A DNA stretch of 64,000 nt from Scilla litardierei (lineage: Eukaryota; Streptophyta; Magnoliopsida; Asparagales; Asparagaceae). Each line of letters begins with the position of its first letter. Position 1 is the stretch's first letter. Position numbers and translations under genes: made by a program. This document shows, piece by piece, positions 1-64,000 of the stretch. The stretch covers positions 12,143,860-12,207,859 of the forward strand of contig CM061130.1 of NCBI GenBank assembly GCA_030789695.1, written 5' to 3'. Below the pieces are notes generated by a model. That model did no database searches. It was not told the DNA's origin and saw only the letters and a list, made by a program, of their open reading frames with translations.

Positions 1-796
1 ATATCTTGATAATCAATTAGCAATGGATGTAACTTAAGAATAAATCAAAGCATGAAAAGTGGATTGGATGATCGAAGGTGATGATTAAAGCTCCTAGAAG
101 ACTTCAAGCTCATTCTATAGAATGAAGAGACGCAAATAAAAGATGTAATCTTTTTATTCTCTTCTAGTATTTAGCTTAGAAGTAGAACTATGTTGGAGCA
201 AACACATCTGTCTTTCAGTCCAAGGAAATCATTAGAACACATTTCATTGGATTCCAAATCATTATTCTCAGCATGTGCATTTGGACATTCAAAATGCGAC
301 TGTTGAACGATTTATAGGCGCATACCTCCAAACAGACGCATGTGGTTTGTTCAATAGTCGTCTGTTTTGCACAATTTTATCCTTGGGGTTTTGGGCTTTC
401 AACTATAACTTTCATCAGGCGACTGCTGTACAATGTACAGACGCCTGTCCAGTTACAGGCGCATGTGACTTGTTAGTCAGTCGCTTGTCTCTCTCTTGCC
501 CAAATATCTCTTATTTTTCATCTTTCGATCAGTCGACTGATGTTGCTTTCACAGTCGACTGCACATGGTACAGGCACCTGCGGATGCTTCAACAATCGCC
601 TATCGATCCTTGCCCTAACACTTTGTCTTTGACAAGCTATACAAGTTTCAGCCAGTCAACTGATGTTGGTTTCACAGTCGCCTGCCTATGGCACAGGTGC
701 ATGTGAATGCTTCAACAGTCGCCTGTCGATTCTTGCCCTACCACTTGGTGTTTGGCAAGCTTTGCTAGTTTCGAGCAGTCGACTGATGTTGGTTTC
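1..796 (+). mobile_element. Copia family C LTR fragment
   Basis: Positions about 50-250 match the reverse complement of the Copia C LTR at roughly 53.5-53.7 kb, sharing blocks such as GGATTGGATGATCG and CTTCTAGTATxTAGC. The same CAGTCGACTG motif cluster follows. This is therefore a plus-strand copy of that LTR family, opposite in orientation to the element at 52-64 kb and more diverged. Its 5' end lies before the window. Its 3' end (TATA, R, U5) is cut off where the Gypsy E LTR begins at about 797, and the missing half is not seen elsewhere in the window. The 143-codon open frame inside it is most likely chance. Confidence 0.8.
290..795 (+). promoter_or_regulatory. U3 palindrome cluster (CAGTCGACTG type)
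   Basis: About 15 copies of a 10-bp unit built from half-sites CAGTC or CAGGC joined to their inverse, for example CAGTCGACTG at 530-540 and 551-560 and CAGTCGCCTG near 715. Several copies have decayed at the central CpG. In complete LTRs of this family the cluster lies just upstream of the TATA box; here the TATA side has been lost. Confidence 0.7.
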
Positions 797-1095
797 TGAT
801 GTGTCATAATATTTCATATTTAATCTATATGTTTACACGTCAAAATGATTTTATACGCTTGTACGCTGAAATTGGAATTATTTGACTTTAAGAGCATTTG
901 GTTGCATTTCAGGGAATATCGAGTAATTCGAAGCATATTGGAGAGGAGTGCACGAACACCGATGCAGGAGCACCAGCGGTGCCACATTTAATGACTCAAA
1001 GCCTCTGGAGAGGAGAAGGAGCAAAGAAAGGAAGAAAGAAGGAAGCAAGGGGAAGAAGAGAAGGAAGAGCAAAGGAGAGGCCATGGAGATTTCCC

Positions 1096-1250
1096 AGATC
1101 GCTCGGTCGAGTGGCTATCTCGCTCGACCGAGCTGTGATCCCCTATAGCAAGGAAAAAGTTTCAAGGGACCGCTTAGCCGATCGACCCAACTCACTCGAT
1201 CGAGCGACCACTTCGCTCGATCGAGCTAGCTGTCAGAGGACTTCTAAGAA
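1096..1250 (+). promoter_or_regulatory. CGRYCG palindrome cluster, first part (Gypsy E)
   Basis: Copies of GCTCGGTCGAG, GCTCGACCGAGC and CTCGATCGAGC occur here. The cluster resumes at 3270-3425 after the solo LTR insertion and precedes the TATA box at 3760. Half-sites are GCTCGA and GCTCGG in all combinations. Confidence 0.7.
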
Positions 1251-1962
1251 ATGCCTTGCTACTATTGTTGAGTATTGGACTCTCCACCTTGATTTTGATG
1301 ATGATCAAACACAAATCATTGTGATTAACTCATGTGTTTGCAGTTAGCTAAACAGTGACCAATTAGATTCAAGAAGATCAAAAGTGACTACACGTGTTGA
1401 TTCAAGTGGAGAACTTGGTAGATCAACAAAGGTGAAGCATTGGCTTGAAGAACTCAAAGGCTACCTCAAACCTCAAGCCAATGGCATCAATAAATGAATG
1501 GAGATTCAATCCAAAGAGAAGATAGGAATGGATGATTCAAAAGCTTCAAAGAACACCTTGAGGATCAAAGACTTTGTGCTTGGAGACATTCAAGACATAC
1601 AACTAAAAGACTCAAGACCATGAAGAATTATGGAGATCGTCGCCAAATTACTTTGTACATCTCAAGAGACGTCCCAAGCCTTCCTCAGAACGCGTGATCG
1701 TTGTGTCTGGAGCTTCGTTGAAGCTCAATGAGTTATTCATGAAGTCAAGGGATTCGGATTCTTCATGTTGAAGCTTTGAAGACGATTCGTCATGTTATTT
1801 ATATTGTCTTCTAGCTTCTTCTCATAGAATGTTAAGCCTTGAGTAGTACTAGCCTAGAAATCTTCATAACTATCATATTTTATCTCTAGGATTGCCTTAG
1901 AAGCCATTAGAAATTTTTCCGTAGCTTATCGCTTCTTTTCATGGCTTCATATGCATCTTAGT

Positions 1963-2345
1963 TGGTTCAAGTAGAAGAACCAACCGACTAGATGACGATC
2001 TAGTCGGTTGAAAATCCTTCTTGAACCGACTAGCCATACTTGTTAATTCAGCCTTTGTACTGTTGACCAGTTAGTTGGTTCAAAAAGGATGGTTAATCGA
2101 TTAAAAGTCAATCTAGTCGGTCCAAGAAGGTTCACCGACCGACTAGTTGTCAATCTAGTCGGTTGATGATCATTTTTAGACCGACTAGTTTCAAAACTAA
2201 TCGGTCAGTGATCCTTCTTAGACCGACTAGTGCTTACCCATGATTTCACCATCTTCTCTGTCAACCATCTAGTCGGTCCAAGAAGGTTCATCGATCGACT
2301 AGTTCCCAAACTAATCGATCAGTGATCCTTCTTAGACCGATTAAG
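1963..2345 (+). promoter_or_regulatory. CTAGTCGGTT inverted-repeat cluster in solo LTR B
   Basis: About ten alternating copies of CTAGTCGGTT and its reverse complement AACCGACTAG, often spaced by about 10-15 bp and joined by a TCCTTCTTGAACC-like spacer. The cluster ends about 65 bp upstream of the TATA box. It is the equivalent, in a different family, of the other U3 clusters. Confidence 0.7.
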
Positions 2346-2410
2346 CAGCTTCAGAAATAGATCCGTTGGGCATTTAATGCCACGATTTTTGTGACCGTTT
2401 TGTCTCTTCC

Positions 2411-2419
2411 TATATAAAT
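2411..2419 (+). promoter_or_regulatory. TATA box of solo LTR B
   Basis: TATATAAAT just downstream of the inverted-repeat cluster and followed by a pyrimidine-rich leader; the expected R-region start lies about 30 bp further on. Confidence 0.55.
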
Positions 2420-3269
2420 TTGAGTTGCTTCAAACCAGAGATCCAAGGCTAATATTAGAGACATTTTCACATCCAAGAGAAGAGCCATTCAACTCCATTT
2501 CCAAGCTCTCTCATCTCACAAGAATCTCTCCCTTACTCTTTGAGCCTAATTCCTCAAGAGAGATTCTCATTCCTTGTGAGCTTCTCAAGCTAAGAGCTTG
2601 AATCAAAGTCACCAACTTCTCCCTAGCCATCTATTACTGCTCATCTTAGTGAAGCTAGGGTTTGGTGATCTCATCTTCCTCAAAATCCATTCTTGCCCCA
2701 AATTGGTAAGTATTTCTCAAGGCATAGGATTTTGTGGTAAGAAGTTTTATATTTCATTCTTTATACTTCATATTTGTTGTATACTCACGGTGGTGAAAGG
2801 GTTGGCTCTATCCCAAGTTGTGGGAGTCAAGATTTAAGAGTTTGCTCTCATTTGTGAGAGTGTGCTTAGTCCCTAGTTGTGGGATTACGGTTTTGCGTGT
2901 TCCCAGGTTGTGGGATACACGGACATCGATTGTAGGTCGATTGCACTTGTGGGGTTTCCGCAAGTGGGCTAAAGGAAAGCTCTAGTGGTTTTACTAGAGT
3001 ATCCGGAGGGGATCCATGTGTTGCTGGATTAGGGCAACGGGAACAAGTCGGGGAGACTTGGGTGGCACCGAACCAGGGTACATTGCATGTTAGCTTTGCA
3101 TTCTTGCTTGGGTTGTTGTTCATTTCTTTCATTTCGCATTTGTTGGTTAATTAGGGTTTTATTTGGCGTAAATTCCTTATAATTCTATAAAACACTATTC
3201 ACCTCCCTCTAGTGTTTGTTCCTCATAGCACAGGGTCACTACAACTCTCTGTAAGTTTAGCTTTTAATT

Positions 3270-3425
3270 CGCTCGACCGAGCGAGTTGCCACTTGACCGA
3301 GCAGCATCATATTCAAACGAGCGACATCGATTCTACCAAGGCAAAGATCTGAGGCCCCAAGAGGCGCTCGATCGAGCGCTAGGGCACGCTCGACCGAGCG
3401 ACCCAAGCCGCTCGGCCGAGCGGAG
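3270..3425 (+). promoter_or_regulatory. CGRYCG palindrome cluster, second part (Gypsy E)
   Basis: Copies such as GCTCGACCGAGCG, GCTCGATCGAGCG and GCTCGGCCGAGCG resume after the solo LTR. Before the insertion this formed one cluster with 1096-1250. Confidence 0.7.
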
Positions 3426-3759
3426 TAGAAATGGCCAAAAGTGCAGATTTCAGGACAACTCTTCACTCTTTGAAGATCTGATATCACCAGTGATTTTATA
3501 GTATTTTTCTCGTATTTTTTCCAGATAGTAGACTTCGTGACCATTCCAACGCTACCAAGAATGCGCTAAACGGAGGTTGGATGAGTCATAGGAAATTTCT
3601 GCAAGTTGGAAAATTTGTGCTGGAATCTGTGCTCGGGCAGGCTGGAATCTGTGCTCCGCCGAGCTGTCTAGAGCCCACCACTTAAGTTGCAGATATTATT
3701 AGGTTTGGGCACGAAATTGAGAGGTTTCTTTGAGGGGTTTTCTAGGGTTTCATGGGGGA

Positions 3760-3767
3760 TATAAATA
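3760..3767 (+). promoter_or_regulatory. TATA box of Gypsy E LTR
   Basis: TATAAATA in the context GGGGGATATAAATATG, about 335 bp downstream of the last palindrome. Confidence 0.6.
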
Positions 3768-3790
3768 TGTAATTGGCAGCCATCAATTGG

Positions 3791-3920
3791 GGATCTCCTC
3801 TTTTGTTAGGAGAACTAGTTTTTAGGGTTTTGGGGGACCTCCTCTTTTGTTGGGAGAACTAGTTTTTAGGATTTTGGGGATCTCCTCTTTTGTTGGTAGA
3901 ACTAGTTTTTAGGGTTTGGA
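3791..3920 (+). repeat. 44-bp tandem repeat x3 in Gypsy E R/U5
   Basis: Three near-identical copies, each starting GGATCTCCTCTTTTGTT and containing AGAACTAGTTTTTAGG, downstream of the TATA box, thus in the likely transcribed leader of the LTR. Confidence 0.85.
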
Positions 3921-5002
3921 GACTCTTTTGGAGGCTAGGCTACGCATCGGCCCCCTTCTCGTTGATTTGTATCGGATATTCTATTAAGCTAAGTGTTTCC
4001 TTCGTTGAATCTTCTTTGTTGCTTTCTCATTCGTTTGTATGTTAAATCTTCAATTGCTTTCCCTTAATCTGCGTGTGATATCGATTTCTATCGTTTCCCT
4101 ATCATGTGCAATGATTAAGTAGAACTATTGCTAGGATTAGGGAGGAACCCTAAGATTCTAGGGTTTGGATGATATGTTAAATCTTAGTTAGATGAATCTA
4201 GAGTTGCCATATAGAGGTTTGAACAAGGATTTTGGAGGAATGGCCTTAGGATCAGGGTATCGCGAAGGCGACTCCGTATCCTGGGGAGAATCCACAGGAA
4301 TCCGATTTGGGCTTAGTGGGCATTCTCCGGGGCATGTGATTACGACAGTAACGCGAGAGCCGGGACGACCGCTAATCCCCAACCCGCTAGTCGGTGACTA
4401 CGAGAGCATGTCGATTGCTAGAACCAACCATATGATAGCGTCGCACTCTGTAGATCACGAGAGTGTATGCGGACCTGCGAGGTAGGACCAAGTGTCAAGC
4501 TTAATGCATGCATACCATATGAAGTTGACTGCGAGAGCACGGCTTTGCATAGGAATACGTTAGACGAGTAGGAATAACGAAAGTTAAGTACTCGTTCACA
4601 TCTTCGGATGTGACACTCCTACCATCACCCATCATCCAACGAAATGACCATTAACACGTTATTCAAACCTGAAAGTCCTAGTGGGGATTCCCGATACCCT
4701 AGTGATAATTCCCACATTTGTTTTCTCTTTATTGTGTTTGTTTTCTTTTGTGTTTTAATGTGACCTGCTGACCGTGACACCCTCGCATTTCACATCCACC
4801 GCCATTACGACACCCCGTAAGCCATCTCCACCAAATAAGACATTCGAAGCCCAACTTAGCCTAGGATCGATAGGTAGTGTGACAACCGCCTCCATGTGGA
4901 TACGATACCTACGCGCCACTGTTTACACCGTGTGCTTGCGGTAAGACGACATTCGACCACCGTTCCGATAGCGAGAGCAAAGGGACGAACCGAACAAGTT
5001 TT

Positions 5003-5020
5003 TGGTACCGTTACCGAGGA
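5003..5020 (+). other. Primer-binding site, Gypsy E (degenerate tRNA-Asp type)
   Basis: TGGTACCGTTACCGAGGA matches the intact PBS of Gypsy G (TGGCGCCGTTGCCGGGGA) at most positions. The differences are all transitions. Confidence 0.8.
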
Positions 5021-5199
5021 GGCGTTCCGACATACTATCTATTTATCACAATTAGGTTGTTAGACTTCGAATAAAAACAAAAAAAATTATAAAAAAGAAA
5101 CAAAAGAGATATTTTTTCCCTACCACCTGCTTTATTATTATCTTTATCTCCTTGTACCACTGATATCTTTTCCAGGTTGTTTGTTTTTTACTATTCAGG

Positions 5200-6321
5200 T
5201 ACAATGGAACAATTTTGGGATTATTCGGGCAAGATTATTTGGCACAGTATGAGGCTCCAATGGAAGAATACAGATATTATCCATATGACCCATACTACCA
5301 GATGAATGGATATAACCACTACTCAGAGTGCTATGCCTACTGCGAGTCTTGCGACGTGGAGGGACACATGCATTACTAAAGCCGCGCTTGTCTCTTGAGT
5401 CCGGACCATCCCATCAATTTGGCACTCGCACAGATGAAGGAGAGCAGGATGACTCTTCAATTTCAACATGAGGAAACATGTGCCAAGCTGAAGGAGACCC
5501 TTGACCAACTGAAACAGGTGGTCGATGATACCAGCATGACTCTTCCATCTCATGAGCCCGAGGGAGAGAACGAGGACACATTCTCGGGCATATTGAGTAG
5601 CATTGTGGACGAAGTTTGGTCCACCGGTCCAATGACGCTAGTTACAGATGATCCTTCTGAGCGTAAATTTCACAATTTTATTACTCATCGCATCTCTTCT
5701 GCAGGTATCATTGATGATGGTGTCCACGCTCGAGTTGAGGGTGACAGAATACACGTGTATACTGTGGAGGAGATGCCTGAGGCCATAGTGTCACCTGCAC
5801 CTACAAAGGAGGAGGCCGAGGCAATGCATGCCGAGGAGGCCGTGCTAGCGGAGCCGGAGCAGACCGTTGAGGGGGACATTATTCGGGACAAGGATTCACG
5901 TGGAGCTCAAGTATTACACACCTTCAAATGAGCTTCCGTAGCCGCCTCCACCATGTACTACGACAGAGACCGCCCACCAGAGCTTACTGCTCCCACTCAG
6001 GGAGATATTTTTACACATTCCATCTCTGAATCTTGTATTCCATTCAATATTTATTTTGATTCAGATATCTTTGATACGTCGTACCATTTGCAGGACATAT
6101 ACAATTATGTACCAGAGGTACGCTTGGACGTGTCACTACTTGAGAAACCTGCCGAGGAGCACAGCGAGGAGTCGCCTGACGAGACCCACATTCATACGCC
6201 AGAATTGCCTGAAGAACCCAAAACGAACGACGAGGAATTGCATGTCGTAGTACAAGATAGCAGAGATACATTTTCAGGGAAGTGTCGTCAATCGTTTTTT
6301 TATTTTACATATTTCATTTGA
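5200..6321 (+). pseudogene. gag-like ORF of Gypsy E with two in-frame stops
   Basis: One reading frame runs from about 5200 to 6321, broken by TAA at 5377-5379 and TGA at 5929-5931. The N-terminal part is Tyr/Pro-rich and then holds a short Cys cluster (Y-C-E-S-C-D-V-E-G-H-M-H), where Athila/Tat-like Gag proteins carry a zinc-knuckle-like motif. A heptad-rich helix (L-K-E-T-L-D-Q-L-K) and a long acidic tail rich in Glu follow. The frame opens at a good splice acceptor (TACTATTCAG/GT), so the start may lie in an upstream exon. No protease, RT or integrase follows, so this looks like a non-autonomous Gypsy element. Assignment as Gag rests on position after the PBS and overall composition, not on a clear domain match. 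Confidence 0.5.
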
Positions 6322-8061
6322 TGACCTTCTTTAGAAAACTTTTATTATGGGAAAAAATTATCAATATCAGATTTATGCGGCTTATCTCTTTTAGGCTACA
6401 GGTAGAGTTCTTGGAGAGATGCTTGGAGCCGCATTGCTAAAATCTGATAGAGTCCATGGAGACACGCATCTGGCGGAGCCAGGCAAGGTGCAGTTAGAAC
6501 AGCTACCTGTACTGGAAAAGATATTGAATCCGCCTTTTCAACAGGTGGTATTAATTCAGTAGTGTAGATATAGTATATAATTTTATGCTTTAAATAAACA
6601 CGAATCCTCTCGACAACGAGAGGACCGTATATGATTTTATATGCTTTCATAGTTTAATAAATTTACCCCATATGATGGTTGCTCAATTATCTTTCGCATC
6701 CAACCCTCTATATGCTATTATTGCCCACCCTCATATTAAATGCTTAATTTGCCTCTCCCCCCAATTTTTATGCCCATCTGTCCATACCGGGCACCATATG
6801 AAATAGCTTGGGGCGAGATATTATTTTGCTGTGTAACTCCCTATTTTACCGTTGTCCTTTATCCATGTCATACACACATTGAGAACAATGTGACGTTTAA
6901 GCTTGGAGGAGTGCACAGTGCACGCACTTGCTTTGTCATGAAACAAAATTTGAAATTTTCTGATGAACCATGTTCACTTCCATATTTATGTCTCATATGC
7001 TTCATTTTATCATGAAATATCGTGAATTTATTTTTTATGAACTCTGATATCTGTTAGATTATAGTTTAATACCTTGATTAGTGTATTATTATTTATATGC
7101 TTTTTCATAGTAGAATCCATAGTTTCACAACCATATTCTCGAAACAGTTGAGGTAAAAATGAATGAGGCAGAAATCTGAAAATTATTTGACTCTTGCGTG
7201 ATTTGATTGATAATTCTATTGCTTCATATATGTTTAGTAATTCAAAAGAGATAGGATAACCACAAGACAACCAAAGTAGTGACAATTAGAATTCCTGAAA
7301 CCGAGCCATGTCTAGATTCTATGCTCTTTCCTTTTCTTTTGTCTATAGCCAAATAAACGATCTTTGATTATGTTTTGCATTCCATTGTGTTTACGTGAGT
7401 TTGCAAAAATCCCAATAATACAAAAATCAAACAAATATCCTAAATAAAAGGCCCTAGGGGTGCTTTGTAACCTGATGACCTAAAACAGTCTGGTCTGGGA
7501 TGCATAGGCCGCCTTTTCTATATATTACGTTATTTCGTGTATTAATATGTATATAAGAAAATTGTATAGCCAAAACAATTGTAAAAAGAAAAATTCCATA
7601 TCCTTACCCACACTTTCTATATAGAGTAGATATTTGGCAAAGTTGATGTGTTCTAGGAGTCATAAAACGGACGTAGTGTGGTGACGCCTTAACTTAATTG
7701 AATTCACTAATTCATTCCGTGGAGCTTAACAAAATACCACGCATACTTGAAAATGTTTGATCATGACATATTTATACTGCTTAGAGAATGGTTGTGGACA
7801 TTGGTTTCATCTCTGTGGACTTAGTATATTTCATGATAAACTGATATGATGTAGCTCTATTTTCATTTAATTATTATCAAGTTCATTACATTTATTGAAA
7901 CCCACAATATGTTCATTTGAGCGAGATTTAAGTATTTTGTGTAAATGTGCGTTTTAATCATTTTTGTGTGTAAGTTCTTCAAAAAAAACTTGACGCGGCC
8001 AAAACTTAAGCCTAAAATCCACCTGGCAGTGTCAGTTGCCAGGCGCGGTATGGTTCTTAGG
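6322..8061. other. Non-coding 3' part of Gypsy E
   Basis: AT-rich, no believable gene. At 6876-6911 it has ACATTGAGAACAATGTG then TTTAAGCTTGGAGGAG, a block also found in Gypsy G (41437-41474, minus strand). A polypurine tract and 3' LTR matching 797-4996 were not found, so the element is truncated. A short inverted repeat CTGGCA...TGCCAG lies at 8021-8041 next to the K LTR boundary. Confidence 0.5.
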
Positions 8062-9752
8062 TGTTGATTCTGGGTTCTATCCGCAAGCGAACGGTGTCAA
8101 ATTATAGTATAAAAGGTTGTCGAATCCTACAGGGACAGTGACAGTGTATTGGAGTCTCAGGTTATTTGTAGATCTCAGAATGAGATAACAGTCGATTGGA
8201 GGATTGTTTGTTTGATGTTGTTGTTGGTTTAATGTAAAGAAACTAGGGCTTTAGGGATCACGGCTAGGACCGTCGGAGGTCGATTTTAGAATATGATCCC
8301 TAGTTGCATTGGGTTTATGGTGTTGGTCTCTCAGCTCATACCACTCTCGTGGGTTAGAGCTTTGAGTTACTTCGCTGGCTCTCATTGACGCAATGTCGGT
8401 ATCCGTCAATGTAGTGATATAGTTCGTCGGTGGATCTTCTCAAGACATGAGCCAGGCATGGTCACGAGCTTTGGTTGGATCCACTAACTCCCTAATTAAA
8501 TCCCAAGGATTCTCCTTAAGCTAATCAATTCTACCAACCGTGGGCATGATCTCAGCACGAGGTCTCCTAGATATTTGGATGGATCGACCAAAATACTCCC
8601 TTTGTATTCCCAACTCAACCTAGAAATCCAGATCTACATATCTTTTCTAGAGTCTTAGGGCTAATCCATCAGCCCTAGAGAAGATTACTCACACATAGCA
8701 ATTATAACAAATAAAAAAGCACTTTTGCCATAGAAAACATCGTAGCAATTAATTCAAGCAAGAAATGAGTATCTTACGTACCGAAACCGAGAAAGAACGA
8801 TACCCAATAGAGAATAAAAGAACTCCCACAAATTCCAAGGTGCAAGAGACAAGAAAAATCCGATCTTATGCAAAAACGGCTCAATCCAAAACCCTAGATC
8901 TAAAAACAACCAATTTTAAATGTCCTCTCTAAGAATTAATTAAAAAGCTAAAAAGAGCCCTCTAAAACGTCAGGAAAAATCCCTTAAATAAATAGAGGGT
9001 GGGCCCCAAGAAAAATTTGAAAATCTGAAAGTTTGGGGCACACACGTCGTCGACCGAGTCTGCTGCTTGGTCGAGTAGGCACCTGCTCGGTCGAGCAGGT
9101 GCCTTAGCTGCTGGCTAGAAAAGGGGTCCGGGCTACTCGGTCGAGTAGCCCGCCTACTCGGTCGAGTTGTCAGTAGGTCGGAGCTCTCCTTCCAAAGTGT
9201 CGCTCTGCCTACTCGGGTCGAGTAGGCCTTGCTTGGTCGAGTCGTCAGAGGATCAAATATTCTTCTCCAAAACATCACTCTGCCTGCTCAGGTCGAGTAG
9301 GTCATGCTCAGTCAAGTAGGATGCTGGTGGGAAAATGGGATCGACTTGGGCCGAGTCGTTACTCTGCTCGGTCGAGTAGGATGCGCATTCCCCTGCTGCT
9401 GGACTCGTGTATCAGCTCGACCGAGTAGCTTGTGCTACTCGGGTCGAGTCGCCTGGGAAAGCTGCATATGCTTAGGCTTTGACTCCTTTCTCTCGCTAGC
9501 TTCTCCTCCCATAGGCTTTCGAACCTCGGCAAACTCCTGGAGAGCCTCACCAGCGGCATCACGGACGTGCTGGATGTGTCCATGTCTCAAAATAGCTCCG
9601 AATCGCTCCAAAATCCCTGAAAATCCACAAAGCTCTACGAAACTCGAATATAGCATTAGAAGTGCAGTATCGTATGAAAATGCAGGATTTGGATGCGGAT
9701 ATGACATGAAATGCAATGAAATGATGCTATGAAAAGATAGAAAATATGGACA
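8062..9752 (-). mobile_element. Orphan Gypsy LTR (family K)
   Basis: Read on the minus strand it starts TGTCCATATTTTC and ends GAATCAACA. Internal order parallels Gypsy G and E LTRs: a TTTTCAGGGATTTTGGAGCGATTCGG block, a palindrome cluster at 9050-9440, a TATA-like TATTTATTTA (8985-8994), and a terminal GACACCGTTCGCTTGCGG block. There is no partner LTR, and the flanks (TTAGG and CATTC) do not form a target duplication. It may be a solo LTR with one flank deleted. Confidence 0.7.
9050..9440 (-). promoter_or_regulatory. CTACTCGGTCGAGTAG palindrome cluster (LTR K)
   Basis: About ten copies of ACTCGGTCGAGT and variants (ACTCGGGTCGAG, GCTCGACCGAGTAG). Half-sites ACTCGG and ACTCGA are combined. 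The TATA-like box at 8985-8994 lies about 55 bp downstream on the minus strand. Confidence 0.7.
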
Positions 9753-10361
9753 CATTCATACACATCATCATGATAGCGGTTGGGCTCCTTGTACTCCAGG
9801 TCATGTCTCATAGCTTGCCTTCGCCTTCCCGGAGCTCCATCGCTATCATCTGAGTAATCCGGATCTCGCGCACCATGCGTGTGTGTCTCCCGGTCACAGC
9901 CACCCCCTGTGGTATATAGGGGGTTCCTCGAAGCTCGTGCAGTCCACCAGTGGCCTGCGGGAGCCCTGGCAGGCCCTCCTGCCATCGACGACCCCATGTC
10001 GGGGTCGCCCGCGTTCTGCAGCCCCGTGGCGGGATCGCCTGCCTTTCGTGACCCCTAGATGGGGTCACCCGACCTCCGCGGCCCCCTTGTGGGGTCGCCG
10101 CCATGGTTTCGGCAGCCCCTTGGCACCCCTAGGGCTGTCGCATGTGTGCGCCGTCTTCACTGTGTCACTTGTTCCTCCTCGGAGCTCTCTCCTAGGGTTT
10201 CGGAGACATCCTCCTACCACTCGTCGTCCTCAAGATCTAGATCTGGATCTCCTTCCCAAAGATCACCCCATCTTGATTAGGATCATCGTTGTCTTTCCTC
10301 TCGTTGTACGGATCTCCTTCGCCCTCAAATCTGATTGGTGATTCAGATCTGAAGTTGTTCC
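9753..10361 (-). pseudogene. Gypsy L gag fragment, downstream part
   Basis: On the minus strand this continues the gag fragment at 23999-24198; the two were contiguous before Copia A inserted between them. It encodes a broken acidic stretch (D-L-E-D-D-E-W, E-S-S-E-E-E), then a Gly/Arg/Pro-rich repeat (9980-10110, minus) of about ten residues per unit, then an RRRQAMRHDLEYKE-like segment. There are several stops. Unusually GC-rich compared with its neighbours. Family assignment comes mainly from the coiled-coil N-terminus and PBS of the other half. Confidence 0.5.
9980..10110 (-). repeat. 30-bp imperfect coding tandem repeat, about 4 units
   Basis: Units alternate GACCCC/GCCCC and GGGGTCGCC/GGGATCGCC on the plus strand, about 30-31 bp apart. 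On the minus strand each unit gives roughly one T/I-P-x-x-G-x-R-x decapeptide. Each unit is also a local inverted repeat (GACCCC...GGGGTC). Confidence 0.6.
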
Positions 10362-12056
10362 TGATGGAAAATCGAATCCCACCCCTAAGTGGTTTTGATG
10401 ATGAACACACCAAATGATGTTAGTGTACTAATTATGCTATAACTTAAGTGTGTAGGTTATGCGATTGATAGCTTTATGCATACTCCGAAGAAGCTCAACC
10501 ACACTCAGAAGACGGAGACGAACTTTGCAAGCTTTACGTCAAGCACACATATAACTCAATGATGAAGCTCATGTAAGTGCTCAAGCTTAATGAAAAAGGA
10601 GCTCAAATTTAAGAGAAGCCAGCATCTACTTCAAACATCTGATCGACATCCTGAAGGTCTCGTCTAAGTCTAGTGTGTGAGTTGGTCTCTTTAGGATTAT
10701 GTTAAAGCCAAGTAATATTGCACACACACAAAAATGATTTCGAAGAAAAAACGTTTTAAATCTTTTTAAAACTCTTAAGAGCATTAGCTAGTTGATTTAA
10801 ATCTTAGTAGTCAACCTCCAAACACACATGAGTTGATTACACATTTTTCTAGCTGAGTTTCAGTGAAAAATGCTCTGGGAGTCGACTACCAAAGGAGGGA
10901 GTCGACTACCAGCTGAGAGCATAATTTTCAATGAAATTCTCTGGGAGTCGACTACCTCAATAGGGAGTCGACTACCAGCTGGCGTTTTCTTCTGCGATTC
11001 TGCTTCCCGATTTCACTCTACTTCCTTATTTGATTGGACTGAAAGTCAATAATTTTGAATTTTGAAATCACCTCTAAAACTCTATAAATAGAGCCCTTGA
11101 GATCATTTCTAAAACACCCAATCTCTCTATTATTCTTGAGCAGAAATTCTCTTCTAAAGATCTCATCGCTCTCATTGCTTTTAACGCTAATAGCCAATTT
11201 CTGTTTTTATTTTCTGATCTCAAGTTCTAATTTTGAAATTCTTTTTTAGATCCATTTTTTATTTTGGCTATTTTAAATTATTTTTGAAAATCCATTATTC
11301 TTTATTTTTCCTTCTTGAAAGGATTTTGAATACCAGAGATCTAGATCACATCGAATCATTTCATATTCTTTGTGTGATCTAAAGATCCATTTAAATTCTT
11401 TTGGCCACTTAATGCACAATTGCAATATTTATCTTGGCTATAGAATTTCGGGTGTAAACCAATCTCCACCAATATTGTGGTGAATTGGAACTTTGTTTCT
11501 TTGTGGATTCCCCTTTGTGTTAAGGAACGGTGTAAATCCTAGACAAGTCTTGGTGGTTGGAAAATCCTAATTAAGACTGGGTCGTTGGAAATCCTAACAA
11601 GTGGAGTTAGGTAATTGTTTGCCAAGGCAATAATGGATTAAATCTCGTACCAGATTGGTCAGGGACTGGACATACCCAGGCTACGGGAAAACATGATAAA
11701 AATCGCTTGTCTCTGCACTTGTTTTTCTGTGATTGTTTATATTCTTTGTACAAATATTTCTTATTCATTTGTTAATATTATATTTTGTAACTCTTCATTT
11801 ATTATTACAAAGATCATTCTTTTAATTCCGCTGTGTAATAATTCTCTTTGTGTATAAAGATTTATTTGCTTGTAACTTATTCTTTTTAAGATTAACTTGT
11901 TGATTAAGAACCAAACATAGATCCCTCTACTTGGTTTCTTAGGCAACATTAGAAGGGTTATAATTGTGCTATTATTAACGATCAAAAAAGTTTACTATTT
12001 GTACAACACTATTCAACCCCTCTTCTAATGTTATTTGCCATCCACAGTATCCAACA
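10362..12056 (+). repeat. Copia A 5' LTR
   Basis: 1695 bp, near-identical to 22310-23993. Holds four GGGAGTCGACTACC motifs (10873-10980) and a TATA box TATAAATA at 11083-11090, then a pyrimidine-rich leader. The 60-codon frame at 10870 is an artefact of the motif repeat. Confidence 0.95.
10873..10980 (+). promoter_or_regulatory. GGGAGTCGACTACC cluster in Copia A 5' LTR
   Basis: Four copies in two pairs, each with the palindromic core GAGTCGACT(A/C), about 100-210 bp upstream of the TATA box. The same four are kept in the 3' LTR (22810-22916; TATA 23018-23025). Confidence 0.8.
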
Positions 12057-12058
12057 CT

Positions 12059-12070
12059 TGGTATCAGAGC
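12059..12070 (+). other. PBS, Copia A (initiator tRNA-Met type)
   Basis: TGGTATCAGAGC, two bases after the LTR end; the usual plant Copia primer site. Confidence 0.95.
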
Positions 12071-12085
12071 AAGGCTTAAAAAGCA

Positions 12086-13815
12086 ATGGCATCAACATCA
12101 TTCCACTCTGAAGGTCTCAGTACCATGCGACCACCATTGTTCAATGTAACGAATTACACAAGATGGAAGATCTGTATGAAGACTCACCTAGAGTCAATAG
12201 ACATTGAAGCTTGGACCATTACCAAGAACCCTTACAAAGTGCCTACGGAAGTCGACACCGGAAAATGGTCAGCCGACGAAAAGAAGAAGGCCAACCTTAA
12301 TGCCAAAGCGATGAATACATTATTTTGCACTGTGACAGGTAATGAATTCAATCGTGTCTCTCAATGCGAGACGGCACATCAGATATGGCATACTCTTCAA
12401 GTAAGTCACGAGGGAACCGAAAAGGTAAAAGAGTCCTGTATTAATGTTTTGCACTCTAAATTTGAATCCTTTAAAATGGATGAAGGAGAGAGTATCACCG
12501 ATGTGAATACTCGTTTTACTAATATCACCAATGAGCTCACAGGTCTAGGTAAGAAATTATTTGAGTATGATCCGGTAATGAAGATACTAAGATCTCTCAG
12601 ACACGAATGGAAGGGAAAGACAACAGCCATTCGAGAAGCTCACAACGTTAAGGATCTCACCATTGAAGAACTGATGGAAAACCTCATGGCGTATGAGATA
12701 GAATTTGAAGAAGACAAGAAGATAGAGGAGAAGTCAAAGAAAAATAACCTAGCATTCAAAGCTCAAGAAGAAGACTCCGATTATACCGACAAAGAAGACC
12801 ATATTGCTTTTGTCTCAAAGAACTTCAAAGATTTTATTACCAGTAAGTATGGTAAACGCTTATTTCGTCCTACTAATAGCATTATCTGTTTTAGTTGCAA
12901 CAAACCAGGGCACGTGAAAAGAGATTGTCCCTTGGAGAAGAACAACAGAGACTCCAAAGATCGTGGGAAGAATAGAGAGAACAATGAAAGAAGGAGCAAT
13001 AGAAGGAACAAACTTCGACGACCAAGGAAGGAAGCTTATGCAGCCTTCGATTAAAGCGATGATTCTACATCAAACGAATCTTCAGATAATAAAGACGAGA
13101 GAAGAGAAACAACCCATATGTGTTTCTTAGCCTCCACATCATCAAAGGTAAGTTCGTTGCATGACTCATCAGCTAGCAATAGCGATTCATCATCATGCAA
13201 TGACGAAGACATGGACTATAGAGGAGAATATAAGGAGCTGTGCTCAATGCATGAAAAGCTCATAAAAGAATATAGGAGAACACTTAGAATAGTTAAAGAG
13301 ATACTAAATAAAAGGAAGAGCTTATTAAAGAGAATACTGTTTTGAAAGAAAAGAATGATTCCTTAGAAAAAGACATTCTATCAATGAGAGTGAAAATTGA
13401 AAGTTTGGATAATCTTCTCGTATCTGTTAAAGACAAATACGGTTCTACGATGAAGATTGTTGAAAATTTCAATAAAGGAAAAGGATTTTTATATAGCTTA
13501 ATAAATAGTCAAAAAGCGTCATCTAGCAAGACCGGACTTCGCTATGATTCTAATCATAACAAGAAAAGGGTTAAGCATACTAGGATGGATCATACTAACC
13601 AAAATTTTCTGAGCATTTGGATACCGAAGAACCTGACAGATCAAAGCGAAAAAGGTACGCAATCAATTTTGTCCAGAATGTTCATTTGCACAAATATTAC
13701 AAATATGTTTCTAATGAAGGAACTAAAGCTTATTGGGTTTGGTTTCCTAAAGTCTAACCCCTTGGACTCTATGAATAAAGAGTACCATAAACGATCATAC
13801 TTTCAGATACTCTAA
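12086..13815 (+). pseudogene. gag: Copia A Gag (UBN2-type), lightly broken
   Basis: Gag packages the element RNA into virus-like particles. The first 322 codons (12086-13054) form a complete capsid-type UBN2 region: N-terminal R-P-P-L-F-N-x-x-N-Y-x-x-W-K, central M-N-T-L-F-C...I-W-H-T-L-Q-V-S-H-E-G, and a CCHC zinc knuckle C-F-S-C-N-K-P-G-H-V-K-R-D-C at about residue 270. A basic tail follows. A TAA at 13052-13054 interrupts the frame, which goes on in the same frame through an acidic Ser-rich and coiled-coil segment (13118-13345) and then shifts (13342-13815). The end resembles the I-W-I-P-K / N-P-L-D linker that precedes protease in Copia polyproteins, after which all of pol is missing. The ATG at 12086 is chosen because it follows the PBS and starts the typical M-A-S motif. 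Confidence 0.85.
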
Positions 13816-14016
13816 AACCAAGGAGGAGGAACAAAAAATTGCATCAACCCTTTGCGAGAAAAATATACTTACTTCGCTCTATAAATGCTAATATGATTTG
13901 CTTAAATTTATTTGTGCTTCGTATAAATGCTTAGTATGTTTTCATGTGAAAGATTTTCTGTAAAACACTCAAACATGTGCGTCAAAACCCTCGGGATGAA
14001 AAAACAGCTCAACCCA

Positions 14017-14275
14017 GCAGGGAGTCGACTCCACCCATATGGAGTCGACTACCAGAGTGCTATTGCGAAAATCTGTGTTTTATTTTCTGATTTTTTTCTA
14101 ACTCATATTAGGTTTCATTGAGCTTATTGGGTTCATATCCAAAGAATGACTTAAACCCATTAAGAGAATATATCTCAACCCTTCATCCTCTTGATCCAAA
14201 GGCTACACATCATCACTTCTCTTCATCCAAAACATAAAAACTCCCAAGCCCAAGCCATAAGGTAGCCGACTACCA
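14017..14275 (+). promoter_or_regulatory. Internal copy of the LTR motif upstream of the Copia A extra ORF
   Basis: GGGAGTCGACTCC and GGAGTCGACTACC (14020-14053) and a third, mutated GGTAGCCGACTACC (14261-14274) recur outside the LTRs. A weak TATA-like AATATAT lies at 14168-14174, and a pyrimidine-rich leader leads to the ATG at 14452. Proposed internal promoter for the extra ORF; the TATA call is weak. Confidence 0.5.
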
Positions 14276-14451
14276 CCTTGTGTTCATCTCCTTGAATTTC
14301 TCTTGGGTGCTTGATCTCTCTTGGTAGGAATTCTCATTTCTTTATCTTCTTTCAAAGAGAATTTCAAAGATCTAGGTGTAATCTTTATCTCCTATCTTGA
14401 ATACTTCATTTTGCCTCTTAGAAATCCTTTATACTTTAGTTTACTATCAAT

Positions 14452-15619
14452 ATGCCTTTTAAGAAAGTGATTGGAAAGAGGAGGAAGATCAATGATCCCT
14501 CTCTAAGTGAAAGAGAGATCATTGAACCATATCTCTTTACATCAACTAGTTATGATAAGTTTATCAATATCACCAAAAGGCAAATTCTCCATAAGAGATT
14601 TGTCAAACTTGAGGATGTTGAAAACTACGACATTGATAGTATTCTAGAGTTCCAAAATCTGTCTAATTTGTTTCATCTGATAACATGTATTTCTGCTATC
14701 CAAGACTTGTCCACTTATTCTACGCTAACATGGATACCGATCTTGCTAAATTTCATTTCATCACCAAAGTCCTTGACACCAAGCTTGCTATTACCGTTAA
14801 ATCATTAGGACAAGCTTTAGAAATTTCTTTTACAGGAAAACTGCTAGATGAGATCGAAATGACCGATGAGTGGGATAAAAATGTACTTGCCTAGAATTTT
14901 TCTTAACTAAACTACCTTGTGGGGATCTTCGTTATCCCGGTAAAATTCTGGCAAATATTTTATCATACAATATAACCCAAAAGTCTGGCAGTCACTCTGT
15001 TCTGTTTGAGAAACAAGCTAAATGCATCTATGCTATGCTTGGAAATATTCGAGTCAATTGGTCCAGAGTTATCCTGGACTTAATTCTTTCATCTGCTGCT
15101 TCCAATAGACTTGCATACCCTCTAGCTCATGGTCACTTTCTCACCATCCTCTTCAATGCATATGACATTCCTTTGGATAATGAAACTGAGGTTCTGCAAC
15201 CTGCCCGTGTGCTTGATGCGCATGCATTCGGACGAATTGGTCTTCACAGAGACCTCGATCAAAATGTTCCAGAAGAGAAGCTAGTCGGAGAAGCTAGCTC
15301 AACCTCAAAGAGGAAATGTAAGAAACATGTTGTTGATTCAGATGAAGAAAAGAATGAAAGTGAAGAAGAAGAAGAAGAAGAAGAAGCGCCACCCGAGGAT
15401 GTGCTTGATTACATCGTTGAGCTTCAAGACATGCTCTTGAAGAAAATTGAGAAACTAAAAATTTCTCAAGAAAAGGGGTTTGAAGAACTCAACCAAAAGG
15501 TGGATAATCTTAAAGACTTTGTGGTGTCAAGCAATGAAATGAGCGAAAAGACTCTGAGCTTAATCCTTGATGAGATCAAGGAACTGAAAAAGGAAAAGAA
15601 GAATGGAGGAACATCTTGA
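14452..15619 (+). pseudogene. Copia A extra ORF (plant transposon-associated protein), frameshifted
   Basis: Three overlapping frames (14452-14808, 14685-14894, 15035-15619) together make one protein homologous to the extra ORF of Copia C. Both share Y-P-x-L-V-x-L-x-Y-A-N and later K-C-x-Y-A-x-x-x-G-x-x-V-N-W followed by L-D and a F-L-T-x-x-F region. This fits the domain annotated in many plant genomes as putative plant transposon protein (I believe Pfam PF20167). The C-terminus has an acidic Glu run and a coiled coil (about residues 110-190 of the last frame). It starts M-P-F-K-K with a basic patch. Frameshifts near 14690 and 14900 break it. Function unknown; it occupies the place of an env-like ORF but shows no signal peptide or membrane segment. 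Confidence 0.7.
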
Positions 15620-15740
15620 ACTCTTTTGAATCATTTGGTTTTAAAACAATGGTTTTTGAAAACAATGTTCTTGGTCTGTAATAACTCTTATTGTGGTGTG
15701 ACGATTTGAACTTATGCTTATGGTATGACATGCTTTGAAT
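15620..15740. other. Copia A 3' non-coding segment before the hAT
   Basis: No gene. Ends in the first copy of the hAT target duplication, CTTTGAAT (15733-15740). The segment resumes at 21915. Confidence 0.6.
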
Positions 15741-15900
15741 CAAGGTTTAAGGTATCGGTTTCGGAGAGGGTATCGCTCCGCCCAAAATTTAGGTTTCGGT
15801 ATCGGTATCGCTAATTTCGGCGGTTTCAGAAGCCAGTTTCGGTATCGTCCGTATCGGTAGTTTCGTTTCGGTATCGGTATCGGAGATATTTTCCGTTATT
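15741..15900. repeat. hAT left subterminal TTTCGG/TATCGG repeats
   Basis: More than ten GGTTTCGG, AGTTTCGG or GGTATCGG words in 160 bp. In Ac-like hATs, such subterminal words bind the transposase; the equivalent at the other end lies at 21690-21914. Confidence 0.65.
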
Positions 15901-16080
15901 TTCTTGTATTTTCCTGTATTTCGATATTTTCTTGTATTTGATATTTTCTTGTATTTTCATGTATTTTATACTATGCTGTATTTTCCTGTATTTTCCTGTA
16001 TTTTCCTGTATTTCGGTATCAGAGATACTTTGCTGTATTTTTCGGTATTTTTCATGTATTTTCATGTAAAAGAACAATAA
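15900..16080. repeat. TTTTCCTGTA/GTATTT tandem array, hAT left side
   Basis: About a dozen GTATTTTCCT and GTATTTTCTT units in direct order. Related GTATTT units form a longer array at 20140-20640 on the other side of the transposase gene. Confidence 0.75.
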
Positions 16081-16182
16081 TAAAAATTGATGAGTCATAT
16101 TTATGGCATCGTAATACAAAAGCTGAATAAAATACGTCGAAAGATACAAAATGAAGAAAATAAATAAAAAGATACAAAAATC

Positions 16183-19100
16183 TCATTCGTAGTTCTCATC
16201 ATCCGGCTGCTGTGCATGGTAGTATGGAGGATATGAATACTGCATCTGTTCCGGGCCTAAAAAAGATACCATCATGTTATCATATGTTGAGGGCCGGCTC
16301 TGCTCGATGAAAGGCGTGTCATGACTGCCTTGACTGCTGGACTGCTCAGTCACGTTCGGACCGTACCTGTATTGGCTATCATAATCAGCATAGACATCAG
16401 AGTGTCTGTACGGTGCGCAATAATCGCCTTGGCTTCCTGAGTATCCACCGGAATAAGATTCATAACCTCCATAATAATCAGAAGCGCGTTGATACCCTTG
16501 ATATTCAGAGTGTCTACCGTAGGCATCGTCCCCCCGTTCTTCATTGTGCTGCCTATCATGCTCTCTATACCCATGCGTATCATAAGTATGGTCTCCACGT
16601 CTCTCAGCAGGGCGAACGGATGCCGACGCACCACAACCTCCGTCTGTAGGACCTTGGTCATCAGGAGACGAACCATCATCGCTATCGTGCCGAGCCCGAG
16701 TGGGTGCCTTCTTTCGCTTGTACGTGATATTCACAGGGGCGTGACTTGGCGGCGGCTGGTTGCTTCGTGTACGTTCTGCTTCCGCAAGCGCCTCGTCCAA
16801 CCAAGGATTGTCTCTGTCATCGAGCACCCTGTCTTCTGTCTCCCTGGTCCATTCCTCCAATGGATCATCCTCGTGAAAAATCTGATCCAAATCGATCAGC
16901 TGGTGATCGGCCTTCTCGCTCCTTCTCGCATGTCTATGTCGCAGTCTCATATTATAATGCACATAGACCAGCCTTTTAAGGTGTTCCATTGTTAGCCTGT
17001 TCCTGGTCTTTGTGTGAATGAGGGAGAAGGTGGTCCAGTTTCGTTCACAGTTGGACGACGAGACAGTTTGGCTCAACACACGCACAGCTAATCGTGTAAG
17101 TGTTGGAGCTTGCTCTAACCCAACGCTTAGCCACCATTGAGCTGCAACAAGTTCCAGTGGTTAGAAAAGATGGACCGTTTTATGGGGAACATATAGAAAT
17201 CTAAGATCCATATAGATACCTGGAGTGACCCTTGTTATCGCCATTTCCGCCTTAGCGGAGCTGAAATAACTAACTCTCATCTTATAGGCCTCCAGCTACA
17301 ATTATCAATCATAATTTTAGAATGTGAACTGCTACATCAAATCATATATCAAAATAAAAATATCCGAATTTCATTTACCTCTCTGTCAATGTCAATTTGC
17401 TTCGAGATGTCTGGTTCAAGCCTCTCGATCACGCGTCTGAGTCCAACCAGCACCTCGTTGTCGTTTGTTGCATTGGAGGAGTATTGAAAGCGAGGATTCA
17501 GAAAATAGCCTGCAGCATGAATATCTTGATGTAGCTGCTTATCACATCTCTTGTCTATCATGTCCCACCATTTTCTGTATCCCCTACCAACATTCTTCCG
17601 AATTTCCTCTTTGACACGGTCCATGGCCTCGTAGAGATACCCCATCTCGGCCTTATCATCGCTGTCGACCATTCGAAGAACCTTCACCAGGGGCTCAAAT
17701 ACGGCGATGACATTAGAGATACTCTGCCAGAATTCATCGCCGTGAATCAGATCGTACACGTTGTTTCTAACCTCCCTATCTTTTGGTTTAAGACTTGGAA
17801 AGTTATCGGACCAGTCCCTGGATGTGATCATTCTCCGCAGGTCATCTCGGTGCGCGTACAGAGAGTCCAAAGCAATGAAGTGGGTCGCAAATCTTGTTAT
17901 CGCGGGCCGGATCAACTCTTTTCCACCCGTCTCTCTTCTCATCAAGCTGAGCACCCATCCTTTGTTGTATATGAATCATGTTACCATCTGACTTTGTGCG
18001 ACGATATTTTTGACTACTTCTTTTGCCATGTCAGAAAATATCAAGTCGATACAATGCGCCGCACACGGGGTCCAATACAGATGCTGTCTCTTTCGCATCA
18101 GCAGCTGCCCAGCTGACTTGTAGTTTGCCCCGTTGTCGGTAACTACCTGGACTACTATATGCTCTCCAATTAGATCTATATATTTATCCATAAGATCAAA
18201 TATGTAAGGACCGTTCTGGGATTGGTTGGTTGCATCCACAGAGTCCAGGAACACCGTCCCGTGGGTCGAATACACAAGGAAGTTAATTATCTTCCTTCTG
18301 TTTTGTGTTGTCCAGCCACCGCACATCAGTGTGCAACCGTACTCATCCCACTGAACACGAAAAGTTTCTACATAATTTTTGTACTCTTCATATTCCATGT
18401 CCAAGTATGTGTGTGTCAGCTCCCAAGCAGTGGGTGGAGCAACGCCACGTCCCGATTCTGCAATAGCATCCACCATGGGCCTGTAATATGGGCTATTGGT
18501 CACATTGTATGGGATGTGGTTGAAGTAGAAAAATTTGGCCATAGCTCGGCCGACATAGGCCTTGGCATTCTTCATGAAGGTATTCTTTATGGTTAATTGG
18601 GATTTACCCTTCTTCGTTTGAGAAAAAGGGTCGGCATCGGGTCTGAGAGCACCGACTGGTCTACCGGTTGGCTGAACATCGCGAGCAGAACTGCACGCGA
18701 ACATACCGGCCATTCGGGCGGCACGACTACCCGATCTGGCTAACCCAGGGGCTTCAGACCCAGACGATCCTGCTCCCATCCTTCTACCCTCACTTCTAAT
18801 CTCTTCTTCGACAAGTTCTTGTCTACTTCTTCTAAGAGCTCTTCTAAGGTCCCTCGCCTCCTCGGTCTCATCCTCATCCTCATCTGAGTCATCTGATATT
18901 GCCTCCGTCTGCTTTGCCCTTATCTCCTCCTCTATCCTCTTCTTCTCAAATCTGGCATGTACCTTTTCGGTCTTCTTCTGAAATATGTGTGCTCTCATCT
19001 CTTCACGCACTTCTTTAGGTACCTCGGGGCATGTCAGCACATCCCCGGTAATTCCTGCCAAGTGATCCTTAAGGCGAGACACGCCTCCATGCATTTCTTT

Positions 19101-19202
19101 CCGGCAATAGTTGCACCTTACTTGTCTATGGTTATCTGCGATCATTTTACAGTGAGACCACCCAATATCCACCGTCTTCTCCTTTGGAGTTCTTCGAGAC
19201 AT
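16183..19202 (-). pseudogene. hAT transposase (BED finger, DUF659, hATC), nearly intact
   Basis: Cut-and-paste transposase. Exons inferred on the minus strand: 19202-17379 (broken by TGA at 17976-17978), 17295-17220 and 17141-16183, all with GT..AG introns and matching phase. The N-terminus begins M-S-R-R-T-P-K-E-K and has a BED zinc finger (C-N-Y-C...H-L-A-G...C). A DUF659 region follows, with V-V-T-D-N-G-A-N-Y and T-P-C-A-A-H-C-I-D-L. The hATC dimerisation motif is V-S-S-S-N-C-E-R-N-W-T-T-F. Where this family normally reads D-G-W-T, the element has G-G-W-T (codon 18318-18320), so the first catalytic Asp seems lost. The C-terminal tail is rich in Tyr, Gly and Ser. One stop plus this change imply a recently inactivated enzyme. 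The start at 19202 is chosen because it opens the typical hAT N-terminus. Confidence 0.9.
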
Positions 19203-19229
19203 GTTAATTACTGCACCATAAACCAAGGG

Positions 19230-20139
19230 TTACGATTAATCTTAAAAAGATTATTAATCGTATTAGACTTAGATATAGTCGATGGTGTCACATAATCATG
19301 ATTTGCGTCCTTGCGGTCCAGCGGAACACGGTCAGGGAATTGACTAAGCCATGATCACTTATACCCAGTCTAGCTAGGTTGATCCAGCAAACTTAGCCAA
19401 GCACATTGAGCCGGATCATGGTCCATTGAAGGAAACTTATCATTCATATGTTTGCCATCAACTAAAAGGCTTTTATTAAAACTAGTTAATCTTATCAACT
19501 AGTTGAATCCTAAAATTCGAATTTATTAGTATTCGTTAATAACTTTTATTAGAGTCCTTATCAACTATAAGGTTTTATTTGTTTCAACGTGCTATCTTAA
19601 TCGTGTATTTGGATTTTAATAGATTCACATTACAACAATTTAAAGTGTACACTTTTATCAAAATTATTATTAGAATGTTTAAAATAATAATCGTTGCAAT
19701 ATGACTACCCTAGTCAGGAATTAGGTATTTAATAGTTGTAACAATTTACTAAAAATAGCATGTTAATCTACAATGCGTCTCATAAGTTTTAGAAGAATTT
19801 TAATGGCTAACCTAAGAGGCTTTCTTGAATTATCATATAATATGTAAGAAAATAGAATTACCATTAAAACATGTCATTTAAATTTTATCTCATAAAATTT
19901 AGCATGCAGATAAGCAACTAAAATATCGCACAAAATCAAGTTTCTAACCTTTTAATAATTATCGCATAATTATTTTAAGTTCTAACATATTTTAAGTTCT
20001 AACATATTTTTCGTATTTTAAGTAGTTAATTAAACATTAATTAATGTAGCTTAGCTTTTATTTTTAGTATTTTTTCCTCTAACCACGTATTATATGGTAA
20101 TTAAATTGATGGTACACAAATAGTATTTTTAGGAGTCTA
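19230..20139. other. Non-coding part of hAT, upstream of transposase
   Basis: AT-rich. No ORF or clear structure seen. Probably the transposase promoter and 5' leader on the minus strand; a splice acceptor (TGGTGCAG) just before the ATG at 19202 hints at a 5' intron. Confidence 0.45.
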
Positions 20140-20660
20140 TATAGTATTTTTAGGATTTATTATGTATTTTAAGTATTTTTTTTCTATATTTATTATGTGG
20201 TTTTCATATTTTTTTTCGTATTTAATTGGTATTTTAAATAATTTTTTCGTATTTATTTTGTATTTTAAATAATTTTTCCGTATTTATTTTGTATTTTAAA
20301 TAATTTTTCCGTATTTATTTGGTATTTTAAATAATTTTTTCCGTATTTATTTGGTATTTTAAATAATTTTTCCGTATTTATTTTGTATTTTTAATAATTT
20401 TTCCGTATTTATTTTGTATTTTTAATAATTTTTCCGTATTTATTTTGTATTTTAAATAATTTTTCCGTATTTATTTTGTATTCTAAATAATTTTTCCGTA
20501 TTTATTTTGTATTTTACATAATTTTCCGTATTTATTTTGTATTTTACATAATTTTTTTCGTATTTATTATTTATTTTAAATAATTTTTCATAATTTATTT
20601 TTTTCTTTTAAACAATTTTCTGTATTTTTTACGTATTTTACGTATTTTTGCGTATTTCTT
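20140..20660. repeat. 30-bp AT-rich minisatellite in hAT
   Basis: About 14 tandem units of roughly 27-30 bp, each containing TTTCCGTATTTATTTTGTA then TTTTAAATAA. Units are very similar, so the array is young or homogenised. It ends in shorter TTACGTATTT units (20620-20680). Confidence 0.9.
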
Positions 20661-21067
20661 ACGTATTTTAGATTATTTTACCGTATTTATATAAATATAT
20701 TTGTATTTTACAATATCAAAACTCACATTGTCTAACAAGTCCTGTTATTCTATTTATTTACAAGTGTGCCATTCCATCAGTTACGTGTTTTGTCTATTAA
20801 TGGCATACTTGTAATTATAATGAACGTTTAGGGTAGTTTGGTAATTGACCCGACACGCACTTACAACTGCGGTTTCATCTTTTTCCCTCTAGTTCACAAT
20901 ATTTACAAGTTAGCCATTACTTACGGTTTATTAGGTTTTTTCAAGCAATGGCGTACTTGTAAATACGCGAAAATCCTAAGGCATTTTAGTCTTTTGCCTA
21001 TTAACGAACTAATTAATACGGGACTTACTCGAAGTCGCCTGTCTCTCGACGAGTCGACGCAGCCGTA

Positions 21068-21386
21068 GAAAATTAAGAACCCTAGCCCTCGGCGTCTTCT
21101 TCCGGCGGCGACTCTCCTCGGCGTCTTCTTCCGGCAGCGAGCTCTGTCTCGAGGCGGCATCTTCTCCTCGCGGCGATATCTACTCGAGAATCAGCGACAC
21201 TCTCCAGCACAGCGGCACAGCGGCTTCGAATTCGACTTCTTCGCTGCCTCGTCGTGAATCGGCGGCTTCGACTTCTTCACTGCCTCGTCGATTGCTTTGA
21301 CTCGGCACAGCGGCACAGCTCCGAAGGCGACGATGCAAATGGGCTACGAAATTAGGGCTTCTTCTCAAGGGTTTCTGCTCGATGAG
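21068..21386 (+). other. Possible captured host gene 5' end inside the hAT
   Basis: A sharply GC-rich segment begins AAGAACCCTAGCCCTCGGCG, a very common start for plant 5' leaders, runs through repeated GTCTTCTTCCGGC, and reaches ATG at 21333. The 18-codon reading frame (M-Q-M-G-Y-E-I-R...L-L-D-E) ends at a consensus donor GAG/GTAAGC at 21386/21387. It is opposite in strand to the transposase. This looks like a leader plus first coding exon of a host gene carried by the transposon, but the gene is not identified. It could also be an antisense promoter of the element itself. Confidence 0.4.
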
Positions 21387-21477
21387 GTAAGCGTCTGCAT
21401 CTCCCCTCCCCTCCTTCCCTTTATAATGGAATGAACCCCCCTGATTGAATCATTGAAGTATTGAACAATAACCCATC

Positions 21478-21516
21478 CCGTGAATGAACAGGCAATGTGT
21501 GTTGTTCATTCACGGG
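21478..21516. repeat. Hairpin with perfect 14-bp arms in hAT
   Basis: Arms CCCGTGAATGAACA and its exact complement flank a 12-bp loop. Just downstream, GGGATGTCTTCTGT and TTAGTGTTAGGGTTTAGGG occur twice (about 21515-21650); the latter resembles plant telomere repeat (TTTAGGG) but is too short to be more than a degenerate copy. Confidence 0.75.
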
Positions 21517-21753
21517 GATGTCTTCTGTAGGGAGATTCGCTAGGTTTTAGCATTTAGTGTTAGGGTTTAGGGTTAGGGGGGTACTGTTAAGTCACGGGAT
21601 GTCTTCTGTCGATAGGGTTTAGTGTTAGGGTTTAGGGTTTGTCTTCTTCCCCTTGTTTCTTTCTTCATGTTTTTATTTTTTAAACATTTTCGGCCATTTT
21701 CTTCCCGTTCTTCTTCCTGTTCTTCTTGTTTTTAACATATTCTGACCGAAACT

Positions 21754-21807
21754 CAAGGGTTTCGGCCAGTTTCGCCCGAAACTGGGCGAAACTGGCCGAA
21801 ACCCTTG
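21754..21807. repeat. 54-bp perfect hairpin in hAT right subterminal zone
   Basis: Two exact 24-bp complementary arms (21754-21777 and 21784-21807) around a 6-bp loop GAAACT. The arms are made of TTTCGG/CCGAAA words, the subterminal word of this transposon. Confidence 0.95.
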
Positions 21808-21922
21808 GGTTTCGGCCGATTCCGAGTTGGAGGATGCGGTTTCGGACCGGTATGGGGCGGTACCGGTCCGAAACACCCGAAACCCCTAGGTTTCGGGCGA
21901 GACCTCATACCTTACTTTGAAT

Positions 21923-22309
21923 TATTAGTATATTATTCATGTCATACATCTACTAACTTTGTTTTGCAGAAAAGTATCTTGAATTATTCTGAAGTATCTT
22001 GAATTACCTTGAAGTATCCTGATTGAAGAATTTTGCAGCTCTCATACTCTTAATGTGTGCTTTGTTTGTTGAATAAACTTAACTATCTATGTTCAACATA
22101 TTATTTTTTGTCATCTTTTTGATTGATGACAAGGGGAAGAAAAACAGTAAATGCAAAAATGAGAATGAATATCTTATTATGCTAACCAGCTTTGATGTAG
22201 GGGGAGTACCTCATCAAAGCAGGGGGAGTAAGTTATCTTACTCAGTATTTTATTAAGCTAATATTCATTCTATTTTTCATTTGGATGTCATCATCAAAAA
22301 GGAAAAGAG
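21923..22309 (+). other. Copia A 3' end with purine tracts
   Basis: Non-coding. Contains two AGGGGGAGT tracts (22199-22207, 22221-22229) and the purine run CAAAAAGGAAAAGAG (22295-22309) directly before the 3' LTR, which would prime plus-strand synthesis. Confidence 0.7.
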
Positions 22310-23993
22310 TGATGGAAAATCGAATTCCACCCCAAAGTGGTTTTGATGATGAACACACTAAATGATGTTAGTGTATTAATTATGCAATAACTTAAGTGTG
22401 CAGGTTGTGCGATTGATAGCCTTATGCATACTCCGAAGAAGCTCAACCACACTCGAAAGAAGGAGACAATATTTGTAAGCTCTACGTCAAGCACAAGTAT
22501 AGCTCAATGATGAAGCTCATGCAAGTGCTCAAGCTTAATGAAAGAGGAGCTCAAATTTAAGAGAAGCGTGGATCTACTTCAAACATCTGATCGGCTTCTT
22601 GAAGGTCTCGTCTAAGTCTAGTGTGTGAGTTGGTCTCTTTAGGATTATGTTAAAGCCAAGTAATATTGCACATTTCGAAGCAAAAACGTTTTAAATCTTT
22701 TTAAAACTCTTAAGAGCATTAGCTAGTTGATTTAAATCTTAGTAGTCAACCTCCAAACACACATGAGTTGATTACATATTTTTCTAGCTGAGTTTCAGTG
22801 AAAAATGCTCTGGGAGTCGACTACCAGAGGAGGGAGTCGACTACCAGCTGAGAGCAGAATTTTCAATGAAATTCTCTGGGAGTCGACTACCTCAATAGGG
22901 AGTCGACTACCAGCTGTCGTTTTCTTCTGCGATTCTGCTTCCCGATTTCACTTTACTTCCTTATTTGATTGGACTGAAAGTCAATAATTTTGAATTTTGA
23001 AATCACCTCTAAAACTCTATAAATAGAGCCCTTAAGATCATTTCTAAAACACCCAATCTCTCTATTATTCTTGAGCTGAAATTCTCTGCTAAAGATCTCA
23101 TCGCTCTCATTGCTCTTAACGCGAATAGCCAATTTCTGTTTTTATTTTCTGATCTCGGGTTCTAATTTTGAAATTCTTTTTTAGATCCATTTTTTATTTT
23201 GGCTATTTTAAACTGTTTTTCAAAATCCATTATTCTTTATTTTTCCTTCTTGAAAGGATTTTGAATACCAGAGATCTAGATCACAACGAATCATTTCATA
23301 TTCTTTGTGTGATCTAAAAATCCATTTAAATTCTTTTAGACACTTAACGCACAATTGCAATATTTATCTTGGCTATAGAATTTCGGGAGTAAACCAATCT
23401 CCACCAATATTGTGGTGAATTGGAACTTTGTTGCTTTGTAGATTTCCATGTGTGTTAAGAGACGGTGCAAATCCTAGACAAGTCTATGTGGTTGGAAAAT
23501 CCTAGTTAAGGCTGGGTCGTTGGAAATTCTAACAAGTGGAGTTAGGTAATTGTATTGTCAAGGTAATATTGAATTAAATCTCGTACCGGATTGGTCGAAG
23601 ACTGGACGTACCCAGGTTGCGAGGAATTATGATAAAAATCGCTTGTCTCTGCGTTTGCTTTTCTGTGATTGTCTATATTCTTTGTACAATCATTTCTTAT
23701 TCATTTGTTAATATTATATCGTTGTAAATCTTCATTTATTATTACAAAGATCATTCTTTTAATTACGCTGTGTAATAATTCTATTTGTGCATAAATATTT
23801 ATGTGCTTGTAACTTATTCTTTTTAAGATTAACTTGTTGATTAAGAACCAAGCGTAGATCACTCTACTTGATTTCTTAAGCAACATTAGAAATGTTATAA
23901 TTGTGCTATTATTAACGATTAAAAAAGTTTACTATTTGTACAACACTATCCAATCCCCCTTCTAGTGTTATTTGCCATCTACAGGATCCAACA
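22310..23993 (+). repeat. Copia A 3' LTR
   Basis: 1684 bp, ends TGATGG and TCCAACA, followed by target duplication GTTCC (23994-23998). Differs from the 5' LTR by scattered substitutions and small indels (for example, a short deletion near 22672 where the 5' LTR has a CACA run), so the insertion is not brand new. Confidence 0.95.
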
Positions 23994-23998
23994 GTTCC

Positions 23999-24198
23999 TC
24001 CCTTCGAGTGTGACATTTGATGGCTTGCGCCACGAAGTGCGCGAGCATCTCGTTCATCCGGTTCAGGCTATCGTTGAGCTTCATTCCCATGCTGTCAATC
24101 TTCTCATTGAGCTCATCTGTCTCCTTCTTCCTCTCGACGACTTACGCATCTAGCATTCTCTCCAAAGATTTTGTCGTAGATGATCTTGTTGATGTCAT
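23999..24198 (-). pseudogene. Gypsy L gag N-terminus
   Basis: ATG at 24198-24196 lies ten bases downstream of the PBS. The frame encodes M-T-S-T-R-S-S then, after a TAA near 24143, a coiled coil (E-R-K-K-E-T-D-E-L-N-E-K-I, L-N-R-M-N-E-M-L), typical of plant Gypsy Gag N-termini. It continues into 10361-9753 across the Copia A insertion. Confidence 0.65.
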
Positions 24199-24207
24199 TG
24201 GATCACC

Positions 24208-24219
24208 GCTCTAATACCA
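24208..24219 (-). other. PBS, Gypsy L
   Basis: Minus strand TGGTATTAGAGC, one base off the initiator tRNA-Met site, placed three bases from the LTR end. Confidence 0.75.
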
Positions 24220-24222
24220 ATT

Positions 24223-24560
24223 TGATGCGGACTAGTATTTGTATGGTGGAATTTGGGAAATATATTGATAGAAATTGGGGAAAACAAGATAACTAGTCAA
24301 TTTTGGGAGAGTCAGACCCTCTCCTAGCTTTTGCTAAGGGAAAAGCCTAACGCTCTTTTCTAAATCTCAACGGAGAATTCTAGGGGAAAACGTCAACAGA
24401 CGGCTACAATATTCAATACCCTAACCCTAGCACATGCCCTCACTTATATAATGTTTAGGCGTGGTGCATACAGCAAAACTAGTAAAACTAATTGTGCATA
24501 AAGAAATTCTTCCAAACAGTCGGTGCGCATAGAAAATTACTCATTCAGCCTCCTACACTT
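24223..24560 (-). repeat. Gypsy L 5' LTR (end uncertain)
   Basis: The plus-strand start TGATGCGG is set by the PBS. A TATA-like ATTATATAAG lies on the minus strand near 24444-24453. The outer boundary is not visible; no second LTR is present. Confidence 0.45.
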
Positions 24561-25511
24561 CCTCTCATACGTGATTAATGTATCCGAATCATTTACCGAA
24601 TACAAATTCCAATATGGATTACTTACAATAAAGAAATTTTAGTATCATATCTGGTAAAAAATTAATGCAAATATGGATCGGGTATTGGTGATAACCATTT
24701 TGGTATAAATTATACAAGTTAAATATTGACACATGGGTACAACAGATACCCAAAATTCAACAAATCTATTTTGGCATCGGGATTGGGTTAACTAGTGCAT
24801 AGAAATGTTTGAATGTACAATCATGAATGACGACGACTAAACACAAATGAGTTATGAATATAATATATTAATACATTACGCTATAATGGATGTCTGTATT
24901 TGGAAAAAGAATCCAATTTTAAAATCGGAATCCACAGTAATATCCAAGAACATAGAATATTTTGATCCATATCCAAAAGGATACTGATAGTGATACGTAT
25001 CAGATTCAGATAATCCTGATCTGTTTGCATCCCCACCAACATGTTTTTGCATGTCCATGCCAAATAGACATGTCCATGGCAGATAGACACGCAAAGCTGA
25101 AGCCTGGTCCATCCCGTCCATGCTACTGAAAAACGCACAGGATATTGATGATAACCATTATGAAAAACACGCAACACACAGTTCATCTCGTCTCTGACAG
25201 GACACATGCTACATGATACTTAGAAAATAGATTTTTCAAGACCCACCCTGGAAAACCAATTTGTTGGGATATATGAAATATCTGAGTAACATTGCATTTT
25301 TGTGAAATTCCAATTTATTTCATAGAAGCATTACTGTTTAGCATATTATTCTGGCAAGATATTGAAAAGATTACGTAGTCTCCTATGGATTTCCTTCATG
25401 ATCATGAGAAAGATGTTGTAATCTCCTATGAATTTCCTACACGATCGTGAGACGTACCATATCTGATTCAGAATTAACTAAATGGAGTAGCATAAAGCCT
25501 TAAAGGCATAC
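24561..25511. other. Intron-side or intergenic DNA next to the RGLG exons
   Basis: No gene found. The expected sixth RGLG exon is not here. 25375-25460 holds a 43-bp imperfect tandem duplication (GTAGTCTCCTATGGATTTCC type). 24660-25120 contains degenerate GGATA/TATCC words suggestive of an old small transposon, not resolved. Confidence 0.4.
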
Positions 25512-27205
25512 CTGTCCATCAGCAATTATCAGCAAAACATGGTACTGCCCACCGCTATGCTCAACAATAGTCATAGCCATTTCAATCATGGGGGCAAACG
25601 ATGTTGGCCCTAAAAAGAAATAAAAGATTATGAACCTGTATTCGAATACAATCATGTGAAAAGATACTATGTGGTAGTGACTAAGCTTGTTGCAAAATGT
25701 GACAAAACTTACCAGCCAATCGTAATTGTGGAACAATTTCTCTATATCGTGCTAGAGTCTCTTCAAACCCGTGACACGGGCTATCATCCGGGTAGAAACT
25801 AAAGACGTCTTGATCATGCGTACTTGCTGACAGATAAAAATTAGTAATATCATCTCATTTAACAGAACATGATTAAGTAATATTATTTAAAGAATTGGAA
25901 TATGACATTACCGTCTCCAAACCCAAAACAAGGGATAAGGTTATCTTCATCGAATTCTGACAGCGTTCTTCCGATGATGGAGATTGCTTGTTCGTACGGA
26001 TTTTGAAACTCAGCAACATGGTGCAGGCTACGGTTAAAGAATGAGTGCTTCCCTGCGTATCTGAATAATTCAGATACGAATGACAATCAATTCTAATAGT
26101 TCAAGCGCATAATATATAAACCTGTCCATTCATTGCTCTTGGTAAAGTCGATGCCCACAATCAGATTCGAAGACTCCAGGCCCGACCTTGATAGTGCCTC
26201 AGTAACCTGTAGAGAAGAGAAGTTAGAAAAGAGGAGATTTCATGTGTTCATAATTAATAAAGCAGTATGTTCGAGCTCATTGGTTTCCTTTACGAAGTTT
26301 AACACATGTTTTTCTATGTCCTAATGTTGTCGTAGCTAGAAATAGTCAATTGTTAGGCTAGACCTGCTAGGATAAGTTTCATCATCAATGAAAAGCAAAT
26401 GATATGAGGTTTAAATTCAAATTTTTATCAAAAGATTTGCGGAGAGTAAAAGAAACCAGTGGACTTGAATGAATTATTTACAAGAACATCTTCAAACAAC
26501 TGGAGATCACCTTTCCTGCCACATTTTACCTCATGCAATTATTATCGCAACTGATCATAAAGTACTATGGCGTCTACATACATTTATTGGCATAAGGTTA
26601 CATGAGAACATGCAGCAGAAATCAAAGCCAGAATGAGCATGCGTTAGATATCAAGGATTTCCTATTTGTTTTTATTGGAAATTTATTTAGTAAGTCCTTC
26701 ATATCAATGACAAGGAAGTTATGTATGCTTGTAATGTTTTCGCAAATCACATACATATAGGATGCACATCAAATGAACTGACACCATCGCATACGGAACA
26801 CTGGACACCTACTGTTGCACCATTTTTTGAAGGATGTAAGTTAGGATGATACCACCTCAAACTTGATGAATAAGTACATATAGCATAAGTACATATAGCA
26901 TAAGTATATAAAGCACTTCAGTACTTAAGTACTTTAGTACAGAAAGCACTAATGCCATGCTCGACATGAAGGAGGTTAGTTAGTATAATACAACCTCAAA
27001 TTTCATGAATAGAACTAGCAACATGGACCTTTGGTCACCAACCCAAGAAAGAGTTTGGATGACTTGATGACCATTTATGATGTTTACATGAACACCAAAG
27101 TGCTTTAATACCTTTAAGGATAATGGCGAAAAGAAAGATGATAACTGCCATAAAGACGGTTATGGGGGCATAAAAGTAACGTTAAGGACAAAGGTAGTTA
27201 GCAAC

Positions 27206-27258
<53 letters not shown>

Positions 27259-28524
27259 AACCCACCCACACACCCACACCCACCACGGTTTAAGTATTTC
27301 ACCCCTCACAATACACGAAGAGCATATATCTTGATGCAACATGATGGATTCTTACGCTAAGCACCAAATCCCTAGTTTATTCTCTCCTAATTTCCCCATC
27401 ACAACTTTTCTACTAAAAGAGCTCGCGTTACCGATGATTGCGCCCAATTCATCTTCACTTGCGCTGACCCTACGCCATAGTGCGTTTGAATATAAATCAA
27501 TACCCTCAACAAATACTACCACCATTGAGCTTACATGATTGAAGTATCTAACGTGTGATCTTGTTAACTACATACATAGTACTTAGTTCAAATCGCCAAG
27601 TCAATGAATGTAATATCCATTTATAAAGGAGATCCTAGAAAATATTCATAATCCATGCATTATTAATGTGACTATAATACCATATTTGCTCAATAAAAAT
27701 GTATAATAGAACGGGATCGGTTTGGCTCCAATGCCCATAGGACCATGTGACGGATGCGGATGCGGAGGGGGCAGAGAGGGCGGCCAGGCCGTCAAAGGCG
27801 GAGATGCGGGTGGCGGAGCAGGAGAGGATGTTGGGGCCACTGCACAAAATGGATTGTGCTCGGAGATCGATGGAGAACAAGTTGAGGAAGAAGACTGGTG
27901 GGTGGTGGGTGGTGGGGCCCACAAAGGGAAAAAAGGCCTTGATCGAACGGCCCAAAACACATTGGACCATCATACGGTCCGATGGGCATAGGAGCCGACC
28001 CGCTCCCACCCGATCCCTAATAGAACAATAAAGAACAGGTGTTCATCATTAACCCTGTCATCAACCGCCCCGTCATAATCTAACCGATCAACCTTCTACC
28101 AGTGAGCCAGGACCCAATAGCACAGAATGCTTGATCGGATAATCTAAATGGAGGCCTTTTTCCAAGCAACATGCTTGAATTCATCGGAGGCCGACCACAT
28201 TTTGCACAAAGAAGGCAACACATAACCCTGTTCTAAGCAAAAGCATAAACATCAAAGATTCACCTGTTCCAGCGACGCATAATTATCTGCTATCCGCGAA
28301 TAACGCCTCGGGAGTCTCGGCCTTTCCCGAGGAGATTCCTCCGGCTGTAGACTGTGATCTTGAGGCGGGAGATGAGAAGAAGATGACGGGCGAGAAAACT
28401 TCTTGGTTGCAGTCCAGGGCGAGGGCGGCAGCGGCGGCAACTCCGGCGGCTGCCAAAGGGGCAGCAGATGCGGCATCGATCCTTCACTTTCTCTCCGGAA
28501 CCAGCTAGAGAAATTGGCTCCCAT
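25512..28524 (-). CDS. RGLG-like E3 ubiquitin ligase, exons 1-5 only
   Basis: Homologue of plant RING DOMAIN LIGASE (RGLG/copine-like) proteins, membrane-linked E3 ligases. Exons, minus strand: 28524-28264, 26206-26122, 26052-25912, 25826-25713, 25609-25512. They total 699 bp (233 codons), with GT..AG borders, kept phase and no stop. The protein starts M-G, a possible myristoylation site as in other RGLGs. A Pro/Ser-rich region follows, then R-R-Y-S-R-I-A-D-N-Y-A-S-L-E-Q-V and the copine/VWA domain with V-G-I-D-F-T-K-S-N-E-W, P-Y-E-Q-A-I-S-I-I-G-R-T-L, D-E-D-N-L-I-P-C-F-G-F-G-D, G-P-T-S-F-A-P and I-I-A-D-G-Q. The last half of the copine domain and the RING finger are missing up to the window edge. 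The gene is therefore either broken or continues past more than 25 kb of nested transposons. The start is chosen over an upstream in-frame ATG because M-G fits the family. Confidence 0.88.
26871..26945. repeat. TAAGTACATATAGCA short tandem repeat in RGLG intron 1
   Basis: Three 16-bp copies of AAGTACATATAGCATA followed by AGTACTTAAGTACTTTAGTAC, a self-complementary run. Confidence 0.8.
27207..27256. repeat. Poly(C) tract, 50 bp, in RGLG intron 1
   Basis: An uninterrupted run of 50 C (poly-G in the gene's sense strand), followed by CCCACCCACACACCC. The small Gly-rich frame over it is an artefact. Confidence 0.95.
27712..28017. mobile_element. hAT-like MITE, 306 bp, in RGLG intron 1
   Basis: Perfect 8-bp target duplication TAATAGAA (27704-27711 and 28018-28025). 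Inverted ends: left CGGGATCGGTTTGGCTCC and right (other strand) GGGATCGGGT with a short insertion, then CGGCTCC and TATGCCCATCGGACC. GC-rich, no coding capacity; the open frames across it are not genes. Confidence 0.88.
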
Positions 28525-29230
28525 GATCGAAGTAAGCGATCTACCACGAGAGTAGGCGAGAAGAGTATTGACTTGGAGCTTGAAGGAATATTGGTTGCTT
28601 TTGATACCACAACGGGACAACTTCTGGCCGCGGTGTTCACGTCGATGCATGTTCAATCCAATGGCGAGGCTCCACGTCTCGGCTGGCCGATGGAACCAAA
28701 TTCCTGCGCCGGCTCTCCGTATGTTGCTGCTCGTAGGCCGTCTACAATCGACAACCCGACGAACACAGGACGGTATCGGGCCCCACTTCACGCATGTAAA
28801 CTATTGATTAAGCTATCTGAAAATTGCGTTTTGTCTCATCTGCGGAGCAGAATTTAGCACTTGAAACTTTTGCCCTCAAGGGAAAAAAATGCAGCTTACC
28901 CTCCTCGTTGTTGCATCAATTTATGCTGATCTTTGTCTCTCCCGTTGGAAGCAATCGAGCAAATATTCATAAACAAACTGAAAGCTTGCTAAGCTCTTCA
29001 TACTTGGCAGAAGGCTAGGAATGGGATGGCAGATGCTTTTGGCTGTCCCATTTTTCCCCCGCCAATGAGAACCGGATCGTCTGGACTTACGTATGTATGA
29101 AGTCCAACAAAAAGGATCAACTGGTTTGGTCAGGCATTTTCTTTAATAGTGAAAGATCCATTAAAAAAATACTAGGTTCTAGAACCCATTATTAGTCCAT
29201 AGACTTTTAAGACGGTTCACCTTATGCCAT
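28525..29230. other. Upstream region of the RGLG gene
   Basis: Expected promoter and 5' leader on the minus strand. An in-frame open extension reaches 28791 but does not resemble the family, so I take it as leader. No clear TATA box or other gene seen. Confidence 0.4.
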
Positions 29231-29584
29231 CTCCAACCAAGCACTCTATAAATGGAGCGTTGGATTGGAATATTCTAGCAATATTCATATCAGGAAGGGT
29301 AATAATTAGAGAAATTAACACTCCAATGGGTACCATCTATATATCTCTACTATCTCTCTATCTCTCCCCTCCAATATATCTCCACACTCTCTCTATCTCT
29401 CTATATCCACTCGCACCCTTTCTATCTCTCTCCTCCAATAGTGTTTTGAAGCGTCGCTTCATTTCTCTCCTAACACTCCAAATTTGGAGTGTTGCTGTAT
29501 TAAATCTCCAAATTTGGAAATTTTATGGAGTGTGTTGCAGACACACACACACTCCATAAATGGAGTTATGGAGTGTGGTTGGAG
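29231..29584. mobile_element. MITE, 354 bp, CTCCAACCA ends
   Basis: Left CTCCAACCAAGCACTCTAT then AAATGGAG; right, on the other strand, CTCCAACCACACTCCATAA then CTCCATTTATGGAG. Interior rich in CTCTATCT. No clear target duplication, so the superfamily is left open. Confidence 0.7.
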
Positions 29585-30053
29585 AAGCTCTTGGCGTTTT
29601 CATTTTTCTATCTTTTCCCACCTGCTTCCTCTAACCCTATCAAGACATTGATTCCGTTGGAGCATTAAGCAAGATTATACACTGTTTTGGGTATAACACC
29701 TCACGACTTGTTGGCATAATATTAGTTGGGTTTAGACTGTCATGATGACATCTCATGCTTAGTAGTGTTTTGTTATGGCATGTTGGGTATAAGTGATATT
29801 CTGGGCTGGGGGCCCACCGCAGCTAGGGCCCAGCCAGGCCTGATAATAGGGGGCATATCGTGCCAAATCTAAAGCTACGTGTGTCCTCAGGGACCTCCCG
29901 AGAGCAGGTGGGAAGGTCAGCCAGACCAAGCTCCTGGTACGGCTCTGCAAGACAGACATGCACTCGCCGACTCAGGTCTCTAAGCAAGACTCCCACAAGG
30001 ATGATCTTAGCGGGGTTGGCCCCTTCAGCAGCCATGCTAAACAAGGACGACGT

Positions 30054-31880
30054 TGTTGGACGCAACGATCAAGGACCTTTAGTTTGATGATGACAAACAT
30101 GTGCGAACTATTTAACGTGTGTGCTAAGTGTGTTTCAGGAATGTCAAAGTCATTATTCTAAGCGTTGGCGAAATTCCTATTCATATAGCATGTTGGGAGA
30201 GAGAAAGTGTTGTCTACAAAGTAAGTTGGACTTGGTCGTATATGGTATGAGATGGATGTGGTCAAATCAATTAGCAAGATTTGCAATGATCTTTTTCTCC
30301 ATATCCAATTTGAATTGCTATCAAATCCCATTGCATATCTTTGCAAATCTTCATATCCAATTTTATCCCTATTCAAACTCCTAAGCACATTGGTAAACCC
30401 CTAGCCCATCATCTATTTAAGGGAATCGTCTCCTTTGTGCTAAGGGGTGCGGCGTACATCAATTCCAAGGGGCAAAAAGAAATTGTTGGGCTGTGCAAAA
30501 ACGAAGCTTGCGGAAATATTCAAAACCCTAGCCTTATAGAATATCCAAGCCGCAAATCTTTTTCTCACCAACAAAAATAAAAGAAAGCCAATGCCAAAAT
30601 TCCCTACTTCATGTTGCTTACGCAAGACCGCAACAAGAGAGCCTTGTACCATCGTCTTCATCGCAAGCCAACCTCCAAGCTGACGTTCGACTTCATTCGG
30701 AGAACGAGATCGCCACCGCCGTGAAGAAGAAGCTGCCATCCGCACGCCGTTAAGTCGTCATCACCGGAGAAGGAGCGCCACTCCGTCCGAAAACTTCGCT
30801 GCCGTGCGCTCTCGCTGTCGACAGCTCGTCGTCGCGCTGCCAAAGTTGTCGAACCACATCGAAAGGAGCGAAGCTGATCATGCCGCTGCCGTGAAGAAAA
30901 CATCGAAGCCATCAAGACGAAGTCTCCGTCGCTGAGGAGTCATTCGCCACTGTCGAAGATCAACCAAGCCACCGGAGATCTAGTTGACATCTCCGCTGTT
31001 CAAAGACAAGACGATCATCGAACTCGCGCTGCCGTCGCTGCAAGTCGAAGTCGTCGAAGATGAAGCCCTCGCCGCCGTCATCTGATCGCGTCGCCATGGA
31101 AGTTTGAAGAAATCCGTAGTCATCTCCCGCTGCTGTGAAGTTGTCGCCCGCCATCAAGAGCAGCACGCATCGCCCTGGAAGATCGAAGATGACGCTCTCA
31201 TGTCACCGTCGCAGCTACACATCAGAGTCGCTCGGAGATCTCACGCCGCAGTCGAAGGAGTTTGCCACCGAAGTCGAACGAAGACCGTCGCACAACTTGA
31301 CCAGTGCACAACTTGACATCTAGGAGTCGGATCGAGACACCGTTTGCGTTAGATTGGAGCTGACGACGTGCTGATTGACAGAGACGCATACACAGACACG
31401 AACTGAGCATTTCTAAACCCTTTACTCTTTATATTCGTGTCTTAGTGTCACGTTCTCTGTAGGGGAAACTTTACCTATATTTTGTGACTATTTTGGGACT
31501 TGTCTAGTGAGGGACTAGACAAGTGGGACCTAGCTAGTTTGCGACTAGCTGGTAGAAAGCGTTACTAGGATTGATAGTGGGAGAAAACACAGTGTGTGTG
31601 TGGGTACTGAGAGCCTGGAGAGTGTAGAGACGTAGAGGGTGCTCTGAGCGTGCTCTAACTTGTGGCTTTGTACCTATTGCGCTATTCAATACTAGTATCT
31701 GCTTTGGAGGCTGGATGTAAGTCAAAGGGTCGACCGAACCAGGGTAAATCTGATGTGTACTCTGTGTCTGCTTTTTACTTACCCTGCTGCTGCTATAACT
31801 GCGTGAGTTTGTTCGTGGGTTGCACAAATTATTTTATAAGCCTATTCATTCTCCCTCTAGGCTAGGATCCAGATCCAACA
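30054..31880 (+). repeat. Copia D 5' LTR (192 bp shorter than the 3' LTR)
   Basis: 1827 bp. Contains a GC-rich zone (30640-31330) full of GTCGAAG, CCGTCGC and GCCGTGAAGAAG words, then TTTATATTCGTGTCTTAG. Relative to the 3' LTR, 199 bp are replaced by 7 bp (31292-31298). Confidence 0.93.
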
Positions 31881-31882
31881 AA

Positions 31883-31894
31883 TGGTATCAGAGC
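31883..31894 (+). other. PBS, Copia D
   Basis: TGGTATCAGAGC, two bases after the 5' LTR; initiator tRNA-Met type. Confidence 0.95.
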
Positions 31895-31923
31895 AGGTTT
31901 TAGGATCTAGCCTAGGATTGACC

Positions 31924-33780
31924 ATGGATTACATTGATAGTGCTTTTGCTGAGGGTCAGTCTATTTCACGTCCACCTAGATTTAATGGAGTAGATTATGC
32001 TTATTGGAAAAATCTGATGAGAATCTACTTGATTTCTATTGATTATAAAGCTTGGCAAATTGTAGAAAAAGGATATAAACCACCTGTTATTAAAATTGAA
32101 AATACTGAGATGCTTAAAACCTGATGATAAATGGGATGATAATGATTGGAAGCTTTATTCTCTTAGTACTAAAGCTATGAATGCTCTCATTTGTTCATTA
32201 GATAAATCTGAATTCAATCGTATCTCACATTGTCTAATTGCGCAGGAAATATGGCATACGTTGGAGGTGACGCACGAGAGAACGTCACAGGTGAAGGAGT
32301 CTAGACTTGCACTTCTGAGCACAGAGTATGAGGGATTTTGCATGCTACCATCAGAGACAATATCAGAGATGTTTGCGAGTTTCACCAACATCGTCTACAA
32401 GTCTAGCTCGCTCGGTAAACCATATTCTAGCCTTGAACAGGTGAGAAAATTATAAAGAGCGCTGCCAAGCTCTTTCAACCTAAAGTCACTGCCATCCAAG
32501 AAGCGAAAGATCTGTCACAGATGAGGGTGGAGGACTTGATAGGTAATTTAATGTCCCATGAGCTTGAATTGCAAAATATTGATGAAAGAGAGAAACCTGA
32601 GGAAAAGGAAAAAGCTACAAAGCCACTTGCTTTGAAAGCTAGCGAAAGTGAAGATGAGGAGGAGGACATAGCACTAATGGTCAGAAATTTCAGAAAGTAT
32701 GTCCAGACCAAGCAAGGAAGAACAGAAATGGTACCCAGGTTTAATCGCTCTAACTTTTTTCATTCTTCTAAGCAAACTTATGATTAGAATGCAACTAATA
32801 GAATGACTTATTTTAAATGCAAGAAAAGAGGACATCGAATGAGGGATTGCCCACATGAGACAGCTCAGGTCGCTAAAGAAAAAGAAAAATCCAAGGTGCT
32901 AACTTAGGATATGGATAGCAAAGCTGAGGATGAGGAGGATGATCATGAAGCCCACTCATGCATGGCATTGATGAAAATACACGAGAAGGTAATTTCTGGT
33001 AGAAAAGCTGAACTCCTTACTCTTTGTAAAGAAATGCAAGATAAAATAGTAGAGCTTGAATCCACTAGAGATGATTATCAAAATGAGAACTTTGAAATGC
33101 AACAATCTGAATATGATATGTCTAAGGAGATTGAAAAACTGAAAATTGAAATTGTTGCTCGTGACTCTACTATTGACACATTGAAAAAGGAAAAATCAAG
33201 CTTTAATGATGAAGCACCTTGTCTTTCTTGCCCTTCATTATTGAACAATATTAGCATGTTAAAACAAGACCTATTAAAGCTTGAAGCTGAAAAAGACTTT
33301 GTGATAAGAGAGTTTAAGGATAAATTTTGCATGCCAGATAACGATCTTAAGAGAAAAACAATTGAGTTTGAAAAGAAGGAAGAGGAAAACAAGTTGGCTT
33401 TTATAAGTAAATGTACTTTGCTTGTGGATGAGAATAAACTATTAAAATCCAAAGTTTCTCATCTTGAATCATCCATTAAAAAATTCTCTATATGAAAACA
33501 ATCGTTGGACAATATTTTATAGAATCAATTATATGGCAATAATAGAAGAGGACTTGGATTTGGCCTGAAAAACGTTGAAAAGCTAAAATTCAAGAAATTC
33601 CACAACGTGCCTTCAATTGTGAAAAGCATGAATGTAAAGTGATTTACTTGTGATAGTGTAGGCCACACATCATACTATTGTAAATTTAGGAACACAAATA
33701 TCAAGTTTAAACAAGTGTGGGTTTCTAAAACAATATGGCTAACACAAGTGGATCTTTTTGGGTTTCAAGGTCACACCTAA
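31924..33780 (+). pseudogene. gag: Copia D Gag (UBN2-type), multiply broken
   Basis: Starts M-D-Y-I-D-S-A-F with R-P-P-R-F-N-G-V-D-Y-A-Y-W-K, the UBN2 Gag signature. Frameshifts near 32110 and 32450 and several stops break it. The zinc knuckle at about 32812-32850 reads Y-F-K-C-K-K-R-G-H-R-M-R-D-C, its first Cys replaced by Tyr. A coiled coil follows (32911-33495), then a second knuckle-like C-D-S-V-G-H-T-S-Y-Y-C and Q-V-W-V-S-K (33640-33735), the usual Gag/protease border. Pol is missing from that point, the same breakpoint as in Copia A. Confidence 0.85.
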
Positions 33781-35107
33781 CACCTTTTATGTAGGTGTGT
33801 TGGAAATTTGGTGAGGAGCAATAAACTCAATGTCCCATTCTTTTAGCTCCTTCGTCAAATAGCGACGAGAAGGTATAATTTTTATCCCTCTTTGCATTTC
33901 ATTGCATACCTTCATAGATTGTTTTGTGTGCTTGATTTATTTTTGTTGTGTGCTTGTTTGCATTATTTTAATGTTTTTTATTTCTGAAATAAAGCAGCAA
34001 AAAAACAGCAAAAAAATTAAACTTAAGTGAATAACTTTTATTTTTATCATAAATGGTATTGAATGTTTGTTCAAATCTATCCCTTGTAGAAGTTAATTCA
34101 TTATTGGTGTAGCTACATGATGTTGTTATCTTTTTAGTAGACATGACATGTCTCATAAATTTCAAATTTGACTTCTACACCTACATTTGCACTTTCACGA
34201 AAATAGATTTTTAGTGCTTTTGGAGATTCTTTTGAAGAATATTAGAAAGTGAATGTAGGAATGATTAAAAATTATAAATTTTCTAAGGGATATGATGTGT
34301 TTAGCCATGAATTAAAATTGAGCACAAAAGAATTGAAATATATATATACACACACACTATATTTGCTCCATATGAAAAATGGATACACTTCATGGCTAAT
34401 ATACAACCCACGAGTATCCAACTTATGCTAAATGGATAATCATTAGTGTTGGTGTATATAACTCGTCAAGCAATGCCATCCCACATTTAAAAGTCCTTTT
34501 AGGCCATGTTTTGGGTTTGGTAACTTGAACTCATCTTCAAGGAGGTGGGAAAAATCAATCCTAGTGATATTCATGAAAATTGGAAAATGTGGATTGATTT
34601 GGTTGATTGTTCTAAAATTGAATCTCCCTTAGTACTTTATTGTCTATATCACTACACTTACACAAAGGTGGAGAAGTCTTGTTATGAATTCTATGAGCTT
34701 GAATTGTTTGCTAATTAGAAAACTCATGTAAATGCTAGTTATAACTTATAATGGTTTATTTTTGCATGAGATATTTTTGGGCCTTCATTAGCCTACTTTT
34801 GATGATAACAACGGGGGGAAAGAAAAAGAAAGATTTGGTGTGTCGGTATTATATGCTGACTATGTTGAAGGGGGAGGTGTGTCGGTATTATATGTTGACA
34901 TGTTGAAGGGGGAGCTTGAAAAATTCATAAAGAGGGGGAGCTTGAGAGAAGGGGGAGCATGCTTATATTTGCTATACTATTGTGCATGCTTTGTAATGCT
35001 TGTATGTCTCATTCCATATCATCCCTACATCATATTGCATTACATCCTTCAACACACGTCACACACTCATATTCAATGTACAAATCTTTCATTGGTTTGT
35101 CATCATC
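33781..35107 (+). other. Copia D 3' non-coding region
   Basis: No ORF of note and no extra ORF. Contains repeated GGGGGAG purine tracts (34817, 34868, 34907, 34940 and 34961) and a duplicated GTGTCGGTATTATATG(C/T)TGAC (34838 and 34878). Confidence 0.6.
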
Positions 35108-35120
35108 AAAAGGGGGAGAT

Positions 35121-37137
35121 TGTTGGATGCAACGATCAAGTACCTTTAGTTTGATGATGACAAACATGTGTGAACTATTTAACGTGTGTGCTAAGTATGT
35201 TTCAGGAATGGAAAAGTCGTTATTCTAAGCATTGGCGAAATTGCTATTCATATTGCATGTTGGGAGAGAGGAAGTGTTGTCTACAAAGCAAGTTGGACTT
35301 GGTCGTATATGGGATGAGATGGATGTGGTCAAATCAATTAGCAAGATATGCAATGATCTTTTTTTTGCATATCCAATTTGAATTGCTATCAAATCCCATT
35401 GCATATCTTTGCAAATCTTCATATCCAATTTTATCCCTACTCAAGCTCCTAATCACATTGGTAAACGCCTAGCCTATCCTCTATTTAAGGGAATCGTCTC
35501 CTATGTGCTAAGGAGTGCGACGTCCATCAATTCCAATGGCAAAAAGAAATTGTTGGGTTGTGCAAAAACGAAGCTTGCAGAAATATTCAAAACCCTAGCC
35601 TTATAGAATCTCCAAGCTGTAAATCTTTTTCTCACCAACAAAAATAAAAGAAAACAATGCCAAAATTCCCTACTTCATGTTGCTTACGCAAGACCGCAAG
35701 AAGAGAGCCTTGCACCATCGTCTTCATCGCAAGCCAACGCCTCCAAGATGACATTTGACTTCGTTCGGAGAACGAGATCGCCACCGCCGTGAAGAAGAAG
35801 CTGTCATTCGTACGCCGTTGAGTCGTCATCACCGGAGAAGGAGCTCCACTCCGTCCGAAAACTTCGCTGCCGTGCGCTCTCGCTGTCGACAGCTCGTCGT
35901 CTCGTTGCTAAAGTTACCGAACCACATTGAAAGGAGCGAAGCTGATTACGTTGCTGCTGTGAAGAAAATGCCGAAGCCATCAAGACGAAGTTGCCGTCGC
36001 TGAGGATTCGTTCACCGTTGTCGAAGATCAACCAAGCCACCGGAGATCGAGTTGACATCTCCGTCATTCAAAGACAAGACGATCATCGAACTCGCGCTGT
36101 CGTCGCTGCAAGTCGAAGTCGTCGAAGACGAAGCCCTCGTCGCCGTCATCTAATCACCGTCGCCATGGAAGTTTGAAGAAATCCATAGTCATCTCCCGCT
36201 GCTGTGAAGTTGTCGCCCACCGTCAAGAGCAGCACGCATCGCCGTGGAAGATCGAAGAAGCCACTCTCGTGTCACTGCCGCAGCTACCCATCGGATTCGC
36301 TCGGAGATCTTATGCCACAGTCGAAGGAGTTCACTGCCGAAATCGAACGAATACCGTCGCCCGACGTCTCTCGTTGCTGCTTGGCCTGAAGACAGCGAGA
36401 AGTGGAGGCTGACGTGGCGGGTGCATGCAAACGAAATCAACGGCTGAGATCGAGAAGCGATCGAAAATTATTTTGCTGACGTGGAATTGGGATTTAAGGG
36501 AATTGCTGAGCGCACAGTCCAATTATAATTCAGTTTGAACTGCAATTGCTATACGTACAGACCAGTGCACAACTTGACATCCAGGAGTCGGATCGAGACA
36601 TCGTTTGCGTCAGATTGGAGCTGAGGACGTGCTGATTGACAGAGACACCTACATGGACACGAACTGCGCATTTCTAAACCCCTTACTCTTTATATTCGTT
36701 TCTTAGTGTAACGTTCTCTGTAGGAAAAACTTTACCTATATTTTGTGACTATTTTGGGACTTGTCTAGTGAGGGACTAGATAAGTGGGACCTAGCTAGTT
36801 TGGGACTAGCTGGTAGAAAGCGTTACTAGGATTGATAGTGAGAGAAAACACAGTGTGTGGGGGTACTGAGAGCCTGGCGAGTGTAGAGACGTAGAGGGTG
36901 CTCTGAGCGTGCTCTAACTTGTGGCTTTGTACCTATTGCGCTATTCAATACTAGTATCTACTTTGGAGGCTGGATGTAGGTCGGAGGGTCAACCGAACCC
37001 GGGTAAATCTGCTGTGTACTTTGTGTCTGCTTTTTACTTACCCTGTTGTTGCTATAACTGCATGAGTTTGTTCGTGGGTTGCACGAATTAATTTATAAGC
37101 CTATTCACCCCCTCTAGGCTAGGATCCAGATCCAGCA
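35121..37137 (+). repeat. Copia D 3' LTR
   Basis: 2017 bp, longer than the 5' LTR by the segment 36361-36559. The GC-rich GTCGAAG zone lies at 35690-36400. Preceded by the polypurine tract at 35108-35120. Confidence 0.95.
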
Positions 37138-37706
37138 GACGTCAGCAAGGTCAGCTCCTTCAGCAGTCACACTATGTAAGGACGACCTCGGCAAGGCCGG
37201 CTCCTTAACATCGCCTCCCAGTCTGGCGAGGTCGGTCGCCATAAATATCCTGCCAACCCAGGCGGCACGCTCTACAGCTGCCGCCCGGCTTTCTCTCCGA
37301 GCCGTTACGAGAGAAGGTTAACGGACATTACTTACCTACCCAACAGCATGTCTGATCTGGGGAGTTGGTTACGAGCATGATATCTGGAATCACCATAACT
37401 CTCCCAACGTGGCGTAACTGATCACATCTCCACAAAAACAACAGACCAACCCGATCTGAGGTACGACTGAACTTACATATCTAAACCTACTACACACGTC
37501 TTTCCTCTTGCTTGAACTGACTTAAGCATCAGAGTCGAATCTAAGGTCTCCCTCTGATCCTCTGATCCTCTGACGCTCTTCTCTCTCTTTCAAGCACCGA
37601 AGAATGAGGTCAGCCCTGCAAAACCCTGACAGGCTGCTCTGTTGCAAAGATTCAAAGATCATCAGCCCAACTGAGTTCTCTGGAGCAAGATCTTTACATC
37701 AACAGT

Positions 37707-37724
37707 TGGCGTTAAAAGAAGGGC
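37707..37724 (+). other. PBS, Gypsy F
   Basis: TGGCGTTAAAAGAAGGGC, directly after the LTR end. Plant Tat-like Gypsy elements often have a closely similar TGGCGCTAGAAGGAGGG site. Confidence 0.6.
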
Positions 37725-37800
37725 CGTGTGACAACTCTTGCTGCATAGGCTCTCAACGTAGTTTCCACTTCAGCATGTTCTCCTAGCATCGTCCTCTTTA

Positions 37801-37980
37801 ATGGTAAAAGGCAAGAGGAACATGTGGGGTGAGCCCAGCGTTACTGCTGAAATCAATACCATAGAGGACAACCAATACGTTAGCGACCTGCCTTCACAGG
37901 CTCTTGTCGCTCCCACAGCAGCCGACTTCCAAATTTCTGTGGCAAAGCTCTGTGAAATGCAGGAGATCAAGGTTCATTAA
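37801..37980 (+). pseudogene. Gypsy F gag start, truncated (59 codons)
   Basis: ATG at 37801 opens M-V-K-G-K-R-N-M-W-G-E-P and ends at TAA 37978-37980, about 80 bp downstream of the PBS. The rest of gag and pol up to integrase is missing; Gypsy G sits in the gap at 38072. Confidence 0.4.
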
Positions 37981-38071
37981 CCTAAGAACACCAAAGTTTT
38001 GCACAAGATGTACCTAGATCTGGTCTGAGGAAGAAAGTCCAATACCTCGATGAAGAGCATCAAAAATGAGG

Positions 38072-39864
38072 TGATCGCGTCCCGGATACACACCCGGGAC
38101 GAGACTCGCTAGTCTTACCGCAAGCGCACGGTGTAGCGGCGGGCGGGTATCGAATACGAGGAGGGCAAATGACGGTGTCTTCTTCAATTCACCTGGCTAT
38201 AAGAACAGTCGAGAAATATTTGCAATAAAGCGGTCACAGTCGTTCAATTGTATAAAGAAAGTATCAAATTAATAAAAACGCCTAGGGATATCCCCGCTAC
38301 AAACCGTATCTCGTCATTGTGATTCGTAGGTTTCACAATTGCTAGACATGAAATTCAGGTGAACTAGTTGCAACTAAATGTAGAACCAAGCTCACGCTCT
38401 CGTGCTATTGCCGGTCTATAGCAAACCTAGGGTAGGGTCCAATCTCTTACAAACCCTAACCTAGGCAAGCTAGCGTGAAGAACAACATCATCGTTCAATC
38501 GTATCTCGAGCCCACTCTCGTGCAAACTCGAGCCACGACCTATGTTGGGATAGTTCCTACCCGTCCAATCTCTTGCAAACGGGTATTAGTATAGAATTAC
38601 AATCGAAAACCCTAGTTTCGGTCCAACTCTTGCAAACCTATTCCAGAGAAACCCAATTGTAACCCAATTTGAATTTCTAGGGCTTCCTATCGAGTTGGGA
38701 TCCAATCTCTTGCAAATCCCAATCGGTATGAATCCCTAGCTATTCGTATTAAATCAATCCCAAACTAACCCTAATCAATTTTAACAAGAATTTCACCAAT
38801 TCATCACAAATTAGAAATAGGGTTCGTATGGTTCATCCCTACGCCCTAAGACGATAAAACTACTCACTATTCATAATGCAAATCATTAGAAATTCAATAA
38901 TAAAAGCAGTAGAATTCATTGCAATAGACAATATATCAATAAAAATGAGATTTTTGATAGAAAGAGAGACAAACCATTGAAGTTTCAATAGCATCCAACA
39001 AAATAGAACTTTTTATCTCTCTCCAAAGAACTAAATCTAATCTCCTCAAAAAGTAATCAAAAGGGCTGCCAAAAAGTATGAAAAAGCTCTCCTTAACTAG
39101 GTTAGAAACTGGGGTTAAATACCCCCAAAATCGCCCAAAATCTGTGACAAAATTGCCACTGCGCAGCTTGAAATCGCACTTTACGCTATAGGCAACGCGG
39201 CTCACTCGGCTGAGTGACTTTCTTCACTCGGCCGAGTGATGGACCCTGACGGATTCCAGTAAGTCTAGACTTTTGGGGGTCGTCTCCTCGGGAGTCACTC
39301 GGTCGAAGGGATTTTCTTCACTCGGCCGATGGGATTTCTTCACTCGGCCGAGTCGGAACTCGGGGCTGACTGACGGATTACAGTAAGTTCGTGTTTTCTT
39401 CTACCATCGTTCTGATGCCACTCGGGCGAGTGGTGTCTCTGTGCTCGGCCGAGTGGGATGGCGATGCTCGGCCGAGTGCACGCTGATACTCAATCTGTTA
39501 CGTGTCCGATCTGGCCGACCGAGCGGGCTGTCGATGCTCGGCCGAGTGACTCCTTCACTCGGCTGAGTGGCATGCTGAAAATGCCCAATCTTCGTATCTT
39601 TGCTTCCTCGTCGCTCCTACGACATTCTTTCTTCTCCCACTCCTCTCCAATCACAGAATTCCCCTCAAAAGAGTCACGGGTGACACTCCGGAGTGGGTGC
39701 ATCTCAGAATCACTCCAAATCGCTCCAAATCTCCTGAAATACGACAAAGACAAGAAATCGTGAACAGCATCGCAATATTGTCGAATAATCGTGAAAAGCG
39801 CGATATGGGCGATCTAAATGGCATGCAAACAAGCAGAAAAAAGGTGTAAAATATGGAGTGATCA
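38072..39864 (-). repeat. Gypsy G 3' LTR
   Basis: 1793 bp. Palindrome cluster CACTCGGCCGAGTG at 39199-39570, TATA-like TATTTAA near 39117 just downstream on the minus strand. Four spaced copies of CCAATCTCTTGCAAA or close variants at 38431-38720. Confidence 0.95.
39199..39570 (-). promoter_or_regulatory. CACTCGGCCGAGTG cluster, Gypsy G 3' LTR U3
   Basis: About ten copies with core CGGCCG, CGGTCG or CGACCG, ending about 80 bp before the TATA-like box. The 5' LTR has the same cluster at 47928-48300. Confidence 0.85.
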
Positions 39865-41887
39865 AAATCCCCCAAGCTTACCTCTTACTCGTCCTCGAGG
39901 AAGATGAGTAAAAAGCGAACCCGGTGGATAAAGATAATGGAAACGATGGAAAAATGAAAAATGAAAAATGAAAAACAAAATAGAAAACGAAGAAGGAAGT
40001 TGCTAGATCATTTTTCTCAGGACGTGGGTTTTGCTTACTCATATAGCACGCATCGAATATAAAACACATGTCAAAGACTTTTATCTCGATATCATAGTAT
40101 AATGGTGCATTTGAAATAGAAAACCCAAGAATATCAATATAGCATGAAAAATGGAATAATTCTAGAATTAACATCGTCTGAAGCATCTAAAGCGGTATAC
40201 AAAATCGTAGATCACACACTTTTCAATTGAATGCTATCTATAAGGAGTATAAGAGATATCACACAATAGAGTAGTAAGAATAGAAAAGTGTGGTTTTCAT
40301 GATATGAATGCTAAGCGTAGATTTCTGGATTTCGTGAAACTTTTAGCAATCTCACCGAGTATAAAATATTACTTAGCCTAGGTTGTCATGCACCGTCAAG
40401 TAGTCACTCTCTCACACTTCATTGGATTCTCTCCCCCAAGCTTATCCATAAGCGTGGTGGCATTCACAAATCAATATGAACATTCCCCATTTCTTTTGAA
40501 GCTCCAAAAAAGAATAAAAAATAAAAACAAAAAGAGGGAAGAATGAGAGAAAGAGTATGAGATGGGATCGTTATGAACTTCTTTTCTCTTCTCTTTTTTC
40601 TCTCGATTTTTTCTCTTTTTTTTAAACATATATACACAAATGATCCCAAATCAAAAGAGAAGGATATACAAGTATATTTTTTTGCTTTTTGGTTTTGGGG
40701 AATTTGGAGCATAGGATATAATAACGGAGGAGATGCCAATAATAGAATTGCTAAGGGGAGATTCACCAATGAATTTAAAATAGAGAAACAATGTTCAAGA
40801 TATGTGGAGAAAGAAATAAATGTATCTCTCGGTTCACTCTATAGGACGTGCATGACAACTTCAGCAGGGTAATTTAATCTACTCAGTTTAATCTCAAAAA
40901 GCAAACTAGTCCAGATATATCAATGCTAGCAAACATCCAATCAACCTGAAGTGAAGCATACAAATCATGCAATAAGAAGTGATATAAGAAAGGAAAGCAG
41001 TACTCCAGATATAAGCAATCAATGCGTGAAGCTTGGTGTGTTTTCTACGATAGCATACATATGAATCATCAGACATCAGCTAATAATAGAATTTCATCCA
41101 TTTTCATACGGAAAAAGAGTGGGTTACTATTTCTAAATGCAAAGCAGAACATATCATATGATATCAGAAACAAAAGCTATGACATGACAAAATTAGCATG
41201 CATATAGAGAAAAGCTAACACCACGTCATCGTCATCACAGAAAAATCATCTCTAGCAAAAGATGAAAGAAATAAAGAAAACAGAAAATAGAACTATTTAC
41301 AATGCAGCACACAAGGAAAATAAGAAAAACGTGATGCATGGTAAAAAAATGAAAAGGTGATGAAAAATGGGTGCAAAAGCGGAAATAGCGTGAAAAAACT
41401 AAAAATAAAGGTGATAAAAGCGAAAAGTGTGAGAACTCTCTCCCCCAAGCTAAAGTGCACAGTGTCCTCAATGTGCAAAGTGTGGCACACCGAGAGACGT
41501 GTAATGGGTGGGGTGGGTGAGGATGCATGCATGATAAAAAAGAAAGAAAAAAAAACAAATAGAAAATATGATGTGGATATGAATGATGCATGCAAAGATC
41601 AGAGTGATGCAGGTAATGTGTCACCAAAAATACTCTCACTCTCTCCCAAAAAAAGATATAAAATGATGTGATCAGAACAAGGACCAAAATAGTGAGGGGA
41701 GGAGGTGGGGGAAAAAATCTCTAGGATCGGCAGAAAATGGGCAGCATAACGACAAAAAAGATCAATGGCATCAAGAGTGTGCCTAAGCTGGTGGTGCTGC
41801 ACCATCTCTGTCCTGTGGCGGAGGTGGAGGAGGAGGTGGGGGTGGTGGTCGAGGTGTCTGCTGGGTGGGTGGGTGTAGTGGAGGCAG
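39865..41887 (-). other. Gypsy G 3' non-coding region and polypurine tract
   Basis: 39865-39880 reads AAGCTTGGGGGATTTT on the minus strand, the likely polypurine tract. 41437-41474 holds ACATTGAGGACACTGTG and AGCTTGGGGGAGAG, a second purine tract shared with Gypsy E. Otherwise AT-rich with poly-A and poly-T runs. No gene. Confidence 0.65.
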
Positions 41888-42639
41888 TCACGCCAGGATC
41901 TGATTCAGGCAAGCCTGAATATCGGGAAGCAAGGCGACGCGGGACTGCACGGTACTGACCGTGGCAGACAGAGCCCTAAAGTCACCTCTGAGTCCACTCA
42001 CCACCCCCTCAAGAGCACGAATGCTCTGAAGTAGAGTGTCAGGGGGAGGTGGTGCAGAGGGACGCACATGTCTAGGCTGTGAAGGACGGGGCTGTCTGAC
42101 ACGGGCCGTGTAAATAATCGGGCCAGCAGGTATGTGCGGGAAAGGTGCTGTGCTCACTAGTGGATGCCCAGCCTCAGTTCGAGGCTGGGACGAGGGCTGG
42201 GTCGAAGCGGCAGCAGCAGCAGCAGCAGAAGTGGATGGTAAAATGTGCGACGAGGAAGCAGGAGAGGTCAGTGACACAGAAGCGGGGACAGACATCACGA
42301 CACTCTCGAAAAGGACAGCAGCGGTGGAGACAGAAGGGTCGACCACTGGGGAGGAAGTGTAGGTCCCAAAAGGTGATACCCCAGCGGACAGTAAACTAGA
42401 CATGGTCTCCACAACGGCAGAGAAGGAAGACTCGCCGCTCTCAAGTATGGTGGGTGGACGCTCGGGAAGGAGTGAGGAAATAGGCTCAACCGAGATAGGC
42501 ACAGCAGTGGTGGGGGTGGTGGTAGACGTGGTGGACGTGGTAGAGGGGAGTCCTCCCTAGCGTGAGAAGGACCGGGGTCATCAGTCTGCCTCCGCTTGGG
42601 GGCGGATCCCCGTGTGCGTGGCCTAGTGCGGGGTGGCAT
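41888..42639 (-). pseudogene. Gypsy G extra ORF, frameshifted
   Basis: ATG at 42639 opens M-P-P-R-T-R-P-R-T-R-G-S-A-P-K-R-R-Q, a basic Pro/Arg-rich start like those of the extra ORFs in Copia A and C. After a frameshift near 42540, the frame ending at 41888 gives a Ser/Thr/Ala/Pro-rich middle and a C-terminal coiled coil (L-L-Q-S-I-R-A-L-E-G-V-V-S-G-L-R). The globular domain seen in the Copia extra ORFs is not evident, so it may have been deleted or the ORF may be unrelated. Placed where Athila/Tat elements carry extra or env-like ORFs; no membrane segment seen. Confidence 0.5.
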
Positions 42640-43172
42640 GTGTGCCGCGAGTCTCACCCAACAAGAATAATATGCGGCGTGCTAAAAAGAATGGAAAGAA
42701 TGTACCTGAAAATGCCGCGAGAGCAAATCAGCAAGTACGTGCGAAGAGTGCCGCCTCCGCGAAGCCAAAAGCGCGTCCAAAAGATCCCCAAAGCTCCCCC
42801 AAGATAGCCTGCAAATCAAACAATGATATCATTGGATAATATTCAAAATAAATGGGAGAGATGGGGTATAATAGATAGATAAAGTAGTTGATTTGAGTAC
42901 GTGGCTCAATGGGTGTACGGATCAAGAAAAATGGGGAGAAAAAGGAATTTTGGGGCAAATATGGGACGAACGGCGTCGGCCGGCGGCGGGAGTGGTCGCC
43001 GGAGGTCGGCGATGAGGAGGGGGTCGTCGTCGGCGGTGGGGCGGCGTTTGGGCCGGCGGCGAGCTCGAATCGGGTGAGGGTGCGTCGGCAACGGGTGAGG
43101 GGAGACGAAACGGTGCGGGCTCAGGCGAAAAGTCGGGGAATTTGGGTTTTTAGAAAATCGCGCCCGCCTCTC
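42640..43172 (-). other. Leader between internal TATA and Gypsy G extra ORF
   Basis: GC-rich, gene-like 5' leader (42960-43170) followed on the minus strand by AT-rich DNA and splice-acceptor-like TTTGATTTGCAG (about 42810) and GGCATTTTCAG (about 42711). Suggests an intron-containing leader. Plus-strand open frames here look like chance products of GC content. Confidence 0.4.
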
Positions 43173-43174
43173 CG

Positions 43175-43185
43175 CTTATATAAAA
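43175..43185 (-). promoter_or_regulatory. Internal TATA box, Gypsy G
   Basis: Minus strand TTTTATATAAG, 12 bp downstream of the internal palindrome cluster and about 535 bp upstream of the extra ORF. Confidence 0.55.
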
Positions 43186-43191
43186 ATTGTT

Positions 43192-43517
43192 ACGACTCGG
43201 TCGAGTGCGTAAACAAAAAAAACTTCGAAATGTCTCATTCCCACTTACGACTCGGCCGAGTGGCTTTGCTTCACTCGGCCGAAGGGAGAAACTCCGTTCG
43301 GTCGAGTGGCACTGCCACTCGGCAATTTTCGTCCTAGGAGGGTATCCGTTTCACTCGGCCAAGTGACTAATTGTACTCGGTCGAGTGGCAGTTAATACTG
43401 AAATGCACAAAAAAGACAGAGAGTTGGTTCTGCAGACTTCCCTGGTTGGTGCCCCACTCGGCCGAGTGGGGTCCTTTGCTCGGCCGAGTGGCATATACTA
43501 CTCGGCCGAGTGGCGTG
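43192..43517 (-). promoter_or_regulatory. Internal CACTCGGCCGAGTG cluster, Gypsy G
   Basis: About ten copies of the LTR motif (for example GACTCGGCCGAGTGG, CACTCGGCCGAGTGG, TACTCGGTCGAGTGG) outside the LTRs. The same cluster/TATA order and spacing as in the LTR suggests an internal promoter for the extra ORF. Confidence 0.75.
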
Positions 43518-43839
43518 CTGTTTTCTGCTTCGGGGCTCCGTTTTCGCTTTACTCTCTGTTTTTCTTCCTCCAGTTGGTTTCTTCCTCTTCCTAAGCCTCG
43601 AACGCATTCCTGGAGCGCTCTTCTTTGCCTCGGTCATCCTCCCTATGAGAGATCTCCTTTTCTCCTCTCCTGTCATAAGAATTAAGACCAGTTGTCAAGA
43701 TTTTTATAGACAATTGACTCAAAACACTAGCAAAGTCTAAAACAAAAATAAAAAACCAAAATAAAAATAATGCAAAAACCATCGGGTTGCCTCCCGACAA
43801 GCACTCGTTTAAGGTCTTGAGCTCGACCCCTTTGGATTT

Positions 43840-45288
43840 TCAAATTAGCGTAGGGATGTTGGGTGTGTATGAGATGCACCCGTCGAATTTGTCGGGAAGA
43901 CCGCTCGGATTTGGATCGTGGTGGTGTGTGGCCTTCCTCAGCGCCCCTTCATCATGGGCAATGTTGGGGGATGGCTCCCCCAAGCTTGAGCTTGTTCCAG
44001 TCCTTGACTTCGCCGGTGACACCGATCTTCGAATCGGTGGAGCTTTCTTTGGATTCTTCGACGTCGAGAGCTTGCAAAGCTCCCGTATTCTTGCGACTTC
44101 AGCGTCGCCATCATCATTTGCCGTGGAGCTATTGGGAGAGTCCTCCAATGTCTCTTCGTCGCTCAAATCTTGGCTTTCTTCAAAGCCATCATCGTGGAGT
44201 GCACCGATGGAGTAGGGGATAGCCTCTTCAATGACCTCGTCAAGGAGGTCCACATAATCTAGCTCCTCATGATATGGCATGTGCTTCATAGCCTTTGGTA
44301 TATGGAGCTCGACTTCAATGTTACCGACATTCAAGGTAAGAGTCCCTTCCTACACATCGACGATTACACCGGCGGTGGCGAGGAATGGGCGTCCAAGTAT
44401 GAGCGATGTGTCACCCTCCTCCTTGACATCCATGATCACAAAATCAAAAGGCAAGCATATGCCTCCCGGAACTTGGAGTGGGATGTTCTCCGCAATCCCA
44501 ACCGGCCTAGTGATCCGACCGTTCGCGAGTTGAATCCTCATGTCGGTCGGCTTTAAATCGGTGCCGGTGTTCAACTTCCAGAACATGGTGAGAGGCATGA
44601 GGCTCACACTAGCGCCCAAATCAACCAATGCTTTTTGTAAGGGGACGCCTCCTAGTGTGCAAGGAATCCGAAAACTCCCGGGATCTTTAAATTTGGCGGG
44701 CTCCTTTTCCTTCCTAGTGAACCAAGTTCTTTGTTCCGCGAGCATGATCTTCTCTTTCCTTTTCCTTCCCGTAATCAAGTCCTTTAAGAACTTCGTGTAG
44801 GATGTGATTTCCACTATGGCATGAAGGAAAGGGATATTGAGGCTCACCCCTCTCAAGTATTCGAGGAACTTGGCTAGCCTCTTCTTGATCTTGGCTCTAG
44901 CTAGCCGTTGAGGGAAAGGCACCGGTGGCATGAATTGGCGCTCATCAATAGGTTCCTCCATTCTAGATTTTGCTCCTTCTTGCGGTTCCTTCTCTTTTTC
45001 CACCTCAATTGCCGGCTCGCTCTCTTCTAGAATCTCCACCACGGTTTCCTTGACTTGAGTCATCACGGGAGTGGTATCCTTCCCACCCCTTGTCGTAACC
45101 GCAACAACCGCGTTGATATGGCCGGTGTTGCCCCATGGATTTGCCTCGGGTTGAGCCGGAAATTGTTGGTTGTTTCTATTGAGCAACGCAAGTTGCTCCC
45201 CAATTTGAGCGACGACGGTGGTAAGAGAATCTTGTCCCGCCTTCAACATGGCGTTAATCTTTCTCTGCTCCACCATAAACTCCTCCAC
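43840..45288 (-). pseudogene. Gypsy G protease region and tail
   Basis: Gag/Pol linker and aspartic protease of an Athila-like Gypsy. The frame 45288-44350 carries a Gln/Asn-rich linker, a T-R-G-G-K motif, P-F-P-Q-R-L, and the protease core A-L-V-D-L-G-A-S-V-S-L-M-P with downstream D-M-R-I-Q-L-A-N-G and L-I-L-G-R-P-F-L-A-T-A. A TAG at 44350-44352 interrupts it; the same frame resumes at once (E-G-T-L-T-L-N-V-G) and runs to 43840. It ends at the GTCGGGAGGCAACCCGA block where full-length relatives have already passed RT and integrase. Confidence 0.85.
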
Positions 45289-45312
45289 CTTAGCTTCAAA
45301 ATCTGAACGTGG

Positions 45313-46609
45313 TTAAGCTTGCGGAGGGTTGGGATTTCTCCAACCTTGATTATACCCGGGTGGCCTATAAGGTCCCATTTGTTGCCTAGGTGGGAAGTTT
45401 TGTTGCGGTGGCCCCCTTGGTTGATAATTCGGTTGTGGTGGTGGAGCCCGAGCTTGAGGAGGTTGTTGTGGCAGGGGGTTCAAGGCACCTTCATTATTGG
45501 CATATGAAAAACCAGGATGGTTTCTAGTGGCCGGGTTGGCCCAATATCCGGAATTTCCCGTAACATACTGAATTTGCTCCAGAGCTCCTTCTCCAAGCTC
45601 TCCTCCTACATACAAGGTTTGGGATTGGTCTTGCCAATCACTCATATGGTTTGTCGGTGCGGATGTAGAAAGAGCTCCATGCGGCTCGGTAATGTATTTC
45701 TCCAATTTCTCCACTACCTTGTGGAGAGAGTCAAATTTGCTAGCAAGCTCCGCCACGGCCTTGGCCTTATAAATACTCGTGGGCTTCAAGGAGGACGAAG
45801 AATGTCCTCGCTCGTCGCCCCACTGTTGGTTGTTGGAGGCCATCTCCTCTAGCAAGGCCATATCTTCATCGGGGGTTTTTGACAAAATGGCTTCGTTGGC
45901 GGTAGCATAAATAATCTGTTTTGTGCCCGGTTAGAGTCCATTGTAGAAACTGTGGACAAGCTCCCAATCCTCTATGCTGTGATGGGGGCATTGATGCTGC
46001 AAGTCCTTGAAGCGCTCCCATGCCTCATAGAGAGTCTCCTGAGGTCCTTGCTTGAAGGACATGAGAGCACTTCTTATCTTCACCGTCTTGGAGGGCGGGT
46101 AACATTTGTCAACGAAGGCACTCGCCAATTCATCCCAAGTGGTGAAGATTCCTTCAGCCTACGTTCTCAACCAATATAAGGCCTTATCCTTGAGTGTGAA
46201 GGGGAAGAGGCGCAGTCTGATAGCATCTATGGAGACGCCCGGCATTTGGAAGGTGGCACATTTTGATAAAAAGAGCTGGATGTGGTAATGAGGGGTTTCA
46301 TGAGAATTCCCATGAAAAAGGTCTTGCTGCATCAGAACTACCAATCCATTCGTCAACTCGAAATTTTTGTCGGCCGCCCAACTCCGGCATAGCTATGGAC
46401 GAGGTCGTGGAGGAAGTCTTAGGCCGAAGCCAATCTCTAATGGAAATGATCCTCGCCATTCGCGTCGCCAATTCTTTGGTTGTCTCAGGATGGGTCATAA
46501 AATTCCCTTCCGTATCGAGTCTCCTCTCCGCTCTGATCCTCCTCAATGTACGTTCGATCTCCGGATCGTATAGTATTACTTCGGGGTCCGCTGTGGATCT
46601 CGTGTACAT
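45313..46609 (-). pseudogene. gag: Gypsy G Gag with in-frame stops
   Basis: Retrotransposon Gag. N-terminus near 46609 (D-P-E-I-E-R-T-L-R-R-I-R). After a frameshift near 46330, one frame holds L-F-P-F-T-L-K-D-K-A-L-Y-W-L, then C-Y-P-P-S-K-T-V-K-I-R and L-Y-E-A-W-E-R-F-K-D-L...W-E-L-V-H-S-F-Y-N-G-L, the classic Gypsy Gag core. A Pro/Gln-rich tail follows (45313-45500). In-frame stops at 46159, 45931 and 45313 (lower coordinates). The frame is shared with the protease, as in a Gag-Pro fusion. Confidence 0.88.
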
Positions 46610-46721
46610 GCAAGGAAAAACAGAGTTTCAAAGAAATATTTAGCACAAAGGAAGGGTAAAATAAAAAATAGAAATAATAAAACAAAAAGAAAAATAGCTA
46701 GGTAGGTAGAATCAAACACTA

Positions 46722-46745
46722 TCGCCTCCCCGGCAACGGCGCCAA
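46722..46745 (-). other. PBS, Gypsy G (tRNA-Asp type)
   Basis: Minus strand TTGGCGCCGTTGCCGGGGAG, complementary to the 3' end of plant tRNA-Asp, a few bases from the LTR end. Confidence 0.9.
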
Positions 46746-46750
46746 AAACT

Positions 46751-48586
46751 TGATCGCGCCCCGGATACACACCCGGGACAAGACTCGCTAGTCTTACCGC
46801 AAGCGCACGGTGTAGCGACGAGCGGGTATCGAACACGAGGAGGGCAAATGACGACGTCTTCTTTAATTCACCTGGCTATAAGAACAGTCGAGAAATATTC
46901 GCAATAAAGCGGTCACAGTCGTTCAATTGTATAAAGAAAGTATCAAATTAATAAAAACGCTTAGGGATAGGGAATCCCCGCTACAAACCGTATCTCGTCA
47001 TTGTGATTCGTATGTTTCACAATTGCTAGACTTGAAATTCAAGTGAACTAGTTGCAACTAAATTAGAACCAAGCTCATGCTCTCGCGCTATTGCCGGTCT
47101 ACAACAAACCTAGGGTAGGGTCCAATCTCTTGCAAACCCTAACCTAGGCAAGCTAGCGTGAAGAACAACATCATCGTTCAATCGTATCTCGAGCCCACTC
47201 TCGTGCAAACTCGAGCTACGTATCTCGAGCCCACTCTCGTGCAAACTCGAGCTACGACCTAGGTTGGGATAGTTCCTACCCGTCCAATCTCTTGCAAACG
47301 AGTATTAGTATAGAATTGCAATCGAAACCCCTAGTTTCGGTCCAATCTCTTGCAAACCGATTTCAGAGAAACCCAATTGTAACCCAATTCGAATTTCTAG
47401 GGCTTCCTATCGAGTTGGGATCCAATCTCTTGCAAATCCCAATCGGTATGAATCCCTAGCTATTCGTATTAAATCAATCCCAAAATAACCCTAATCAATT
47501 CTAACAAGAATTTCACTAATTCATCACAAATTAGAAATAGGGTTCGTAGGGTTCATCCCTACGCCCTAAGACGATAAAACTACTCACTATTCATAATGCA
47601 AATCATTAGAAATTCAATAATAAAAATAGTAGAATTCATTGCAATAGACAATATATCAATAAAAATGAGATTTTTGATAGAAAGAGTGACAAACCAATGA
47701 AGTTTCAATAGCATCCAACAAAATAGAACTTTTTATCTCTCTCCAAAGAACTAAATCTAATCTCCTCAAAAAGTAATCAAAAAGGGCTGCCAAAATTATG
47801 AAAAATCTCTCCTTAACTAGGTTAAAAACTGGGGTTAAATACCCCCCAAAATCGCCCAAAAATCTGTGACAAAATTGCCCCTGCGCAGCTTGAAAATCGC
47901 ACTTTACGCTACAGGCAGCGCGACTCACTCGGCCGAGTGACTTTCTTCACTCGGCCGAGTGACGGACCCTGACGGATTCCAGTAAGTCTGGACTTTTGGG
48001 GGTCGTCTCCTCGGGAGTCACTCAGCCGAATGGATTTTCTTCACTCGACCGATGGGATTTCTTCACTCGGCCGAGTCGGAACTCGGGGCTGACTGACGGA
48101 TTACAATAAGTTCGTGTTTCTTCTGCCGTCGTTCTGATGCCACTCGGGCGAGTGGTGTCTCCCTGCTCGGCCGAGTGGGATGGCGATGCTCGGCCGAGTG
48201 CACGCTGATACTCAATCTGTTGCGTGTCCGATCTGGCCGGCCGAGCGGGCTGTCGATGCTCGGCCTAGTGACTCCTTCACTCGGCCGAGTGGCATGTTGA
48301 AAATGCCCAATATTTGTATCTTTGCTTCCTCGTCGCTCCTACGACGTTCTTTCTTCTCCCACTCCTCTCCAATCGCAGAATTCCCCTCAAAAGAGTCACG
48401 GGTGACACTCCGGAGTGGGTGCATCTCAGAATCACACCAAATCGCTCCAAATCTCCTGAAATACGACAAAGACAAGAAATCGTGAAAAGCATTGCAATAT
48501 TGTCGAATAATCGTGAAAAACACGATATGGGCGATCTAAATGGCATGCAAACAAGCAGAAAAAAGGTGTAAAATATGGAGTGATCA
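46751..48586 (-). repeat. Gypsy G 5' LTR
   Basis: 1836 bp, near-identical to the 3' LTR. It carries an extra copy of a 36-bp unit (TATCTCGAGCCCACTCTCG type) at about 47187-47258, present once in the 3' LTR. Confidence 0.95.
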
Positions 48587-48609
48587 AGAGCGTCAACAAT
48601 GAGGCGCCC

Positions 48610-49897
48610 CCCCTCCAAGAAGGAGACATAAATGAGATGCTATAGCGAGCAGGAGATCGAATCGGTGATGAAGGAGATACATGAAGGAGTGTACGGGAAC
48701 CACTACTGACTGGGTACTACTGGCCCATGCTATAGCAGGATGTCAAGTCCAACATCTAATGGTGCGACTCATGCCTAGGGGTGGCAAAATGAGCCCAACC
48801 AGACCTGATCCCGCCCGAACCCAGCCTTAATCAGGTATGGGCAGGGGCCAATCCGGGTCAAGTAGGATCTATGTTGACCCGACCCGGCATGGATAAAATC
48901 TGGACCAGGTATGGTTTTGGCATGTCAACTCGAATGACCTGAATTCAATCCGGTTTACTTTCTTTATATATATAAAAATTTATTTAATAACTTCAACACA
49001 CGGTTGCAAGGGGAGTTGTTATGGTTTGAATTATTGTCCTCCTATTTAAGAGGTCTTGGATTCAGTTTTCTTTACCTACAACTTTTTAGTTAATTTTATT
49101 ACTTTCATTAATAAAATGGTAAAGTTAATTATACTTCCTCGCTGTCATTAGTGCGGTTTAAGCAACGAGCTGTACTGGAAATTATGCAATACTTAATAAA
49201 CTGTCGGTGGCTCTTAATAAATAGCAGGACATCGGAAAAGGAGCAATTGTGTGTAATTCAAATCTTAACCCTACGAGTTAACCTAAACCCGACCTGGGTA
49301 TTTTCGGGTCACCTGAACCTGACCTGAATTCAATTCGGATCGGGTTATGGTTTACCCATATCCGGGTCAGGTCAAATTTGACCCGAACCGAACCCGACCC
49401 AACCCAACCCATTTGCCACACCTACTCCTGCCAGCATTTCTCCAACATCACGAGGATGCACTCAAAGGAACAGACCTCCATCATACTCGTCTGGCCATTC
49501 TTGAAGTGGGTGGGGTCAATCTCATCGAACCTCTACCATGAGAAGAGCTACAATAATGCATGTGATAGTAGCCATCGACTACTATACCAAATGGTAGAGG
49601 GGTTGTCGTCCTTTACCGAATCCAAGACCACCGCCTTCATTTGAAAGGAGATGATATGCTGATTTGAGGTTCCACACACCATCGTCACTAACAATGGGAT
49701 GCAGTTTGACAATGCAAATTTTAGAGCAGAGTGTGAACAATATGACATCCAACACCACTTCTTCAGCCCTTCTCACCCACAAGAAAATGTCCAAGTCGAG
49801 TCCATCAACAAAGATATCAAACTGATGCTTAAAAAGCTGGGTGCAAGGAAGGGTGCTTGTATGAAGCACCTTTCATACGTGCTTTGGGCATACCACA
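48610..49897 (+). pseudogene. Gypsy integrase remnant (probably element F)
   Basis: The plus strand encodes, with stops and frameshifts, an H2C2 zinc finger (V-M-K-E-I-H-E-G-V-Y-G-N-H, Y-Y-W-P-M-L, W-C-D-S-C) and the integrase core (V-A-I-D-Y-Y-T-K-W-V-E, P-H-T-I-V-T-D-N-G-M-Q-F-D, S-P-S-H-P-Q-E-N-V-Q-V-E). The D-D-E residues are still readable. A MITE interrupts it straight after the zinc finger. The frame ends in Y-V-L-W-A-Y-H where the H LTR inserts. Orientation and position suit Gypsy F, but RT and RNase H are absent. Confidence 0.85.
48776..49424. mobile_element. hAT-like MITE, 649 bp
   Basis: Inverted ends TAGGGGTGGCAAA and TAGGTGTGGCAAA, 8-bp target duplication CTCATGCC/CTCCTGCC (one mismatch; 48768-48775, 49425-49432). 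Subterminal zones rich in GGGTC/GACCC words. No coding capacity. Confidence 0.9.
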
Positions 49898-50109
49898 TGA
49901 TGTGTGCCACATTTGCACAATATTTTACACTCTTTTCATATGCATTTCATACGATTTCATCCCCCGTCTCATGCTATTTTCCCTGTTTTTTGTTTCCTTA
50001 TTATACTTTTGGTATTTCTCATGTGTTACAGCAAAAGTGGGAGAAAAGGGAATGAAATGGAGGGAGAAGCGATTATGTGACAAAACATAGAGAAATGAGC
50101 TGAAAAGTA

Positions 50110-50540
50110 TCACACGTGGTTGTGTGGACTAATCTACGTGGCTGCATCGACCAGGACACACCAAAGAAGCCTAGTTGGATGCCACACGATCGTGTGATCA
50201 GAGCCAAACGACGGTGTCGACATGAGCTAAAGAAAGATGTTTCTGAAGCTAAGTGGTCGAGTCATCCATGCCAAACGACCGTGTCATTACGAGCTGAAGG
50301 AAGAGAAATGTGCAGTTACACGACTGCGTCATTAGAGACCCAAACGACCGCGTCCTCTTAAGCAGCATCGAAGCCAAATGGCCACTCCACGCGGCCATTT
50401 AAATCAGATTTGGACAGAAACCCTCAGACGAAGCTGTCGCACGGGCTAATCACGCGGTCGTGTCGCCTGTAGCTTTTTAGGCATGTTTTATGCACTCTTA
50501 GCCAAACGGGCCGTGTCATCCTTGATGTGGCCGCGTCTTT
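50110..50540 (+). promoter_or_regulatory. ACACGATCGTGT/AAACGACCGTGTC cluster, LTR H
   Basis: About ten units with CGATCG, CGACCG or CGGTCG core and ACA/AAA arms, for example ACACGATCGTGTG near 50187 and AAACGACCGTGTC near 50273. Ends about 75 bp upstream of the TATA box. Confidence 0.7.
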
Positions 50541-50610
50541 CTAGGTTTTTGGTCCCGAGTGGGCACTGTCAAGGGGTATTTTTGGATTGTTTGGGGTATT
50601 TGTGAGGGAG

Positions 50611-50618
50611 TATAAATA
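50611..50618 (+). promoter_or_regulatory. TATA box, LTR H
   Basis: TATAAATA in GGGAGTATAAATACC. Confidence 0.65.
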
Positions 50619-51645
50619 CCTTTCTGGTACCTCTGCGTTAGGGGGACCTTTTTGGACTCTTTTTGGATACTTTTTGCAGCTTTTTCAGGGGATAATCAGG
50701 TGTAGAAACTCTTATTCTCTGCCAATTTTAATTGTCCCTTTTGTTCTTAGTTTGATTTTGGAATAGTAATCTATCTATTTGTTGCATCTTGTGATTGTAA
50801 ATTGGGTTATTATTGAATCTCTGACATTATCTGTTGCAACGAATGTTATTTAAATGAAATCTATCGTCTATAATTGCATGGATCGTGAGTAGTAATTCAT
50901 ATAGGGCCAATGGGTTGAAAACCATTGGATGAAACTAAGGATTAATGAATAGTTGATAAATTGTTGAGTAATTGAGGATGAGGGGTATGTTAGGATGATT
51001 ATTATCAATGTAGATCGAATTTCCCCTTCGTGTGTAGTTAGATTAATCCATGATTGACGCCGGGGTTAATCTAGGGTTTTCGAATGCATTGATCGATACT
51101 ATCGATTGCGACTGATGGAAGTCAGGCATCGATCATAGCCCTCCTAACATAAATCCGAATCTGAATCCATAGAAGTGGTGTGGAGGAAGATTGGAGACAT
51201 TCATCAGATGTAATGCACCTAGAGAGTATCGATGCACGATTGACGTCGGTATCAATACGGGCTAGGTAGTCCTATCATGCACCACAGAAGTGGGGGTATG
51301 GTTAATATTGGTGGATATCTTATCATGCTCCATGGAAGTGGGGGTAAGAGAATACCCTTATATTAGATGACCTCTCCCGAGTCTCATGAACTTAACAATT
51401 GATTAACACTAATCCACCTTAGCTTAGTCCAATGGTGAGGATATCCAGGCCCTAGAGATTTTTATTATTAACATTTTCTCCTAGTTTTTATTATCCTTCA
51501 TTTCATACCCGTTCACGTAGATATTAACTTTGGAAGAAATTAGTAGCAACAGCTGCCTCTTAGAGGACAACCCGTATAGTGCTACAACAACACTGTGCGT
51601 TTGTGGTTATAAATATTGAAGCTCACAGACACACGAACAAGCTTT

Positions 51646-51663
51646 TGGCGCCGTTGCCAGGGA
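51646..51663 (+). other. PBS, Gypsy H (tRNA-Asp type)
   Basis: TGGCGCCGTTGCCAGGGA, one base off the canonical site. A partial second copy (TTTGGCGTCGTTGC) lies at 51710-51723 after a duplicated TAGTTTCATAATTTG. Confidence 0.9.
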
Positions 51664-51734
51664 GGCACAGCTTGTTATTAGTTTCATAATTTGTTGATAG
51701 TTTCATAATTTGGCGTCGTTGCTCACTCGATTAT

Positions 51735-51984
51735 TCAGAGATGGCTTGGACGACATTAACCCCTTTTCCCTTCTCCGCTTTCCTGGAGGGGCCCTCTCCT
51801 GGGCCTGCCTTCAGGGCGTCGACTAAGTTCTTTAGGTGCCCCCAGCTGATCGGCTGGTTAAAATCCTTCTTCAGATGCTAGTAGTCGTCGGTGTTTTACC
51901 CGTAGTCTTTATGGTACCTGTAGTATTTCCCCTCGTCCTTTTGGCCACCCTTCATCCTTGGGGGCGGTTTATTGATGTGGCCTT
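51735..51984 (-). pseudogene. Gypsy gag C-terminal fragment
   Basis: The minus strand encodes K-Y-Y-R-Y-H-K-D-Y-G then (after stops) L-K-K-D-F-N and W-G-H-L-K-N-L-V, matching the Y-C-x-x-H-x-D-x-G-H-x-T-E-x-C zinc-knuckle-like end of Tat-like Gypsy Gag. The orientation is opposite to LTR H, so a separate element. Copia C inserted within it. Confidence 0.65.
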
Positions 51985-53811
51985 TGTAAGGACCATGTCT
52001 ATGGGAAACACACTAGAAGGGGGGTTGAATAGTGTTTATGCAAATTTAAAAGGAATTTACGCCAAATAAAATGCAATCCAACAAATATTGCGGAATAGAA
52101 AAACAACCCAAAAGAGAAACAATTGCAAACACAATTATGTTTCTAGGGTTCGGATTACCCAAGTCAACTCCCGACTTGTTCCCGGTAATCCTACGTCCCT
52201 TCCTCCCGGATACCACCGGATACTCAAGTTAGAACCCTAACTTGAGGTTTTCTTAAAACCCACTTGTAGCAACCCTACAAGTACAATCGAATACAATCGA
52301 TGTCATTGACTCCCACAACTTGGGAGCAAGCAAAACCACTCTCACAACTGAGAAAAAATCTCAAATAATGAAAGTTATGAAATAATGAAAACAACACTTA
52401 CAATCACCTATGTCTTGAAGTAGAACTTGAAGGAGGAGTGTGATGTGTGTTGGAGAACTCTCTTGGAAGAGAGGAGAAGCCCTTTCTCTTGACTGCACCA
52501 ATTGCCTAGAGGATCACTCTTTGGGTCTAGGTTGGAGAGCAAGAGATCAAAGATTGGAATTTCTTAGGGCTTTGGATTTGAGAGCTTTAAACTTTAGAAT
52601 CAAAGCTTAGAATGAAAACTTGGAAGAATTGGTCAGAATTGGTAACCTCTTAATGGAACAGTAGAAGCCCCATTTATAGGTTTCTCAAATCCACAAAACA
52701 GTTTAGGCAAAAACCCAATTGGAATCCGTGAGAAAAATCTCAACGGATAGAATCTGAACTCGCGACAGTCGACTGTTGAACAATCCACAATCGACTGTTG
52801 CACAGTCGGCAAGGGTAGGTGAGAATTCATAACGGTAACTTACCACGTGGACGGTCGACTGATGAAGCAAAGACATTCGACTGTTAAACCAACAGGCGAC
52901 TGTAATTACTTCTACAGGCGACTGGCCGAAAGATGAGTAAGTTAGAATAATACTGGAAATCTCACAAGTAACAGGACAGACGACTGATACAGATAATACA
53001 GTCGACTGTTAATCAGAACAGGCGACTGTAAATCCTTATACATATGACTGTCAAATACTCTGAGAATTTCCAGAGAGCTGAGTCAATGAAATGACTCACA
53101 AACAGACGACTGTTGCAGCATAGACAGTCGACTGATCCAAGAGATAGTGGACTGTATATACAGCATTAGTCGACTGGCCGTAAAAGTCAGATCAAACAGA
53201 GTTTGGGCAAAGGATAGGCAGGCGACTGATTTACAAAACACAGTCGACTGTCGCTTGGACAGGCGCCTGTGAATCGTTCATCAGTAGCCTGTGTGAAATA
53301 ATCAGAGAAGGCCCAAAACTATATTGTACAAGTCTGTGCATAACAGGCGACTGTAGAACAAAACACAGTCGACTGTTTTTGAGACAGGCGACTGTAAACT
53401 GTTAAGCAGTCGACTGTTATAAACAATCCTTGCATAATCAATGAACAAATGAATTTGGTTCAAAGGACAATTGATCTAATGATGTCCTACGACCGAATGT
53501 AGATGTGTGTGAGTGCTCCATCAAAGTTCTACTTCTATGCTACATACTAGAAGAGATAAAAGAAAATTACATTTGACGAATAATCTCTTCTTTCCATCGT
53601 ATGAGCTTGAAGTCTTCACGGAGCTTCAATCATCATCTACGATCATCCAATCCATGAAATTTTCCTTCAATGAACTTTGTAAGTCATACATTGCTAGTAG
53701 ATCTTCATAATAGTCTTAGGCAATGGATTAACTGCAAAATAAGGGATTAGTCACAAGTATTTATGTTTACTCATCATTAACACCAAGTAGGGAGAAGTCC
53801 AATACTCAACA
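51985..53811 (-). repeat. Copia C 3' LTR
   Basis: 1827 bp, minus strand TGTTGAG...CCTTACA. Cluster of about 20 CAGTCGACTG-type units at 52768-53425. TATA box CTATAAAT at 52672-52679 about 90 bp downstream. Confidence 0.95.
52768..53425 (-). promoter_or_regulatory. CAGTCGACTG/CAGGCGACTG cluster, Copia C 3' LTR
   Basis: About 20 ten-base units in 660 bp, from half-sites CAGTC and CAGGC; both homo-palindromes (CAGTCGACTG, CAGGCGCCTG) and mixed ones occur. The same cluster is in the 5' LTR at 63338-63990. Confidence 0.85.
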
Positions 53812-53826
53812 TTCTCCCCCTTTTTG
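53812..53826 (-). other. Polypurine tract, Copia C
   Basis: Minus strand AAAAAGGGGGAGAA abuts the 3' LTR. Confidence 0.85.
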
Positions 53827-54660
53827 ATGATGACAAACAAACATAAACAAAGAGATAAATAATTATACGTAATGAAAACTTACTCCCTCTACATAGATGC
53901 CAATCAAGTTAGGCAAAAAATATTAGGGCATCTACATATCAATTGAAGCAAATGAGTAAGATACATATGATTTTTAAATCAAGAAATCTAGGAATTAAAA
54001 TCCCTATTCATTGTAATCTTACTCCCCTTGGATCTATGGAAACTTCAATCTTAGATTCAAGTGTTAGAACATACTTAGCATATACATTATGAATCTTGTA
54101 TGTTTATTTCTCTCCCTAAGGCATTATCCAAAAAGGTGGGAGCAAATAACAACAACAATAATAGTGCTAAATACGAACTAACAACAATCAAGGAGTATAA
54201 AGATATATCGAATCAAAACTCATAAAATCACAGCATATACACATGTGAGTAATGGAATTGAAGTCCAATATCAACATTTTAGATATACGAAACGAAAATA
54301 ATTTCAAAAATTTCATCACATCAGAGATAGCATGAAATAACCAATATCAAATCCATATATTGTCTCAAAAACACATCAAAGAGAGTATATCATACTTGGA
54401 GACAATATAACATACATCACACAGATAAGATAAACATTATAGCATAGTGTGACACATGATAAAGCAGCAACATCATATATAGATATTTATAAAAGATGAG
54501 TACATCAACGGATGGACATCAACATGTCCATCACAAAATACATCATGACCAAAGACAAAAAGTAAATACATCGTCATGACAATATCGAAGTACATCACCA
54601 TACAGATATAAAGTCTATATCAACATCATCCAGACTCAAACACAAGAGACCACTCAAATA
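53827..54660 (-). other. Copia C 3' non-coding region
   Basis: AT-rich, no gene. Scattered pyrimidine tracts on the plus strand (CTTACTCCCTCT, CTTACTCCCCTTGG) echo the extra purine tracts of Copia A and D. Confidence 0.5.
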
Positions 54661-56102
54661 CTAAACCAAAAAAATAATATAGGACTGAGTGTCGTCAGGT
54701 GCTGCAGAGGAAGAAGGCTCTGGCACAGCAGGGGTATCCTCTGAAGTAGGGTCAACAGCAGCAGCAGCAGCAACAACAACACCAGCATCAGCAGCAACAT
54801 CAGTGACGGTGGGCTGAGGAGGCTCATGAGGCTGAGGAGGGACAAATCGTCGCAGATGCTCAGGGAAGGGTATTCCCTGATGCTGGAAGGATATGGAGAG
54901 CAACTCATAAATACCAGACATCATCTGACGAAGAGAGTCAGATGCTGGAGGAGCAGAGGAGGATGGCTGGTCAGCTGGATGAAGAGTAGAGGAAGATGGA
55001 TCTGAAATTGATTTCCTCTTCTTCGATGCAGACTGCAAGGCTGAAGAGGACTTTGCCTTGGCAGCAGCATCTAGGAGAGGAGCAAATGGCATGGGCTCAA
55101 AAGGAGACAAATCAATGCCAAAATGACGAAAAACACGAGTAAGGAGTCCACCATATGGAATGTGAAACGAGGAGGACGTGAACTCGACCTTGCCCATCCT
55201 ATCAAGGAGGACACCGGCCCAGTTCACGGGCATGCCAGAGAAAATAGCATACATACACTTCAGAATCTCCTGAGATGGCTGGTCAGACAATCCATACTTC
55301 GGCAGGATGTTGGACTTCACCACTAGGTGAACAGCCCAACCCCTAGCCGAAAACATGGATGACATAATCCCAGAATCTAGCGCTGAAGGTATCTCTCGAA
55401 ACATATCCCGGAGGACAGACTGGTTAAGATCGTCAATATCTGAGATGCAAATATCAGAGGAAAGGGAACCAACAGAGGGAATCCTAAGGATAGTCCCTAG
55501 GAGAAAGGGAGTAATCTGGATGTGGGTTCCCTGAACTATGGTATCAAGGGTGCCGGTAGTCGAATACTCACCGCGAACGCGGTTAGCATAGAGGAGCTTC
55601 ACCAGAAATGGGTAGGCTCTAGGGGACTCGCTCTGAGAGAAGCGAAAAAGATCGGCCAGGTAAGTAGAAGATAAGATGTCAGAAAGTCTCTCAGCGGTGA
55701 AGGCGGTGAAAGCAATGTACCGCTCCCTGAGAAGCGTGATCCCTATAAGAGAGTGATATTTTTCCAAGCAAAGATCATCTCAGCAAATAGGAACTAGGGG
55801 ATCAGAGGGAGGTACGACAGGAGGCTCTTCTGAAGAACTCAAAGCTGAAGGAGATAGATGGGGAGTGTCAGCAGTAGGCTCATGATGGTAAGACCAATGC
55901 GCTTCCGCTGACGCTGGATCAGGGGCTCAGCATCGGAAGACATTGCTGAAGGAGAGTAACCATGGGAAGAAGAATGCAAAGGAGACTTGGCATGCTTGAT
56001 TCGGGCTTTGTAGGGTTTATTTTTCTTGACTAAAGGTTTCTTGGGTGCCCTAGGACGCTTAGGAGCAACGATTTTCTCTTTTCCCTTGGTTTTGGGTGCC
56101 AT
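54661..56102 (-). pseudogene. Copia C extra ORF (plant transposon-associated protein)
   Basis: ATG at 56102 opens M-A-P-K-T-K-G-K-E-K with a long Lys/Arg/Pro-rich, nuclear-signal-like stretch. A frameshift near 55895 and a TGA at 55780-55782 precede a clean 368-codon frame (55767-54661). Its globular part has F-T-A-E-R-L, Y-P-F-L-V-K-L-L-Y-A-N, I-Q-I-T-P-F-L-L-G, K-C-M-Y-A-I-F-S-G-M-P-V-N-W-A and P-Y-G-G-L-L-T-R-V-F. This matches the domain often annotated in plants as putative plant transposon protein (I believe PF20167), and the extra ORF of Copia A. The tail is Ser/Pro/Ala-rich with a short helix. No signal peptide or membrane anchor, so not an obvious envelope protein. Its role is unknown. 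Confidence 0.75.
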
Positions 56103-56340
56103 GGAATCGAGAGATAGAGAAACGATAGTCGAAGAAATCGAAAGACACAAATCGAACGAAGGACTTGAGAGAGAGAGAGAGAGTCAAACCAAGTGGAGAA
56201 GGTGCGAAGACTCAATAACAAAGCAATCGACGAGCGGGAAGGCGGAGATCGACGACAACGGCTGAGAAAAGAGCAGGAAGTCGAAGCGATTCAATCAGAG
56301 GAGAGAGAAGATCGTGGCTTGAAATGTAACGTCTCGCTCA
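56103..56340 (-). other. Leader of the Copia C extra ORF
   Basis: On the minus strand a CT-rich leader, including a (CT) run at about 56166-56182, directly precedes the ATG. It resembles a host gene 5' leader. Confidence 0.45.
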
Positions 56341-56349
56341 ATATAAAAG
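56341..56349 (-). promoter_or_regulatory. Internal TATA-like box, Copia C
   Basis: Minus strand CTTTTATAT, between the internal motif cluster and the extra ORF leader. Plausible rather than canonical: the better TATAAAA reads on the plus strand. Confidence 0.4.
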
Positions 56350-56416
56350 TTGGGGAAATAATCTGGGCCGTTGGATCAATGAATCGATGGCTCCGATCAA
56401 AGCACTTGAACCGTCT

Positions 56417-56790
56417 CAACAGTAGACAGTCGACTGATGAACAGAAGTCAGTCGACTGGATGAAGTGATAAAAATACATCTCAGAAAGAGAGGCAGTCGA
56501 CTGGCAAGTAACATGCAGTCGCCTATCCGTTGGATAGTCGACTGGAAGGTACGCAGCAGTCAACTGGCCGAGAATCAATATAGTTCATCAAAAAGACAGA
56601 TAGTACTGTAAAAATTTCGACAGATAGTACAGTCGTCTAATGACCAAAATGCAGTCGCCTGTTAAACCAACAGTCGACTGTAAAATAGTCATCAGTCATC
56701 TATGAGAAAGAATTAAGATTCTGACTGAGAATATAGAGTAGGGCAGTCGACTGTTAAAGGAAAGACAGTCGTCTGTCCTGGTCCAGAAAT
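56417..56790 (-). promoter_or_regulatory. Internal CAGTCGACTG cluster, Copia C
   Basis: About 11 copies of the LTR unit outside the LTRs (for example 56428-56437, 56448-56457 and 56485-56494), ending about 315 bp upstream of the extra ORF ATG. The rest of the LTR sequence is not duplicated with it. Confidence 0.75.
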
Positions 56791-57044
56791 GCACAGTGAG
56801 ATAGAAATCCAAAGGATACGAACACTCACCCTAGGACTTATACTCTAATCACAAATACATCGTAAAAACAATGTAAAAACAATAAATCCATTGAAACAGA
56901 AATCGCTACAATTAATCTCAGAAACTCATGAAATCAAATAACTCTCAATTGCTTTTCTTAAACTCATATATATAATAAAGCACATGAAGATATGCAACAA
57001 AATGATATGAGCTCAAAAAGTGTTATAACATGAATGTTGAGCTT
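56791..57044 (-). other. Spacer after Copia C pol
   Basis: AT-rich; no gene. Separates the RNase H stop (57045) from the internal motif cluster. Confidence 0.5.
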
Positions 57045-59060
57045 CTAGATTTCAGATTCACACATAATTCCTAATTCTCCACGCAACCTCACAAATGAAT
57101 CTTCTTTAAGAGGTTTAGTGAAGATATCAGCAATTTGTTTTTGGGTTTCAATGTACTCTAAGATGATGTCCTTCTTAGCTACATGATCATTTATGAAATG
57201 GTGTCTCACGTCTATGTGTTTGGTACGGGAGTGGTGTACTGGGTTCTTGAAAAGACAAATAGCACTTTGATTATCAACCATGATAGGGCAAGTATCACAA
57301 TTGACACCATAGTCACTAAGTGTGTGTCTCATCTAAAGAACTTGTGCACATGCAAGACCCGCGGTAATATATTCCGCTTCAGTCGTGGACAATGACACTA
57401 AATTCTGTTTCCTAGAAAACTAAGAAACTAAGGAATTTCCTAAGAAATGGCAAGTGCCACTAGTACTTTTCCTGTCGGACTTGCATCGAGCAAAGTCGGC
57501 ATCACTATATGAGATTAACTCATATGTGCTAGACTTAGGGTAAAGTAACCCATAATCTAGAGACTGATTGAGATTGCGAAATATTCGTTTGACTGCAATC
57601 AAGTGTGACTCCTTAGGTCTAGCTTGATATCTAGCACAAAGGCATACAGAAAACATGATATCGGGCCTACTAGCGGTTAAGTAAAGTAAGCTACCGATCA
57701 TACCTCGATATAGACGAATGTCTACATCTTTTCCGCTTTCATCCTTGTGTAGATGAGTAGTAGTACTCATGGGAGTCCTTTTGCTCGAAGACGATTCCTT
57801 CCCGAATCGCTTAATAAGCTCCCCTGTGTACTTTGTTTGATGTATGAATATGCCATTCTCTATTTGTCGAATTTGCAATCCAAGGAAGTATGTGAGCTCT
57901 CCCATGTGGCTCATCTCAAACTCATCCTTCATAGACTTGGAAAATTCTTGACAAAGATTAAAGTTAGTAAAACCAAAAATAATATCGTCTATATAAACTT
58001 GAATCAAAATAATGTCATTTTCATAATATTTAATGAAGAGTGTAGAATCAACTTCTCCCATTTTAAAACCTAAATCCAAAAGAAAGGTCTTAAGTCGATC
58101 ATGCCAAGCTCTAGGAGCGTGTCTCAACCCATACAATGCTTTCTTAAGTTTGAAAACATGGTTTGGAACTTTTTCATGAATAAAACCGGGAGGTTGAGAA
58201 ACATATACTTCTTCATTGACAAACCCATTTAAAAATGCACTTTTAGCATCCATTTGATATATTTTAAAATTTTTATGGGATGCAAAAGATAACAGCAACC
58301 TAATAGCTTCTAACCTAGCTACGAGGGCAAAAGATTCTTCGAAATCAATACATTCCTTTTGCCGGTAGCCTTGAGCTACTAACCTTGCTTTGTTCCTTGT
58401 GATTACCTTGTTTTCATCCGTCTTGTTCTTGAAGATCCATTTAGTCCCAATGACTTGGTGACCACTTGGAAGAGGTACGAGTTCCCAAACTTCCTTTCTC
58501 TCGAATTGCATTAGTTCTTCTTCCATTGCCACTATCCAATAGCTATCCTCACAAGCTTCTTGGATGTTCTTTGGCTCAATGGTAGAGACAAATGCGCAAT
58601 GAGAGAATTCTTCAATTCTCGACCTCGTTTGAACACCCACACCAATATCTCCAATTATTTGGTTATGGGGATGATTACGAACGGTCGGGTAAGCTTTGGG
58701 TATACCTGTATCACTAGAAACAACTTCAACAATTTCGTTAGAAGTGTTAGTCTCAACAATAGAATCATTAATCTTAACATTATTAAGAGAATCACAAAGA
58801 GTATCTACACTATCATCATCAACATGAGGAAAATCAAAATCTTCATAGAAAGATACGTGAAGTGATTCCTCAATCGTTGAAGAAGTTTTGTTGTATATCC
58901 GGTAGGCTTTGCTACGTGTGGAATATCCAACAAAAATTCCTTCATCGGATCTTGGCTCAAATTTATCTAAGTTACCAAATGTGTTCTTTATAAAACAGTT
59001 TGAACCAAAAATACGAAAATACTTCACTTGAGGCTTTTTGTTGTAAAACAACTCAAACAT
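57045..59060 (-). pseudogene. pol: Copia C reverse transcriptase and RNase H
   Basis: The 546-codon frame 59060-57420 covers the integrase tail ([21 protein letters not shown]) and [22 protein letters not shown], the catalytic Y-I-D-D (usually Y-V-D-D) and [11 protein letters not shown]. RNase H starts [13 protein letters not shown] at 57420-57422 and another at 57333-57335 interrupt it; both stand where relatives have Trp (TGG), so both look like G-to-A changes. The last frame (57332-57045) holds V-D-N-Q-S-A-I-C-L and K-H-I-D-V-R-H-H-F, completing RNase H. The enzyme copies element RNA into DNA. Confidence 0.93.
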
Positions 59061-60240
59061 GTTTTGTTCGTACGGGGTCTCACTAGGATCCTATTGAGCA
59101 CATAACATGTCGTGTGCACCGCTTCTGCCCAAAATTATAGTCCTAAATGACTATCATGGAGCATAGTGCGAGTACACTCAATAAGAGTCATATTCTTTCT
59201 TTCTACAACACCATTTTGTGGTGGTGCACGAGGAAAGGAAAAATTATGAGTTATCCCGGTGTCATCACAAAACTTAGTAAAAGACTCATTCTCAAATTCT
59301 CCTCCATGATCACTACGAATAGTGATAATGGTGGATCCTAAAAGATTCTGAATCTTCTTTGCAAATTTGGTAAACTCTTCATAAGCTTCATTCTTATTAG
59401 TTAAGAATGAAACCCAAGTAAATCTAGAAAAGTCGTCGACGACAACTAATCCATAGTGAGCATTACCTAAAAAAGCGGTTCTAGTTGGCCCAAATAAATC
59501 TACATGAAGAAGTTCTAGGGGCCTCTTAGAAGTAATCCCTTCTTTAAGCTTAAATGAAGATTTACTTAGTTTACCTCTTTGACACGAATCACAAAAGTTT
59601 TTCTTATTAAAAGCAATCTTAGGAAAACCTTTGACTATATCATGCTTAGCTAACTTATGTAAGTGCTTGAAGTGAACATGACCAAAATGGCGATGCCATA
59701 ATAGTTGTTCACTTGTGTTAGCAACTAAGCAATGTTCTACAGTTTTAAGCAAGCTCAAATAATAAATATTTTTACGCCTAATACCAGAAAATAAAACATT
59801 TGAATCACAGTCAACAATTGTACACAATCCTTCTCCAAAGTTAACCTTGTAACCTTTGTCACAAAGTTGACTAATGGAAATGAGATTGTGACATAAACCA
59901 CTAACTAGAAATACATTAGTAATCAAGGGTTTTGAAGGATTACCGACAATACCTACTCCAATGATGGTTCCATTTTGATTACCTCCAAAAGTGATCGTTG
60001 CACCATCCTTGATGCTAATCACTTCGGAGAGCAATGAGGGATCTCCCGTCATATGTTTGGAGCAACCACTATCAAGAATCCATCCTTTACCTTTAGAGCT
60101 AATAAGACCTTTGTTGCTCTTCTTCTTTCTCTTGGGTACCTATATGATATACCATAAGCTTATGGTACCCAATGTTTGTTGGGTCCAAGGGGATTAGCCC
60201 TTTGGAAGCCAAGTCTAAGTGGACTTCTGTTTCCCAACAT
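59061..60240 (-). pseudogene. pol: Copia C protease and integrase
   Basis: The open frame extends upstream of the ATG at 60052 to about 60240 and contains the protease active site W-I-L-D-S-G-C-S-K-H-M-T (Asp codon 60071-60073). Downstream are the integrase HHCC finger (L-W-H-R-H-F-G-H-V...C-D-S-C) and core D-D-E (H-V-D-L-F-G-P, R-S-D-H-G-G-E-F, N-G-V-V-E-R-K-N). It ends at 59135 after H-D-S-H-L-G-L; a frameshift separates it from F-W-A-E-A-V and the RT frame. No start codon is expected, as it is part of a Gag-Pol polyprotein. Confidence 0.92.
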
Positions 60241-60952
60241 AATTACTATTTCTTATCATATCATGAAAATATGAATCAACATAAGTATTCTTATCATTTA
60301 GACTAGTGTCCTTAGGACCCCAAATAGTGTAAATCTTGGGAGTCCTTTTCCTAGTTGCATGCATATGTGTTGGATTTCTATGTGGTGCATGCTTCTTAGG
60401 AACATGATTTCTAGAATAGAGATGTGGAGGAGGATATGCATTGTACATTCTAGGATGATATGTATGCTTGGGAACATGCATGTTGCATGAAGCATATGGA
60501 TCATGCATGACATGTGGAGGATGACCATACATGTATGAATGATGTGTATGAGCATACGGGTGTATAGGAGCACGTACATGAGAATTTCTCATGTGTGGAT
60601 TTGTACGTGTTCGTGGGTGTGGAGCATAAAAAGTGTCATGATTATCCACTTGTGAAGTAGGAGGTTTCCTACGTGGATGAGTGTTAGTGTACATATAAGC
60701 ATGGCCTTGCTTTTGGTTTCCATCCTTAGTGGGTTTCTTGTCAAAAGAAAGAGAATGTGAAGTGGTGACATTCTTGGTAGTATTACTACCTATAGTGTCT
60801 TTGACACCACTTGTGGATGCACCGGAGGAAGGCCTCACAAAATCTATAGTGACACCACTATAGAAGGTGCGATCATTGGATGCATTCGCATTCACAAACC
60901 CAAGACCAACACAATGTGTGGCCGGAAATTGGTTTGCAAGAAAATCATCCAA
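60215..60952 (-). pseudogene. Copia C Gag/Pol linker, His/Tyr/Pro-rich
   Basis: A 245-codon frame between the Gag coiled coil and protease. The middle is packed with His, Tyr, Pro, Met and Asn (such as H-T-H-H-S-Y-M-Y-G-H-P-P-H, H-V-P-K-H-T-Y-H-P-R-M-Y), with over 30 His. No CCHC knuckle is seen in this linker, where some relatives have a second one. It ends near Y-T-I-W-G-P-K, like the W-V-P-K border motif, then a frameshift leads to the protease frame. Confidence 0.7.
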
Positions 60953-62530
60953 TTGTCCTTTTTCCCTTATTGAATCTCACAATTCGGGAGGACATGAGCT
61001 CATATTTCTCCTTTAAAGAAGAAATGTTGGTATCCAAGGTGGACACCTTTGCTTTGAGCTCGTGCACTTGAGTTTTAAGAGAATCATTCTCTAAACTCAA
61101 TTGTGTGTGTCGTGTAACTATATCACTATTATCCTTAGGATGTGTTTGATCTAGTTGAGATTTGAGGGAATTCACCTCATCTCTCAAAGTGACATTTTGA
61201 GAAGCTAAGTTTGCTTTCTCAAGAGTTAAAGTATCAACAATGGTGTCATTGTTGATAATGCATGGAATGGATGACTTGATAATATTCAATTTCTTTAAGC
61301 TAGAATACTTAAGCATTAAAGATTGGTATTTAGCAAATAGTTCTTCATTAGCAATGCGAAGTTCATCCATTGTTACCTCGGTTTCGTCCATGTCGGAGTC
61401 ACTCTCATCGGGGAGTGGGTCTTCTAGGGCCATGAAACACATGTGGGCGCTCTCACCCTTCTCATCATTGGAATCACTCGATGATTCATCACTTGAGTCG
61501 TCGAATGTACCTACGAGTCATTTCTTCTTGTCTCTCTTGTTCTTATCGGACTTGTGGTACTTCGGTGCCTTCCACTTCTCTTTGTTCTTTAGCATTGGGA
61601 ATCCCTCTTGATGTGCCCTGGCTTATTACATTTATAGCAAAGAGAGGAAGTAGCATTAGTAGACTCAAAACATTTGTTGGAGGGAAATTTACCTTTGCGG
61701 AAGAAGCGTTGGAACTTCTTCGCCATTTGGGCCATTTCACCCAAATCCATCTCGTTCTCGGATTCATCACTATCGGAGGATGATGAATTGCTGTTGAATG
61801 CCAAAGCTTTCTTCTTGGCCTCCGAGGGATTCATCATTGCTCGAATCTTTAATCGGTTCTCTTGTCTTACCTCATAAGACATGAGAGTCCCGATAAGATT
61901 CACCACGGTGTAGTTCTTCAAGTCATTGACCTCCTCGATGGCGATCGCTCTTCTTTCCCATTTGGAGGTCATTCCCATGATGATCTTCCTTACATTATCA
62001 AGTTCGGAATATATTTGGCCAAGGGTTTCCAATTCATTGATGATGTCGGTAAAACATCCGTACATCGATGCAATGCTCTCATTATCCTGCATATGAAACA
62101 AATCGAAGTTTTGCACGGTAACATATAACTTTGAAAGTTTTACCTTATTCATTCCCTCATGGGTAACGATGAGATGGTTCCAAATTTGATATGCACTCTT
62201 ACATGTGCATATCTTGTTGAACTCATTCGGGTCCAACGCACAATGAAGAGCGTTCATTGCCTTAGCGTTGTTGACCTCGGTGGTTTTCTCGGAAGACGTC
62301 CATTTGTTGAAATCTACTTCGGTGGGCTCGACATATTCCTTGTGGAGGTTTCTCCAAAGCGAAGCACTCCTAAGGAATGTCTCCATCCTGCATTTCCAAT
62401 AGCTAAAATTTGTACCATTGAAACACGGAGGGCGCACCGTAGATTGACCTTCGAAAAGTGTGGACGCTCCATCACGATCGTGATTGTTGTACGAAGGCGG
62501 AGGAGGAACGTTGTTGTTGTTGGATGCCAT
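60945..62530 (-). pseudogene. gag: Copia C Gag (UBN2-type) with zinc knuckle frameshift
   Basis: ATG at 62530, after the PBS, opens M-A-S-N-N-N-N-V; the in-frame ATG at 62557 overlaps the PBS and is rejected. UBN2 core: V-R-P-P-C-F-N-G-T-N-F-S-Y-W-K and A-Y-Q-I-W-N-H-L-I-V-T-H-E-G. The zinc knuckle C-Y-K-C-N-K-P-G-H-I-K-R-D loses its last Cys through an apparent one-base deletion near 61600. A TGA near 61518 follows in the shifted frame, then a long coiled coil (61442-60945). Confidence 0.88.
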
Positions 62531-62544
62531 AGATATAACCTTGC

Positions 62545-62556
62545 GCTCTGATACCA
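62545..62556 (-). other. PBS, Copia C
   Basis: Minus strand TGGTATCAGAGC, two bases from the 5' LTR end. Confidence 0.95.
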
Positions 62557-62558
62557 AT

Positions 62559-64000
62559 TGTAAGGACCCTATCTATGGGAAAAACACTAGAAGGGGGGTT
62601 GAATAGTGTTTATGCAAATTTAAAAGGAATTTACACCAAATAAAATGCAATCCAACAAATATTGCGGAATAGAAAAACAACCCAAAAAGAGAAACAATTG
62701 CAAACACAATTATGTTTCTAGGGTTCGGATTATCCAAGTCAACTCCCGACTTGTTCCCGGTAATCCTACGTCCCTTCCACCCGGATACCACAGGATACTC
62801 AAGTTAGAACCCTAACTTGAGGTTCCCTTAAAACCCACTTGTAGCAACCCTACAAGTGCAATCGAATATAATCGATGTCCTTAACTCCCACAACTTGGAA
62901 GCAAGCAAAACCACTCTCACAACCGAGAGCAAATCTCAAATAACGAAAGTTATGAAATAATGAAAACAACACTTACAATCACCTATGCCTTGAAGTAGAA
63001 CTTGAAGGAGGAGTGTGATGTGTGTTGGAGAACTCTCTTGGAAGAGAGGAGAAGCCCTTTCTCTTGACTGCACCAATTGCCTAGAGGATCACTCTTTGGT
63101 TCTAGGTTGGAGAGCAAGAGATCAAAGCTTGGAATTTCTTAGGGCTTTGGATTTGAGAGCTTTAAACTTTAGAATCAAAGCTTAGAATGAAAACTTGGAA
63201 GAATTGGTCAGAATTGGTAACCTCTCAATGGAACAGTAGAAGCCCCATTTATAGGTTTCACAAATCCACAAAACAGTTTAGGCAAAAACCCAATTAGAAT
63301 CCGTGAGAAAAATCTCAACGGATAGAATCTGAACTCGCGACAGTCGACTGTTGAACAATCCACAGTCGACTGTTGCACAGTCGGCAAGGGTAGGTGAGAA
63401 TTCATAACGATAACTTACCACGTGGACAGTCGACTGATGAAGCAAAGACAGTCGACTGTTAAACCAACAGGTGACTGTAATTACTTCTACAGGTGACTGG
63501 CCGAAAGATGAGTAAGTTAGAATAATACTGGAAATCTCACAAGTAACAGGACAGACGACTGATACAGATAATACAGTCGACTGTTAATCAGAACAGGTGA
63601 CTGTAAATCCTTATATAGACGACTGTCAAATACTCTGAGAATTTCCAGAGAGCTGAGTCAATGAAATGACTCACAAACAGACGACTGTTGCAGCATAGAC
63701 AGTCGACTGATCCAAGAGACAGTCGACTGTATATACAGCATTAGTCGACTGGCCGTAAAAGTCAGATCAAACAAAGTTTGGGCAAAGGATAGACGGGTGA
63801 CTGATTTACAAAACACAGTCGACTGTCACTTGGACAGGCGCATGTGAATCGTTCATCAGTAGCCTGTGCGAAATAATCAGAGAAGGCCCAAAACTATATT
63901 GTACAAGTCTGTGCATAACAGGTGACTGTAGAACAAAACACAGTCGACTGTTTTTGAGACAGGCGACTGTAAACTGTTAAGCAGTCAACTGTTATAAACA
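62559..64000 (-). repeat. Copia C 5' LTR (partial, cut by window end)
   Basis: Near-identical to 51985-53424. TATA box at 63247-63254, motif cluster 63338-63990. Expected to end about 385 bp past the window. Confidence 0.95.

Follow-up and report, generated by a model that had tools for sequence, protein, structure and literature searches.

The question raised by this locus is why an LTR element should repeat the palindromic motif of its own LTRs inside the element, in front of an additional open reading frame (extra ORF). The segment concerned lies at 56341-56790 of the window (the whole stretch of 64,000 nucleotides of Scilla litardierei DNA that was analysed), within an element named Copia C. 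This segment is probably the promoter-proximal regulatory region of the extra gene of Copia C, in which case one factor would act on the LTR and internal arrays and a separate extra-ORF mRNA would be made.

Copia C and its box arrays

The features of Copia C are given by position. RM, repeated motif (palindromic box); PPT, polypurine tract.

51985..53811, minus strand: 3′ LTR, delimited by alignment with the visible 5′ LTR
52766..53416, minus strand: LTR array of palindromic boxes (RM), in 22-19/20-22 blocks
53814..53821, minus strand: terminal PPT AGGGGGAG, 10 bp before the 3′ LTR
54664..56102, minus strand: extra (envelope-like) ORF, in two frames here (56102-55842 and 55779-54664)
56103..56337, minus strand: CT-rich leader without ATG (composition, ATG scan)
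56340..56349, minus strand: TATA-like box (sense CTTTTATATT), about 80 bp after the last RM box
56427..56775, no strand given: internal array of 12 RM boxes (11 at ≤2 mismatches)
57423..59090, minus strand: reverse transcriptase region (Pfam match, PF07727)
59138..60139, minus strand: integrase region (Pfam matches, PF13976, PF22936, PF00665)
61592..62572, minus strand: gag with CCHC knuckle (Pfam matches, PF14223, PF00098)
62545..62560, minus strand: 5′ LTR/PBS junction CA-ATTGG-TATCAGAGC, identical to the Sirevirus 16-mer in the accessible text of PMC2829016
62559..64000, minus strand: 5′ LTR with RM array, ending at the window edge (LTR alignment, box counts)

Copia C is assigned to the Sirevirus-type Ty1/copia elements with high but not complete confidence; most of the features compared agree. 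Gag, integrase and reverse transcriptase belong to Copia families but are spread over separate open pieces that differ in frame. The LTR pair is 96.8% identical (3′ LTR against visible 5′ LTR, 1443 aligned bases). The Sirevirus 5′ junction CA/ATTGG/TATCAGAGC is present as the exact 16-mer (62560-62545), the Sirevirus PPT octamer precedes the 3′ LTR (53821-53814; LTR from 53811), the LTR carries a high-copy palindromic RM (18 boxes at ≤1 mismatch in the 3′ LTR) and an RM cluster lies upstream of the envelope-like gene (56427-56775). The attachment site is AA/TG instead of AT/TG, in the window copy and in the sister copy L083, and the RM has no CGG-CCG core, its commonest form being CAGTCGACTG; these two features keep confidence below complete. 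The motif CGGTCGACCG has 0 occurrences in either LTR. AT/TG is given for 20 elements out of a set of 21 Sireviruses in the accessible text of PMC2829016, so this trait is not without exception, and a published Sirevirus, Tnd-1, likewise lacks the CGG-CCG core (same source).

Near the 3′ LTR, one exact PPT octamer and three with one mismatch (54117, 54029, 53890) were found; another near-octamer lies at 56832, before the extra ORF. Sister copy L083 has three exact octamers and one with one mismatch, the exact ones including two of the places where the window has near-octamers. L083 was the only readable stretch of the three fetched for this comparison, L084 and L085 having no alignment over the site. 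At the terminal PPT, TTTATGTTT and TCATCAT recur by eye in inverted form in the Copia C LTR; an ungapped test gave just 10/12, and for a different pair.

Other sequences of the window are recorded here as separate observations. A piece related to the Copia C LTR lies at 1-796 (73% identical over 60-504, similar box spacing). The LTR at 1266-3242 starts like that of Copia C (TGTTGAGTATTGGAC) and has another motif, CCGACTAG half-sites, which are alternately inverted and mostly 16 and 26 bp apart. The element at 30053-37134 combines a TATCAGAGC PBS (31886) with five AGGGGGAG octamers between 34869 and 35111, hence a Sirevirus-type multiple PPT. A 31-bp tandem repeat (17 copies) lies at 20155-20690, and 27207-27256 consists of 50 consecutive C. 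A viral contig collection gave 0 stretches with the Copia C box pair and 0 for the reverse transcriptase. A bacterial genome collection gave two reverse transcriptase relatives out of 21 pattern stretches, on small Labilibacter scaffolds (L001:3693-5672 and L002:661-2742; Copia-type, 48-51% identical, filed as Labilibacter sediminis CG51), which are probably eukaryotic contamination.

The window has 23 exact occurrences of the box CAGTCGACTG, where shuffles predict 0.03. With 0, ≤1 and ≤2 mismatches allowed, segment 56341-56790 holds 5, 9 and 12 matches; 300 shuffles gave means of 0.003, 0.04 and 0.28, which rules out chance clustering. One of the 12 matches overlaps another; there are therefore 11 separate boxes at ≤2 mismatches, five of them exact, and the first-pass annotation, which had counted eleven copies of the Copia C LTR unit here, is borne out. 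An additional weaker box (3 mismatches) lies in register at 56693. The rest of the internal domain (53813-56340, 56791-57047, 57048-62557) has no box at ≤2 mismatches. The corresponding counts at 0/≤1/≤2 mismatches are 6/18/21 for the 3′ LTR and 9/14/20 for the visible 5′ LTR.

The spacing of the boxes is regular. Successive gaps in the internal array are 22, 45, 22, 19, 22, 73, 22, 19, 22, 51 and 22; the LTRs are built of repeating 22-19/20-22 blocks. Boxes thus form pairs 22 bp apart, and a four-box block consists of two pairs 19 bp apart (19 or 20 in the LTRs). Rfam models gave nothing at the gathering threshold on 55800-57100.

Box, spacing and some flanking bases are common to the LTR and internal arrays, and little of the 12-bp spacers is. 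The 16 bases flanking box pairs are 34% alike between the internal array and the 3′ LTR, a likeness attained by none of 2000 shuffles (27% when shuffled); for the 12-bp spacers it barely exceeds that of shuffled ones (34% against 31%, p 0.047). BLAST likeness to the Copia C LTRs spans the array (best matches about 56418-56776, E about 1e-14), and no LTR match at E≤1 covers the TATA-like box, the leader or the start codon (56080-56850 compared). Flank likeness and bounded homology together indicate that the internal array is an old relative of the LTR array, not a truncated LTR; boxes and spacing would have been kept while the spacers drifted. That the cluster is a truncated LTR or a random insertion peculiar to the window copy can be dismissed as next to impossible: homology of the two box arrays is what such an origin would leave, but no other LTR segment lies alongside at E≤1 (56080-56850), and the array stands at the same place in the 29 other copies fetched.

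Conservation across copies and decay within one insertion

Copies of Copia C were searched with 56103-56420, a query that contains the TATA-like box and the leader and excludes the array. Of 1728 first-look candidates, 40 were scored (82-100% identical to the query) and the best 30 were analysed, the window copy included. Copies without the leader escape this query, and TATA retention is partly selected by it. Genome-wide, the exact box-N12-box pattern was found at 25,691 places in 3.68 Gb, and its reversed control at none.

The array is present in 30/30 copies (that of the window and 29 others), with nearly identical spacing. Each copy has 9-13 boxes at ≤2 mismatches within the 600 bp upstream, some copies being one to three boxes short; the 900 bp still further upstream has 0 boxes in 29/30 copies and two in L008. 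Seven of the 12 boxes match exactly in most copies; another four never form an exact palindrome (0/30 copies), and a fifth does so in 1/30.

Boxes vary much less than the sequence between them, as found on comparing cluster and spacers in the other family members. Transversion diversity among the 30 copies is 0.020 in box columns and 0.072 in array spacers; the leader has 0.068, the stretch from the array to the TATA-like box 0.044 and the upstream linker 0.059. Total diversity is 0.073 in boxes and 0.129 in spacers. When the box mask was shifted circularly, the true register was the lowest of 349 for both measures. Relative to the window copy, 0 letters are inserted within boxes and 28 in array spacers. 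The selection on the internal cluster that the first-pass annotation had proposed is supported by these comparisons.

Divergence within one insertion follows another course. Between the two LTRs of Copia C, boxes differ at 16/220 sites, array spacers at 5/431 and the rest at 24/791; boxes are more changed than all other sites (p 0.0005). Eleven of the 16 box changes are of C-to-T or G-to-A type in a CG or CHG context; the other five show no excess (p 0.59). CG and CHG sites make up the box, so these changes are probably due to methylation decay after insertion. Inserted copies are thus unprotected, and it is the replicating lineage that must be under constraint; decay after insertion makes the conservation of boxes across copies more telling. 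The LTR pair of Gypsy G, described below, has no significant excess (boxes 7/120, other sites 66/1672, p 0.33), and that of Copia B has 0/40 box changes.

Expression of the extra ORF

From the last box to the TATA-like box, the distance is about 80 bp in the internal array and 88 bp in the Copia C LTR. TATAT is retained in 27/30 copies, a figure that is partly built in because the query contains the TATA-like box, and the TATA columns are not less variable than the adjoining stretch between RM and TATA (0.114 against 0.093). The leader is marked by its composition: C+T makes up 72% of 56103-56340, and only 14 of 851 intervals of 238 nt in the internal domain are free of ATG, all of them starting within 56103-56233. 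Among the 30 copies, the leader is ATG-free in 23 and the ATGGC start is present in 25. The TATA-like box and CT-rich leader annotated earlier in front of MAPKTKGK are as described, with the start at 56102.

The longer piece of the extra ORF scores 43.4 bits against PF20167, a family of plant transposon proteins whose curated cut-off is 45, and so falls just short of it. Diversity by codon position among the 30 copies is 0.107/0.088/0.182 in this piece and 0.098/0.115/0.158 in the first piece; the long piece has at least one in-register stop in 24/30 copies. The diversity pattern shows codon-position constraint, as expected for a gene under purifying selection in an active lineage. No homologous protein was found at E≤0.001 among 8000 candidates scored, and the structure predicted for an extra-ORF piece without alignment was poor (mean pLDDT 40.4). 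The protein start is strongly basic (32% K/R in the first 50 residues).

In the reading preferred here, the LTR and internal arrays would both be recognised by one sequence-specific DNA-binding factor, which probably binds as dimers to boxes that lie about two helical turns apart. This factor would activate transcription of the genomic RNA from the LTR as well as of a separate extra-ORF mRNA, whose start would be some 30 bp downstream of the internal TATA. For Copia C, we infer TATA use, transcription start, factor binding and co-regulation from these sequence patterns. Co-regulation of genomic and extra-ORF transcripts, to which the first-pass annotation had ascribed the repeated LTR motif, is plausible, and the interpretation given there is, as a whole, partly supported.

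Expression by splicing of an RNA started in the LTR into the CT-rich leader, the array then serving for instance as an LTR enhancer, is unlikely. The leader would be the polypyrimidine tract; of its AGs, the pyrimidine-rich ones at 56263 and 56165 each persist in 28/30 copies and that at 56212 in 30/30, and splicing is, with stop-codon suppression, among the published routes for plant ENV-like genes (PMC2829016, accessible text). However, 105 of 233 leader dinucleotides are also kept in at least 28/30 copies, so retention of these AGs is nothing unusual; the two remaining leader AGs are kept in only 12/30 and 10/29. As these AGs do not exceed the leader background, a splice acceptor was set back from main reading to rival. 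Splicing also leaves the TATA and the exact position of the array unexplained, and linker RMs lie upstream of ENV in 77/79 published cases (same source).

Quite improbable is that the arrays are chiefly targets in a silencing conflict, as foldback RNA feeding small RNAs or as sites of a demethylating factor, and not promoter sites. Within four-box blocks (five of the 3′ LTR and two internal), spacers are complementary at 43/84 positions against 33.8 when permuted (p 0.008), which makes these blocks imperfect foldbacks. The array RNA folds at z -6.8, but this score largely follows from the palindromes themselves. The CG and CHG sites of the box, its hypermutation between the two LTRs and the reported excess of small RNAs over palindromes of Sireviruses in maize (Bousios 2016, from the accessible text of PMC10760457, which cites it) also suit silencing. 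A liability exploited by the host should, however, be lost rather than kept, and the location between pol and the TATA of the ORF, together with box constraint, fits cis-regulation at least equally.

These results turn the idea of an internal promoter from a pattern into an argument from selection: across copies, boxes are under constraint relative to spacers, and the neighbouring ORF is constrained as well.

Parallel arrangements and known systems

Two other elements of the window carry boxes of their own in front of an extra ORF.

43195..43511, no strand given: Gypsy G internal array, 9 ACTCGGCCGAGT boxes at ≤3 mismatches (box scan)
14022..14051, plus strand: Copia B GAGTCGACTA box pair before the extra ORF, which starts at 14452 (box scan)

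Gypsy G (38072-48587; LTRs 38072-39865 and 46751-48587) is Athila/Tat-like. Its PBS is TTGGCGCCGTTGCCG, of the tRNA-Asp type known from Athila/Tat. Pfam scans of five of its open pieces gave a match to an aspartic protease (PF13650) and none to reverse transcriptase. Each LTR has ten ACTCGGCCGAGT boxes at ≤3 mismatches; beyond the array, the internal domain has one isolated match at 44500. Within groups, most neighbouring boxes are 21-23 bp apart. TATATAA stands directly downstream of the array (minus strand), and the start of the extra ORF is at 42639. Outside this element, 9135-9426 holds four boxes that resemble the Gypsy G palindrome at ≤2 mismatches.

The query used for Gypsy G contains TATATAA and excludes the array. 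It gave 16 stretches from 42 matches (40 scored of 2529 candidates); the higher-scoring matches starting in the first 8 query bases were taken, lower-scoring ones of that kind being excluded. With the window copy, 17/17 copies read have 7-11 boxes and TATATAA, and the earlier statement that Gypsy G repeats its own LTR motif before its own extra ORF holds. Transversion diversity is 0.034 in boxes and 0.084 in spacers (third lowest of 317 shifts); total diversity is 0.111 and 0.164 (just 27th lowest of 317).

Copia B (10362-23993) is Sirevirus-like, with the PBS TATCAGAGC at 12062 and AGGGGGAG at 22199 and 22221. It has four exact GAGTCGACTA boxes per LTR and two before the extra ORF. Thirty copies were collected with 14060-14460, a query without boxes (40 scored of 1497 candidates); both boxes are present at ≤2 mismatches in 27/30, the window included. 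Copia B has gag and the extra ORF, with a hAT transposon (BED, DUF659, hAT dimerisation) nested at 16186-19229; no pol match was found in the three pieces beside it that were scanned with Pfam. Its extra ORF matches PF20167 weakly (20.2 bits) and is related to that of Copia C (BLASTP, E 3e-7). The extra-ORF pieces of Gypsy G gave nothing significant by BLASTP (best E 0.29 with Copia C, none with Copia B).

The Gypsy parallel suggests that extra ORFs may often have a switch of their own, tied to that of the LTR, and it offers reporters and binding targets that can be tested directly. A further proposal, which is improbable as it stands, is that Copia (Sirevirus) and Gypsy (Athila/Tat-like) elements came to the same design independently: an own palindrome at a spacing of about 20-23 bp, in the LTR and before the extra ORF. 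The extra ORF would encode not an envelope but a factor recognising the palindrome of its own family, motif and gene co-evolving as a self-specific activation or anti-silencing circuit on the model of VANC in VANDALs. Such a factor would explain why boxes are family-specific, why they accompany the ORF and why the Copia C protein starts with basic residues. Among the literature titles and abstract openings searched, whose coverage of subscription papers is limited, no report was found of a Gypsy element with an array of its own LTR palindrome and a TATA before an extra ORF; an array of this kind in Gypsy elements was likewise not found in the accessible text of PMC1142308.

The known systems were compared from the accessible parts of the papers cited. 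SIRE/Maximus elements have, like Copia C, an extra ORF after the polyprotein; the function of this ENV-like gene is unproven, and an internal promoter is one possible route of expression (PMC6317226, PMC3599292, PMC3414828). The extra genes of plant LTR elements are without experimental proof of function according to PMC3414828.

Athila/Tat-type Ty3/gypsy elements share with Gypsy G the PBS TTGGCGCCGTTGCCG, the aspartic protease (PF13650) and the extra ORF. VANDALs are not LTR elements. Like the elements described here, they have short family-specific motifs in tandem arrays at several non-coding places, beside a variable gene encoded by the element (PMC5735166, PMC10398659). The targets of VANC are fast-changing tandem arrays (PMC5735166). 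Binding has been shown for VANC (PMC5735166, PMC10398659); the Pfam match of the Copia C extra ORF is PF20167, not DUF1985 or DUF287.

The closest counterpart of Copia C is the Sirevirus RM, described as palindromic in 13 Sireviruses (Bousios et al. 2010, PMC2829016, consulted in part, here and for the remainder of this section). The two are alike in the many palindromic boxes upstream of the LTR TATA, in a second cluster located 5′ of the envelope-like gene with the same motif in both places, and in the PBS and PPT signatures. All nine RM-bearing Sireviruses with ENV have further RM copies in the linker (77/79 of these upstream of ENV); the four without ENV have none there. The motif differs: 12/13 published RMs have the CGG-CCG core, which CAGTCGACTG lacks, and the Vitis RM CGGTCGACCG differs from CAGTCGACTG at two positions. 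The comparison made in that paper is between Sireviruses and classic Copia elements, and its authors consider that the RM clusters support an internal ENV promoter. The Copia arrangement is therefore already known since 2010. The common 22-19-22 block spacing and the conservation of boxes over spacers at the level of copies are additions to that account; overall, what is added is copy-level selection on the boxes and the parallel in Gypsy.
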